A DNA stretch of 46,915 bases from NCBI GenBank assembly GCA_023663265.1, contig JAMPHV010000012.1, forward strand, positions 1 to 46,915, read 5' to 3'. The notes beneath the pieces are model-generated. The model saw only the letters and a list, made by a program, of their open reading frames with translations. It was not told the DNA's origin and did not search any database. The translations under genes were made by a program, and so were the position numbers. Origin of the DNA: Bacteroides sp. (GTDB lineage Bacteria; Bacillota; Clostridia; Oscillospirales; Ruminococcaceae). Positions 1-46,915 of the stretch are shown here, in pieces; the stretch's first letter is position 1; the number at the start of each line of letters is the position of its first letter.

Positions 1-54
1 GCTTTTATGACGGGATTTGTTGGGGGTGAGTTGGATGATTTTGGGGAAACTTAA
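1..54 (+). CDS. possible 3' end of an upstream gene (partial)
   Basis: An open frame enters from base 1 and stops with TAA at 52-54, encoding a 17-residue tail that ends GGELDDFGET. It reads like a plausible acidic protein C-terminus, and it ends just before a consensus promoter. The fragment is too short to assign to any family, and it could be chance. No terminator hairpin is visible between it and the promoter at 66. Confidence 0.3.
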   Translation, partial: AFMTGFVGGELDDFGET

Positions 55-65
55 AAAATTTTCTA

Positions 66-94
66 TTGACAAACCATTTTACATATGGTATAAT
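66..94 (+). promoter_or_regulatory. sigma-A promoter of the deoxysugar/decoration operon
   Basis: TTGACA at 66-71 and TATAAT at 89-94 are separated by exactly 17 bases, matching the housekeeping consensus at every position. The start point would fall near 101, leaving about 100 bases of leader before the ATG at 205. All genes to 12703 are co-directional with short gaps or overlaps, so this promoter could drive the whole block. No operator-like repeat was seen around it. Confidence 0.85.
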
Positions 95-204
95 TAACAA
101 GATTGATTGTATGTAATAAAACGATAAAGGCTGCATCAATAAAAACCGCATTTTTTCAAAAATATTGAGGTAATAACATATAGAAGGCAGATGAGAGCTG
201 AAAA

Positions 205-1596
205 ATGAATACAATTACAAGGATCGTCAAATCTCAAAATGCTTGTTCGGACGAAAAAACGCTTGCGGAGCTTTTGTCTTGGGTAAAGGAAAAAAATTCA
301 AATTTAAAGGTATCAATAACCCGAAATAAGCTTACCGACAGCGACAAATGGTTTTATGATAAAGCAAAAGGCGAGATACGCAATCTTAGCGGCACTTTTT
401 TTCAAATACGCGGTCTGCGGCAGTATCAAGGCGATGAAATGCTTTTGGAACAGCCTGTTCTCATTCAAAACGAAATAGGATATCTCGGCATGATCTGCAA
501 GGAAATTGACGGTGTTCTTCAATTTTTGGTGCAGGCGAAAATCGAACCCGGCAATGTGAACAAAATACAAATATCGCCCACTATTCAAGCAACAAAAAGC
601 AATTTCACCCAAAAGCACGGAGGAAAAAAACCGGCATATCTGGATTATTTTTTAAACGCGGCTCCCGAAAATATAATAGTGGATCAAATCCAGTCGGAGC
701 AGTCCTCACGGTTTTTGGGCAAGAGAAACAGGAACATTATCATAACGGTTGACGAGGATATAGAAGTATTGCCAAGCCATAGGTGGATGACGTTAGGTAC
801 AATAAAACAACTGATGAAGATCGATAATCTCGTCAATATGGATACCAGGACCGTTTTATCCTGCATACCGTATTGCATTGCAAAATTGCCCGACGCGGAA
901 AAGAAAAGCATTTGCGAAATGTTCTCCGATAAGGCGCTTTTCCGTTCCATGTTCGATGAAAACGATAAGGACGGACGGGATTTTGTCAAGGTCTTTCGTT
1001 ACATAAACGACTACAAAATGCTTCATTCCCGTGAAAATAAAATCGTTCCTCTGACGGAATTGGAAAACTGGGAATTTACCGACAGCGGAATTACTCACAA
1101 AACAGGCTATCCCTTTAAGGTGATTTTTTGCGACATTGAAATAGAGGGCAGGGAGGTCACTCATTGGACCCAGCCTCTTTTCGAGGCGGACGGTATGGCG
1201 ACCTTCGGGCTTATTACTGCGGATTTTGATGGCGTGAAGAAATTTCTTGTCCGTGCTAAGTCGGAGGCAGGCTGCTTTGACGGCATTGAGCTGGCTCCCA
1301 CCGTGCAGCTTGAAGCATCCGTTTCCGAGAACGATTATTCGGATATGGACAAGCTGTTTTTTGAGCTGTGGAACGGAGGAGCTGAGATAAAAAACAACGT
1401 TGTTCTGTCCGAAGAGGGCGGAAGATTTTATCACGAGCAAAACAAAAATATTATTTTAAAAGTAAATCCGGATATGATCGGAGAGCTTCCCAAGGGCTGT
1501 TTTTGGCTTGATTACACAACGCTTAATCATATGGTACAGTACAACAACGTTTTAAATATTCAGCTTCGGAATTTGTTGTCGCTGTTGGATTTTTAA
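205..1596 (+). CDS. NDP-hexose 2,3-dehydratase
   Basis: The 463-residue protein resembles the sugar 2,3-dehydratases of deoxysugar pathways (EvaA, TylX3, SpnO). These remove the C2 hydroxyl of a dTDP-4-keto-6-deoxyhexose, giving a 3,4-diketo-2,6-dideoxy sugar. The family is built from two similar halves, and this is visible here. Each half contains a GxTHxTG/FxxxG-type stretch, an HWTQP or LEQPV motif (EQPVLIQNEIG near residue 90, HWTQPLFEADG near 320), an AKxExG segment (QAKIEPG; RAKSEAG) and an SxxGGRFxxxxN-type end. Length is normal for the family. It is the first gene after the promoter at 66 and is followed 10 bases later by its expected partner, a ketoreductase. Usually seen in antibiotic or O-antigen sugar clusters. 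The substrate is inferred from rmlA/rmlB in the same operon. Confidence 0.85.
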   Translation: MNTITRIVKSQNACSDEKTLAELLSWVKEKNSNLKVSITRNKLTDSDKWFYDKAKGEIRNLSGTFFQIRGLRQYQGDEMLLEQPVLIQNEIGYLGMICKEIDGVLQFLVQAKIEPGNVNKIQISPTIQATKSNFTQKHGGKKPAYLDYFLNAAPENIIVDQIQSEQSSRFLGKRNRNIIITVDEDIEVLPSHRWMTLGTIKQLMKIDNLVNMDTRTVLSCIPYCIAKLPDAEKKSICEMFSDKALFRSMFDENDKDGRDFVKVFRYINDYKMLHSRENKIVPLTELENWEFTDSGITHKTGYPFKVIFCDIEIEGREVTHWTQPLFEADGMATFGLITADFDGVKKFLVRAKSEAGCFDGIELAPTVQLEASVSENDYSDMDKLFFELWNGGAEIKNNVVLSEEGGRFYHEQNKNIILKVNPDMIGELPKGCFWLDYTTLNHMVQYNNVLNIQLRNLLSLLDF

Positions 1597-1606
1597 GGGG
1601 AATTTA

Positions 1607-2620
1607 ATGAGTAGCAAAATTAAGATCGGCGTGCTTTGTCCGTCGGAAATAGCGTTTCGCCGCTTTATGCCCGCGTTGGAAAAATGCGAAGACTTTGAGT
1701 TTGCGGGAATATCTTCTGCAAGCTCCGAGGAATGGTTCGGCGAATCGGCTGCAGAGCTGACAGCGGCGGAAAAAAACAAAGCAAAAAAATTTGTTGACAG
1801 CTTCGGCGGCAAGCTTTTTGGGAGCTACAACGAGCTTTTAAGCTCTCCCGATATCGACGCTGTATATATTCCGCTTCCGCCCGCTTTGCATTTTAAATGG
1901 GCTAAGGAGGCGCTTGAAAAGGGAAAGCACGTTTTGCTTGAAAAGCCTTTTACGGTCGCTCTTTCGGATACCGAGGCGCTTTTAAGGACGGCGGAAGAAA
2001 AAAAACTTGCTATGCACGAAAATTATATGTTTGTATTTCATTCGCAAATCGAGTGGATAAAACAAAAGCTCGGCGAGGGAGTGATCGGTGACATACGGCT
2101 TATACGTATAGATTTCGGTTTTCCATTCCGCGGAGCGAATGATTTTCGTTATGATAAAAAGCTTGGCGGCGGTGCGCTTTTGGATTGCGGCGGATATACG
2201 GTAAAATTGGCAATCTTGTTTTTAGGCGATACGGCGCGTGTCACCGCATCTCAGCTCAATTCCAAGGACGGCTTTGAAGTGGATATTTACGGCAGCGCAA
2301 CGCTTGTGAATGATGACGGACTGACAGTGCAGGCGGCTTTCGGAATGGACAACGACTACCGTTGTAACCTTGAAATATGGGGCAGCAAGGGCACCCTTTT
2401 TACAGGCAGGATATTGACCGCGCCCGTCGATTTCGAGCCGACGGTCAGGATAAAAACCGCGGAGGGTGAACAGACGTTTACACTTTTAGCCGACGATACG
2501 TTTAAAAAATCGATCGAATTTTTTGGGAGATGTATCGGCGATATTGATGTGCGCAGAGAGCATTGCAAAGCTATTTGCAGACAGTCGAAAAATGTCGAAA
2601 AAATTCTGAGAGGAAATTGA
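1607..2620 (+). CDS. Gfo/Idh/MocA-family NDP-sugar 3-ketoreductase
   Basis: This 337-residue protein has the N-terminal Rossmann fold of the Gfo/Idh/MocA oxidoreductases (KIGVLCPSEIAFRRFMPAL) and their signature LLEKPFTV around residue 110, with the catalytic lysine in EKP. The GALLDCGGY segment near residue 190 is also typical. In 2-deoxysugar pathways such a protein (SpnN, TylC1 types) reduces the C3 keto group left by the 2,3-dehydratase, and the two genes are adjacent here. The dinucleotide loop reads VLCPSEIA rather than GxGxxA, a deviation shared by some sugar ketoreductases. The start has an AAGGGGA ribosome site. The aminotransferase gene follows after a single base, so the three are probably translated together. 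The exact stereochemistry cannot be read from sequence. Confidence 0.8.
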   Translation: MSSKIKIGVLCPSEIAFRRFMPALEKCEDFEFAGISSASSEEWFGESAAELTAAEKNKAKKFVDSFGGKLFGSYNELLSSPDIDAVYIPLPPALHFKWAKEALEKGKHVLLEKPFTVALSDTEALLRTAEEKKLAMHENYMFVFHSQIEWIKQKLGEGVIGDIRLIRIDFGFPFRGANDFRYDKKLGGGALLDCGGYTVKLAILFLGDTARVTASQLNSKDGFEVDIYGSATLVNDDGLTVQAAFGMDNDYRCNLEIWGSKGTLFTGRILTAPVDFEPTVRIKTAEGEQTFTLLADDTFKKSIEFFGRCIGDIDVRREHCKAICRQSKNVEKILRGN

Positions 2621-2621
2621 T

Positions 2622-3755
2622 ATGATCAGATTTACAAAGTCATCAATTACGGAGCTTGAAGAAAAATATGTGGTTGACGCGCTGAAAAACGGAGCTTTGT
2701 CGGGTGACGGAAAGTATACCTCAAAGGTTTACGGACAATTCAAAGAACGCTTTGGAATAGAGAGAATGCTGCTTACCACCTCTGGCACCACTGCGCTCGA
2801 GATGGCGTCGATATTGATCGATCTTGAAGCGGGCGACGAGATCATTGTTCCATCTTTCACCTTTTCATCGACCGTGAACGCTTTTTTGCTTAGAGGAGCC
2901 AAGCCTGTTTTTTGCGATATCAGAAAAGATACGATGAACATAGACGAAGGCTTGATCGAGGGTCTTATTACTCCCCGAACAAAAGCGATATACTGCGTTG
3001 ATTACGCAGGTATTCCCTGTGATTACGATGTTATAAACGACATTGCGAACCGACATGGGTTGTTTGTTATAGAAGACGCTGCACAGGCGGTGGGCTCGAA
3101 ATACAAGGGAAAATATTGCGGGACCATTACGGAATTTGGCTGTTACAGCTTTCATGAGACAAAAAACTATGTCATGGGAGAGGGCGGCGGAATCGTAATA
3201 AGCGATGAAAAATATATGGAGCGTGCAGAGATAATCCGTGAAAAAGGAACCAACCGCCGCAATGTTTTGCGCGGACTTGTTGATAAGTACACATGGCACG
3301 ATATAGGCTCCTCTTTCCTGCCCTCCGACGTATTGGCGGCGATACTTGCGGCGCAGATGGAGCGGTATGATGAAATAATGAGTAAACGAATCAATATATG
3401 GAATACATATCACGCCGCGCTTGAAGAGTGTGAAAAGGAAGGGAAGCTGATCCGTCAGTTTGTGCCCGATTACGCCGAGCATAACGGGCATATGTATAAC
3501 ATAATCCTGCCGACCGAGGAAATACGCACCAAGCTTGTTGCTGAGCTGAAAAAGGCGGAGATAATGGCGTATATTTGTTATGTGCCGCTTCACTCCGCGC
3601 CAAAAGGCTTGCAGCTTGGCTGGAATCCGCAGGATTGCCCCGTTACGGAGGATTATGGGAAGCGCGTGTTGAGATTACCGCTGTATGCGGATATGAGTAC
3701 AGAGCAGGCGGAGATGGTGGCGGGGAAGGTTTACGATATTTTAAAATGCCTATAA
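2622..3755 (+). CDS. WecE/RffA-type dTDP-4-keto-6-deoxyhexose aminotransferase (DegT/DnrJ/EryC1 family)
   Basis: The 377-residue protein is a PLP-dependent sugar aminotransferase. Visible landmarks are TSGTTALEMA near residue 53 (phosphate-binding), IVPSFTFSSTVNA near 76, VIEDAAQAVGSKYKG near 150 and SFHETKN near 181, whose lysine should bind PLP. The SFHETKN motif, the order of motifs and the length are characteristic of WecE/RffA, which makes dTDP-4-amino-4,6-dideoxygalactose (Fuc4N). The preceding genes remove the C2 oxygen, so the likely product here is a 4-amino-2,4,6-trideoxyhexose. That product is an inference. The GAGAGGAA ribosome site overlaps the end of the preceding gene. Confidence 0.87.
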   Translation: MIRFTKSSITELEEKYVVDALKNGALSGDGKYTSKVYGQFKERFGIERMLLTTSGTTALEMASILIDLEAGDEIIVPSFTFSSTVNAFLLRGAKPVFCDIRKDTMNIDEGLIEGLITPRTKAIYCVDYAGIPCDYDVINDIANRHGLFVIEDAAQAVGSKYKGKYCGTITEFGCYSFHETKNYVMGEGGGIVISDEKYMERAEIIREKGTNRRNVLRGLVDKYTWHDIGSSFLPSDVLAAILAAQMERYDEIMSKRINIWNTYHAALEECEKEGKLIRQFVPDYAEHNGHMYNIILPTEEIRTKLVAELKKAEIMAYICYVPLHSAPKGLQLGWNPQDCPVTEDYGKRVLRLPLYADMSTEQAEMVAGKVYDILKCL

Positions 3756-3767
3756 GGAGAAGCAGAA

Positions 3768-4721
3768 ATGAAAACTTTGCTTAGCTTTGTGATACCTTGC
3801 TACAGAAGTGAGTTTACTATCAAAAAGGTTATAAATGAGATAATTGAAACTGTTGCACAAAGATGCGATAAGTATGATTATGAGATAATTTGCGTTAATG
3901 ATTGTTCACCGGATAACGTTTTTGAAGTTCTGAAAAAACTTTGTGAAGTTAATTCAAAAATAAAAGTGATTGATTTTGCTAAAAATATGGGAAAGCATGC
4001 AGCGCTTATGGCAGGTTATTCTTTTGCTGACGGAGATATAGTTGTTAGCTTAGATGATGATGGACAGTGCCCGCTTGATAAGCTTGATGAATTGCTGAAC
4101 CCTTTATACGAAGGATATGATGTCTCTATAGCACGCTATCCGAAGAAAAAACAAAGTTGGTTTAAAAATTTCGGCAGCAAAATAAATCATTATATGGCGT
4201 GTGCTTTGCTTGGAAAACCAAAGGAACTACAGATATCTAATTTTTTGGCAGTAAAGAGATTTGTTTGCATAGAAATTCTTAACTATACGAATCCGTACCC
4301 ATATATCGGTGGACTTATACTTAGAACTACTAACAAAATAAAAAATGTTGTGATGGAAGAACGAAATAGGTTAAATGGGAGTTCGGGATATACTTTTATT
4401 AAGTCGTTGAAATTGTTAATAAATGGTTTTACTGCTTTTTCTGTGAAGCCATTACGATTAGCCACAATATTAGGTTTTTTTACTGCGGGAGTTGGATTCT
4501 GTTTTGCTGTTTGGATTGTTGTGCAAAAAATTATCAATCCGGAAATCGCATCGGGATACAGCTCTATAATGTCTGTTATTCTTTTTGTAGGCGGTGTATT
4601 AATGTTTCTTTTAGGATTAATTGGAGAATATGTTGGCAGAATATATATTTCACTAAATAAGTCTCCACAGTATGTTATACGAAAAAAAATAAATTTGGAA
4701 GAAAAAAGTCTAAACCATTAA
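3768..4721 (+). CDS. GT2 polyprenyl-phosphate glycosyltransferase (GtrB/ArnC/CsbB type)
   Basis: This 317-residue enzyme starts with a GT-A domain: SFVIPCYRSE at the N-terminus, the conserved GKHAALMAGY stretch near residue 75 and SLDDDGQ near residue 95 for metal and nucleotide-sugar binding. Two hydrophobic helices follow at about 230-260 and 265-295, which is the layout of GtrB, ArnC and CsbB. Those enzymes move a sugar from a nucleotide carrier to undecaprenyl phosphate on the cytoplasmic face. Two small EamA/SMR membrane proteins in the same operon would be the matching flippase. From this gene onward to about 10800 the DNA is visibly AT-richer than the flanking sugar genes. The sugar loaded is inferred to be the amino-deoxyhexose made by the surrounding genes. 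Confidence 0.85.
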   Translation: MKTLLSFVIPCYRSEFTIKKVINEIIETVAQRCDKYDYEIICVNDCSPDNVFEVLKKLCEVNSKIKVIDFAKNMGKHAALMAGYSFADGDIVVSLDDDGQCPLDKLDELLNPLYEGYDVSIARYPKKKQSWFKNFGSKINHYMACALLGKPKELQISNFLAVKRFVCIEILNYTNPYPYIGGLILRTTNKIKNVVMEERNRLNGSSGYTFIKSLKLLINGFTAFSVKPLRLATILGFFTAGVGFCFAVWIVVQKIINPEIASGYSSIMSVILFVGGVLMFLLGLIGEYVGRIYISLNKSPQYVIRKKINLEEKSLNH

Positions 4722-4807
4722 AAGTTAAAAATATGATATATGTGTCTCAAATTATAATACGTTCTAAGTATTTATGTACAAAAGAATACAGAAAATGAGG
4801 AAATATA

Positions 4808-6007
4808 ATGAAAAAAATTATGGTAATTGCCGGTGGAAATTGGCAAATTGAACTTGTGAAAAAGGCAAAGCAAATGGGACATTATGTGATATGTTCCAAT
4901 TTATATGAAGATTCTCCTGCTTTTCCATATGCTGACGCTTGTGAGGTAGCAGATGTTTTGGATAAAGAAAAAAATCTTGCAATTGCAAAAAAATATATGC
5001 CGGATGCGGTTGTTACGGATCAAAGCGATATATCCGTACCTACTGTTGCATATATCAGTGAATCCATGGGATTACAAGGTATCGGGACAAACAAGGCTAA
5101 GATTTTTACAAATAAATATGTTCTTAGAGAATTCTGTAAAATGAATAACATTGCTATACCGGAATATAAAATTTGCTATACGCCTCAAGACGCTGAAGAC
5201 ATATTAAAAAAATACAAAAAAATTGTTATAAAACCGATAGACAGTCAATCTGCCCGTGGGGTTTTTACAATTACAGATATGAGCGAGTTGAAAACTCACT
5301 TTGAGGAAACCGTAAAATACTCCAATACAGAGAAAGCGTTTATTGCAGAAGAGTATATTGATGGAGATGAATTTACAATTGACGGAATCGTTGTGAACGG
5401 ACAACATTATCCATTATGCATTTCCATAAAAGAGATGTACAAGCTTAATCCGAATGTTTCTAAAATGCAAATTTACACATATAGTCATCCTGTGTATGAT
5501 TATGAGGAACTTCGAAATATAAATCGTGATTTGATTATGAAAATAGGCTTACCGTTTGGCTTGACTCATACAGAGTACAAGTATTGTCACGGAAAGTTTT
5601 ACTTGATCGAAACAGCCGCAAGAGGCGGAGGAAGCAATTTATCCGCCAAAATAGTACCTTACATGTCAGGCATAGATAATTACAGCTATTTGATAAGATC
5701 AGCATTAGGGGAAAAAATCGATGACAGCGAATTGAAAAATATGATTCTGCCGCAAAATCGTTTTGTTATTATGCGCTTTTTTGATTTTGGAGAAGGAAAA
5801 GTAAAAAAGGTACGTGGCGAGGATTATCTAAAAAGTCTTGAAAACGTATTGGATTATTCTTTGGAAGTTTCTGAAGGTGATATCCTACGAACCCCGGCTT
5901 ACGGGAGATTACGCCCCGGACATTTTATTATTGGCGGTGATAATATGGAACAACTGAAATTGGAAATGAACAAAATTTTATCGACGGTGACTGTTGATTT
6001 TGTTTAA
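4808..6007 (+). CDS. ATP-grasp carboxylate-amine ligase-like protein
   Basis: The 399-residue protein has the three-part ATP-grasp layout: an N-terminal Rossmann-like domain (KIMVIAGGNWQIELVKKAK), a central ATP-binding part with VIKPIDSQSARGVF near residue 150 and EEYIDGDEFTIDG near 188, and a metal-binding region ending in FYLIETAARGGGSNLS near 280. Family members activate a carboxylate as acyl phosphate and join it to an amine or thiol. This subgroup is often found in surface polysaccharide loci, but I know no specific assigned reaction. Next to an amino-sugar aminotransferase and an aldolase, it is a candidate for joining a carboxylic acid to the sugar amine or to an amino acid. An 86-base gap separates it from the preceding gene. 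Confidence 0.75.
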   Translation: MKKIMVIAGGNWQIELVKKAKQMGHYVICSNLYEDSPAFPYADACEVADVLDKEKNLAIAKKYMPDAVVTDQSDISVPTVAYISESMGLQGIGTNKAKIFTNKYVLREFCKMNNIAIPEYKICYTPQDAEDILKKYKKIVIKPIDSQSARGVFTITDMSELKTHFEETVKYSNTEKAFIAEEYIDGDEFTIDGIVVNGQHYPLCISIKEMYKLNPNVSKMQIYTYSHPVYDYEELRNINRDLIMKIGLPFGLTHTEYKYCHGKFYLIETAARGGGSNLSAKIVPYMSGIDNYSYLIRSALGEKIDDSELKNMILPQNRFVIMRFFDFGEGKVKKVRGEDYLKSLENVLDYSLEVSEGDILRTPAYGRLRPGHFIIGGDNMEQLKLEMNKILSTVTVDFV

Positions 6008-6040
6008 ACTTAAATGTCTTAAATGTAAGGAATACATAGA

Positions 6041-7081
6041 ATGAAAATATTGGATACAACTATACGCGATGGTAGTTATGCCGTTGATTTTAGGTTTTCT
6101 TGCGATGATGTTAAAGAAATTGTTTCAAAGTTGGACAAATTAGGTTTTGAATTCATAGAAATCGGGCACGGGCAAGGATTAAACGCAAGTTCTCCGGAGC
6201 ATGGGATTGCAATGCATACAGACATTGAATATATGGATGCTTGTCAAAGTGTAATAAAAAACTCAAAATTTGGAGTTTTCTGTATTCCGGGTATTGCGAG
6301 ATTAAAAGATTTATATATTGCTAAAGAGCATGGGGTATCTTTTATTCGTGTAGGTGTAAATGCAGATCAGCCTAAATTGGCAAAGGAATACATTCAAGAG
6401 GCAAAAAAGCTTGGTCTGACAGTAATGACTAATTTCATGAAATCTTATATAGTGCAGGCGGAGCAGTTTGCTGAAAATTCCTGTATAGCAGAAGAGTATG
6501 GGTCAGATTATGTTTATATAGTGGATTCCGCAGGCTGTATGTTACCAAGTGATTTGGAAAAATATTGCGAAGCAATCAGAAAGCGAACAAATGTCAAATT
6601 AGGATTTCATGGTCATAATAATTTGGGTTTAGCAGTGGCGAACAGTTTATATTGTGCACAGGAAAACTTTGATTTGATAGATTGTTCTTTACAAGGTTTA
6701 GGTAGGAGTTTAGGCAACGCACCCACTGAAATGTTTGTGTTGGCGTTGGAAAAAACGGGATATCATACAGGAATAGATATCCCATGCTTATTGGAATATG
6801 GTTATGTGCTTTTACAAGATATTTCTAAAAAGGAATTACAAAACCCGTTGGATTTAGTTTGCGGATATGCAGGATTTCATTCGGGATTTTTGCGGGACAT
6901 TTATAAATGTTGTTATGAATTAAACGTCGATCCTTTGCGATTGATAATTGAATATAGCAAATATGATAAAAAAACATTAAACTATAAAAAGCTGTGTGAG
7001 ATTGCTAAGGGCTTGCCAAAGGATTTTGACAAACACCCATATAATTTTAGAAAATTCTTTTCTTCAAATTATAAAGACTAA
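6041..7081 (+). CDS. DRE-TIM metallolyase-family aldolase (HMGL-like)
   Basis: The 346-residue protein opens with LDTTIRDGSY, the DxRDG signature of the DRE-TIM metallolyase superfamily (HMG-CoA lyase, isopropylmalate synthase, 4-hydroxy-2-oxovalerate aldolase). It carries the metal-binding HGHNNLGLA motif near residue 192 and the following GLGRSLGNAPTE stretch, which resembles the GxGxRxGNA region of 4-hydroxy-2-oxoacid aldolases. These enzymes make or break carbon-carbon bonds next to a keto acid enolate. In a polysaccharide operon the likely role is to build an unusual acid or branched substituent rather than catabolism, since no partner acylating aldehyde dehydrogenase is present. Substrate unknown. 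The GTAAGGAA ribosome site fixes the start. Confidence 0.75.
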   Translation: MKILDTTIRDGSYAVDFRFSCDDVKEIVSKLDKLGFEFIEIGHGQGLNASSPEHGIAMHTDIEYMDACQSVIKNSKFGVFCIPGIARLKDLYIAKEHGVSFIRVGVNADQPKLAKEYIQEAKKLGLTVMTNFMKSYIVQAEQFAENSCIAEEYGSDYVYIVDSAGCMLPSDLEKYCEAIRKRTNVKLGFHGHNNLGLAVANSLYCAQENFDLIDCSLQGLGRSLGNAPTEMFVLALEKTGYHTGIDIPCLLEYGYVLLQDISKKELQNPLDLVCGYAGFHSGFLRDIYKCCYELNVDPLRLIIEYSKYDKKTLNYKKLCEIAKGLPKDFDKHPYNFRKFFSSNYKD

Positions 7082-7095
7082 GGCAGGAGAAACAA

Positions 7096-8076
7096 ATGAA
7101 AGCATATGGCGGATATTTACCCTTAGAACTTAGGCACGATCGTGAATATTATTGTAATAACGAGCGCATGAAAGTTAAAGCAATGAACTCAGGAAAAGCG
7201 GCGATTTATTATGCGATAAAATGTTCTAATGCAAAGAAAATTTATATACCTCATTATATCTGTCCCAGCGTAGTTGATGTGGCACGAAAAACAGGGATTG
7301 TAATTGAAAGGTATTATATTGACGAAAGCCTTTTGCCGCTGAATCTTGAATCACAAAATGAAGATTCCGCAGTTTTGTTAGTAAATTATTATGGTATTGT
7401 TTATAACAAAATAAAGGCAGAATCAGAGAAACATTCTAAAGTAATTATGGACAATACACAAGCTTTCTTTGCAGAACCGATATTACGCAAAGGAGTCTAT
7501 AATGTATATTCTTGTAAGAAATTTATTGGGGTTCCCGATGGAGGATATCTGATAGCTGATACCTTGGAGGATTTTTTGTTCGAGCAGGATTATTCAAGTA
7601 AACATATGGATTTTTGCATACAAAGCTTAGAATACGGAACAGAGCATACATATGAACAAAAAAAAGAAAATGATTTGCGATTTCTGACAGAAATTCGGCA
7701 AATGTCATATATGACGCAGCGTTTACTACAGAATGTTGACTATAATTATGTTATTGAGAAGCGTAAGGAAAATTTTCAAAAGCTTCACGAAAAGTTGAAG
7801 AAATATAATAGGATGCAGTTTGATGGAGATGAATTTGTGCCATATTATTATCCTTTTTTCGGAGAACGGAATATGCAAAAAGAACTGATTTCAAAAAAAA
7901 TTTATGCTCCTGTTTTGTGGAAGGAACTCATAACAGAAAAATTTGATAACAAGGCGGAAAAAGAATTTTCAGAAAAAATCAGTTTTATTCCTTGTGATCA
8001 GCGGTACGATGAAAACGATATGAATATAATTTCCGAACGCGTATTGGAAATTATAAGAAAGAGCGAAAAAATATAA
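7096..8076 (+). CDS. PLP-dependent aminotransferase-like protein (DegT/AAT-I fold)
   Basis: This 326-residue protein has a fold-type I PLP layout, but shorter than normal DegT enzymes (370-400 residues). NSGKAAIYYAI near residue 31 matches the phosphate-binding turn, IYIPHYICPSVVDVA near 50 the next conserved strand, IMDNTQAFFAE near 118 holds the ring-stacking aspartate, and YSCKKFIGVPDGGYLI near 137 contains the likely PLP lysine followed by the usual glycine pair. It is only distantly related to the WecE-type gene at 2622. It could aminate the product of the adjacent aldolase, giving an amino acid for the ATP-grasp or AMP-forming ligase. That role is inferred from neighbours; substrate unknown. 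Confidence 0.65.
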   Translation: MKAYGGYLPLELRHDREYYCNNERMKVKAMNSGKAAIYYAIKCSNAKKIYIPHYICPSVVDVARKTGIVIERYYIDESLLPLNLESQNEDSAVLLVNYYGIVYNKIKAESEKHSKVIMDNTQAFFAEPILRKGVYNVYSCKKFIGVPDGGYLIADTLEDFLFEQDYSSKHMDFCIQSLEYGTEHTYEQKKENDLRFLTEIRQMSYMTQRLLQNVDYNYVIEKRKENFQKLHEKLKKYNRMQFDGDEFVPYYYPFFGERNMQKELISKKIYAPVLWKELITEKFDNKAEKEFSEKISFIPCDQRYDENDMNIISERVLEIIRKSEKI

Positions 8077-8077
8077 A

Positions 8078-8728
8078 ATGAAAAATATAATCTTTGGAAA
8101 CGGTGATTTTGCAGATATATTAAGCGAAAAATTGGAAAGCCAAGGGATTAACATATATGGATATACAGTGAATCAAAAATGGCTCGAAAGTGAGTCATAT
8201 CATGAAAAAACGGTAATTGCTTTTGAAGAGCTTGACAATGAAATCGATCCTGCGGAATGTAATATTTATATCGGTGTTATCGGAAAACATATGTTTCAGC
8301 TTCGTGAGCAAATATGTCAATTGATTATTGATAAGGGTTATAAATTGCCTAATTTTATTTCCAAATCTGCTCAAGTTTTAACGAAACATATAGGATACGG
8401 TAATATCATTATGGAAAATGCGGTGATTGAAGCACACTGTAAGATCGGAAATGGAAATATTATTTGGCCAAATGTAGTTTTGCCGCATCATAACGAAATA
8501 GGTGATTTTAACAATCTCTCACCGTCTGTTTCTTTTTCGGGATATGCCAAAATCGGAAACAGATGCTTTATCGGAAATAATGCTTGCTTGAATAATCGTG
8601 TTATGATCAAGGATCGTGCGTTGGTCGGAGCAGGTGTCTTTGTGCAACATGATTTAGGAAATGAGGAGGTATTGGTTTCTGCGAAGAGTTATGTTTTACC
8701 GAATAAAAAAAGTTATGATTTTAAATAA
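8078..8728 (+). CDS. NeuD/PglD-type acyltransferase, left-handed beta-helix
   Basis: The 216-residue protein has the two-domain plan of NeuD/PglD sugar N- or O-acetyltransferases: a small Rossmann-like N-terminal half (NIIFGNGDFADILSEKL) and a C-terminal hexapeptide-repeat beta-helix (repeats such as IIMENAVIEAHCKIGNGNIIWPNVVL and IGNRCFIGNNACLN). A histidine in LPHHNEIG near residue 144 is the probable catalytic base. Such enzymes transfer an acyl group from acyl-CoA to an amino sugar. It begins one base after the stop of the aminotransferase-like gene, so the two are likely translated together. It may acylate the 4-amino-sugar of this operon. The acyl donor could be ordinary acetyl-CoA or a product of the neighbouring genes. 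Confidence 0.75.
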   Translation: MKNIIFGNGDFADILSEKLESQGINIYGYTVNQKWLESESYHEKTVIAFEELDNEIDPAECNIYIGVIGKHMFQLREQICQLIIDKGYKLPNFISKSAQVLTKHIGYGNIIMENAVIEAHCKIGNGNIIWPNVVLPHHNEIGDFNNLSPSVSFSGYAKIGNRCFIGNNACLNNRVMIKDRALVGAGVFVQHDLGNEEVLVSAKSYVLPNKKSYDFK

Positions 8729-8754
8729 CTGCAAATTTAAGGAGGAGCTTTTCT

Positions 8755-10074
8755 ATGTTATTTCAATACAATAAATATTTGACGCAGCCTTTTACTTTAC
8801 TTAAGATGAAAAAACATTTTTCCGCCATGCCATATAAAAGCAGAAGTGAAATTGAGGAAGATTCTTTTAGAAAATTAAAAGATTTATGCATATACTCCGG
8901 ACAACATGTTCCTTATTATAAAAATCTTTTTAAAAGCATTGGATTTGTGCCTGAGAATATGAATTCATATGAAGACTTTAAGAAAATACCGATTTTGGAT
9001 AAGGATATTGTAAGAAAGCATACCGAAGAACTGTGTTCTGATGAAATCAAAAAAATGAATGTAATGCCGGCGAATACTTCCGGCTCGACCGGCACCCCGC
9101 TCTCTTTCTATTTAGACATAAACGCTAATATGGCGATTTTTTGTAAGCTTTGGCTAATGTGGAATCAGAGCAAAAAATGGCGCATTGGAAAAACAATGCT
9201 CTCTATCGGCGCCGAAAATCCGGAATTAGCGGAAAAAGATTGGTGGTTTAATCCAAAGAACAGATTTTTGTATTTTACTTCAAACCGCATGACTCAAGAC
9301 AACGTAGAAATGTATTATAATTTGGCAAAGAAATATAAGGCGGCAGCTGTATGCGGCTTTCCGTCTACAATATATTTGTTCGGAAAACTTTTGAAAGAAA
9401 AAAAGTTTCGATTAGAATTCGATACCATATTTGTACATTCGGAAAATCTCTTGGACTATCAAGAAAAATTTATAAAAGAATTTTTTGGGGCAAGGATTGT
9501 AAATCAATACGGCAATAACGAAAAAGCAGGTTTAATTCATTACTGCAAAAATAATGTGCTTCACAGCCAAGATGATTACGCATATCATGAAGTTATAGAC
9601 GAACGAGGAAACGATTCATTGCCGGGTGAAATCGGAAGATTGGTCTGCACTAACTTGTTTAATTACTGTATGCCGCTGATTAGATACGATACAAGAGATA
9701 AGGTAGTTTTTTCAGACGAGAGCTGTACCTGTGGAAGTAATTTTAAAGTAGTTAAACAAATTATCGGCAGAGCTTCCGATGTTATTTATACCTCCGATAA
9801 CAGAAAGCTGTCAGTAATTGATACGGCTTTTTGGGATAGTGACAATATAGAAATGGCAAGCATATATCAGTCGGTAAAGGGAGAAGTAATCGTATCAATC
9901 GTAAAAGGTAAGGATTATTGTGAAGAAAACGAGAAGGCGTTAATTGATGGTTTTAAAAAGCAATCGGCAGGTAATTTAAAAGTTGAAATAAAATATGTAC
10001 AGGAGAAGGATATACCGAGAACACCTGCGGGAAAGGTCAAATTTATTGTTTCGGATGTAAAAGAAGAATTATGA
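8755..10074 (+). CDS. AMP-forming acyl ligase, CapK/phenylacetate-CoA ligase-like
   Basis: The 439-residue protein belongs to the CapK/PaaK branch of adenylate-forming enzymes. NTSGSTGTPLSFY near residue 116 is the ATP phosphate-binding loop, QYGNNEKAG near 256 the second core motif, and IRYDTRDKV near 310 the hinge-side aspartate region, followed by a zinc-ligand-like pair CTCG. The C-terminal PRTPAGKVKF holds the conserved late lysine. CapK homologues occur in capsule loci, where their acceptor is rarely known. In this operon it could activate a carboxylic acid for transfer to the sugar. The ribosome site AAGGAGGAG is strong. Residues 14-80 lack any signal sequence, so the enzyme should be cytoplasmic. 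Confidence 0.78.
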   Translation: MLFQYNKYLTQPFTLLKMKKHFSAMPYKSRSEIEEDSFRKLKDLCIYSGQHVPYYKNLFKSIGFVPENMNSYEDFKKIPILDKDIVRKHTEELCSDEIKKMNVMPANTSGSTGTPLSFYLDINANMAIFCKLWLMWNQSKKWRIGKTMLSIGAENPELAEKDWWFNPKNRFLYFTSNRMTQDNVEMYYNLAKKYKAAAVCGFPSTIYLFGKLLKEKKFRLEFDTIFVHSENLLDYQEKFIKEFFGARIVNQYGNNEKAGLIHYCKNNVLHSQDDYAYHEVIDERGNDSLPGEIGRLVCTNLFNYCMPLIRYDTRDKVVFSDESCTCGSNFKVVKQIIGRASDVIYTSDNRKLSVIDTAFWDSDNIEMASIYQSVKGEVIVSIVKGKDYCEENEKALIDGFKKQSAGNLKVEIKYVQEKDIPRTPAGKVKFIVSDVKEEL

Positions 10075-10108
10075 TAAAAAATAAATTTTAGTGTTTTAAG
10101 GTGCGCTT

Positions 10109-10456
10109 ATGAAAAAATCTTATATAATTCTTAATGCGATCTTGTTTTTTTATTCCCTTAGCGGTATCTGCTCAAAAACTGCCTCACAAAAAGATTTTTT
10201 TTCGTTTGAATTTATCTTGCTTTACGGTGTCGCACTGTTTATACTGGCTGTATATGCGCTTTTATGGCAGCAAATTATAAAATCCATACCACTGAACATA
10301 GCCTACGCCAATAAAGCTATTACATTAGTTTGGGGAATGATCTGGGGCACAATAATCTTTAAAGAACAAATAACGTTTTTCAATATTATAGGCGCAGCTT
10401 TGGTTCTGTTCGGTATACTTTTAATAGTAACGGGCGGTGAAAAGAAAAATGAGTGA
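10109..10456 (+). CDS. small EamA/SMR-type membrane protein, flippase subunit candidate
   Basis: A 115-residue protein of four predicted membrane helices, the half-size form of the drug/metabolite transporter superfamily. The third helix contains the family's typical IAYANKAITLVWGMIWG stretch followed by FKEQIT, seen also in EmrE-like and ArnE/ArnF proteins. It overlaps the next gene, a second half-size protein, by 8 bases. A pair of such proteins beside an ArnC/GtrB-type transferase suggests a heterodimeric flippase for the undecaprenyl-phosphate-linked sugar, as in ArnE/ArnF. That pairing is the main reason for the role. A multidrug function is less likely here. Confidence 0.75.
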   Translation: MKKSYIILNAILFFYSLSGICSKTASQKDFFSFEFILLYGVALFILAVYALLWQQIIKSIPLNIAYANKAITLVWGMIWGTIIFKEQITFFNIIGAALVLFGILLIVTGGEKKNE

Positions 10457-10799
10457 GCTTACTATATATTCTTGTCTTATAATAGGCGGTGCCTTGATTT
10501 CCTCTTTTTCCCAGATATTGCTCAAAAAAAGCGCACAGAAAACCTACGAATCCAAAATAAAGGAGTACTTAAATCCTCTCGTAATAATTGCCTATGTTCT
10601 TTTTTTCGGGTGTACTTTTCTGGGTATGTATGCACTTAAGGTGGTTCCGTTATCAATGTCGCCTATTTTAGAGGCAAGCGGATATGTTTTTGTGGCGATA
10701 CTAAGCTACATTTTTTTCAAGGAAAAGCTTACAAAAAAACAACTTATTGGAATGGCACTGATAATATCGGGAATAGTCATATATACATTAAAATTTTAG
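10449..10799 (+). CDS. small EamA/SMR-type membrane protein, second flippase subunit candidate
   Basis: A 116-residue, four-helix half-size DMT protein. The start was placed at the ATG at 10449, not the in-frame GTG at 10437, because GGTGA at 10436-10440 lies at proper spacing before the ATG. Its 3rd and 4th helices show VPLSMSPILEASGYVFVAIL and FFKEKLTKKQLIGMALI, the same pattern as its neighbour. The overlap of 8 bases indicates translational coupling and probably an equal-ratio complex. Together with the GT2 gene at 3768 it completes a lipid-sugar loading and flipping set. Confidence 0.77.
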   Translation: MSELTIYSCLIIGGALISSFSQILLKKSAQKTYESKIKEYLNPLVIIAYVLFFGCTFLGMYALKVVPLSMSPILEASGYVFVAILSYIFFKEKLTKKQLIGMALIISGIVIYTLKF

Positions 10800-10808
10800 G
10801 AGACCATA

Positions 10809-11687
10809 ATGAAAGGTATAATCTTAGCCGGTGGCAGCGGCACCCGCCTTTACCCCTGCACGATCGCCGTATCCAAGCAGCTTTTGCCGATCTACGACAA
10901 GCCGCTGATTTACTATCCTTTGTCGGTTTTACTGCTGGCGGGGATCAAGGACGTCTTGGTTATCTCTACGCCAAAGGATACTCCGAACTATGAACTGCTT
11001 TTGGGTGACGGCTCAAGATTAGGTATACATATAGAATACAAGGTGCAGGACAAGCCCCGCGGTCTTGCTGACGCCTTTATTTTAGGCGCAGACTTTATCG
11101 GCAGCGACAGCGTGTGCTTAGTGCTTGGCGATAACGTTTTCTACGGTCAAGGCTTTTCGACCTATCTTAAAGCCGCTCAAGCAAGGGCGGAAGAGGGCGG
11201 AGCGGCGGTTTTCGGCTATCCCGTCAAGAATCCGAGGGAGTTCGGCGTGGTGGAATTCGACGAAAATTTCAAGGTAATTTCAATTGAGGAAAAGCCAGCC
11301 CGACCAAAATCGAATTATGCCGTCCCCGGACTGTATTTTTACGATAACAACGTCGTCGATATAGCGAAAAACGTCAAGCCCTCCGCGCGCGGAGAGATCG
11401 AGATAACCTCGATAAACAATCGTTACCTTGAGGAAGGAAAGCTTACCGTAACCTTGATGGGTCGGGGAATGTCATGGCTTGATACAGGCTCTCCCAAGGG
11501 TATGCATAAGGCGAGCGGCTTTGTGAAAACCGTTCAGGAAATGCAGGGCTTTTATATTTCCTGCATTGAAGAGATAGCGTGGCGGCGCGGGTTCATTACA
11601 ACGGAGCAGCTTTATGCGTTGGGCGAGGAGCTGAAAATGACCGACTACGGAAAATATATTCTTTCACTTTCGGAGGAGCTGCTATGA
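10809..11687 (+). CDS. rmlA: glucose-1-phosphate thymidylyltransferase
   Basis: The 292-residue enzyme joins dTTP and glucose 1-phosphate to dTDP-glucose, the entry step of all dTDP-deoxyhexoses. The N-terminal [14 protein letters not shown] is the nucleotide-binding signature, PLIYYPLS and [11 protein letters not shown] (near residue 110) are typical of RmlA, and the C-terminus carries SWLDTGSP. Length matches the family. It follows an AGGAG ribosome site and overlaps rmlB by the four bases ATGA. The DNA is noticeably less AT-rich than the genes just upstream, so the operon looks like a mosaic. rmlC and rmlD are absent from the window, which argues that dTDP-rhamnose is not the product. Confidence 0.95.
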
Positions 11688-12703
11688 AAATTATCGTAAC
11701 AGGCGGCGCGGGATTTATCGGGGGAAATTTCGTGCATTATATGCTGAAAAAATATCCCGATTATAAAATTATCTGCGTTGACTGTCTGACCTATGCGGGA
11801 AATATGGAAACGCTTTCACCTGTTATGAAAAATCCTAATTTCAGATTCTGCAAGGCGGATATTACCGACAGGGAAGCGGTGTTCGGAGTGTTTGAAGAGG
11901 AGCGCCCCAACATTGTGGTCAACTTTGCTGCGGAAAGTCATGTTGACCGTTCGATCGAAAATCCCGATGTGTTTTTAAAAACCAATATTCTCGGAACACA
12001 GGTTATGATGGACGCTTGCAGAAAATACGGAATATATCGTTATCATCAGGTTTCCACGGACGAGGTATACGGGGACCTGCCTCTCGACAGACCCGAGCTT
12101 TTTTTTACGGAGGAAACGCCTATCCATACCTCAAGCCCCTATTCCGCTTCCAAGGCAAGCGCCGATCTGTTAGTACAAGCGTATCACAGGACCTTCGGGC
12201 TTCCCGTAACGATCTCGCGCTGCTCCAATAACTACGGTCCTTATCAATTTCCCGAAAAGCTGATCCCATTGATGATAGCCAACGCGCTGAACGATAAGCC
12301 GCTGCCCGTTTACGGAAAGGGCGAGAATGTGCGCGACTGGCTTTATGTTGAGGATCACTGCCGCGCGATCGATCTTATAATTCACAAGGGCACCGTGGGC
12401 GAGATATACAATATCGGCGGACACAACGAGATGAGGAATATCGACATTGTGAAGATCATATGCAAGGCGCTGGACAAGCCGGAATGCTTGATCACTTTTG
12501 TGACCGACCGCAAGGGGCATGATATGCGCTACGCAATCGATCCCACCAAGATACACAATGAGCTGGGCTGGCTGCCCGAAACAAAATTTGCGGACGGTAT
12601 ACCAAAAACAATTAAGTGGTATTTGGAAAACCGCGGCTGGTGGGAGAATATTATCAGCGGCGAATATCAGCAGTATTATGAAAAAATGTACGGCGGCAGG
12701 TAA
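11684..12703 (+). CDS. rmlB: dTDP-glucose 4,6-dehydratase
   Basis: The 339-residue short-chain dehydrogenase-like enzyme converts dTDP-glucose to dTDP-4-keto-6-deoxyglucose. The NAD-binding motif [11 protein letters not shown] lies at the N-terminus, HVDRSI near residue 84, the catalytic STDEVYGDL near 120 and YSASKAS near 150, with the downstream [19 protein letters not shown] that is diagnostic of RmlB. I chose the ATG at 11684, which overlaps the rmlA stop, rather than an upstream in-frame start at 11579, because homology begins there and CGGAGGAG precedes it. It is the last gene of the operon; a bidirectional terminator begins inside its stop codon. Confidence 0.95.
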
Positions 12704-12751
12704 AAATAACCGATTAGAAATCGGAAATCCGATTTCTAATCGGTTATTTTT
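12702..12751. terminator. bidirectional intrinsic terminator between the two polysaccharide operons
   Basis: A perfect 23-bp inverted repeat (12702-12724 against 12729-12751) encloses a 4-base loop. The stem has A5 at its outer left and T5 at its outer right, so it yields a hairpin followed by U residues in both directions. It overlaps the stop codon of rmlB on one side and the stop codon of the galactofuranosyltransferase gene on the other, so it ends both convergent operons. Confidence 0.92.
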
Positions 12752-14432
12752 ATTGGCTCAAATGTTTGCGCCAAAACTCAAATGAAGTGATCTCCGCGCT
12801 CCTGCAAATATAATTTTTTTGTACGCTCCTATATTTGAAAAGCAGCACAAAGGACTGTCCCAAAGCGCGGAAGCCGTATTTGACAAACTTGGCGAAGCTG
12901 CGGCGCGTTAATATCCCCTTGTCTCCGCCAAGCTGATATTGAACGGCGGATTTTCTTAAAAAGGTGTCCTCTGTTCCGATTCGGGAGAGCGGGTACGCCT
13001 TGATCTCCTTTTTCAGCGCAAACGCGGGTATTATGTGTCCGCCAAGGGTCAGTACCATTGCGGCGGTGATCTTATTGCGTCTTGCGTGCTCGTCGCTTCG
13101 CATTGTTTCGTTCCATTCGGGGAGCTCAGACAGCGGAACAAGCTGCGGAACAAGCTGCGAAAGTCTGTTGTTAAGCTGCTCCTCGTCTGTTTCAAGAAAA
13201 AAATCAACTCCGCGCAGAAAATCGCGGACAGCCATAAAAACGATCTTGCAGTTATCGTAGCGGTATAAGATCAATTGCTTTAGTATCTCAAACCAAAAGC
13301 GCTTTAATGCTTTAAAGGTGCCGTATTTTTTATGCACGGCGTTTATTGCAAGCTCATTGCGGACATTGTAATAATACAGAACAAAGCTTGTTTTTCTGTC
13401 AAACGCCTCGTGGCGAACACCTATCGCGTTCATTGTTATGATCTCGGTCCCGTGATTTTTTCTGAGACCGTATTCAATGTCGTCTCCCTTGATAAAAAAA
13501 GGAAAGGGCAGCCCGTTTTCCGTAACGGAGATCGGCATACACAGCGTCCACCACGCGCTGTAATCCAGATTGGGATTATCTAAATTATCGAGCAGATTTT
13601 TTTGTTGGCGCAAATCGATTCTGTGCTTATGGCTTGTAAGCTCGCCGTTCCACTGCGCGCCAAGCTCAAACTGCTCCCAAGGCTTATCCAGCGGAAACAT
13701 TCCCGTGCCGAACCAGCTTTTTGAAAATCGCTCTGTCAGCAGAGAGATAAAAACCGTTATCTGCTCCAAGGTTTGAGGGAAAAACTCCACATCGTCGTCC
13801 ATCAGTATAATGTGCGAAAAACTGTTGTCATACGCTTCAATAAGCCCTCTTGTAAATCCGCCGCTTCCGCCGTAGTTTTTATTCGGCAGAACCTCGATAA
13901 AGCTGTCGGAAAGTGAGGGCTCAAGCGTTTTTCCGTTATCCACAACAAAAACCCTGTTGATGAAGCTGAATTTATAATTACGCAGCAGCTCGATATTTTT
14001 CAGCACATATTGTTCTCTCTTGTATGTGCATATAGCGGCGCATACGTTTATTTTGTTCGGCTCATATTCCGCGCTGTATTTTCCCCCGATAAACTCACAG
14101 TCGGATATTGCGGTTATTTTCGGATAAAGAAACCCCTTTTCGGGAAGCTCGGAAAAATCGACAGATATTTCGGCGGAATTTTCCGCTTGAGCTTTCCGAA
14201 CGGTCCTTTCCTCGCCGTCAAAAACGCAAAGAGCTATTTCCGCTATACCGCTGAAGCTGCATAAAAAGCTTACCGAGCCGACGCGTGTATAATCGCGGTA
14301 TTTCGTGTATGAGAAGCTGTTAAAATACGTGTCGAAGGATAAGGCTTCCCCGCTTTTAAGCATAGTATCGCCGCGGTAAAACATTGTTTCATCAATATTA
14401 TCCTGTGGAAAAATTATTTCCTGCAATTTCAT
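12750..14432 (-). CDS. GlfT2-like galactofuranosyltransferase
   Basis: The protein of about 560 residues resembles the mycobacterial polymerising galactofuranosyltransferase GlfT2 and related GT2 enzymes. An N-terminal beta-rich domain (about 1-145) is followed by a GT-A domain with AAICTYKREQYVLKN, the NYGGSGGFTRG loop and the metal-binding MDDDV near residue 215. WWTLCMPIS and FFIKGDDIEYGLR near 300-330 match the acceptor and catalytic-base region. The C-terminal third is helical. UDP-galactopyranose mutase lies immediately upstream, which supports UDP-galactofuranose as donor. A GTG at 14441 overlapping the glf stop is an alternative start; I prefer the ATG at 14432 because GGGTGA stands at better spacing before it. 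Last gene of the operon. Confidence 0.87.
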   Translation of the reverse strand: MKLQEIIFPQDNIDETMFYRGDTMLKSGEALSFDTYFNSFSYTKYRDYTRVGSVSFLCSFSGIAEIALCVFDGEERTVRKAQAENSAEISVDFSELPEKGFLYPKITAISDCEFIGGKYSAEYEPNKINVCAAICTYKREQYVLKNIELLRNYKFSFINRVFVVDNGKTLEPSLSDSFIEVLPNKNYGGSGGFTRGLIEAYDNSFSHIILMDDDVEFFPQTLEQITVFISLLTERFSKSWFGTGMFPLDKPWEQFELGAQWNGELTSHKHRIDLRQQKNLLDNLDNPNLDYSAWWTLCMPISVTENGLPFPFFIKGDDIEYGLRKNHGTEIITMNAIGVRHEAFDRKTSFVLYYYNVRNELAINAVHKKYGTFKALKRFWFEILKQLILYRYDNCKIVFMAVRDFLRGVDFFLETDEEQLNNRLSQLVPQLVPLSELPEWNETMRSDEHARRNKITAAMVLTLGGHIIPAFALKKEIKAYPLSRIGTEDTFLRKSAVQYQLGGDKGILTRRSFAKFVKYGFRALGQSFVLLFKYRSVQKNYICRSAEITSFEFWRKHLSQ

Positions 14433-14437
14433 ACCGC

Positions 14438-15535
14438 TCACCCTAATTTGAGAATAGTGTTGACTGTATCCAAAGCCGCACGTACGACCTTATCCATATC
14501 ATAATATTTGTACTGCCCTAACCTTCCGCCGAAAATAACATCGGGACGGCTCCGCGCCAGCTCTTGATACTGTTCAAAAAGCATATTGTTTTTTTGGTCG
14601 TTGACAGGATAATACGGTTCGCTGCCGGGTCTCCATTCCTCCGAATATTCGCGGGATATAACTGTCTTTGGCTGAGTTCCGTATTCAAAATGCTTATGCT
14701 CGATTATTCTGGTGTAGGGGATTTCTGCGGAGGTGTAGTTTATGACCGCATTGCCTTGATAATTCTCGGTATTAAGCGTTTCGTTTTCAAACCTTACCGA
14801 ACGGTACTCCAACGCACCGAGACAATGATCGAAAAACTCGTCGATACAGCCCGTATAAATAATTTTTTCCGCGATTTTTTCATCGCGGACGTCTTTATAA
14901 TCCGTATTAAGCTTTATTTCGACACCGTCAAGCAGCTTTTCAAAAAGCTGCGTATACCCGCCGTTCGGAATACCTTGGTACCTATCGTTAAAATAGTTGT
15001 TATTAAAGGTAAATCTCAGCGGCAGACGCTTTATTATAAATGTCGGAAGCTCGCTGCATTTCCGTCCCCACTGCTTTTCCGTATAGCCCTTTACAAGCTT
15101 TTCGTATACGTCTGTTCCCACAAGAGACAACGCTTGCTCCTCAAGATTTTTAGGCTCGGCAATATTCAGCGCGGCTATTTGATTTTTAATAATTTTCTTA
15201 GCTTCGTCGGGAGTTTTTACGCCCCACATTTTGGCGAAGGTATTCATATTGAAGGGGAGGTTGTACAGTTCGTTCCCGTATACCGCCAGAGGGGAATTGA
15301 TATAGCCGTTAAATTCCGTAAATTGATTGACATATTCCCATATTTCCTTGTCGGTGGTGTGAAAAATATGCGCGCCGTATTTATGGACGTTTATCCCCTC
15401 GATACGCTCCGTATAGCAATTTCCGCCGATGTGCGCCCGCTTGTCGATCACTAAGCATTTTTTTCCCTTGGAGTTCATTTCATGCGCAAAAACAGAGCCA
15501 AACATACCTGCGCCGACAATAAGATAATCATACAT
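14438..15535 (-). CDS. glf: UDP-galactopyranose mutase
   Basis: This 365-residue flavoenzyme interconverts UDP-galactopyranose and UDP-galactofuranose. The N-terminal DYLIVGAGMFGSVFA is the FAD-binding loop, followed by VIDKRAHIGGNCYTE near residue 31 and the HKYGAHIFHT segment near 51, all diagnostic of Glf. The EKQWG motif near residue 155 and the C-terminal GRLGQYKYYDMDK, which carries a substrate-binding arginine and tyrosines, are intact. Length is normal. It overlaps the preceding DUF4422 gene by 8 bases and has a GGAGGA ribosome site. It supplies the donor for the adjacent GlfT2-like enzyme, so the exported polymer should contain galactofuranose. Confidence 0.95.
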   Translation of the reverse strand: MYDYLIVGAGMFGSVFAHEMNSKGKKCLVIDKRAHIGGNCYTERIEGINVHKYGAHIFHTTDKEIWEYVNQFTEFNGYINSPLAVYGNELYNLPFNMNTFAKMWGVKTPDEAKKIIKNQIAALNIAEPKNLEEQALSLVGTDVYEKLVKGYTEKQWGRKCSELPTFIIKRLPLRFTFNNNYFNDRYQGIPNGGYTQLFEKLLDGVEIKLNTDYKDVRDEKIAEKIIYTGCIDEFFDHCLGALEYRSVRFENETLNTENYQGNAVINYTSAEIPYTRIIEHKHFEYGTQPKTVISREYSEEWRPGSEPYYPVNDQKNNMLFEQYQELARSRPDVIFGGRLGQYKYYDMDKVVRAALDTVNTILKLG

Positions 15536-16379
15536 TTCGTTTTCCTCCGAGAGATTTTAGTATTCTCTTCGCGGCAAACCGTCTTTTGCTTTCGGGCGGG
15601 AACAGCGCGCAGCCGATTCGTTTTTTGATAGGGCTGTTTACGTCAAGCCTCGGAAGCTCCTTTATTTTTGCACCGTTTTCACGGCAGTATAATATATATA
15701 TCCCTGTAAAAATTTCTCCGAGATATCCGTCCGTTCTGTCGGATTGAAAATCTCCGTGCGTTTTTTTTCGGCGGTCAAATTCCTCCAAGGCATTAAAAAG
15801 AATCCCGCAGTATTCAAAAAAAAGCGCCTTGTTCATGATAAACATATTGCAGAAATACTGTTTGTTCTGTGAAAGATACTTTTTTGCGGCATTGGTCAGC
15901 CGCGGCGCTTTTTCGGTCAGTATGTCGAGAAACAGGCGCAGGTCCTCGGCATAATGATATTTTGAAGTGCAATAATGCTCGTACGCGGGAATACCCATAT
16001 CCTCGCTGCGCGGAGCGATTATTTCATATTCGGAGATAAGCTTGTGCCAATACTCCTCGTTTTTAAGAAAGAGCAGCTCTTTTTTTTCGGACAGCGCTCC
16101 CTCTGCGATATAAGGGAGGTCTGTGCAGTCCTCGGCGGCAAAAAAACGGCGATAGTGGCAGAAGCCGTAATGCTCGGCGGGTATATTCCTCCATACGTAA
16201 TAATGCGCCGTAAGCTCGCAGTATTCTCGGTTCTTTTGAGAAATATTTTCGCCCATATTGTCGCGGTATATCGCGTTTATGGGAGGATTTAGCGCCGCTC
16301 CGCACTGTATAGGCTCGCACAGGGGAGGTACTGTTTCGTACTGTTTGTGACAGCACATAAATATTTTTATTTTGCTCAT
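15528..16379 (-). CDS. DUF4422-type putative glycosyltransferase
   Basis: The 283-residue protein matches the DUF4422 family found in capsule and exopolysaccharide clusters. The N-terminal IKIFMCCHKQYETVPP, the conserved DNMGENISQKN stretch near residue 40, and YYVWRN...GFCHYRRFF near 60-80 are typical. The downstream MFIMNKALFFEYC near 175 also fits. Homologues are believed to be cytoplasmic glycosyltransferases with a GT-A-like fold, but donor and acceptor are generally unknown. No membrane segment is visible. It lies between the ABC exporter genes and glf, whose start it overlaps. The ribosome site is weak. Confidence 0.78.
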   Translation of the reverse strand: MSKIKIFMCCHKQYETVPPLCEPIQCGAALNPPINAIYRDNMGENISQKNREYCELTAHYYVWRNIPAEHYGFCHYRRFFAAEDCTDLPYIAEGALSEKKELLFLKNEEYWHKLISEYEIIAPRSEDMGIPAYEHYCTSKYHYAEDLRLFLDILTEKAPRLTNAAKKYLSQNKQYFCNMFIMNKALFFEYCGILFNALEEFDRRKKTHGDFQSDRTDGYLGEIFTGIYILYCRENGAKIKELPRLDVNSPIKKRIGCALFPPESKRRFAAKRILKSLGGKRNV

Positions 16380-16406
16380 AGCTGTTTTATTTTTTCGGAA
16401 TACTTC

Positions 16407-17171
16407 CTATTGCTTTATTTCGGGAATAACTCCCGTTTTCAGAAATTCCTCGTACTTATCGCAGATATCTCCCGTTTCCCCGAAAGCGATCTGCTTTCCT
16501 TTATTGAGCCAAAGCACCTTATTGCACATTCTTCTCACTTGAGCGATCGAATGGGAAACAAGGATAGTCGCCTTACCGTTGCGAATTATTTCCAGCATTT
16601 TTTTCTCGCTCTTTTCGCGAAACTCTCCGTCGCCAACGGAAAGCACCTCGTCAAGAATAAGTATTTCGGGCTCGACCATACTTGCGATAGAAAAGGCGAT
16701 CCTTGATTTCATGCCGCTGGACAATTGCTTGAACGGACGCTGTTCAAAATCCTTTAATCCGGAAAATTCAAGTATTTCGGGATACTTTTTGTCCATAAAC
16801 TCACGGGTATATCCAAGCATTGCACCGCGCAAATATGCGTTTTCCTTAAGATTTAGGTCACCGTCAAAGCCGCTTCCCAGCTCAAGCAGCGCCGCGATCT
16901 TTCCGTTGACCTTTACCGAGCCCTCCGACGGCTGCATGATCTGCGTAATGACCTTTAACAGCGTGGATTTTCCCGCTCCGTTTCTGCCGATGATCCCCAG
17001 CATATCGCCCTGCTCCATAACAAAGGAAACGCCGTTGACCGCCATAAACGATTCCACCCTATACTTGCCTGTGAGCTTTTTCATAAAAAACTCTTTAAGA
17101 CCTATATTGCGCAGATCCCCCACAAGATACTTTACGGAAACATTTTTTACTTCTATTACAGGATTATTCAT
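16407..17171 (-). CDS. wzt: polysaccharide ABC exporter ATPase (Wzt/TagH type, no carbohydrate-binding domain)
   Basis: The 254-residue ATPase has Walker A GRNGAGKSTLLK near residue 62, the signature LSSGMKSRIAFS near 148 (the MKxR form used by O-antigen and teichoic acid exporters), Walker B ILILDEVLSVGD near 170 and the switch histidine in LVSHS near 203. It stops soon after the ATPase core. The extra C-terminal carbohydrate-binding domain seen in Wzt proteins that recognise a capped chain is missing, as in galactan exporters. With the permease just upstream (12 bases apart) it should drive export of a finished lipid-linked polymer across the membrane. Confidence 0.92.
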   Translation of the reverse strand: MNNPVIEVKNVSVKYLVGDLRNIGLKEFFMKKLTGKYRVESFMAVNGVSFVMEQGDMLGIIGRNGAGKSTLLKVITQIMQPSEGSVKVNGKIAALLELGSGFDGDLNLKENAYLRGAMLGYTREFMDKKYPEILEFSGLKDFEQRPFKQLSSGMKSRIAFSIASMVEPEILILDEVLSVGDGEFREKSEKKMLEIIRNGKATILVSHSIAQVRRMCNKVLWLNKGKQIAFGETGDICDKYEEFLKTGVIPEIKQ

Positions 17172-17183
17172 ATTCTTCCTCGA

Positions 17184-17963
17184 TCAGATGTAATATAAAA
17201 ATTTATAATTTTTCTTTTTATAGATGATCATTCCGATAACAAGCACCACGATCGCGTAGCCCGCCGCCAGTAAATGAAAGGTCGGCTTAGGTATCGTCGC
17301 CTCGAGAATGATCTTACGGAAATATCTGATATAGACATAGATCGGGTTGAGGTAGAACCAATACTGCTTTTGCTGCGTATAGGCGTCGATGGAATAAAAT
17401 ATTGCGGACAGGTACATCAGCAGCATTGTAAAAATATCATACAGATATTTCATATCGCGGAACATCATATACAGCGCCGACAAAATAAATCCCATTCCAA
17501 GATTAAACACGACAAGGCAGACAATTGGGTACAAAAGCAATATAAATTTCCATGTAAAGGTAACTCCGTCGATAAGGCAGAAAATAAACAGCATTATGAT
17601 GTTTATCCCGAAATTTATAAGCGATGAAACGTTTTTCGACAGCACAAACATATATTTGGGAACGTTCACCTTGGAAAAGATACCCGCGTTGTTATACAGA
17701 GCGGTCATACCGGAGCTTGTGGACTCCTTGAAAAAGCTGAACAGCAGGTTTCCGCAGAACATATAGATGATATAGTGATCCATTGTTCTGCCGAAAAACT
17801 GCGTGAATACTATCGCCATTACAGCCAGCGTCATAAGAGGACCCAGCACGCTCCACAGTATTCCCAAAACAGTGCGCTTGTATTTCTGCGTGAAATCTCG
17901 TTTTACCAATTCCTCAAACAGGAAACGGTACTGTTTGGCTTTTAAAATTATTTTTTTTGTCAT
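17184..17963 (-). CDS. wzm: polysaccharide ABC exporter permease (Wzm/TagG type)
   Basis: The 259-residue ABC-2 permease begins with the typical amphipathic stretch (LFEELVKRDFTQKYKRTVLGILWSVLGP) ahead of six predicted membrane helices. The conserved region with NNAGIFSKVNVPKYMF near residue 85 and LNPIYVYIRYFRKIILE near 205 marks the Wzm/TagG/RfbA branch. It pairs with the ATPase downstream. Together the two would carry an undecaprenyl-diphosphate-linked chain outward, so polymer assembly by the glycosyltransferases of this operon is predicted to finish in the cytoplasm. The ribosome site (GAAAG) is weak. Confidence 0.92.
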   Translation of the reverse strand: MTKKIILKAKQYRFLFEELVKRDFTQKYKRTVLGILWSVLGPLMTLAVMAIVFTQFFGRTMDHYIIYMFCGNLLFSFFKESTSSGMTALYNNAGIFSKVNVPKYMFVLSKNVSSLINFGINIIMLFIFCLIDGVTFTWKFILLLYPIVCLVVFNLGMGFILSALYMMFRDMKYLYDIFTMLLMYLSAIFYSIDAYTQQKQYWFYLNPIYVYIRYFRKIILEATIPKPTFHLLAAGYAIVVLVIGMIIYKKKNYKFLYYI

Positions 17964-18014
17964 TTTTTTCGCTTTCGTTTTGTGTGAGTATTTTATAAGA
18001 AAATGTTATAAGAG

Positions 18015-20078
18015 TTATTCTCTGACATATTTACATATATCCAACGATGTATTAAGATCGACTTTTTTATAGCCCTTGTCTGTATAAGTGGCTTCATCAT
18101 AAGGATAACCCGGATATGCCACATAAACGGTATCATATGATGTGAAATCGGTATACATATCTATATGGTTTATTGAATCACGTTCTCCTTTATGTGACAG
18201 ATAATATTCAAATCCGCTGTTTATATTGGTATTACCGCGGACAACGGTAACTGTTGTCGGACTGTATATATCATTTTGTCCCATCAAGTAATCTGAAATC
18301 GCATTATAGTTATCTCTTGTATCGGCGCTTTGATTGTTCCAGCTCATAACGCACATATAAACGCACGCCGATAATGTCAGCGCCATTGACGCAAAATTTT
18401 TGATAAAGCTTTGGTTTTCATTAAGCAATTGTATTAAAGTATCAATTGCAACTGCGATAAATATTTCAAAGAAAACAATTATCGGAACAAAATATCTTTG
18501 ATTAAAGATAGAACCGTTTATAATGGTATTTGTAATTATTATAATAACTGCGAAAAGCAGGGGCGGCACAAGGACAAAAACCGCAGACGTATAATCCGAT
18601 TTCAAATTGAATTGCTTTTTATAGATTCGATATATCAGATATCCTACCACCAACGTATATCCGAAAATAAACAGAGCCACATAAAGCCAATTGCTTCCGC
18701 ATAAGTAATAAACAAAATTTATAATGCTTTTAACCGAAGGCGTGCTTGCCGCAAAGCGTTTACCGGTTTGCATTCCTTCAATACTCAATGCAAATGTTGT
18801 AAACAGCCAGTAAACTCCATATATTGCAGGTATAATAAACTCAATAAAGTTTTTATACCTCTTTTTTACAATAACTATTATAAAATCAAAAATCATCATC
18901 AAACCGGCGGTAACAAGTCCGAACGTATGCGAATCCATCACTATAGCAAGAGACAGTCCGTAAAAAATAAGCACCGATATCTTTTCATTACCGATATTCT
19001 TCTGCTTCTTTATAAAGAAATACACCGATAGAGCCATTCCCAAAATTACCATTGGATAGCATCTGAATTCCATGCTGCCCTGAAATATGATTGTCGAAGA
19101 CGTTGCGCCGAGGGTTGACATAATTACGCCTAATCTTTTGCTTTTCAGCTCAGCTCCGATCAAACCGAATACGTAAACCATTATGGCGATCCATATTTCC
19201 GATAAAAGAAGCAGGTATTCTTGACCATAAGGCATTATATTAAACCATACCGTCTGTAATATACCTGAAAAACTCAGATATGGAAAACCGTCATATACCC
19301 ACCCTATATTCCATACTTCATCGCGCCATAAAGTTCCGTCTTTACCGATTATAAATGTAACAATCAGTCCTGCAAGAGCGACCGTTATATAATAAAGCTT
19401 GTCCCAATTTCGTGTGAACCATTTCCAAATACAGTCGTAGCTGAATTTTTCGACCGCATAAACAGGATAAGCCATCAACAAAATAACAAACAAAACCAAA
19501 AGTCCTACGCGTAGCAGTTTTGCGGCATATAGAGGAAAGGTATTTGTATCGGGAATCGGTGCATATAGAATCGTTTCCGTCATATCGTCCGATTTAAAAA
19601 GATCGTAGCTTTTCGTATTGCCGTCGTATGTTACTTCTACAATACCGTTCCATTTGCTTAGCCCGAATTGTATGGAGCGGTCACGTCCATAGGGAAGGTC
19701 GAGCGTAATGCTGCGGGTCGTGCCCTCGGGTTGACGAGTGTCGTTTTCGTTGCGCCAGGTATAATTTTTGCCTTTCCAAAACCATTTTCCCTCGGACGGT
19801 TTTTTTAATTCGTATTCCTCGCCGCCTATAAGCAAATTTGTAATATAAATCTCGTTTGAGGAGGCTTCCTTGTTTTTTTCTCCCGTTGCGGTAACGATGA
19901 CTTTATCCGTTGGCAGGGGTATCATATTTAATATCCAATTGGAAATTACAGCAGAAATAATTGTGCATATAATCAATCCCACAATTGTGCTTTTTTCTTT
20001 TTGCTTGATTTTTCCAAAGTAAATTACCAATACGGCAATTAACGCTATAATTGCTAATAGTTTAATAATATCAAACAT
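18015..20078 (-). CDS. GT-C-like multi-pass membrane glycosyltransferase, copy 2
   Basis: The 687-residue protein has two N-terminal hydrophobic helices (about 1-60), a beta-rich soluble segment (about 62-175) containing GGEYELKKPSEGKWFW and DLPYGRDRSIQF, then roughly ten more membrane helices. The first loop after the third helix holds WRDEVWNIGW near residue 255, an acidic pair placed as in the catalytic loop of GT-C (ArnT/PMT) enzymes. GT-C enzymes take sugars from polyprenyl-phosphate donors on the outer face. Its immediate upstream neighbour is a clear paralogue over the whole length. It is a candidate for transferring the lipid-linked sugar made by the + strand operon. The family name is uncertain; an uncharacterised membrane protein is the fallback. 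Confidence 0.62.
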   Translation of the reverse strand: MFDIIKLLAIIALIAVLVIYFGKIKQKEKSTIVGLIICTIISAVISNWILNMIPLPTDKVIVTATGEKNKEASSNEIYITNLLIGGEEYELKKPSEGKWFWKGKNYTWRNENDTRQPEGTTRSITLDLPYGRDRSIQFGLSKWNGIVEVTYDGNTKSYDLFKSDDMTETILYAPIPDTNTFPLYAAKLLRVGLLVLFVILLMAYPVYAVEKFSYDCIWKWFTRNWDKLYYITVALAGLIVTFIIGKDGTLWRDEVWNIGWVYDGFPYLSFSGILQTVWFNIMPYGQEYLLLLSEIWIAIMVYVFGLIGAELKSKRLGVIMSTLGATSSTIIFQGSMEFRCYPMVILGMALSVYFFIKKQKNIGNEKISVLIFYGLSLAIVMDSHTFGLVTAGLMMIFDFIIVIVKKRYKNFIEFIIPAIYGVYWLFTTFALSIEGMQTGKRFAASTPSVKSIINFVYYLCGSNWLYVALFIFGYTLVVGYLIYRIYKKQFNLKSDYTSAVFVLVPPLLFAVIIIITNTIINGSIFNQRYFVPIIVFFEIFIAVAIDTLIQLLNENQSFIKNFASMALTLSACVYMCVMSWNNQSADTRDNYNAISDYLMGQNDIYSPTTVTVVRGNTNINSGFEYYLSHKGERDSINHIDMYTDFTSYDTVYVAYPGYPYDEATYTDKGYKKVDLNTSLDICKYVRE

Positions 20079-20142
20079 TATAAATCCTCACATTCTTTAA
20101 TAGCCAAATACTGTGATATAATGGTAGTTTCAAAATAATTTC

Positions 20143-22236
20143 TTAGGATTTTTTTGCGTATTTTATGATTTTTACCGAGGTGTTTTCAGAAACTTTCACA
20201 TATCCTTCATCTGCATAAGCTTCATCAAACTGATTATATAATCTGTCATAATGCTGATAGCATACATAAATAATGTCAAATTCAGAAAAATCAGCTTCAT
20301 TTTCTTGGTGATTTATTGACTGCCGCCTACCGTTTTGAGTTAGGTAATATTCAAAACCGTCGTTGACAAAATTGGCTCCGTATACGATAACAACCGTAGA
20401 ATCGCTGTATATATCATTTTGCGTCATCAAATATTCGGCTGTATCTTTATAGTTTTCGGGAGAATAGACCTGTTGATCAAGCCAACATATCGCGCACTGT
20501 GATATAGCAAAAGCAAAAGCGACAGTCAGAGATACAGCGTTAAAATTAGTAGATGCCACGTCTTTCCCTTCAGCAACAACATCAATTATCATATCTATGG
20601 CTATTCCAATGATTAATATAAAAAACGAAAATATCGGAGTAAAATATCTGCTTACAAATAATGAAGATGAGGTAGAACTTGATCCGGATACAACTATATT
20701 GACAAAAAATACAAGCACAGGTGTGCAAAGAAGAACAAGCATTGTATAATCCTGTTTAAAATCAAATTTATATCGTGTAATTTTTGCAATTAAACGGCAA
20801 ACAATAAATACCGATCCCAAAACGAATAGGATAAATTGCCAGTTACCTCCGCACAGACTGATAATAAAAGTCACAACACTTTTAAGAGTTGGTTTGGACG
20901 CCCAACTGTTTCCTCCGCTCGTATACACTGCAAGACTCGGAAAAAAAAATTTACAAAGCCAATAAACGCCGTATACAGCTGGTAATGCAAACTCTATCAA
21001 TCCTTTAACTTTGGCTTTTCGCATAACAATCAGAATAAAATCAAAAACCATAATTATTCCTGCGGTTACCAATCCGAATAGATGCGAATGCATTAAGAGA
21101 GTTAAACATACTCCGTATAAAAGCAAGGTTATAATTTTTTCTTTGCCAAGCTCATTTTGTTTTTTAACAAACATATATATCGTTACGACCGAGAAAAACA
21201 ATATAAACGCATAGTTGCTGAATTCAGTCCCACAGGAAATTAAAAATGCACTTGAAGTTGCGCCCAAGGCGGCTGAGATCACACCTAAGTGTTTGCCCTT
21301 TAATTTGTTGCCGATCAAGCCCAATACATAAATGCTGAATGCAACCAACAGCTGAGGCAAAGCCAAAAGATATTCCTGACCGTAAGGCATTATATCGACC
21401 CATATATCGGTGATATAATCCATAATATTAAAGCTGAAATTGTTTTTTAAAAAAACTCCGACCTTCCACAGCTCGTCAAACCACAAGGAGCCCTGCTTGC
21501 CAAACTCAAACATAAAACAAAAGCAGCAAAAGGCAATAGCAATGTAAGCCAGCTTATCCCAATGTTTTTTCCAAAACTTTTTTATGGTCTCATAATCGAA
21601 TTTCAAAGACGCATAAACGGGATACGCTGTCAATATAGCTATAAACAGCAAAAAAAGCACTTCCCTAAGCAGCTTAATACCATACAGCGGGAAAAATTCT
21701 GTATCGGGAATCGGAGCATACGGTAAGGCTTGCTCTTCATCGCCGTTTGAAAAAAGATCATAGCTTTTTGTTTGGTCGCCGTAGCTTACTTCGACAATGC
21801 CCATCCACTGGCTGCGGGCAAACAATATGGAGCGGTCTTGACCGTAGGGTATATCAAAAGTAATGCTGCGAGTTAAGCCAGCGGGACGGCGAGTATCGTT
21901 TTCATTGCGCCATATATACCATTTATTCTGAAACCAAAACCATTCGCCCTCAGAGGGCTTTGGAAGCTCGTATTCCTCTCCTCCGATTATCAAGCTGGAA
22001 ATAAAAACTTCGTTGGAGCCGGCGTTTTCGTTTTTTTCTCCCGTAGCGGTAACAACGACCTTTTCCGTAGGCAAGGGAATAATACTCAGCACAGCGTTGG
22101 AAATAACGGCGGCAATAGCCACGCATAATACCAATCCCGCTATAAGACTCTTTTTCGCATGTCTGATCTTGCCAAAATAAAATATCACAGCGGCGATCAG
22201 TACTATGACTAATGCTATCTGAATTATACCAAACAT
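20143..22236 (-). CDS. GT-C-like multi-pass membrane glycosyltransferase, copy 1
   Basis: This 697-residue protein is a full-length paralogue of the gene that follows it. It shares the two N-terminal helices, the soluble beta segment (VVVTATGEKN, GGEEYELPKPSEGEWFW, DIPYGQDRSI), the acidic loop (WFDELWKVG near residue 258), the polar MPYGQEYLL segment and the C-terminal extracytoplasmic tail with TQNDIYSDSTVVIVYGAN. The two diverge most in the loop after the acidic pair and around residues 440-460, where acceptor recognition might lie. Tandem retention of two GT-C-like enzymes suggests two donor or acceptor specificities. The AGAGG ribosome site is clear. No signal for an independent promoter was found in the 60-base gap to copy 2. 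Confidence 0.62.
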   Translation of the reverse strand: MFGIIQIALVIVLIAAVIFYFGKIRHAKKSLIAGLVLCVAIAAVISNAVLSIIPLPTEKVVVTATGEKNENAGSNEVFISSLIIGGEEYELPKPSEGEWFWFQNKWYIWRNENDTRRPAGLTRSITFDIPYGQDRSILFARSQWMGIVEVSYGDQTKSYDLFSNGDEEQALPYAPIPDTEFFPLYGIKLLREVLFLLFIAILTAYPVYASLKFDYETIKKFWKKHWDKLAYIAIAFCCFCFMFEFGKQGSLWFDELWKVGVFLKNNFSFNIMDYITDIWVDIMPYGQEYLLALPQLLVAFSIYVLGLIGNKLKGKHLGVISAALGATSSAFLISCGTEFSNYAFILFFSVVTIYMFVKKQNELGKEKIITLLLYGVCLTLLMHSHLFGLVTAGIIMVFDFILIVMRKAKVKGLIEFALPAVYGVYWLCKFFFPSLAVYTSGGNSWASKPTLKSVVTFIISLCGGNWQFILFVLGSVFIVCRLIAKITRYKFDFKQDYTMLVLLCTPVLVFFVNIVVSGSSSTSSSLFVSRYFTPIFSFFILIIGIAIDMIIDVVAEGKDVASTNFNAVSLTVAFAFAISQCAICWLDQQVYSPENYKDTAEYLMTQNDIYSDSTVVIVYGANFVNDGFEYYLTQNGRRQSINHQENEADFSEFDIIYVCYQHYDRLYNQFDEAYADEGYVKVSENTSVKIIKYAKKS

Positions 22237-22257
22237 TATAAACCTCTTAAAATTTAA

Positions 22258-24522
22258 TTATTCGCCATACAGCATAAGCGCTTCTACCCGACTCGGGGGC
22301 AATAAAGCCGAGGGCACATTTTTCTTTGCCATGCAAGCCTCAAGAGCAGCAGACCAACGCTTTGCCTTGTTTCTGAGCCATATGTCATCTGAAATGCCAA
22401 GAATGATTATTTCGGCATTGATGTTATCGTGAAGCCGCTGATCCTTTCTGCAAAGAGCGGCGTTAACAATAAATTTATGTCCGTATTTTTCGGTCATTTT
22501 TTCTGTGAAGCCCAACGGTACCGATGCGCGGAAAACGAAGACAATTTCGGGATTTATTTGCAGGGCTTTACGTACAGTATCTTCGACGAAAACTTCGTCG
22601 ATTCCCTCGCTTCCCGAAAAGACGAAAAATTCCGACCGTTCAATGGTATATTCAAGATCGTCATATTGAAGAATATACATAGGTCCGTTTTTGCGCAATT
22701 CTCTCTCTCTCTCTCTCTCTCTCTCCTCTCTATTGCTTGCAGCTTTAGAAGGGTTGTTCACATAAACTAAATTGTTTCGTCCAAGGAAAAAAGCTTCACT
22801 GTGATCTTCGCTGTCTATAACAATAATGTTTGCTCTGGTGCGCGGCAAATATTGCGAAGCGTTAAAACCGCTGTTGTAATACTTTGGATATGACTGTCTG
22901 CAAGCGTTTATACATTCAGCGACGGCAAATACTCCGAAAGCATCCTTTTCGGGATGACCGCCATTTTTTTCGGTGATCGAATTATACGCTTTATTAAATT
23001 TATCTTCTCCGTAATATGATGTGTAAATATCCTTTATTGAATCATTTTCAAGATACATTTTCAAAAAATCTTCAACGGGAAACAGCCGTGGAGTACTGCC
23101 GCCCTTGTATTCCCAAGATGTCAAAATGTTCAGCGGCTCTTCCGAAGTGTCATCGCTTACATCAAATGAAATAGGCATAGAATCGCTGATTTTCTTTGCT
23201 TTTTCAATAGTTTCAGATTTAAACGATCTGTTTTTGTCAAAGGGAAAGCTCAGCAGATCGGGGGCAAATCTATACATAACATAACAGCAAAGAATATCGT
23301 AGTCATCGTTTCCCTCATATATCGGATCAACGCAGATCAACATCGGGTCCGCTATCGGGGAACACATAAACTGGTTTGCAGTTTGCATGACCTGTATTGA
23401 AGTGCCGTAGTTATATCGCCCTTTTCCGTAATTGTAAGCATAATTCAGTAAGTTGCTTTCTCGGGTTATAGAATAGTTAAATCTTTTTTCAACATAGTCA
23501 AAGGTTTCTTCGCAAACCTTTCTTATCGCCGCCTTGCTCACCTCTGTATCGATACAGTCGCGATAACAAAAACGGATAAATCCGTCCGTGCTGTCTTGAA
23601 ACCAGCATCGCATACACCCATATCCGCCAAACATAAATACCGGCTTTTCATAACAGTTATAATGGTTGTAAGGAAGAAACTCCTTGTGATTTCCCAATCT
23701 TGAAAAGATATTTGCGTCAAGAATGGTTTGCGGATCCATATTATGATGCTTGTAATTTTTCATCATAATCTCGTTAAGCTTAAAATTGTAATGCTCGGCG
23801 ATTTCTGAGGCAATTTCAAGGTCTTCTTTAGCGCCAACAGAGGATTCGATATTTATCTTATCCATATCGATACCCGAAGCAAGGATCAAAGCCATAACAA
23901 AGCGTGAATCAAAGCCGCCGCTAAGCTGAACGTTTATTTGCTCCCCGTGCTTTGCCAAAAGGCGAACAAATTTTATCCATTTGTATGCCCATTTATCGAT
24001 AGCCGCAAGACCTTCGGCAGTATTCATTTTAACTATCGGATCAAAAGGGAACCGCTCAATCGACATTCTGTTGCAGCTTGTATCAATAATTATTTCTTCG
24101 TTCAGCGCAAGCAGCTTGATCTCCTTGATCAATGATCTTGAATGAACTATTGTACCGTAATGCGGAACGCCCGAAAAAAGATATCCGTATTCGGAATCAA
24201 ATGTGAGCTTCACTCTGGTCTTAAGATATGTCATAAGCTTATAAAACGAATTGGAAGCGGCAAAAAATTCTCCGTCGTTATAATAATATACCAATCCGTA
24301 GCCCATAGCGTCCATGGATATTTTTATTTTGCCCTGCTCTTTTTTGATAAGGGTAAAAAATCCGACGTTTTCCTTGGTAAAATTCGGAATTGACGAATCG
24401 GGGAAATTATAATTATGGTACATGGTATTTCCGTCTATAACATAACCGTATATCCTGCTCGAAAACTCCTCATAATTGTCGGAAGCGAGCACAAAGTAAT
24501 TTTGGTCGGTAAATAAGCTCAT
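22258..24522 (-). CDS. asparagine-synthase-like amidotransferase fused to a degenerate UDP-glucose dehydrogenase domain
   Basis: The first ~560 residues of this 754-residue protein are asparagine-synthase-like. Residues 1-170 resemble the N-terminal Ntn fold but the catalytic Cys2 is absent (MSLF start), so glutamine hydrolysis is not expected. The PP-loop SGGFDSR near residue 205 keeps the ATP-pyrophosphatase signature. Such proteins can amidate uronic acids in surface polysaccharides. Residues ~563-754 align with the N-terminal ~210 residues of the Ugd encoded just upstream: SEAFFLGRNNLVYV against [14 protein letters not shown], and ASVPLGFTEKMTEKYG against [16 protein letters not shown]. 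The Ugd-like part has lost the GxGxxG loop and the catalytic cysteine region, so it cannot be an active dehydrogenase. A (CT)n tract encodes an Arg-Glu repeat near residues 599-608. Confidence 0.8.
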   Translation of the reverse strand: MSLFTDQNYFVLASDNYEEFSSRIYGYVIDGNTMYHNYNFPDSSIPNFTKENVGFFTLIKKEQGKIKISMDAMGYGLVYYYNDGEFFAASNSFYKLMTYLKTRVKLTFDSEYGYLFSGVPHYGTIVHSRSLIKEIKLLALNEEIIIDTSCNRMSIERFPFDPIVKMNTAEGLAAIDKWAYKWIKFVRLLAKHGEQINVQLSGGFDSRFVMALILASGIDMDKINIESSVGAKEDLEIASEIAEHYNFKLNEIMMKNYKHHNMDPQTILDANIFSRLGNHKEFLPYNHYNCYEKPVFMFGGYGCMRCWFQDSTDGFIRFCYRDCIDTEVSKAAIRKVCEETFDYVEKRFNYSITRESNLLNYAYNYGKGRYNYGTSIQVMQTANQFMCSPIADPMLICVDPIYEGNDDYDILCCYVMYRFAPDLLSFPFDKNRSFKSETIEKAKKISDSMPISFDVSDDTSEEPLNILTSWEYKGGSTPRLFPVEDFLKMYLENDSIKDIYTSYYGEDKFNKAYNSITEKNGGHPEKDAFGVFAVAECINACRQSYPKYYNSGFNASQYLPRTRANIIVIDSEDHSEAFFLGRNNLVYVNNPSKAASNREERERERERELRKNGPMYILQYDDLEYTIERSEFFVFSGSEGIDEVFVEDTVRKALQINPEIVFVFRASVPLGFTEKMTEKYGHKFIVNAALCRKDQRLHDNINAEIIILGISDDIWLRNKAKRWSAALEACMAKKNVPSALLPPSRVEALMLYGE
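22700..22725. repeat. 26-bp TC/GA dinucleotide microsatellite inside a coding region
   Basis: Thirteen uninterrupted TC units (GA on the coding strand) lie within the C-terminal part of the asparagine-synthase-like gene and are followed by CTCTCT after one interrupting base. They encode alternating Arg and Glu. The unit is two bases, so gain or loss of one unit would shift the reading frame and cut off the last ~150 residues. Confidence 0.95.
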
Positions 24523-24538
24523 GGTGTTTATTTTCTCC

Positions 24539-25747
24539 TTAATCCCTAAAATAAATATCCCTCGTATAAACCTTGTCAGCGAATGCGTTAAGCTCCTCGC
24601 TCATACGGTTGGCGGCGATAACGTCCGCTTCCTCCGCGAACCTTTTAAAATCGTTTATAACGCGGTAGCCGCAAAATTCCTCGGATTTTATCGTAGGCTC
24701 GTAGATCAGTATATCCGCGCCCCTTTCGCTCAGAAGCTGCATTATTTTTTGTATTGCGCTCTGCCGAAAATTATCCGAATTGGCTTTCATGATAAGACGG
24801 TAAATGCCGACCGAAGCCTTGCTTCCTCTTTTGTTCTTTTCGGCTTTGTCAAGTATGCTTACGGCGATATGCTCTTTTCTTGTGTCGTTTGACTTTACTA
24901 TCGCTTCGATAAGATTTTGGGGAACGTCGTTGTAATTCGCCAAAAGCTGCTTGGTATCCTTTGGCAGACAGTAGCCGCCGTAGCCGAAGGAGGGGTTGTT
25001 GTAATGATTCCCTATTCGCGGGTCGTAGCCGACGCCCTCTATGATCTGTCTTGCGTCAAGCCCTTTAAGCTCGGCATAGGTGTCCAGCTCATTGAAATAG
25101 CTCACTCTGAGGGCAAGAAAGGTGTTGGAAAACAGCTTCACCGCTTCCGCTTCGGTAGACCTAATGAAAAGTGTGGGGATATCCCGTTTTAAAGCGCCCT
25201 CTTGAAGCAATGCCGCAAATTTACGCGCAGCCTCGGTCATTTTTTTGTTATCGGACGGAACGCCGACAATTATCCTCGACGGATAAAGGTTGTCGTACAG
25301 CGCTTTCCCCTCGCGGAGAAACTCGGGGCTGAACAGTATATTGTCCGTGCCGTACTTTTTACGCATATTTTCCGTAAAGCCTACAGGTACCGTTGATTTC
25401 ACGACGATGACCGCCTGCGGGTTGGTTCTCAGCACCTGCTCGATAACGCTTTCTACCGAGGAGGTATCAAAAAAATTTTTTTCGTCGTCGTAGTTTGTGG
25501 GCGTTGAAACAATAACAAACTCGGATTTCTTATATGCCGCGTCTCCGTCGAGCGTAGCCGTAATATTGAGCGGCTTTTTCGCCAAATATTCCTCGATCTC
25601 TCTGTCCGCTATGGGCGAAAGACGGCGGTTTATCATATCCACCTTTTCCTGTATCACATCGACGGCGTACACCTCGTTATTTTGCGCAAGAAGCACGGCG
25701 TTGGACAATCCGACATATCCCGTTCCCGCAATTGAAATTACAGACAT
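24539..25747 (-). CDS. ugd: UDP-glucose 6-dehydrogenase
   Basis: The 402-residue enzyme oxidises UDP-glucose to UDP-glucuronate using two NAD+. It has the N-terminal [15 protein letters not shown] nucleotide-binding loop, the [12 protein letters not shown] segment near residue 118, [23 protein letters not shown] near 140, and the catalytic cysteine in [14 protein letters not shown] near 255. The C-terminal UDP-binding domain is complete. A two-domain enzyme of about 390-400 residues is normal for the Firmicute form. The ribosome site AAGGAG precedes the ATG. It probably supplies glucuronate, or its amide, to the polymer. The next gene carries a decayed copy of its N-terminal domain. Confidence 0.93.
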
Positions 25748-25762
25748 TTTCTTCTCCTTAGC

Positions 25763-28147
25763 TTAAGCTTTTTTTAAAAGCTCTCTTATTTTTCTGGGTA
25801 TAAAAGTAAAAAATCGACCGATCTTAAAGGAAAGCGAATCGTATATACCTGCGATCTCTCTGTTTTTCTTTTTTAACTCATCGTTTTTCTTTCTCAGCTC
25901 CGATTGAAGCTTATTGTACTGAGCAACGCCGTCGTAATGATCTCTTATCAACGTATCGCACATCATTTTTGTGGACGGAACAACCTTATTGCGGACATTG
26001 CCGATACTGTCAAATATCAAACGCCACTGCCTGCCTATATCAATGTTATACATTTCCTCAAGATACCTTCTGCCTTTATCGCCTACGGCTTTCAACCTGT
26101 TTTCATTGCTTAAAAGCTTAAATAATTCACTGACGGCGGCGTCGGTGTCTCTTTGTTTCACGGTGATTATTCCTTGATTGTTTTGATCGACGGCAAGATA
26201 AGGCAATTCGTACATAACTATGGGCATACCGAAGGAAAGCGCTTCGCAAAGCGTCATGGGAGCGCCTTCATGAGATGAACAGCTCAGAAAAATGCTGCAT
26301 GTTTTATAGTATGTTTCGACATCGCTTGTAAATCCCGTCATGATCACGTTATTTTCGAGCTCAAGCTTTGCGATACGGTTTTTAAGCGACTCTATGTATT
26401 TTTCATCGTCCGACGAGCCGACTATATATAATTTAGCGTCGGGCATTATTTTCACAAGCTCCCTCATTATGGTTATTGCGTCTTGAGGGTGCTTGGCTTC
26501 CTCGTTTAATCTGCACAAAAAAAGGATATTATGATTATTTCTCTCGGCGGGAGCGACCTCTGCCAAATCAAAGGTAAGCGGGTTTAATACCGTGTGAACG
26601 TTGAAGTTAAAATTTTTCCACCACATGGCGCTGGTATCGTCCAAGCAGACCACACCGTCGGCAAGACCCGCGAAAACGGGCACCGTGGTGAATTTGGCGT
26701 CGTTGTATCTGATAAAGCGCGTAAAAACGTTGTGCTCGTATATTACAAAGGGAACGTTAAGACCTTTGCAGACGCACATATCGTACAGCAGCACGTCCGA
26801 AAAGTAGGAATGATAGACCATGCAGTCCACCTTATGCTCATACAGAAGCTGCGCAAGGCTTTTTCCGCGGTTTACGTATTTACCGCGCTTGTTTTTTGAA
26901 AACGAATAGCCTATGGACACCCTTTCGGCATATTCGGGAATTTCATAATCGTTTTCTTCCCGAGGATAATCGGTGAAAACAACGACCTTATATCCGAGCT
27001 CATGCCAATAAGGTATAAGCTGAGCTATGACCCTCTGTATTCCGCCGTTGTCCATTCTGTGATAGTAGGTGCCTATGACGCGTATGTCGGCGCTCTTTTT
27101 TGTAACGGTAAAGGCTTTTGATCTCGATACCGCGTCGGCAAGCTCGATTTGCGCTCCCCATGTAAACTCCGCAAGCGCCGCCGAAAACCGCGCCTTGTCA
27201 AGTGGGCGCGTCCAGTACTCGGCGAACAGATCCAAGCCCTCGGCTTTATCAACTGACGATAAGCGAGTAAAGCTCCTTGCCGTATTGCGTATAAGCGAAA
27301 GGCGTGAATCCTCCATTATTTGCGCATAGTCTGCCGCCTCGCTCGGGCGCTCCTTCATTATTTCGGAAATAAAGTCCTCCGTGCGGACTTGTGCAAGGTA
27401 TTGCCTATAGCGTTCTATTGTCAGAGTATCTTGGCTGCCCTCCACTCCGAGACCGTGACTGTAATTATACAGCTTGTCCTCAACTCCGCGGTAGGTAAGG
27501 TCCTCCTTATGCCAACAAACCGCCCAGTACAGCGCCTTGTCCTGCCCTTTCGGAAGAACTCTGTCCGCTCCCCATTTCTCGATCACGGATTTAAGAAGCT
27601 TGGCGTTGAACATCTTATTCCATAAATGTCCCTCAAAGCTGTGTTCGATAAAGCTTTCAAATATATCTTTCCCTTGAAGCTCAACCAACGGAGGCTGCAA
27701 ATAATCAATATAATTTTGCATGCTTTTTTGGGGAATATTTCCGTAGTTTTCCACGTTGGTCCCGAAATGAAGTATATCTGCGGGAGACTCTTCCATCAGC
27801 TCATAAGCTCTTTCCACCGCATTTGGCTGAAGACTGTCGTCCGCGTCGGCAAACATAATATACTTTACGGAAGAGGATACGGATAAAATCCCTCTTGCTC
27901 TGCTGACCCATGCGCTGCTGTTTGTCTCGTTGCGCAAATAGTGAAAACGGCTGTCCGCTTCGCAATATTCCTTCATTATTTTGGGGCTATTATCCGTCGA
28001 GCAGTCGTCGGATAACCAAACCTCCCAAAAGACCGCGGTCTGGTTTTTTATACTGTCAAGGCAGGTGCGTATATAATTTTCATCGTTATATACGGGAATA
28101 ATTATTGCCACCAAAGGCAATTCATTGCTTGCGACGTTACGGTCCAT
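25763..28147 (-). CDS. bifunctional GT2-GT4 glycosyltransferase, copy 3
   Basis: The 794-residue protein fuses two transferases. Residues ~8-240 form a GT-A (GT2) domain with IIPVYNDENYIRTCLDS, DDCSTDNS and the metal-binding FADADDS. Residues ~350-720 form a GT-B (GT4) domain, starting at YHRMDNGGIQRVI and containing ILFLCRLNEEAKHP and the donor-binding HEGAPMTLCEALSFG (E-x7-E). The C-terminus has a short coiled coil of about two 14-residue units (from YNKLQSELRKKNDE) and a basic amphipathic helix SLSFKIGRFFTFIPRKIR that may touch the membrane. Two such active sites could add two sugars alternately. It closely resembles the gene upstream at protein and DNA level. Sugars used cannot be read from sequence. 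Confidence 0.88.
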   Translation of the reverse strand: MDRNVASNELPLVAIIIPVYNDENYIRTCLDSIKNQTAVFWEVWLSDDCSTDNSPKIMKEYCEADSRFHYLRNETNSSAWVSRARGILSVSSSVKYIMFADADDSLQPNAVERAYELMEESPADILHFGTNVENYGNIPQKSMQNYIDYLQPPLVELQGKDIFESFIEHSFEGHLWNKMFNAKLLKSVIEKWGADRVLPKGQDKALYWAVCWHKEDLTYRGVEDKLYNYSHGLGVEGSQDTLTIERYRQYLAQVRTEDFISEIMKERPSEAADYAQIMEDSRLSLIRNTARSFTRLSSVDKAEGLDLFAEYWTRPLDKARFSAALAEFTWGAQIELADAVSRSKAFTVTKKSADIRVIGTYYHRMDNGGIQRVIAQLIPYWHELGYKVVVFTDYPREENDYEIPEYAERVSIGYSFSKNKRGKYVNRGKSLAQLLYEHKVDCMVYHSYFSDVLLYDMCVCKGLNVPFVIYEHNVFTRFIRYNDAKFTTVPVFAGLADGVVCLDDTSAMWWKNFNFNVHTVLNPLTFDLAEVAPAERNNHNILFLCRLNEEAKHPQDAITIMRELVKIMPDAKLYIVGSSDDEKYIESLKNRIAKLELENNVIMTGFTSDVETYYKTCSIFLSCSSHEGAPMTLCEALSFGMPIVMYELPYLAVDQNNQGIITVKQRDTDAAVSELFKLLSNENRLKAVGDKGRRYLEEMYNIDIGRQWRLIFDSIGNVRNKVVPSTKMMCDTLIRDHYDGVAQYNKLQSELRKKNDELKKKNREIAGIYDSLSFKIGRFFTFIPRKIRELLKKA

Positions 28148-28169
28148 TTTTCGGTTTTCCGCCTTTCGG

Positions 28170-30869
28170 TTATTTTTTGAGCTTTCTTAACGCTGCTCTT
28201 ATCTTTCTCGGTATAAAAGTGAAAAATCTGCCGATTTTAAATGAAAGGGAATTGCGGATATTTTTAATTTCCTTGTTTTTTCTGTTCAGCTCGGAGCATT
28301 TTTTATCAAATTCGGTCCGAAGATCGTTTATTTCCCTGCTTTTTTTATTGGCTTCGGCTTGAAGCTTACCTAACTCATAGATTTTTCTGTTGAGATCGGC
28401 TTGAAGAACGGCTGCTTCATCGTATTGCTTTTCAAGCTCGGTCTTTGTCTTGTTTAATTCGCTGTGAAGCTTTTCGGATTCGCTGCATTTATCATCAAGG
28501 TCGGCTTTTACCTTGTTTAATTCGCCGATCTTAACGCTTAAATCGTCTTGCAGCTTGTTTAAGGATTCGGTTTGTTTATTATATTCGGCTTGAAGCTTAT
28601 TAAAATCGCTGCGTTTTTCTTTAAAGTCATTTTGCAGCTTTTTATGCTCCGAGGCGCCTTCGCGGTAATCATTTATAAGAGTATCGCACATCATTTTTGT
28701 TTCGGGAAAAGAAACCCGAGTATCGCCTATACTGTTAAATATTTCGCGCCACTGCGCGCTTATATCGGTGCGGTACAATTCCTCGATATATTTTCTGCCC
28801 TTATCGCCTGTTTCGATCAGCTTGTCTCTGTTGTTAAAAAGCTCGTATATCACTTTTACGGCGGCGGCTGTGTCTCTCTGCTTTACGGTGATCAGCCCTG
28901 GATTGCTGCGAACAACGGCAAGGTAGGGCAATTCATACATAACTACGGGTATATTAAAGGAAAGCGCTTCGCAAAGCGTCAGACAAAAACCCTCATAAGG
29001 TGAACAAATAAGAAAAACACTGCACATTTTATAGTATTTTTCAACTTCCTTTGTATAGCCCGTTAAAATCACATTGTTTTCAAGCTTCAGCTTTGCGATT
29101 CGATCGTTAAGCCTTTTCAAATATCTTTCGCTTTCGGGCTCACCGACCATATACAATTTGGCGTCGGGCATGATCTTCACAAGGTCTCTGATCACGGTGA
29201 CAGCGTCGTGGGGGTGCTTGTCGTTTTCGCTTAGTCGGCATAAAAACAGTATGTTATGATTATTTCTTTCGGCGGGAGAAGCTTCGGATAAATTAAAGGT
29301 GAGCGGATTCAGTACGGTGTGCACGTTGCGGTTAAAGTGTTTCCACCACATCGCGCTGGCATCGTCCAAGCATATTATTCCATCGGCAATACCGATAAAA
29401 CGGGGAATCGACGCAAATCTGGCGTCGTTTTTTCGGGTAAGCAGTGAAAAAGTATTATGAGTATGCAATATAAACGGAATATTAAGACTTTTGCACAGCA
29501 GCATTTCATACAGCAGTATCTCGTTGTAATGCGAATGATAGACCATACAATCCACATGATATTCATTTAGGAGTCGCGAAAAGCTTATGCCTCTTTTAAA
29601 ATAGCTATTGTCGCTGCTTTTATAGCTGTAACCTATATCTGCTCTCGTAACATATTCCGGAATTTCGTAATCGTCCTCTTCCTTGGGAAAATCGGTAAAC
29701 AGCACTATCTCATATCCCAACTCATGCCAATAACGAACTAACCGCGTTATGACATTTTCTATGCCTCCGTTTTTCAATCTATGGTAGTAGGTGCCTATTA
29801 CACGTATATCCGCTCCTTTTTTTGTCACGGTGTACGCATTGGAGGCGGAAACCGCTTCCGCAAGCTCAAGCTGAGTTTCCCACGTATATTCCGCCAAGGC
29901 AGCGGTAAACCATGCTTTGTCAAGCGGACTTGTCCAGTATTCGGAGAACATATCCAAGCCGTCGGGCTTATCGGACGACAGCAGGCGCGAAAACCCCTTT
30001 GCCGTATTATTGATCAAATTCAGCCGCGATTTTTCCATGATTTGCGTATATTTTTCCGCGCTGTCGGAATGCTCCTCCATTATTTCGGAGATAAGGCTTT
30101 CGGCTTGTGACTGATCGAGATACTGTTTATATTGCTCTAAGGTGATATCGCTTTGACCTCCCTCGAGACCCTTTCCGTAGCTGTAATTATACAGTCTTTC
30201 CTCAGAGCCGCGGTAGGTTAGGTCGTTTTTGTGCCAGCAGATCGCCCAGTACAAAGCCTTATCTTCTGCCTTATAAAGAACCCTGTCGGTTCCCCATTTA
30301 TTTATAACGGATCTGATCAGCTCGGCGTTAAACGCTTTATTCCATAAATGCCCCTCAAATTTACGTTCCGCGAAGCTTTCAAATACCGACCTTCCTTTAA
30401 GCTCGGTCAACGGAGGATTTAAATAGTCGGAATATGCTTGTATGCGCTTGCCCGAGATGCTCGCAAAATTTTCCACATTTGTTCCGAAGTGTAGTATATC
30501 TGCGTGGGATTCTTCCATAAGCGCATAAACTCGCTCCACCGCATTTGGCTGTAAGCTGTCGTCCGCGTCGGCGAACATTATATATTTTACGGAGGGAGAA
30601 ACGGATAAGATGCCTCTTGCTCTGCTTTTCCATTGACCGCAGTTTATTTCGTTTCGCAAGTAATGAAAACGGCTGTCAGTATTGCAGTATTCTTTCATTA
30701 TATCGCCGCATTTGTCGGTCGAACAGTCGTCTGTCAGCCAAACCTCCCAAAATGGCACGGTTTGGTTTTTTATACTGTCAAGACAGATACGGATATAATT
30801 TTCATCGTTATATACGGGAACAATTATTGCCACTGACGGTGATTCATGGCTTGCAATACCGTTATCCAT
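28170..30869 (-). CDS. bifunctional GT2-GT4 glycosyltransferase with extended coiled coil, copy 2
   Basis: This 899-residue paralogue has the same two domains: GT2 at ~8-240 (IVPVYNDENYIRICLDS, DDCSTDKC, ADADDS) and GT4 at ~350-715 (YHRLKNGGIENVI, ILFLCRLSENDKHP, PYEGFCLTLCEALSFN). It differs by a long coiled coil at ~742-867 made of nine 14-residue units, for example LNKLQDDLSVKIGE and LNKVKADLDDKCSE, before the shared terminal helix SLSFKIGRFFTFIPRKIR. At roughly 0.15 nm per residue a 126-residue helix would span near 19 nm. Coiled coils set chain length in the O9a system (WbdD); a similar ruler role is possible here. The donor-site loop differs from both paralogues (CLTL for APMTL), so specificity may differ. 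Confidence 0.88.
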   Translation of the reverse strand: MDNGIASHESPSVAIIVPVYNDENYIRICLDSIKNQTVPFWEVWLTDDCSTDKCGDIMKEYCNTDSRFHYLRNEINCGQWKSRARGILSVSPSVKYIMFADADDSLQPNAVERVYALMEESHADILHFGTNVENFASISGKRIQAYSDYLNPPLTELKGRSVFESFAERKFEGHLWNKAFNAELIRSVINKWGTDRVLYKAEDKALYWAICWHKNDLTYRGSEERLYNYSYGKGLEGGQSDITLEQYKQYLDQSQAESLISEIMEEHSDSAEKYTQIMEKSRLNLINNTAKGFSRLLSSDKPDGLDMFSEYWTSPLDKAWFTAALAEYTWETQLELAEAVSASNAYTVTKKGADIRVIGTYYHRLKNGGIENVITRLVRYWHELGYEIVLFTDFPKEEDDYEIPEYVTRADIGYSYKSSDNSYFKRGISFSRLLNEYHVDCMVYHSHYNEILLYEMLLCKSLNIPFILHTHNTFSLLTRKNDARFASIPRFIGIADGIICLDDASAMWWKHFNRNVHTVLNPLTFNLSEASPAERNNHNILFLCRLSENDKHPHDAVTVIRDLVKIMPDAKLYMVGEPESERYLKRLNDRIAKLKLENNVILTGYTKEVEKYYKMCSVFLICSPYEGFCLTLCEALSFNIPVVMYELPYLAVVRSNPGLITVKQRDTAAAVKVIYELFNNRDKLIETGDKGRKYIEELYRTDISAQWREIFNSIGDTRVSFPETKMMCDTLINDYREGASEHKKLQNDFKEKRSDFNKLQAEYNKQTESLNKLQDDLSVKIGELNKVKADLDDKCSESEKLHSELNKTKTELEKQYDEAAVLQADLNRKIYELGKLQAEANKKSREINDLRTEFDKKCSELNRKNKEIKNIRNSLSFKIGRFFTFIPRKIRAALRKLKK
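28269..28646 (-). repeat. nine degenerate 42-bp tandem repeats coding a coiled coil
   Basis: The segment is exactly 9 x 42 bp in the coding frame and encodes 14-residue units that mostly begin with Leu, Phe or a basic residue followed by Asn/Glu-Lys and end in Glu or Asp. Two heptads per unit give a regular coiled coil. The paralogous gene downstream keeps only about two units at the same place, which points to expansion or contraction by unit duplication. Confidence 0.75.
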
Positions 30870-30874
30870 ATCCT

Positions 30875-33217
30875 TTATCCTTCCGTTATTTTCTCAAAGA
30901 CCCTTTTTACCGTACGCTTTAGTCCGAATTGCCTGTAATACCTCTTTATTTTTCGCCGCAGGCTGATCTGCTCGGGCTTTCCATCTCCGCAGCCTGCCAA
31001 ATAATCGTTAACTATGATATCGGCAGCTTCCGACATAGGGTTATCCGTAATTTTATGTTCGATTATATTTTCGTTTTTAAGCGAGTCGAATATTTGCTCC
31101 CATTTCTCGCCAATATCGTATGAATACATTTTTTTCGTAAAGCTTTTTCCCTTTTTTCCCGTTTCCTTAAGAAGACCGTCATCCGCAAACAGCCTGCATA
31201 TTGCGTCTGCCGCAGATATTTTGTCGTTTTGCGGGACGCTGATTATTCCGGGATTCCCTTTAACTATCTCCAAATAGGGGAGCTCGTACATAACTACGGG
31301 CATACCAAAGGAAAGCGCCTCGCAAAGCGTCATAGGAGCGCCCTCATGAGACGAGCAGCTAAGAAAAACGCCGCATTCTCTGTAATATTTTTCCACGTCC
31401 TTTGTGAAGCCGACAAAAAATATATTATTGTCAAGACCGCGTTTTGAAACGCTTTTTTTGAGCGTCTTAACATAATCCTCGTCTCCGCTTCCGACTATAT
31501 ACATTTTAGCGTCGGGGAACCGTTTTACGACCAGCTCGGCAATATCCGCCGCATGGTCGGGTCTTTTGTGCTTTTTTTCAAGACGGCATAAGAACAGTAT
31601 GCTACGGCTTCTGTCCGACAATGGTTCACTTGCGTTCGGGCGGAAGGTAGGCGGATTAAGCACCTTATAGGTATTGGGGTTAAAGCACCTCCACCATTGC
31701 GCGCTTGTTTCGTCGAGGCAAACCACGGCGTCTGACAGCCGAGAGAATTTCGGTATAGTGGAAAATTTCGGATCGCCGTACAGAAGATACCGCGAAAAAA
31801 CATTGTGAACATAAAGCACAAACGGCACGCTGACCGCTTTGCATATACAAGCGTCATAGAGCAGCACATCGGAGAAATAGGAATGATACACCATACAGTC
31901 AACGTTGTATTGTTTAAGTAAATGCGCTAAATTTTTTCCGCGCTCCGCATAATTTTCGGTTCTGCAGGCGGAAATCGGACGGCTTGTTTTTACTCTGACA
32001 ACATAGCTCGGGAGGGGATAATCATCGGGAGAGGGTTCGCAATCCGTAAATAAAACCACGCCGTATCCCTTGCCGTGCCATATTTCGGTAAGCAGCGAAA
32101 TGACGCGCTGTATACCTCCGTTATCCATACGGTGATAAAACGTACCGACAACCTTGATCTCCTTTTTAAGAGGGGAGCTTAAGAAGTCGGAGCTGTATAA
32201 AACATCGGAAATTTCCGATTGACGCTTTCGGGAAAATTCTGCCAGTGCGCAGACTATATCGGTCTTATCCGTTTCTTTATTCCAATAATCGGTTATTATG
32301 TTAAACCCCGCGACCATATCGTTACGGCTCAGTCGCAGCAGATTTCTGACGCTGTGGCGGATAAGGTTATATCTTGATTTTTCCAAGATCGGGTCAAGGC
32401 TTGGATCATAGATCGGCGAGCGTTTTGCGATCTCGTCAATTTTATTTTCGGATAATGCCTGTGAAAAAAATTTTTTGCACTCCTCAAGCGATATGCCGCC
32501 TTCGGTGCCTTCCGTACCGCGACCGTAATTATAGTTGTACAGCCTGTGTTTTACTCCGCGGTAGGTAAGCTCGCCTTCCGTGCAGCATACCGCCCAGTAC
32601 AGGACCTTGTCCTGAGCCTTGGGCAGATTTATTTCGGCTCCGATGTCTTCTATTACTTTTTTCAGCAGGGAAGCCTTGAACATTTTGTTCCACAAGTGAC
32701 CTTCAAAATCGCTTTCAACAAAGCTTTTCAATATATCGGCGCCCTTGAGTACGGTTATTTGGGGCTGAAGGTATCTGTCATAGCGTATGATACGTTCCTT
32801 TGAAATATCGCCGCAATTTACAACGTTTGTTCCGAAGTGAACAATATCAACGGGAGTTTTTTTTATTATTGCGAAAAGCCGTTCAACGGCGTCGGGTCGG
32901 AGCGTATCGTCCGCATCGGCAAACATTATATATTCAACGCTCGGAGAAACGGCTAAAATGCCTTTTGCGCGGGCGGTCCATGCGCTCAGATTCTCATTGC
33001 TGCGGATCAGATGGAAACGGTTATCGTTATTTTGATATTCCTCGGCTATTTCGGCGCTTTTATCCTTTGAGCAGTCATCGACTATCCATGCTTCCCAAAA
33101 GGGAGCCGTTTGACATTTAATGCTGTCCAAACAGCCGCGGATATACTTTTCGTCGTTATATGAGGGAACGATTATTGCTATAACGGGAACGCCGATATTT
33201 TTTTGTTCCGATCTCAT
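30875..33217 (-). CDS. bifunctional GT2-GT4 glycosyltransferase, copy 1
   Basis: About 780 residues with the same plan as the two genes downstream but more diverged. The GT2 part has IIVPSYNDEKYIRGCLDS, DDCSKDKSAE and FADADDTLR; the GT4 part has FYHRMDNGGIQRVIS, SILFLCRLEKKHKRP and HEGAPMTLCEALSFG. It lacks both the coiled coil and the shared terminal helix; its tail is strongly basic instead (ISLRRKIKRYYRQFG). I chose the ATG at 33217 over an in-frame ATG at 33256 because AAAGGGGG sits about ten bases before it and homology begins shortly after. It is the least similar of the three paralogues, suggesting an older duplication. Confidence 0.88.
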   Translation of the reverse strand: MRSEQKNIGVPVIAIIVPSYNDEKYIRGCLDSIKCQTAPFWEAWIVDDCSKDKSAEIAEEYQNNDNRFHLIRSNENLSAWTARAKGILAVSPSVEYIMFADADDTLRPDAVERLFAIIKKTPVDIVHFGTNVVNCGDISKERIIRYDRYLQPQITVLKGADILKSFVESDFEGHLWNKMFKASLLKKVIEDIGAEINLPKAQDKVLYWAVCCTEGELTYRGVKHRLYNYNYGRGTEGTEGGISLEECKKFFSQALSENKIDEIAKRSPIYDPSLDPILEKSRYNLIRHSVRNLLRLSRNDMVAGFNIITDYWNKETDKTDIVCALAEFSRKRQSEISDVLYSSDFLSSPLKKEIKVVGTFYHRMDNGGIQRVISLLTEIWHGKGYGVVLFTDCEPSPDDYPLPSYVVRVKTSRPISACRTENYAERGKNLAHLLKQYNVDCMVYHSYFSDVLLYDACICKAVSVPFVLYVHNVFSRYLLYGDPKFSTIPKFSRLSDAVVCLDETSAQWWRCFNPNTYKVLNPPTFRPNASEPLSDRSRSILFLCRLEKKHKRPDHAADIAELVVKRFPDAKMYIVGSGDEDYVKTLKKSVSKRGLDNNIFFVGFTKDVEKYYRECGVFLSCSSHEGAPMTLCEALSFGMPVVMYELPYLEIVKGNPGIISVPQNDKISAADAICRLFADDGLLKETGKKGKSFTKKMYSYDIGEKWEQIFDSLKNENIIEHKITDNPMSEAADIIVNDYLAGCGDGKPEQISLRRKIKRYYRQFGLKRTVKRVFEKITEG

Positions 33218-33265
33218 AACAATTATTCCCCCTTTGTAAGATATTTCGGAGGTCAAACCGTATGA

Positions 33266-34459
33266 TCAAGTCTTATCCTTATCCGACAGTATCTTTTCGT
33301 TGTTATTGCATTCGGCGCCTTGCCCGTATTTTTGCAGCATTGCAATTATCTGCGCATTGGCTTCGGACAACTCGTCAAGCTTTATTTCGAGCTCCGAAAC
33401 AGAGCGTTTAACGTCTCCGAGCTCTCGGTTGAATATATTAACGGGAGGGGGGACTATCCTTTTCAAAAAAGCTCGGAGCCTTTGGTTCATAAGATATCCA
33501 CGATATGTGCCTCCGACGATTTTTTTGTAAAGCTTATAATCTCTTGGGTCGTAATTGCCTTTCTCCAGCGCGTCGAAATTGAATTTGGGAAACCACTCCT
33601 TTTTCATAAGGCTAAAGCACTTTTTCTGCGGCTCTCCCGCAAGCGTAGTGAAATGCCATAGCCAAAAATTCAAGACCCAACGGTAAAACGAGCTTTGGTA
33701 CAATTCCCACAGGCGGTTGTCCTTCATCATTTCGGAAAATATCATAACAGCGTTATAAGGGGACTCGATATGCGACGACCTGGAATTTGACACGGAGGAG
33801 CTTCTGTTCATTCTTCTGTGAACAAGGACCTTGTCGATAACGCTGATCTTTTTAGCCAAAACAAGCGCTTCAAAAACAAAAACCAAATCCTGCGAGTTTG
33901 GGAGATCGGGATATTTCAAGCCGTGTCGTCTGACGAAATCCGTTCTGAACATTTTATCCCAGGGCCACCCTTGAAACAGTTGAAACAAAACGTCGGATTT
34001 ATCCGAGGGAGAAAAGGTCAAACCTTCGTTAAGCATTCCAATGGGCATTTTCCATTCGGAAAAAAGTGTTTCCCCCGTGATATTATCAAAGGAATCCGCG
34101 CGGCAAACAACCATATCTGCGTTTGCGTCCCTTATTTCCCGTACCATACGCTCAAGCATGGACGGTTCAAACAAATCGTCGGAATCGAGAAAGATCACAT
34201 ATTCGCCGACAGCTTCCTTCAACCCATGATTACGGGCGCTTCCGGGACCGCGGTTTTCTTGGGAAAGAAATTTTACTCTCGGATCCGCAGCCGCATATTT
34301 TTTCAGTATTTCCGCGGACATATCCGTCGAACCGTCGTCGACGCATATAATTTCCGTTTCACGAAGGGTTTGACGCAAAAGGCGTTCAAGACATGCTCCC
34401 AAGCTTCTTTCGGAATTATAGACCGGTATCACTACGGAAACAATACAATCATTTTTCAT
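33266..34459 (-). CDS. GT2 family glycosyltransferase
   Basis: A 397-residue enzyme with a GT-A domain in the first ~230 residues: SVVIPVYNSERSLGACLERLL, VDDGSTDMS near residue 40, the GPGSARNHGL stretch near 80 and FLDSDDLF near 100. The rest is helical and ends in a short predicted coiled coil (ELEIKLDELSEANAQI). No membrane helix is visible, so it is probably cytoplasmic or peripheral. It is the first gene of the - strand operon. The start at 34459 was chosen over ATGs at 34468 and 34495, because AAAAGGA is correctly spaced only for this one. Linkage and donor unknown; it may start the chain on a lipid acceptor. Confidence 0.88.
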   Translation of the reverse strand: MKNDCIVSVVIPVYNSERSLGACLERLLRQTLRETEIICVDDGSTDMSAEILKKYAAADPRVKFLSQENRGPGSARNHGLKEAVGEYVIFLDSDDLFEPSMLERMVREIRDANADMVVCRADSFDNITGETLFSEWKMPIGMLNEGLTFSPSDKSDVLFQLFQGWPWDKMFRTDFVRRHGLKYPDLPNSQDLVFVFEALVLAKKISVIDKVLVHRRMNRSSSVSNSRSSHIESPYNAVMIFSEMMKDNRLWELYQSSFYRWVLNFWLWHFTTLAGEPQKKCFSLMKKEWFPKFNFDALEKGNYDPRDYKLYKKIVGGTYRGYLMNQRLRAFLKRIVPPPVNIFNRELGDVKRSVSELEIKLDELSEANAQIIAMLQKYGQGAECNNNEKILSDKDKT

Positions 34460-34538
34460 AACGCACATTCCTTTTTCCGAAGCAGCCAAATTCAATCGCG
34501 CCGTATATCGCCTCTACAAAACGCATAATAACTTAATT

Positions 34539-34568
34539 ATTATATCATATTTGGGCTAAATTTGTCAA
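34539..34568 (-). promoter_or_regulatory. sigma-A promoter of the polysaccharide export operon
   Basis: On the minus strand TTGACA (34568-34563) and TATAAT (34544-34539) are separated by 18 bases. Both boxes match the consensus fully. The transcript would start near 34532 and have about 70 leader bases before the ATG at 34459. With the terminator at 12702-12751 this defines a transcription unit of nearly 22 kb. Confidence 0.82.
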
Positions 34569-34628
34569 GTCCTTTTATTGAACGCTTCACAGCCTGTTTG
34601 TCAAACATAACAATAATATTTTTTTACA

Positions 34629-34687
34629 AAATCAATAAAAAACAAACCAACAGCCGTTTTGTCCGTTCGTTTGTTTCTTATTGATTT
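34629..34687 (-). terminator. probable terminator of the pfkA operon
   Basis: A 19-bp inverted repeat (34629-34647 against 34669-34687, one G-U type mismatch on the transcript) begins at the stop codon of the hypothetical gene and has a 21-base loop. The stem is AT-rich and the following U run is broken, so it should be weaker than the one at 12702. Its place between this gene and the next promoter supports the call. Confidence 0.5.
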
Positions 34688-35489
34688 AATAAAATGTTCG
34701 TTGAAACGGCAGGGCTCCGACATACTCCCACCCGTCCTCCTTAAGGCTCTCGGGGGTTTCTGCGGAAAAACCGCCGCCGCAGGTGAAATTATAAAAGAAT
34801 AAATATTTTCGTCTGCTGTTCCGAGGTAAACACATTCGCTGAGCTCGCCGTCGGAGGTTTTCAAACAAATAAGGTAATCCTTTTGCTCGCGCGGCTGCCG
34901 AGACGTCGGCATTTCTTATTGCGTACTTTTTGCCGTACACCTCTAAAGACGTGACCGAAAGCGAAAAATTCACCTTTTTTCCGTTGTCGAGCAAGATCAA
35001 GTAATACACGGTCTCGCCCTCTTCTGCGGCTACGTCGGTCTCAACGGCGCCCTCAAGCCTTTTTGACAGCTCGCTCAGCTCTTCCTTGTCCGCTTTATCC
35101 TCAGACATAACAAAGCTCGTTGAATCGCTTTTATATACTCGGACGCCGTCAGCTAAAACAAGCTCGGAAAGTTGATCGGGAACAGACTTATCCGAATTGA
35201 ACAATTTTTCCGTCGGCTCCGAAAGCGTTTGTGCGTATAACGGCGGCTCAACGCCCAAATTTTCGTATATGTTTTCGGGATAAGGGCGGCGGACGAAAAC
35301 AAGCGTTATTGCAGTTGAGAGAAAAAGCAGCAGCGAAACGGTCAGGCTTATAATATCGGTAAGCTTTTTCGCGCGCTTTTCCCCCTCCGAAAGATCGTTT
35401 CTTTTTATCTCGTTTTTTATGCTTTCAAGCCTTTCCTCGGGGTCGATCTCGTTTTTTCTTGATTTTCCGCGGCTGTCCTTAAATCTCAT
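34686..35489 (-). CDS. hypothetical single-pass membrane protein, possibly frameshifted
   Basis: The 267-residue frame has a charged, cytoplasmic-looking N-terminus, one membrane helix at about 45-68 (LTDIISLTVSLLLFLSTAITLVFV) and an extracytoplasmic part. I do not recognise the family. It starts four bases after pfkA and ends at a terminator-like hairpin. From about residue 195 the frame becomes arginine-rich (FENLRRRAQRMCLPRN) and unlike its surroundings. In the +1 frame the same DNA reads EQKDYLICLKTSDGELSECV, with codon use like the rest. Near residue 220 the first frame looks natural again up to its end (SLKEDGWEYVGALPF). Two compensating single-base changes, real or from sequencing, would explain this. 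Confidence 0.65.
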   Translation of the reverse strand: MRFKDSRGKSRKNEIDPEERLESIKNEIKRNDLSEGEKRAKKLTDIISLTVSLLLFLSTAITLVFVRRPYPENIYENLGVEPPLYAQTLSEPTEKLFNSDKSVPDQLSELVLADGVRVYKSDSTSFVMSEDKADKEELSELSKRLEGAVETDVAAEEGETVYYLILLDNGKKVNFSLSVTSLEVYGKKYAIRNADVSAAARAKGLPYLFENLRRRAQRMCLPRNSRRKYLFFYNFTCGGGFSAETPESLKEDGWEYVGALPFQRTFY

Positions 35490-35493
35490 ATGC

Positions 35494-36579
35494 TTAATCC
35501 CCGAAAGAAATTCCTATATCCCTCGCCGCTGCGACCACCTTATCGTCGTTGGGTACAAACTTGGTTTTCATGGTAACGTCGGATAAGGGATTTTCTCCGA
35601 TCTTGGTGCCGATCTTCGCTACGGTATAGCCGTATTTCTCGTCTAAAATAAGTCTTGCGGCTCTGGTGCCGAACTGTGTGGCAAGGACCCTGTCGTAAGC
35701 CGAAGGGCTTCCGCCTCTCAGCATATGCCCGGGCACAACGGTCCTCGTTTCATAACCCGTCATTCTTTCGATATCCTTGGCGATCCTCACGGTAGCCGTG
35801 CCGTAACCGTTTTCCGCTCTTATCCTCTGTCTGTCCTTTTTCTTCATTTTTGCTTCCTCAAGGTCCATGCAGCCCTCCGCCACGGCTAAAATGGAGAAGG
35901 ATTTTCCCGCCTTGGCTCTTTCCTCTACCGCCTTTGCCACCTTTTCTACATTATAAGGTATTTCGGGAATAAGAATAATGTCGGCGCCGCCCGCAACGCC
36001 CGTGTATAAGGTTAGCCAGCCCGCCTTGTTGCCCATGATCTCGATCACCATAACGCGGCTGTGAGAGTTGGCGGTGGTGTGGATACGGTCAACCACCTCA
36101 GTTCCTATATCTACCGCAGTGTGGAAGCCAAAGGTGACGGAGGTGCCCCATATGTCGTTGTCTATGGTTTTGGGAAGCCCTATAACGTTCAAGCCCTCCT
36201 CGGACAGCAGATTAGCCGTTTTGTGGGTCCCGTTTCCTCCAAGGGTCAGAAGACAGTCAAGCTTGCGGCTTTTATAGGTCTGCTTCATTTCGGCGACCTT
36301 GTCTATATTGTCCTCCTCCACTACCTGCATAAGCTTGTAGGGAGTTCTGCGGGTGCCGAGAATAGTGCCGCCTGTCGTCAATATTCCGGAGAAATCCGAT
36401 TGATCCATTTCGCGGCAGTCATTGTGGATAAGTCCGTGAAATCCGTCGGATATGCCTATTATCTCGACCTTGTCCTCTCCGAGAAGGTTATAGCACGCCT
36501 TTGCAACGCCTCTTATGGTGGCGTTGAGTCCCGGGCAGTCGCCGCCGCTTGTTAAAATTCCTATTCTGCGTTTTGCCAT
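35494..36579 (-). CDS. pfkA: 6-phosphofructokinase
   Basis: The 361-residue enzyme phosphorylates fructose 6-phosphate in glycolysis. GILTSGGDCPGLNA at the N-terminus, GGNGTHKTA near residue 115, GLPKTIDNDIWGT near 137 (catalytic aspartates in TIDND) and VPGHMLRGGSPSAYDR near 275 identify the family. Compared with the E. coli enzyme, glycine stays at the position equal to 104 but lysine replaces Gly124 (PKTIDND). Asparagine replaces the aspartate equivalent to 103 (GGNGT for GGDGS). The lysine is typical of group III and PPi-dependent enzymes, so the phosphoryl donor is open. The AAAGGAA ribosome site and a promoter at 36642-36670 precede it. Confidence 0.92.
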   Translation of the reverse strand: MAKRRIGILTSGGDCPGLNATIRGVAKACYNLLGEDKVEIIGISDGFHGLIHNDCREMDQSDFSGILTTGGTILGTRRTPYKLMQVVEEDNIDKVAEMKQTYKSRKLDCLLTLGGNGTHKTANLLSEEGLNVIGLPKTIDNDIWGTSVTFGFHTAVDIGTEVVDRIHTTANSHSRVMVIEIMGNKAGWLTLYTGVAGGADIILIPEIPYNVEKVAKAVEERAKAGKSFSILAVAEGCMDLEEAKMKKKDRQRIRAENGYGTATVRIAKDIERMTGYETRTVVPGHMLRGGSPSAYDRVLATQFGTRAARLILDEKYGYTVAKIGTKIGENPLSDVTMKTKFVPNDDKVVAAARDIGISFGD

Positions 36580-36641
36580 GGTAGTATTCCTTTCTTTTTG
36601 GGGAGCATTTACTATGATAATTTTGCTTCCCCTGCTCCTTA

Positions 36642-36670
36642 ATTATACAGCAATCGGCTTTAAAGGTCAA
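36642..36670 (-). promoter_or_regulatory. sigma-A promoter of pfkA
   Basis: On the minus strand TTGACC (36670-36665) and TATAAT (36647-36642) are separated by 17 bases. It points away from the xylA promoter in the same 280-base intergenic region. The leader to the pfkA ATG would be about 55 bases. Confidence 0.75.
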
Positions 36671-36752
36671 TACAAATCCGACGAAATTTCTTTGAGCTGT
36701 TTTTCGTACAGAAATCGAAGACAAATTTTTGTGTAAATCGCATAAAAATATA

Positions 36753-36781
36753 TTGACAAAACGCGTAAAATATATTAAAAT
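36753..36781 (+). promoter_or_regulatory. sigma-A promoter of the xylA operon
   Basis: TTGACA at 36753-36758 and TAAAAT at 36776-36781 are separated by 17 bases, with the start expected near 36788 and a leader of about 70 bases. I looked for a catabolite-control (cre) site or a XylR palindrome around it and saw no convincing match. Confidence 0.75.
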
Positions 36782-36858
36782 AAATATAAGGTTTGGTTTA
36801 TTTCGGTAAATCAAGAACAAGAATCAAAACGATTACAACTATAGGAGGAAAACATCTG

Positions 36859-38178
36859 ATGAGCGAATTTTTCAACATTCCGAAGATCCAATACGAAGGA
36901 AAGGCTTCAACCAATCCTCTTGCCTTTAAGTACTATAATCCCGACGAGACGGTGGGCGGAAAGCCCATGCGCGAGCAGCTCAAATTTGCGCTTTCCTGGT
37001 GGCATACCATGGGCGGAGACGGCACCGATATGTTCGGCGTAGGCACCGCGGATAAGAAGTGGGGCGGCAGCGAGCCCATGGAGATTGCCAAAAACAAGGC
37101 GTACGCCGCTTTTGAGATCATGGATAAGCTGTCGATCGACTATTACTGCTTCCACGACAGAGACATTGCTCCCGAAGCGGGCTCGTTAAAGGAAACAAAC
37201 GCTCGTCTCGATGAAATTTCCGATATTTTAAAGGAGCTTATGGACAAATCGGGCAAAAAACTGCTGTGGGGCACCGCCAACTGCTTTAACAATCCCCGCT
37301 ATATGCACGGCGCGGGTACCGCTCCCGACGCGGACGTTTTCGCTTTCGCCGCGGCGCAGATAAAAAAAGCTCTTGACCTTACCGTAAAGCTCGGCGGCAG
37401 CGGCTATGTTTTCTGGGGCGGACGCGAGGGCTACGAAACCTTGCTTAACACAAATTTAGGTCTTGAACAGGACAATATGGCGAGACTTATGAGAATGGCT
37501 GTTGAATATGCGCGCTCTATCGGATTTAAGGGTGATTTTTACATCGAGCCCAAGCCCAAGGAGCCCACCAAGCACCAGTATGATTTCGACACGGCTACCG
37601 TTCTCGGCTTCCTGCGCAAGTACGATCTGCTGGGCGACTTTAAGATGAATATAGAAGCCAATCACGCCACCCTGGCGGGACATACCTTCCAGCATGAGCT
37701 TCGCGTTGCCCGCGAAAACGGAGTATTCGGCTCTATCGACGCCAACCAGGGCGATATGCTTCTCGGCTGGGATACGGACCAATTCCCCACAAACATTTAC
37801 GACGCGGTGCTTTGTATGTACGAGGTGCTTAAGGCGGGAGGCTTCACCAACGGCGGACTTAACTTCGATTCCAAGGCGCGCCGCGGCTCCTTTACTCCCG
37901 AGGATATTTTCTACAGCTATATTGCGGGTATGGACACCTTCGCGCTGGGTCTGCGCATGGCTGACAAGCTTATCAAGGACGGCAGGATCGACAGATTTGT
38001 CGAGGACAGATACGCAAGCTGGAAAACGGGAATCGGCGCCGACGTTATCTCGGGCAGGGCTAAGATGGCGGAGCTTGAAAAATACGCTCTCGAAAAGGGA
38101 GACGTTATCTCCTCGGTTGCAAGCGGAAGGCAGGAAATGTTGGAGAGTATTCTTAACAACGTTCTTTTCTCCGATTAA
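36859..38178 (+). CDS. xylA: xylose isomerase
   Basis: The 439-residue class II enzyme converts D-xylose to D-xylulose. The start at 36859 follows AGGAGG at 36843-36848 with ten bases between, and the protein then begins [13 protein letters not shown] as expected. The family signatures [11 protein letters not shown] near residue 98 (catalytic histidine and aspartate), the [10 protein letters not shown] segment near 190 and the metal-binding [15 protein letters not shown] near 230 are intact, as is [12 protein letters not shown] near 265. Length equals that of other clostridial enzymes. Codons are strongly biased and GC-rich at the third base, a sign of high expression. It leads a three-gene operon with xylB and a transaldolase-like gene. 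Confidence 0.97.
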
Positions 38179-38202
38179 GAAATAAAGAAAGGACAAAAAA
38201 CA

Positions 38203-39726
38203 TTGGCTTATATTTTAGGTGTTGATATAGGGACCTCGGGCACCAAAACGGTGTTGTTTTCCGAGGACGGCGTTCCCGTTTCCTCCGCTACGTACGAATA
38301 TCCTCTTTATACTCCTCAAAACGGCTATGCCGAGCAGGAGCCCCTGGATTGGTGGAACGCGGCGGTGAACGGTATCAAGCAGGTGATAGGAGAGAGCGGA
38401 GTCGCCGCTTCGGAGATTAAGGGCATAGGTCTTTCGGGACAAATGCACGGTCTTGTAATGCTTGACGGCGACAACAAGGTCATTCGCCGAAGCATCATTT
38501 GGTGCGATCAGCGTACCGCCAAGGAGGTCGTTGAAATTACCGATAAGGTCGGCGCGGACAGAATGATCGAAATTACCGCCAACCCCGCCATAACGGGCTT
38601 TACCGCGGCAAAAATTATGTGGGTAAAGAACAATGAGCCGCAGAATTACGAACGGTGCCGTCATATTCTTTTGCCCAAGGATTATATTAGGTTTATGCTT
38701 ACGGGCGAATACGCCACCGAGGTTTCCGACGCTTCGGGCATGCAGCTTTTGGATATACCTAACCGCTGCTGGTCGGACGAGGTGCTGGATAAGCTCGGGA
38801 TCGACAAGGCTCTTTTGGCTGAGGTTTACGAAAGCCCCGAGATCACGGGTAAAATAACCAAGCAGGCGGCGGAGCTTACGGGACTTTCCGAGGGTACAAT
38901 AGTTGTGGGCGGCGCGGGCGACAACGCCGCCGCCGCCGTCGGCACGGGCGTTGTCGAGGACGGAAAGGCGTTCACCACCATAGGCTCGAGCGGCGTGGTA
39001 TTTGCTCACACCGGCGATATTTCAATTGACAAAAAGGGAAGAGTGCACACCTTCTGCTGCGCCGTTCCCAATTGCTGGCACGTTATGGGTGTCACTCAAA
39101 GCGCAGGTCTTTCTCTAAAATGGTTCAGAGACAATTTCTGCTGGAGCGAAATGGAGACCGCGCTCAATATGGGCGTTGATTCTTACTATTTGACCGATAA
39201 GGAGGCTATGGAGGTACCCATCGGCGCCAACAGACTGCTCTATATGCCCTACTTAAACGGTGAAAGAACTCCTCATCTCGATCCCAACTGCCGCGGCGCG
39301 TTCGTGGGTCTGTCTGCCATGCACAAGAAAAGGGATATGATAAGAGCGGTTATGGAGGGCGTTTCCTACTCTCTCAGAGACTGTGTTGAGGTAATGCGCG
39401 AGATGAACATCAGCGTTACGGATATGATGGCGTGCGGAGGCGGAGGAAGCTCCCCCTTGTGGCGGCAGATGTTAGCCGATTTGTACGCTTGCCCCGTCAA
39501 GACCACTCAGAACAAGGAGGGTCCGGCCCTGGGCGTTGCTTTGCTGGCGGCTGTGGGAGCGGGGATATATTCAAGCGTTCCCGAAGCCTGCAAGACTGTC
39601 ATTCTTCCCGATAAGATTCAGAAGCCTGTTGAAGAGAATACGGCGGAGTATGAAAAGGTATACGCCGTGTACAAAAAGCTGTATCCCGCAATGAAGTCTT
39701 GCTTTGACGAGCTGGCTGCGTTATAA
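38203..39726 (+). CDS. xylB: xylulokinase
   Basis: The 507-residue FGGY-family kinase phosphorylates D-xylulose to xylulose 5-phosphate. YILGVDIGTSGTKTVLF at the N-terminus is the phosphate-1 loop, GLSGQMHGLV near residue 77 and IIWCDQRT near 98 bind the sugar, and the catalytic-base aspartate lies in VVGGAGDNAAAAVG near 235. The C-terminal ACGGGGSSPLWRQMLAD near 410 is the adenosine motif. I place the start at the TTG at 38203, since AAAGGA at 38188-38193 is at the right distance, no ATG is near, and homology begins at the next residues. It follows xylA by 24 bases. Confidence 0.96.
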   Translation: MAYILGVDIGTSGTKTVLFSEDGVPVSSATYEYPLYTPQNGYAEQEPLDWWNAAVNGIKQVIGESGVAASEIKGIGLSGQMHGLVMLDGDNKVIRRSIIWCDQRTAKEVVEITDKVGADRMIEITANPAITGFTAAKIMWVKNNEPQNYERCRHILLPKDYIRFMLTGEYATEVSDASGMQLLDIPNRCWSDEVLDKLGIDKALLAEVYESPEITGKITKQAAELTGLSEGTIVVGGAGDNAAAAVGTGVVEDGKAFTTIGSSGVVFAHTGDISIDKKGRVHTFCCAVPNCWHVMGVTQSAGLSLKWFRDNFCWSEMETALNMGVDSYYLTDKEAMEVPIGANRLLYMPYLNGERTPHLDPNCRGAFVGLSAMHKKRDMIRAVMEGVSYSLRDCVEVMREMNISVTDMMACGGGGSSPLWRQMLADLYACPVKTTQNKEGPALGVALLAAVGAGIYSSVPEACKTVILPDKIQKPVEENTAEYEKVYAVYKKLYPAMKSCFDELAAL

Positions 39727-39765
39727 TCAATAGGTCTAATAAAAAACAGAAAGGAACAGATCAAA

Positions 39766-40416
39766 ATGAAGCTTTTTATCGACACCGCAAACGTGGCGGA
39801 TATCAAGAGAGCCAATGATATGGGTATCATCTGCGGCGTTACCACCAACCCCTCGCTTATCGCCAAGGAGGGACGCGATTTTAAAGAGGTCGTTACCGAG
39901 ATCACCAATATCGTTGACGGACCCATTTCTGCCGAGGTCATTTCACTTGAAGCGGATAAAATGGTAGAGGAAGCGCTGCCTCTTGCCGCTATCAACAAGA
40001 ACATAGTTATCAAGCTGCCTATGTGCGAGGAGGGCTTGAAGGCATGCAAGCAGCTTACCGCCAAGGGCATCAAAACAAATGTCACTCTGATTTTTTCCGC
40101 GGCTCAGGCGCTGCTTGCCGCAAGAGCGGGCGCAACCTTTGTAAGTCCTTTCCTCGGAAGACTTGACGACATAGGCATGGAGGGAATGGCTCTTATCGAG
40201 GAGATCGTTGATATGTTCAACGCTTCCGCTATAGATACCGAGATAATTGCCGCCTCTATCAGAAATCCCATTCACGTTACCGCCGCGGCAAGGGTCGGCT
40301 GTCATATCGCTACCGTGCCTATGAACGTATTGCTGCAAATGATAAAGCACCCCATGACCGACAACGGTATCGAGAGGTTCCTTAAGGATTGGGAAGGATT
40401 TACCGCAAAGAAGTGA
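39766..40416 (+). CDS. transaldolase-like protein (TalC/fructose-6-phosphate aldolase family)
   Basis: The 216-residue protein is the small form of the transaldolase family. [34 protein letters not shown] near residue 26, the lysine-bearing [14 protein letters not shown] near 85 (Schiff-base lysine) and [29 protein letters not shown] near 108 are complete. Members act either as transaldolase (sedoheptulose 7-phosphate plus glyceraldehyde 3-phosphate) or as fructose-6-phosphate aldolase. Behind xylA and xylB, a transaldolase role in the non-oxidative pentose phosphate route is more likely. Sequence alone does not settle it reliably. It lies 39 bases after xylB with AAAGGAA ahead. Confidence 0.92.
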
Positions 40417-40492
40417 TTATTAACGGAATCTTGTTGTGTAAACCTTACAATAATATTTTTCGGATTTAATAAAAAATCGTAAAAAATATCCT

Positions 40493-40521
40493 TTGACATC
40501 AGCCGACTTTTTTTCTATAAT
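40493..40521 (+). promoter_or_regulatory. sigma-A promoter of the efflux operon
   Basis: TTGACA at 40493-40498 and TATAAT at 40516-40521 are 17 bases apart, a perfect consensus. The start would fall near 40528, only a few bases ahead of the hairpin at 40534. This strong promoter therefore opens into a terminator, the usual arrangement of a conditionally attenuated gene. Confidence 0.87.
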
Positions 40522-40533
40522 AAAATCAAGATG

Positions 40534-40580
40534 TGTAGCTTACCGCGTAATTCCGATCGGCGGTAAGCTGCATTTTTTTT
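40534..40580 (+). terminator. leader terminator (attenuator) before the MATE gene
   Basis: A 13-bp stem (40534-40546 with 40560-40572, one G-U pair) has a 13-base loop and is followed by eight T residues (40573-40580). It lies between the promoter and the start codon, and the GGAGG ribosome site follows the T run directly. Transcription would stop here unless the hairpin is prevented. An 11-codon frame ATG (40531) to TAA (40566) overlaps it but has no ribosome site. Confidence 0.78.
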
Positions 40581-40593
40581 GGAGGCGGTTATT

Positions 40594-41982
40594 ATGGATT
40601 TAAAAAATGAAAAAATGGCGGCTGCTCCTGTTGGACGGCTTATGCTTTCGATGGGCATACCGATGATTGTTTCGATGGTATTGCAGGCTGTTTACAATAT
40701 AGTAGACAGCGCATTCGTTTCAAATATGCCCGTGGGAGGAGAGGACGCTCTTAATGCGCTGACGTTGGCTTTTCCGCTCCAGGTCTTAATGGTGGCTGTG
40801 GGGATAGGGACCGGCGTGGGAGCAAACGTTCTTATTGCCAAAAGCCTTGGACAAAAGGACGGAGAGCTTACGGACAAAACCGCGGGGAATGCGGTTTTTC
40901 TCGGATTTATGATCTATATTGTTTTTCTGCTCTTCGGCATATTCGGAGCGGAGGCGTATATAGGCTCGCAAACGGACAACGCGGTCATTGCCGCGATGGG
41001 AACGGAATATTTGAGCATATGCTGTGTGTTCTCGTTCGGAATGTCAATGTTCGCGATTTTTGAAAAAATGCTCCAGGCGGCGGGACATTCCCTTTGTTCA
41101 ACCGCAGCGCAGATACTCGGAGCGGTCACGAATATCGTTCTTGACCCGATTTTGATTTACGGCTTGCTGGGCTGTCCCGAAATGGGAGTTAGGGGAGCGG
41201 CTTACGCTACCGTTATCGGGCAGATCGTTTCCTTTGCCGCGGCGCTCGTTTTTCATTTGAAGTTCAACAAGGATATTCGGATAAGACCGCGGTATTTTAA
41301 ACCCACGCTGAAAATTGTCGCTATGATCTACTCGGTGGGACTGCCCGCCATTATTTCGCAGGCTCTTATCTCCGTTATGACTTACGGAATGAATTTGATC
41401 TTAAGCGGTATCAGCGAAAATATGGTCACGGCTTACGGGCTTTATTATAAAATACAGCAGTTTCTGTTGTTTGCGGCGTTCGGAATGCGCGACGCGATCA
41501 CTCCGATCACGGCGTACAGCTGCGGAATGGGCAGCGGCAAGCGAATAAAGGACTGCGTGAAATTCGGGCACCTGTTCACATTTATAATTATGCTGGTCGG
41601 GTGCGCGGTATTGGAGGTTTTCGCCGTGCCGTTTTCGGAGCTTTTCGGACTTTCGGGAGAAACGCAGGCGCTTTGCGTAAGCGCGATACGTATCATCTCC
41701 GTCGGTCTGATATTTGCGGGCGTAAATATTGCCTTTCAAGGGATCTTTCAAGCGGTGGGCAGCGGGATCGGTTCTCTTATGATATCGGTTTTCAGACAGC
41801 TTTTGTTTGTATTTCCCTTTGCTCTGGCATTTGCACAGACGGCGAAATCCGATATGGAAGCGAGTGGGCTTATGTGGTTAGTTTTCCCGATAGCTGAAGT
41901 ACTGACGGCTATAGCTGCTGTGATAATATGGAGAAAAATATCGGTCAGAAAAAAATTGCGTCTTGCCGTACAGGCGGGGTGA
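40594..41982 (+). CDS. MATE family efflux protein (MepA-like)
   Basis: The 462-residue integral membrane protein has twelve predicted helices in two similar halves, as in NorM/MepA exporters. Characteristic segments are IPMIVSMVLQAVYNIVDSAFVS near residue 25, the PLQVLMVAVGIGTGVGANVLIAKSLGQKD stretch near 65 and GLPAIISQALISVMTYGMNLIL near 250. I start at the ATG at 40594, with GGAGG at 40581-40585, rather than an in-frame TTG at 40579 that would overlap the ribosome site. These proteins expel cationic drugs using sodium or proton gradients. Two ABC exporter genes follow, and all are behind one attenuator, so a drug-inducible efflux operon is inferred. Confidence 0.92.
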   Translation: MDLKNEKMAAAPVGRLMLSMGIPMIVSMVLQAVYNIVDSAFVSNMPVGGEDALNALTLAFPLQVLMVAVGIGTGVGANVLIAKSLGQKDGELTDKTAGNAVFLGFMIYIVFLLFGIFGAEAYIGSQTDNAVIAAMGTEYLSICCVFSFGMSMFAIFEKMLQAAGHSLCSTAAQILGAVTNIVLDPILIYGLLGCPEMGVRGAAYATVIGQIVSFAAALVFHLKFNKDIRIRPRYFKPTLKIVAMIYSVGLPAIISQALISVMTYGMNLILSGISENMVTAYGLYYKIQQFLLFAAFGMRDAITPITAYSCGMGSGKRIKDCVKFGHLFTFIIMLVGCAVLEVFAVPFSELFGLSGETQALCVSAIRIISVGLIFAGVNIAFQGIFQAVGSGIGSLMISVFRQLLFVFPFALAFAQTAKSDMEASGLMWLVFPIAEVLTAIAAVIIWRKISVRKKLRLAVQAG

Positions 41983-42025
41983 TTGTGAGCCGATAGATCT
42001 CCTAAAAAGAAAGGAGCGGTCAAAA

Positions 42026-43753
42026 ATGTGGAAATACATCAAGAGATATTTGGTTTTTGCGATAGCCGCCGCGCTGTTTATGATAGGAGAGGTTATGCTG
42101 GACCTTATTCAGCCGAGGCTTATGAGTCAGATCGTAGACGACGGAGTATTGGGCTTGAGCAACAACGGTATCGGCAGCATGGAGCTTATTTGGAGCGTAG
42201 GGCTTAAAATGATACTGCTGGCGTTGTTCGGCGGATTTTGCGGCTCCATGAACAATGTGTTTGTGCATTTGTCGAGCCAGAACATCGGAAATGAAATGCG
42301 CAAGGACTGTTTTCGCAAGATCATGACCTTTTCCTTTCCGCAGCTTGACAAATTCGGTACGGGCTCCGTCGTAACAAGGGTAACCAACGACATTACGCAG
42401 GTGCAGAACTTTGTGTCTCAATTCGTTCGCGGTATGATACGCACAACGTTTCTGACCTTCGGAAGTATGTTTTTTATGTTTAGACTGAACACTGACTTCG
42501 GATTGACCGTGCTGTGCGCTTTTCCTTTTGTGGTAGGCATCATGGTGTTTTGTCTGACAAAATCCGATCCGCTGTTTACGAAGCTGCAAAATCAGTTGGA
42601 TTCGATCAATTCCATTATGCAGGAGGATATTTCGGGAATACGCGTTATTAAAGCCTGCGTTCGTGAAATTTACGAAAAAGCGCGCTTCGGCAAGGCTAAC
42701 GGAGAGCTGATAAAGACCCAGTTAAAGGTGCTGACCGTCTTTGCTTTTATGAATCCCGTTATAAACGCGCTGATGTATCTTGTGATCGCGGTGCTTCTGC
42801 TTGAGGGATCGTATCGGGTGGAATCGGGAGCGGTAACTCCCGGTTCGGTAATGGCGGCTGTTACATATACAACGCAGATGCTTCACGGGATACTTATGTT
42901 GGTTATGCTGTTTCAGAATATATCGAGAGGATATGCTTCGTGGAAGCGCGTTAAGGAAATTTTAAGCACCGAGCGGGAGCTTGAGGACGGTGATTTTGAG
43001 GGCGGCTCCGACAGCGTTGGAACGGTCGAGTTTAAAAATGTGTCCTTCGCTTATCCGAACACGGGAGGAAAAACCGTTTTAAGAAATATCAATTTAAAGA
43101 TCAACCGCGGAGAGACGGTCGCCGTAATGGGCGCCACGGGCTGCGGGAAAACCTCGTTGGTAAGCCTTATCCCGCGCTTTTACGATGTAAGCTCGGGCGG
43201 TGTTTATGTGGACAATGTGGACGTTAGAAAATACAAGCAAACCGCCTTAAGGGAAAAGGCGGCGGCAGCGCTTCAAAAAAGCGAGCTGTTCAGCATAACT
43301 ATCAGCGAGAATATCGGTTGGGGAGATACCTCGGCGAGCGCCGAAGAAATAAAAAAAGCCGCCGAAATCGCTCGGGCGGAGGAATTTATTCAAGCTTCGC
43401 CGGAGGGCTTCGATACTGTTGTAGCCGAGCGGGGAATGAGCCTGTCGGGCGGGCAGAAGCAGCGAATTTCCATTGCAAGAGCCGTGCTTAAATCTGCGGA
43501 AATACTTATATTCGACGATTCGACCAGCGCTTTGGACCTGAAAACCGAAGCGGAGCTTTACGAGGCTCTTGACAGCCACTGCCCCAACGTTACAAAAATA
43601 ATAGTGGCTCAGCGTATAGCATCGGTCAGAAAAGCCGACAAGATCGTGGTGTTGGACAACGGGGAAATCGCCGCCGTGGGCACTCATGACGAGCTGAAAG
43701 CAAGCTGTCCCATATATCGGGATATTTGCCGTTCACAGATAGGGGAGGAGTAA
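42026..43753 (+). CDS. heterodimeric ABC exporter, subunit with degenerate ATP site
   Basis: A 575-residue half-transporter: six membrane helices (~1-300) joined to an ATPase domain (~330-575). Walker A is GATGCGKTSLV, the signature LSGGQKQRIS is canonical, but Walker B reads ILIFDDSTSALD, with aspartate where the catalytic glutamate should be. This is the pattern of BmrC- or LmrC-like subunits that pair with a catalytically competent partner. The partner gene follows after three bases. The start at 42026 was chosen for AAAGGAG at 42010-42016 and because the upstream in-frame extension overlaps the MATE gene. Substrate likely a hydrophobic drug or lipid. Confidence 0.92.
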   Translation: MWKYIKRYLVFAIAAALFMIGEVMLDLIQPRLMSQIVDDGVLGLSNNGIGSMELIWSVGLKMILLALFGGFCGSMNNVFVHLSSQNIGNEMRKDCFRKIMTFSFPQLDKFGTGSVVTRVTNDITQVQNFVSQFVRGMIRTTFLTFGSMFFMFRLNTDFGLTVLCAFPFVVGIMVFCLTKSDPLFTKLQNQLDSINSIMQEDISGIRVIKACVREIYEKARFGKANGELIKTQLKVLTVFAFMNPVINALMYLVIAVLLLEGSYRVESGAVTPGSVMAAVTYTTQMLHGILMLVMLFQNISRGYASWKRVKEILSTERELEDGDFEGGSDSVGTVEFKNVSFAYPNTGGKTVLRNINLKINRGETVAVMGATGCGKTSLVSLIPRFYDVSSGGVYVDNVDVRKYKQTALREKAAAALQKSELFSITISENIGWGDTSASAEEIKKAAEIARAEEFIQASPEGFDTVVAERGMSLSGGQKQRISIARAVLKSAEILIFDDSTSALDLKTEAELYEALDSHCPNVTKIIVAQRIASVRKADKIVVLDNGEIAAVGTHDELKASCPIYRDICRSQIGEE

Positions 43754-43756
43754 ATT

Positions 43757-45586
43757 ATGTCGGAGCTCAACAAACAAAACGACCCCAAGATCGCCGAGCG
43801 GAATATTCCGGGAATGATGAACAGAAGCCGCCGCTTTGCCGAGGTAGAGCATGCCGAAAATGTTATGGGAACATTAAAACGGGTCGCCGTTTATTTCGCC
43901 GAGGAAAAAACAATGGTTTTCGGTATGCTGGCGATCGTTGTTTTCGGAACGCTTTGCGGCGTTTTCGCACCCGCTCTGCAAAGCGCCGCCGTGGATATCA
44001 TTGCCGGCAGCAAGAGCGGAAGCCTTTTATTTACCTTAATTCTAATGTCTGCCGTTTATCTTTTATACAGCGGAGGACAGCTTATACAGGGGCTTATCGG
44101 CGCCAAGCTGAGCCAGCGCATTGTTAAACGAATGAGAGAGGAGCTCTTCGGAAAGATGATGGACTTGCCCGTCCGTTATCTCGACACCCATTCTCACGGC
44201 GATGTGATGAGCCGTATGACGAACGATATTGAGAATATCTCTTCTACCGTATCTCAATCGCTTCCGTCGCTGTTTTCGGGGGTTTTGACAATAATCGGTA
44301 CCGTGTCCGTTATGCTCTTGTATTGTTGGCAGCTTGCGCTGCTCAGCTTTGCTACGGTATTTTTGACGGTTATTGCTACCAAGGTGCTTTCCAAAAACGT
44401 AAGAAGGTTTTCACGGAAAAGACAGTATCTTTTAGGCAGACTCAACGGCACTGTCGAGGAGATGGTTTCGGGTTATCACACTGTTTGCGCCTACAATCAC
44501 CAGGAAATTACCTCCGAGGAATTTTGTGCCACCTCGGATTCTCTTACCAAGGCGGGAATCAAAACGGATATTTTCGGCGGGGTAATGGGTCCGATTATGA
44601 ATTGTATCGGAAATATCGGTTTTGTGATAATCGCCGCCTTTGGAGGATATTTTTCCGTGAACGGACTTATTTCGGTGGGAGTAATATCGGCTTTTATCGT
44701 TTACGCCAAGCAGTTCAGCCGCCCCATAAACGAGATAGCGCAGGTCTACGGACAGCTTCAAACGGCGATCGCAGGTGCGGAGCGCGTGTTTACGGTGCTT
44801 GACGAAAAAAACGAGGACAAGCTCGGCAACGCTTTAACGCAGTCCGAACGGGCGGAGGTGTCATTTAAAAACGTTGATTTTTCTTATATCGAAGGTAAAC
44901 CGATATTACGGGATTTTTCCTTGACCGTCCCCTCGGGCAAAAAGGTTGCCTTAGTGGGAGCAACGGGAAGCGGAAAAACAACGGTCGTCAATCTTTTAAT
45001 GCGCTTTTACGATATTGACAGCGGCGGGATCTATATAAACAATCAGAATATCGCCGATATTTCGAGAGACGAGCTGCGCAAGAGCATCGCCATAGTTTTA
45101 CAGGATACCGTCTTGTTTTCGGACACAATAAAAAATAATCTGAAATATGCAAGGGAGGAAGCCAAGCTCGAGGAAATAGAGAAAGCGGTAAAAATGAGCC
45201 TATGCGAGGATATGATAAAGGCGATGCCTGAGGGTTGGGATACGATTCTGACAGGCTCCGGAGAAAACATCAGCCAAGGACAGCGCCAGCTTCTCGCCAT
45301 AGCCCGCGCTTTTGTCGCCGATCCTAAAATTCTTATCCTCGACGAAGCTACCTCAAACGTGGATACCCGCACCGAAAAGGCTATTCAGAATGCCATGCAC
45401 ACTATTATGCAAAACCGCACAAGCATTGTGATCGCTCATAGGCTCTCTACCGTTCGTGACGTGGATATTATCGTTGTTATGGATAAGGGGAGTATAGTTG
45501 AGGCGGGGGATCATGATACGCTGCTTTCTCAAAAAGGGAAGTATTACGAGCTTTATATGACTCAGTATGCGGGCAGGGCGATCTGA
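43757..45586 (+). CDS. heterodimeric ABC exporter, catalytic subunit
   Basis: The 609-residue half-transporter has a ~40-residue N-terminal extension (IPGMMNRSRRFAEVEHAEN), six membrane helices and a C-terminal ATPase. Walker A is GATGSGKTTVV, Walker B ILILDEATSNVD keeps the catalytic glutamate, and the H-loop is VIAHRLS. The signature reads ISQGQRQL, with glutamine for the first glycine. Site by site, its Walker motifs face the canonical LSGGQ of the partner (competent site), while its own ISQGQ faces the partner's aspartate-type Walker B (degenerate site). This complementary split confirms the two genes as one heterodimer. Last gene of the efflux operon; it ends 21 bases from the convergent dut. 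Confidence 0.93.
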   Translation: MSELNKQNDPKIAERNIPGMMNRSRRFAEVEHAENVMGTLKRVAVYFAEEKTMVFGMLAIVVFGTLCGVFAPALQSAAVDIIAGSKSGSLLFTLILMSAVYLLYSGGQLIQGLIGAKLSQRIVKRMREELFGKMMDLPVRYLDTHSHGDVMSRMTNDIENISSTVSQSLPSLFSGVLTIIGTVSVMLLYCWQLALLSFATVFLTVIATKVLSKNVRRFSRKRQYLLGRLNGTVEEMVSGYHTVCAYNHQEITSEEFCATSDSLTKAGIKTDIFGGVMGPIMNCIGNIGFVIIAAFGGYFSVNGLISVGVISAFIVYAKQFSRPINEIAQVYGQLQTAIAGAERVFTVLDEKNEDKLGNALTQSERAEVSFKNVDFSYIEGKPILRDFSLTVPSGKKVALVGATGSGKTTVVNLLMRFYDIDSGGIYINNQNIADISRDELRKSIAIVLQDTVLFSDTIKNNLKYAREEAKLEEIEKAVKMSLCEDMIKAMPEGWDTILTGSGENISQGQRQLLAIARAFVADPKILILDEATSNVDTRTEKAIQNAMHTIMQNRTSIVIAHRLSTVRDVDIIVVMDKGSIVEAGDHDTLLSQKGKYYELYMTQYAGRAI

Positions 45587-45606
45587 GAGCTTAATACTAT
45601 GTAGCT

Positions 45607-46041
45607 TCAAATTCCCGTCGAGCCAAAGCCGCCGCTTCCTCTGACGGTGTCGGAAAGCTCCTCCGCGGGCTCGTATTCCGCCTCCTCAACGGGCATTATC
45701 ACAAGCTGGGCGATACGGTCGCCAACGCCGATAACGTACTCCTTATTTCCATGGTTAATGACGGGTACGGAGATCTCTCCTCTGTAGTCGCTGTCGATAA
45801 CTCCGACACAGTTGGCGAGAGATATACCGTGCTTGCTTGCCGTCGAGCTTCTCGGAAATACAAACCCGCCGTAGCCGAGCGGTATCTCCACCGCTATGCC
45901 TGTGGGGATAAGCAGTATTTCTCCTGCCCCCACAGCGGCGGGGGCGTCTATGCAGGCGAACAAATCGGCGCCCGCGCTGCCCGATGTGGCTTTATAGGGC
46001 AGCTTCGCGTTTTCTTTTAATTTGACCGTCTTAATTTTCAT
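45607..46041 (-). CDS. dut: dUTP diphosphatase
   Basis: The 144-residue trimeric enzyme cleaves dUTP to dUMP, keeping uracil out of DNA. All five motifs are present in order: SAGADLFA near residue 20, IPTGIAVEIP near 45, PRSSTASKHGISLAN near 63 (phosphate binding), GVIDSDYRGEI near 80 (catalytic aspartate and tyrosine) and the C-terminal GSGGFGSTG arm. I place the start at the ATG at 46041, where typical homologues begin, with GGAAAGG upstream; an ATG at 46062 is in frame but overlaps that site. It lies 36 bases after the U32-like gene and probably shares its transcript. Confidence 0.95.
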   Translation of the reverse strand: MKIKTVKLKENAKLPYKATSGSAGADLFACIDAPAAVGAGEILLIPTGIAVEIPLGYGGFVFPRSSTASKHGISLANCVGVIDSDYRGEISVPVINHGNKEYVIGVGDRIAQLVIMPVEEAEYEPAEELSDTVRGSGGFGSTGI

Positions 46042-46077
46042 TTTATTATACGACCTTTCCATATAATGGGAATCGAG

Positions 46078-46830
46078 CTATTCCACTCCTCTGTAATAAA
46101 GCCCGGCGGTAACGCTTCCGCTTGGCTTTTCTCCTTTTATAAAGCTGTTTACTGCGTCCGCTATATTTTTTTCATCGGTAAACCTCATAATGAAAAAATT
46201 GACGGCGGGGAAGTCGGACAGCCTGTTTGCGATACTCAAAACGTTCGGATTCAGCAGCTCCACGGTGTTGGAGCAAATGAGCCGTATTTTTTCGCCTCTT
46301 CTGTCCTCCAAAAAGCCTCCGCAGCTTTTTTTTCCGCCGCAGGGCTTTCCGTCGTTTATCGGACAACGTCTTGTTATCATTAAGGGCAGTCTGCCGTAAG
46401 CGATTATTCCGAAAGGAATCCTGCAGCTTATACGGTTTATTCTTTTCGCGGTAAGCTCGCAGGACAAAACAATATCCGCAAAGCGGTCCTCCGCGAAAAA
46501 TTCGGCGGACCTGCTGTTTGTTATATTCAGCCTTAAGCCCCCATGAGGTATCATTCCCGCTTTTTTGATCAGCGGTATATGCCCCACAGTATGAGCCAGG
46601 GCATGGTCGAAGCCCGACGCCTTGAGCTCGCATAGCTTTTTAAGCGTCTCCTTTTCGCAGTCCGCCAAAAACACGGGAGGCGACGCGATGATTTTATTTT
46701 TCCGAGGCGTGCCCGCGTTCAGCAGCCTCGCGGGAGCGTAGACAAAGCGAAGCTCCTCCCGTTCCAAGGCTTGTATAAGCTGTGCTTCGCTGTTTACCTC
46801 CGCTCTTAAATTCAAGCTGTAATTTTCCAT
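46078..46830 (-). CDS. U32 peptidase family-like protein, C-terminal half only
   Basis: The ~250-residue protein matches the second half of larger U32-family proteins (YhbU/RlhA and DUF3656 types). SCELTAKRINRI, the GIIAYGRLPLMITRRCPI segment near residue 155, the CGGKKSCGG cysteine cluster near 175 and the following EDRRGEKIRLIC are typical. The cysteines may bind an iron-sulfur cluster, as in RlhA-type hydroxylases. The N-terminal U32 catalytic half is missing. Translation probably starts at the ATG at 46830, directly after a promoter-like sequence. The frame stays open to the window edge, so a longer protein starting outside cannot be excluded, although the extra residues do not look like U32 sequence. 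Confidence 0.7.
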   Translation of the reverse strand: MENYSLNLRAEVNSEAQLIQALEREELRFVYAPARLLNAGTPRKNKIIASPPVFLADCEKETLKKLCELKASGFDHALAHTVGHIPLIKKAGMIPHGGLRLNITNSRSAEFFAEDRFADIVLSCELTAKRINRISCRIPFGIIAYGRLPLMITRRCPINDGKPCGGKKSCGGFLEDRRGEKIRLICSNTVELLNPNVLSIANRLSDFPAVNFFIMRFTDEKNIADAVNSFIKGEKPSGSVTAGLYYRGVE

Positions 46831-46836
46831 AGGATA

Positions 46837-46865
46837 ATTATAACAGAAACAAGGCGAATAATCAA
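46837..46865 (-). promoter_or_regulatory. possible promoter giving a leaderless transcript
   Basis: On the minus strand TTGATT (46865-46860) and TATAAT (46842-46837) are 17 bases apart. The -10 box ends six bases before the ATG at 46830, so the transcript would begin about at the start codon. No ribosome binding site fits that ATG. A strong AGGAGGT lies further upstream but faces no ATG, GTG or TTG in this frame. Confidence 0.45.
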
Positions 46866-46915
46866 TAGACCTCCTCGGAAACTGGAGAAGTGCCGTATGA
46901 CGCAGCAATTTTGCC

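Follow-up and report, generated by a model that had tools for sequence, protein, structure and literature searches.

We lean, on sequence grounds, towards the reading that an acquired gene cassette in the genome of this gut-type bacterium (Bacteroides sp.) makes an amino-acid-type N-acyl group, attaches it to a 4-amino-2,4,6-trideoxyhexose and sends the sugar so modified to the cell surface. The cassette lies within a 13-gene operon of the window (the whole analysed stretch of 46,915 nucleotides), whose predicted product is dTDP-4-amino-2,4,6-trideoxyhexose and whose genes are packed closely on one strand. A promoter-like site, TTGACA-17-TATAAT with TG before the second hexamer (66..94, + strand), precedes the operon; its 12/12 score is a consensus match only, and it is the only such score listed among 53 promoter-like sites, compared with 42.0 (sd 6.7) sites in shuffles. 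The operon ends at a 20-pair terminator-like hairpin (12705..12748, no strand assigned), the longest stem listed among 17 terminator-like sites, compared with 13.7 (sd 3.7) in shuffles.

All genes of the operon lie on the + strand. The upstream part of the operon encodes an NDP-hexose 2,3-dehydratase (205..1596; Pfam PF03559, E 4e-126; GC3 0.49), a Gfo/Idh/MocA oxidoreductase presumed from its family match to be the 3-ketoreductase (1607..2620) and a WecE-type sugar 4-aminotransferase (2622..3755; NCBIfam NF008687, 503.2 bits, cut-off 375), the only WecE in the operon. RfbA/RmlA glucose-1-phosphate thymidylyltransferase (10809..11687; TIGR01207, 464.4 bits, cut-off 360.65; GC3 0.59) and RfbB/RmlB dTDP-glucose 4,6-dehydratase (11684..12703; TIGR01181, 490.7 bits, cut-off 365.1; its ORF is listed from 11579, with an ATG at 11684) close the operon. 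These matches bear out the amino-sugar setting that an earlier note on this DNA had described. Its further statement, that five adjacent and tightly spaced genes of five enzyme classes sit inside this setting, also holds: the five are consecutive open reading frames, each starting with ATG, separated in order by 33, 14, 1 and 26 bases.

The first of them (4808..6007, 399 aa) encodes a carboxylate-amine ligase in which ATP-grasp and LAL_C2 domains are present (PF13535, 46.5 bits, cut-off 27; PF18603, 38.8 bits, cut-off 29.4). The second (6041..7081, 346 aa) is a DRE-TIM metal-dependent pyruvate aldolase with HMGL-like matches, which aligned with PDB 1nvm at E 3e-58. The third (7096..8076, 326 aa) is a divergent PLP enzyme that is DegT-like by profile comparison only: it had no Pfam (PF01041 included) or NCBIfam match at E 0.001 and no match to PDB sequences at E 1, and hhalign gave 98.1% probability, E 1e-13, over 286 columns. 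Lys142 and Asp119 were invariant in 82/82 aligned rows, and position 141 is Arg in 81. As read here, the hhalign alignment is offset by one residue, so that K141 and not K142 stands opposite the lysine of WecE. The fourth gene (8078..8728, 216 aa) encodes a NeuD/PglD-type left-handed beta-helix N-acyltransferase that scored 141.2 bits, under the TIGR03570 cut-off of 160.8, and matched the Hexapep domain and the PglD/VioB structures. The fifth (8755..10074, 439 aa) is a CapK/PaaK-like AMP-forming acid ligase; NF045666 was its best NCBIfam match (E 6e-31; 107.7 bits, cut-off 300), PDB 4r1l was matched at E 6e-21, and no Pfam match was found.

A larger unit, overlooked by the earlier note, surrounds these genes. 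A low-GC stretch (3768-10799) comprises eight genes, namely a PgfS/ArnC-like GT2 below the NCBIfam cut-offs (3768..4721; GC3 0.26), the five enzymes, and two small SMR/ArnE-like membrane genes (10109..10456 and 10437..10799). GC3 is 0.26-0.36 in all eight and 0.26-0.35 in the six longer than 200 aa, compared with a genome value of 0.629 (sd 0.050; 232 sampled ORFs, of which 1 lies at or below 0.36). Gaps inside the block are at most 86 bases. The block is foreign in composition and was probably acquired.

It lies between wecE and rfbA. Across 71 genomes of the genus, the 2,3-dehydratase was found at five loci, that of the window among them, and all three loci with WecE carry a module with a NeuD/PglD-like gene. 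In congener G015 the module reads ATP-grasp-PLP-NeuD-GT2 and runs to the contig end; in congener G020 the wecE-rfbA slot holds genes for PglD-like, FabG-like and 78-aa ACP-like proteins, an AMP-ligase, LuxE, LuxC and LDH. Both congeners thus have an N-acyl cassette at this slot, each different from that of the window. No N-acyl cassette was seen at the two congener loci lacking a WecE match (G004 and G953, the latter only 3.4 kb), which carry RmlC-like and SDR genes instead. This slot evidence makes it probable that, as the earlier note had supposed, the genes produce an acid or amino acid and link it to the 4-amino sugar.

The results do not, however, support the five genes as a single evolutionary cassette. 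They were found together in the window only, and aldolase plus ATP-grasp and ATP-grasp plus PLP (with or without NeuD) recur separately. The outcome that the earlier note would have counted against its reading, genes lying mostly apart in related genomes, was thus half borne out.

The remaining genes of the block may serve in export. The GT2 has two C-terminal TM-like segments and is presumed, from sequence features, to be a sugar:undecaprenyl-phosphate transferase. The first small EamA/SMR protein is ArnE-like (38.4 bits, cut-off 92); for the second, EbrA was the best NCBIfam match at E 1e-8 (38.8 bits, cut-off 160), no Arn family matched at that threshold, and it is SMR/EamA-like only. Both are presumed flippase subunits; given the EbrA match, and with both small genes below the Arn cut-offs, the pair could also be a drug pump. 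The Ara4N pathway proceeds through ArnB, ArnC and ArnE/ArnF, with transient formylation. As there, one operon combines a 4-aminotransferase, an ArnC-like GT2 whose C-terminus has TM segments, and a pair of small SMR-type subunits, the GT2 and ArnE matches being below equivalog cut-offs; this combination suggests an undecaprenyl phosphate-linked 4-amino sugar that is flipped. In contrast to Ara4N, the window has an acyl-making cassette rather than transient formylation, and a dTDP-2,6-dideoxy sugar route. A search for an outward-facing GT-C transferase came upon two proteins of 687 and 697 aa (18015-22236) with 11 and 13 TM-like segments and no Pfam match.

Taken as a pathway, RfbA, RfbB, the 2,3-dehydratase, the Gfo/Idh oxidoreductase and WecE would, judged by their families, yield dTDP-4-amino-2,4,6-trideoxyhexose. 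The aldolase would combine pyruvate with an aldehyde or keto acid to give a 4-hydroxy-2-oxo acid, which the DegT-like enzyme may aminate, and the carboxylate of the resulting 4-hydroxy amino acid would then be coupled, as an acyl phosphate, to the sugar 4-amino group by the ATP-grasp ligase. CapK may activate a second acid for transfer by NeuD, with the amine of the amino acid itself as the likeliest acceptor, and the predicted product, an N-acyl-aminoacyl sugar, would resemble N-(3-hydroxybutyryl)-alanyl Qui4N, a published compound. Finally, the GT2 would load this sugar onto undecaprenyl phosphate, the pair of small subunits would flip it, and an outward-facing transferase would pass it to a surface polymer. 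The overall logic resembles known systems and the enzyme mix is new.

The aldolase belongs to a subfamily marked by exchanged active-site residues. It shares the HMGL-like sequence family and the RD and HxH metal/pyruvate residues (R9, D10, H190, H192; kept in 39/39 aligned aldolases) with DmpG, BphI and MhpE, and differs from them at five positions that changed together (Y13/F80/K134/R222/H280). The DmpG pair His21/Tyr291 is exchanged to Tyr13 and His280, a Tyr/His arrangement found in 3 of the 39, compared with His/Tyr in 34 and Asn/His in 2. Phe80 replaces DmpG Leu88 (taken as BphI Leu87), Lys134 and Arg222 replace Met and Ala, and the C-terminal stretch beyond position 307 is unmatched by the family model. 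The clade is rare (3/262 family genomes, window included). We consider it possible, though doubtful, that this is a new subfamily whose active-site histidine has shifted from the place of DmpG His21 to that of Tyr291 and which, with the added Lys134 and Arg222, joins pyruvate to an acidic acceptor such as pyruvate or glyoxylate. The DegT-like enzyme would then convert the product to an amino acid of the 4-hydroxy(-4-methyl)glutamate type for the ATP-grasp ligase to fix to the 4-amino sugar, and the acyl-making and exporting block would be a cassette that can be exchanged as a whole at the wecE-rfbA slot. In the portion of the BphI study used here, L87N or L87W combined with Y290F inverted 4S to 4R (PMC3962088), which would predict the opposite C4 configuration here. 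Surface-sugar decoration of this type was not found in the searched literature.

A single acylated product is not the only way to read the gene set. Two independent acylations, in which ATP-grasp, aldolase and PLP enzyme build an amide on the 4-amine while CapK and NeuD acylate another amino sugar or another position, and in which a shared slot is all that brought the genes together, seem to us unlikely but worth weighing. G015 has ATP-grasp, PLP and NeuD genes without CapK or aldolase, up to its contig end, and CapK was present in 0/81 PLP loci. At G573 the order is ATP-grasp-aldolase-GNAT-CapK, with a CapK only 25% identical to that of the window, and no window-type PLP or NeuD gene was found there; amination by the PLP enzyme may therefore be unrelated to what the aldolase makes. 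On the other hand, the low GC3 common to all eight genes and the short gaps suggest one unit, and the operon has a single WecE.

For the ATP-grasp ligase, a sugar is probably the amine acceptor, since the gene sits in amino-sugar operons, unlike those of the L-amino acid ligases BL00235, BacD and DdaF. These share the ATP-grasp domain with LAL_C2 and are remote from it (PDB 3vot, E 8e-17; BacD, about E 1e-8; DdaF, 45.6 bits, cut-off 840). The protein is 64% identical to the L168 and 37% to the L161 protein and groups in a clade of other aldolase-linked ligases. An ATP-grasp gene adjoins the aldolase in 3/3 members of the aldolase clade, compared with no ATP-grasp, PLP, NeuD or CapK match in 29 other aldolase loci, whose reach is only ~1.5 kb each side. 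ATP-grasp also adjoins the PLP gene in 50/81 PLP loci, and ATP-grasp+PLP+NeuD recurs as a sub-module in G015. It lies directly beside a sugar aminotransferase gene in G015, G739 (WecE-ATP-grasp-GT2-SMR-SMR) and G861 (beside DegT), and the arrangement is similar in Parabacteroides and in Acetoanaerobium, where the order is WecE-GT2-ATP-grasp; in the window, too, the GT2 lies between the two genes of the same operon.

Ligases of the bacilysin and dapdiamide pathways make dipeptide-like free small molecules. That the aldolase-ATP-grasp-PLP trio does likewise outside any glycan, with the sugar genes mere neighbours, appears improbable. The LAL_C2 domain and the matches to BL00235 and BacD would fit it, as would G822, where ATP-grasp-aldolase-PLP and a 298-aa gene lie beside apparent fatty-acid synthesis genes rather than in a glycan locus and no 2,3-dehydratase match was found (genome 84% complete); the substrate of the trio is therefore not necessarily this sugar, or even a sugar at all. 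Against it, ATP-grasp and aldolase lie inside an amino-sugar operon in both the window and G573, and the closest relatives of the ATP-grasp protein, those of G861 and G739, are encoded beside sugar aminotransferases.

A plain catabolic or housekeeping 4-hydroxy-2-oxovalerate aldolase without a sugar link is very improbable. Such aldolases are the top NCBIfam matches (PRK08195 over its cut-off, TIGR03217 below), but family profiles found no acylating acetaldehyde dehydrogenase among the scanned operon proteins, compared with one at each of six canonical loci (L045 by scan, five others recognised by sequence); the joint change at five positions and the constant ATP-grasp neighbour also argue against it. 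Decay or silence of the cassette, which its rarity and foreign composition might suggest, is equally hard to credit with all eight frames open and full length, the conserved PLP-enzyme and aldolase residues kept, and promoter-like and terminator-like elements bracketing the operon.

The earlier comparison with anthrose is loose, and nearer precedents exist. C. difficile type B flagellin carries a sulfonated peptidylamido-glycan (CDR20291_0244-0247; PMC5207245, PMC5207246), in which, in the parts of these papers used here, Gly or Ala/N-methylglycine is bound through an amide to an amino sugar, for whose formation an FdtB-like aminotransferase is held responsible, with taurine-containing units further out (PMC5207245). 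Mutation of its ATP-grasp gene abolished the extension (PMC5207246); this is no proof of ligase activity because the amino sugar was lost too. Compared by description rather than sequence, those parts name FemAB-like and ornithine-cyclodeaminase-like genes and no aldolase, DegT-like PLP gene, NeuD or CapK, and they concern the 3-amino sugar Fuc3N on flagellin, not an undecaprenyl phosphate route. Excerpts on O-antigen Qui4N report N-acetylglycyl and N-[(R)-3-hydroxybutyryl]-L-alanyl groups (PMC3210612), the same chemical type as the predicted product in different organisms. Cj1438 of C. jejuni HS:2, as excerpted, is an ATP-grasp amidoligase forming an amide on a surface sugar (PMC11800379), with reversed polarity (sugar carboxylate plus amine) and a TupA-like ATP-grasp.

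If the proposed decoration is correct, an aldol-derived amino acid would join the known acyl groups of bacterial amino sugars, and ATP-grasp beside wecE/degT together with an ArnC-like GT2 would provide a genetic signature by which gut Clostridia with aminoacylated surface sugars could be recognised. The wecE-rfbA interval would represent a natural slot for swapping whole acyl chemistries on one sugar operon, and the exchanged active-site pair lends itself to compact tests of how class II pyruvate aldolases control stereochemistry.

The five adjacent genes at 4808..10074 on the forward strand had been read correctly as to position in the earlier note: they lie on a single strand with gaps of 33, 14, 1 and 26 bases and fall into the classes named there (ATP-grasp, DRE-TIM aldolase, PLP enzyme, NeuD and CapK), with caveats for three of them. 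The PLP protein, which gave zero Pfam, NCBIfam or PDB-sequence matches, is DegT-like by profile comparison only (98.1%, 286 columns), and NeuD and CapK fall short of the curated cut-offs for the families they match. All five belong to a same-strand run of 13 genes in which no gap exceeds 86 bases, flanked by a promoter-like site (66-94, 12/12 consensus) and a hairpin (12705-12748, 20 pairs), both of which are consensus matches and no proof of a transcript. An acyl route like that of anthrose was rejected: no enoyl-CoA hydratase-type family was found among the ten operon proteins scanned.

We compared GC3 along the operon with that of 232 ORFs from the same genome, each 200 aa or longer and called by a simple longest-ORF rule in 32 contig stretches (mean 0.629, sd 0.050). 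Values were 0.49-0.52 for the three upstream sugar genes, 0.58-0.59 for RfbA/RfbB and 0.26-0.36 for the eight genes at 3768-10799; a single one of the 232 ORFs lies at or below 0.36. Given this distance from the genome mean, the eight-gene block is most likely foreign, and it reaches beyond the five enzymes to include a GT2 gene and two small membrane genes. A crude hydropathy scan gives two C-terminal TM-like segments for the GT2 protein, and 2 and 4 for the two small ones. The first small protein matches ArnE under the cut-off; for the second, which is EamA/SMR-like, the top NCBIfam match at an E threshold of 1e-8 is EbrA.

A search of 71 genomes of the genus, with the window's own among them, found the hexose 2,3-dehydratase in five. 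Three of these loci bear WecE (the window and the congeners G015 and G020), and the contents of the slot after wecE differ among all three. The window has GT2, ATP-grasp, aldolase, PLP enzyme, NeuD, CapK and the two SMR genes; G015 has ATP-grasp (30% identical), PLP enzyme (44%), NeuD (40%) and GT2 up to the contig end. The slot of G020 (L185:7450-17469) holds genes for a radical SAM protein, an aldo-keto reductase, a PglD-like LbH protein, a FabG-like SDR, a 78-aa ORF that reads as acyl carrier protein-like, an AMP-ligase, LuxE, LuxC, an LDH-like protein and one more ORF, followed by rfbA and rfbB. This module resembles the N-acyl modules of tetronate type in perosamine O-antigens. GC3 is low throughout the G020 operon (0.35-0.50), so composition is no marker of a swap there. 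The two loci without a WecE match, in the congeners G004 and G953 (3.4 kb of the latter locus exists), carry an RmlC-like epimerase and an SDR instead, followed in G004 by a UGM-like gene, rfbA and rfbB. An acyl module thus accompanies the aminotransferase in 3/3 loci with WecE versus 0/2 without a WecE match. This link, seen in a small sample of five loci, is our strongest indication that the 4-amine is N-acylated.

Directly upstream of the G004 sugar operon, the stretch L184:10-1713 holds a PEP-mutase-like gene (286.4 bits, cut-off 319.55) and an ORF reading as an iron-type alcohol dehydrogenase, and phosphonate decoration is possible in that genome.

As a conserved unit, the five-gene cassette proposed earlier did not hold up: neighbourhood searches from the PLP enzyme, CapK and the aldolase, covering a sample of 1994 genomes and the best 80 of 184 PLP relatives, found no second locus with all five genes. 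The closest sets are in G573 (ATP-grasp, aldolase, GNAT, CapK-like) and G822 (ATP-grasp, aldolase, PLP enzyme). CapK was uninformative as a marker, with matches in 47 of 60 genomes (the window's own counted), the best outside being 26% identical. The PLP relatives came from an alignment search of GTDB contigs; the best 80 of 184 and three earlier loci, less two duplicates, gave 81 loci, and among the taxa in the record titles are Bacillota, Bacteroidota, Spirochaetota, Synergistota and Caballeronia. Of the 81, 50 have ATP-grasp as the neighbouring ORF on the same strand, and 55 have it somewhere in the locus. DegT/WecE-family genes occur in 60, NeuD in four and CapK in none, some loci being ended by contig ends. 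HMGL matches of at most 47.3 bits in four loci are distinct from the window-type aldolase. The DegT-like PLP family without Pfam match (L074-L153) spans several phyla, mostly adjoining an ATP-grasp gene, and we found no described function for it.

In a tree of 95 ATP-grasp proteins, in which some branches, that of G739 included, are very long, the window protein and those of G822, G573, G861 and G739 form one set (support 100/99), separate from the 85 ATP-grasp proteins of the PLP loci. DegT adjoins ATP-grasp in G861; WecE, GT2 and both SMR genes occur with it in G739; Acetoanaerobium has the run WecE-GT2-ATP-grasp; and a Parabacteroides record has ATP-grasp, sugar transferase, ATP-grasp and DegT. 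The pairing of an ATP-grasp gene with a nearby gene for an amino-sugar aminotransferase therefore recurs widely, and the aldolase is an addition to it. A plasmid search with ATP-grasp returned 11 records, of which three were opened.

The window aldolase is rare. One relative was found among 295 genomes of the order (G573, 58%) and one among 217 of the family (G822, 55%); a draw of 262 family genomes held the same three aldolases only, and other matches in 398 genomes of the phylum were at most 38% identical. Around the aldolases of loci L045-L073, no other window-type gene was found within ~1.5 kb. In G573 the order is ATP-grasp (37%), aldolase, GNAT, CapK-like (25%), DegT, acyltransferase-3, rfbA and rfbB, with genes reading as rmlD and rmlC downstream. 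In G822, ATP-grasp (64%), aldolase and PLP enzyme (34%) form a stand-alone operon that adjoins genes reading as fatty-acid synthesis and ends in a 298-aa ORF (L168:7320-8213). No Pfam family matches this protein, and a search of the ORFs from 85 loci recovered nothing but the query; the strings TFDGDM and WHIHP in it resemble NodB-type deacetylases. A plasmid search with the aldolase gave 286 records; among 15 listed, 12 are named dmpG and two are unannotated, and in one opened record (H5) the gene adjoins mhpD and acetaldehyde dehydrogenase.

All 39 aldolases in the alignment keep the metal residues, and five other positions vary jointly. Thirty-four have His13/Tyr280 (window numbering), mostly with Leu80/Met134/Ala222; the combination Tyr13/Phe80/Lys134/Arg222/His280 is shared by the window, G573 and G822. 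Two more, from G688 and G497, combine Asn13 with the same Phe80/Lys134/Arg222/His280; neither lies in surroundings that look like a glycan locus. Positions 13 and 280 align with DmpG His21 and Tyr291. BphI residue numbers are presumably those of DmpG less one. Tyr290 and Leu87 of BphI are described as governing C4 stereochemistry, which L87N or L87W with Y290F inverts (PMC3962088). The added Lys134 and Arg222, placed by alignment only, suggest an acidic acceptor.

We propose that the N-acylating step falls most likely to ATP-grasp, since its gene turns up repeatedly near those for aminotransferases and GT2 in loci that lack NeuD and CapK; NeuD and CapK would then cap the amino acid, in an order of steps that we infer. 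Published accounts describe Qui4N acylated with N-acetylglycyl or N-(3-hydroxybutyryl)-alanyl (PMC3210612) and, in C. difficile type B flagellin, an amino sugar that carries Gly or Ala through an amide bond (PMC5207245). A C. difficile ATP-grasp gene mutant is reported to have lost the extension, but also the amino sugar along with the cap, and so does not demonstrate ligase activity (PMC5207246). Two loci speak against a fixed scheme: in G573 PLP and NeuD genes of the window type are missing, and no glycan locus surrounds the G822 trio.

The gene combination described here was not found in the open literature searched; an aminoacylated amino sugar with Und-P export is of a known kind. On the minus strand, two similar proteins (18015-20078, 687 aa, 11 TM-like segments, and 20143-22236, 697 aa, 13 TM-like segments; no Pfam match, low GC3 of 0.38) are candidates for outward-facing, GT-C-like transferases using the Und-P sugar. 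A 754-aa protein without Pfam match or TM-like segments (22258-24522) lies between this pair and a UDP-sugar dehydrogenase, and three successive GT2-GT4 fusion proteins of 793-899 aa occupy 25763-33256. The stretch 12750-17963 encodes a GlfT2-like galactofuranosyltransferase, a UDP-galactopyranose mutase (TIGR00031, 444.5 bits, above the cut-off of 303.75), a DUF4422 protein and an ABC-2 exporter pair, together a galactofuranose polymer export locus, whose product may serve as acceptor of the decorated sugar.
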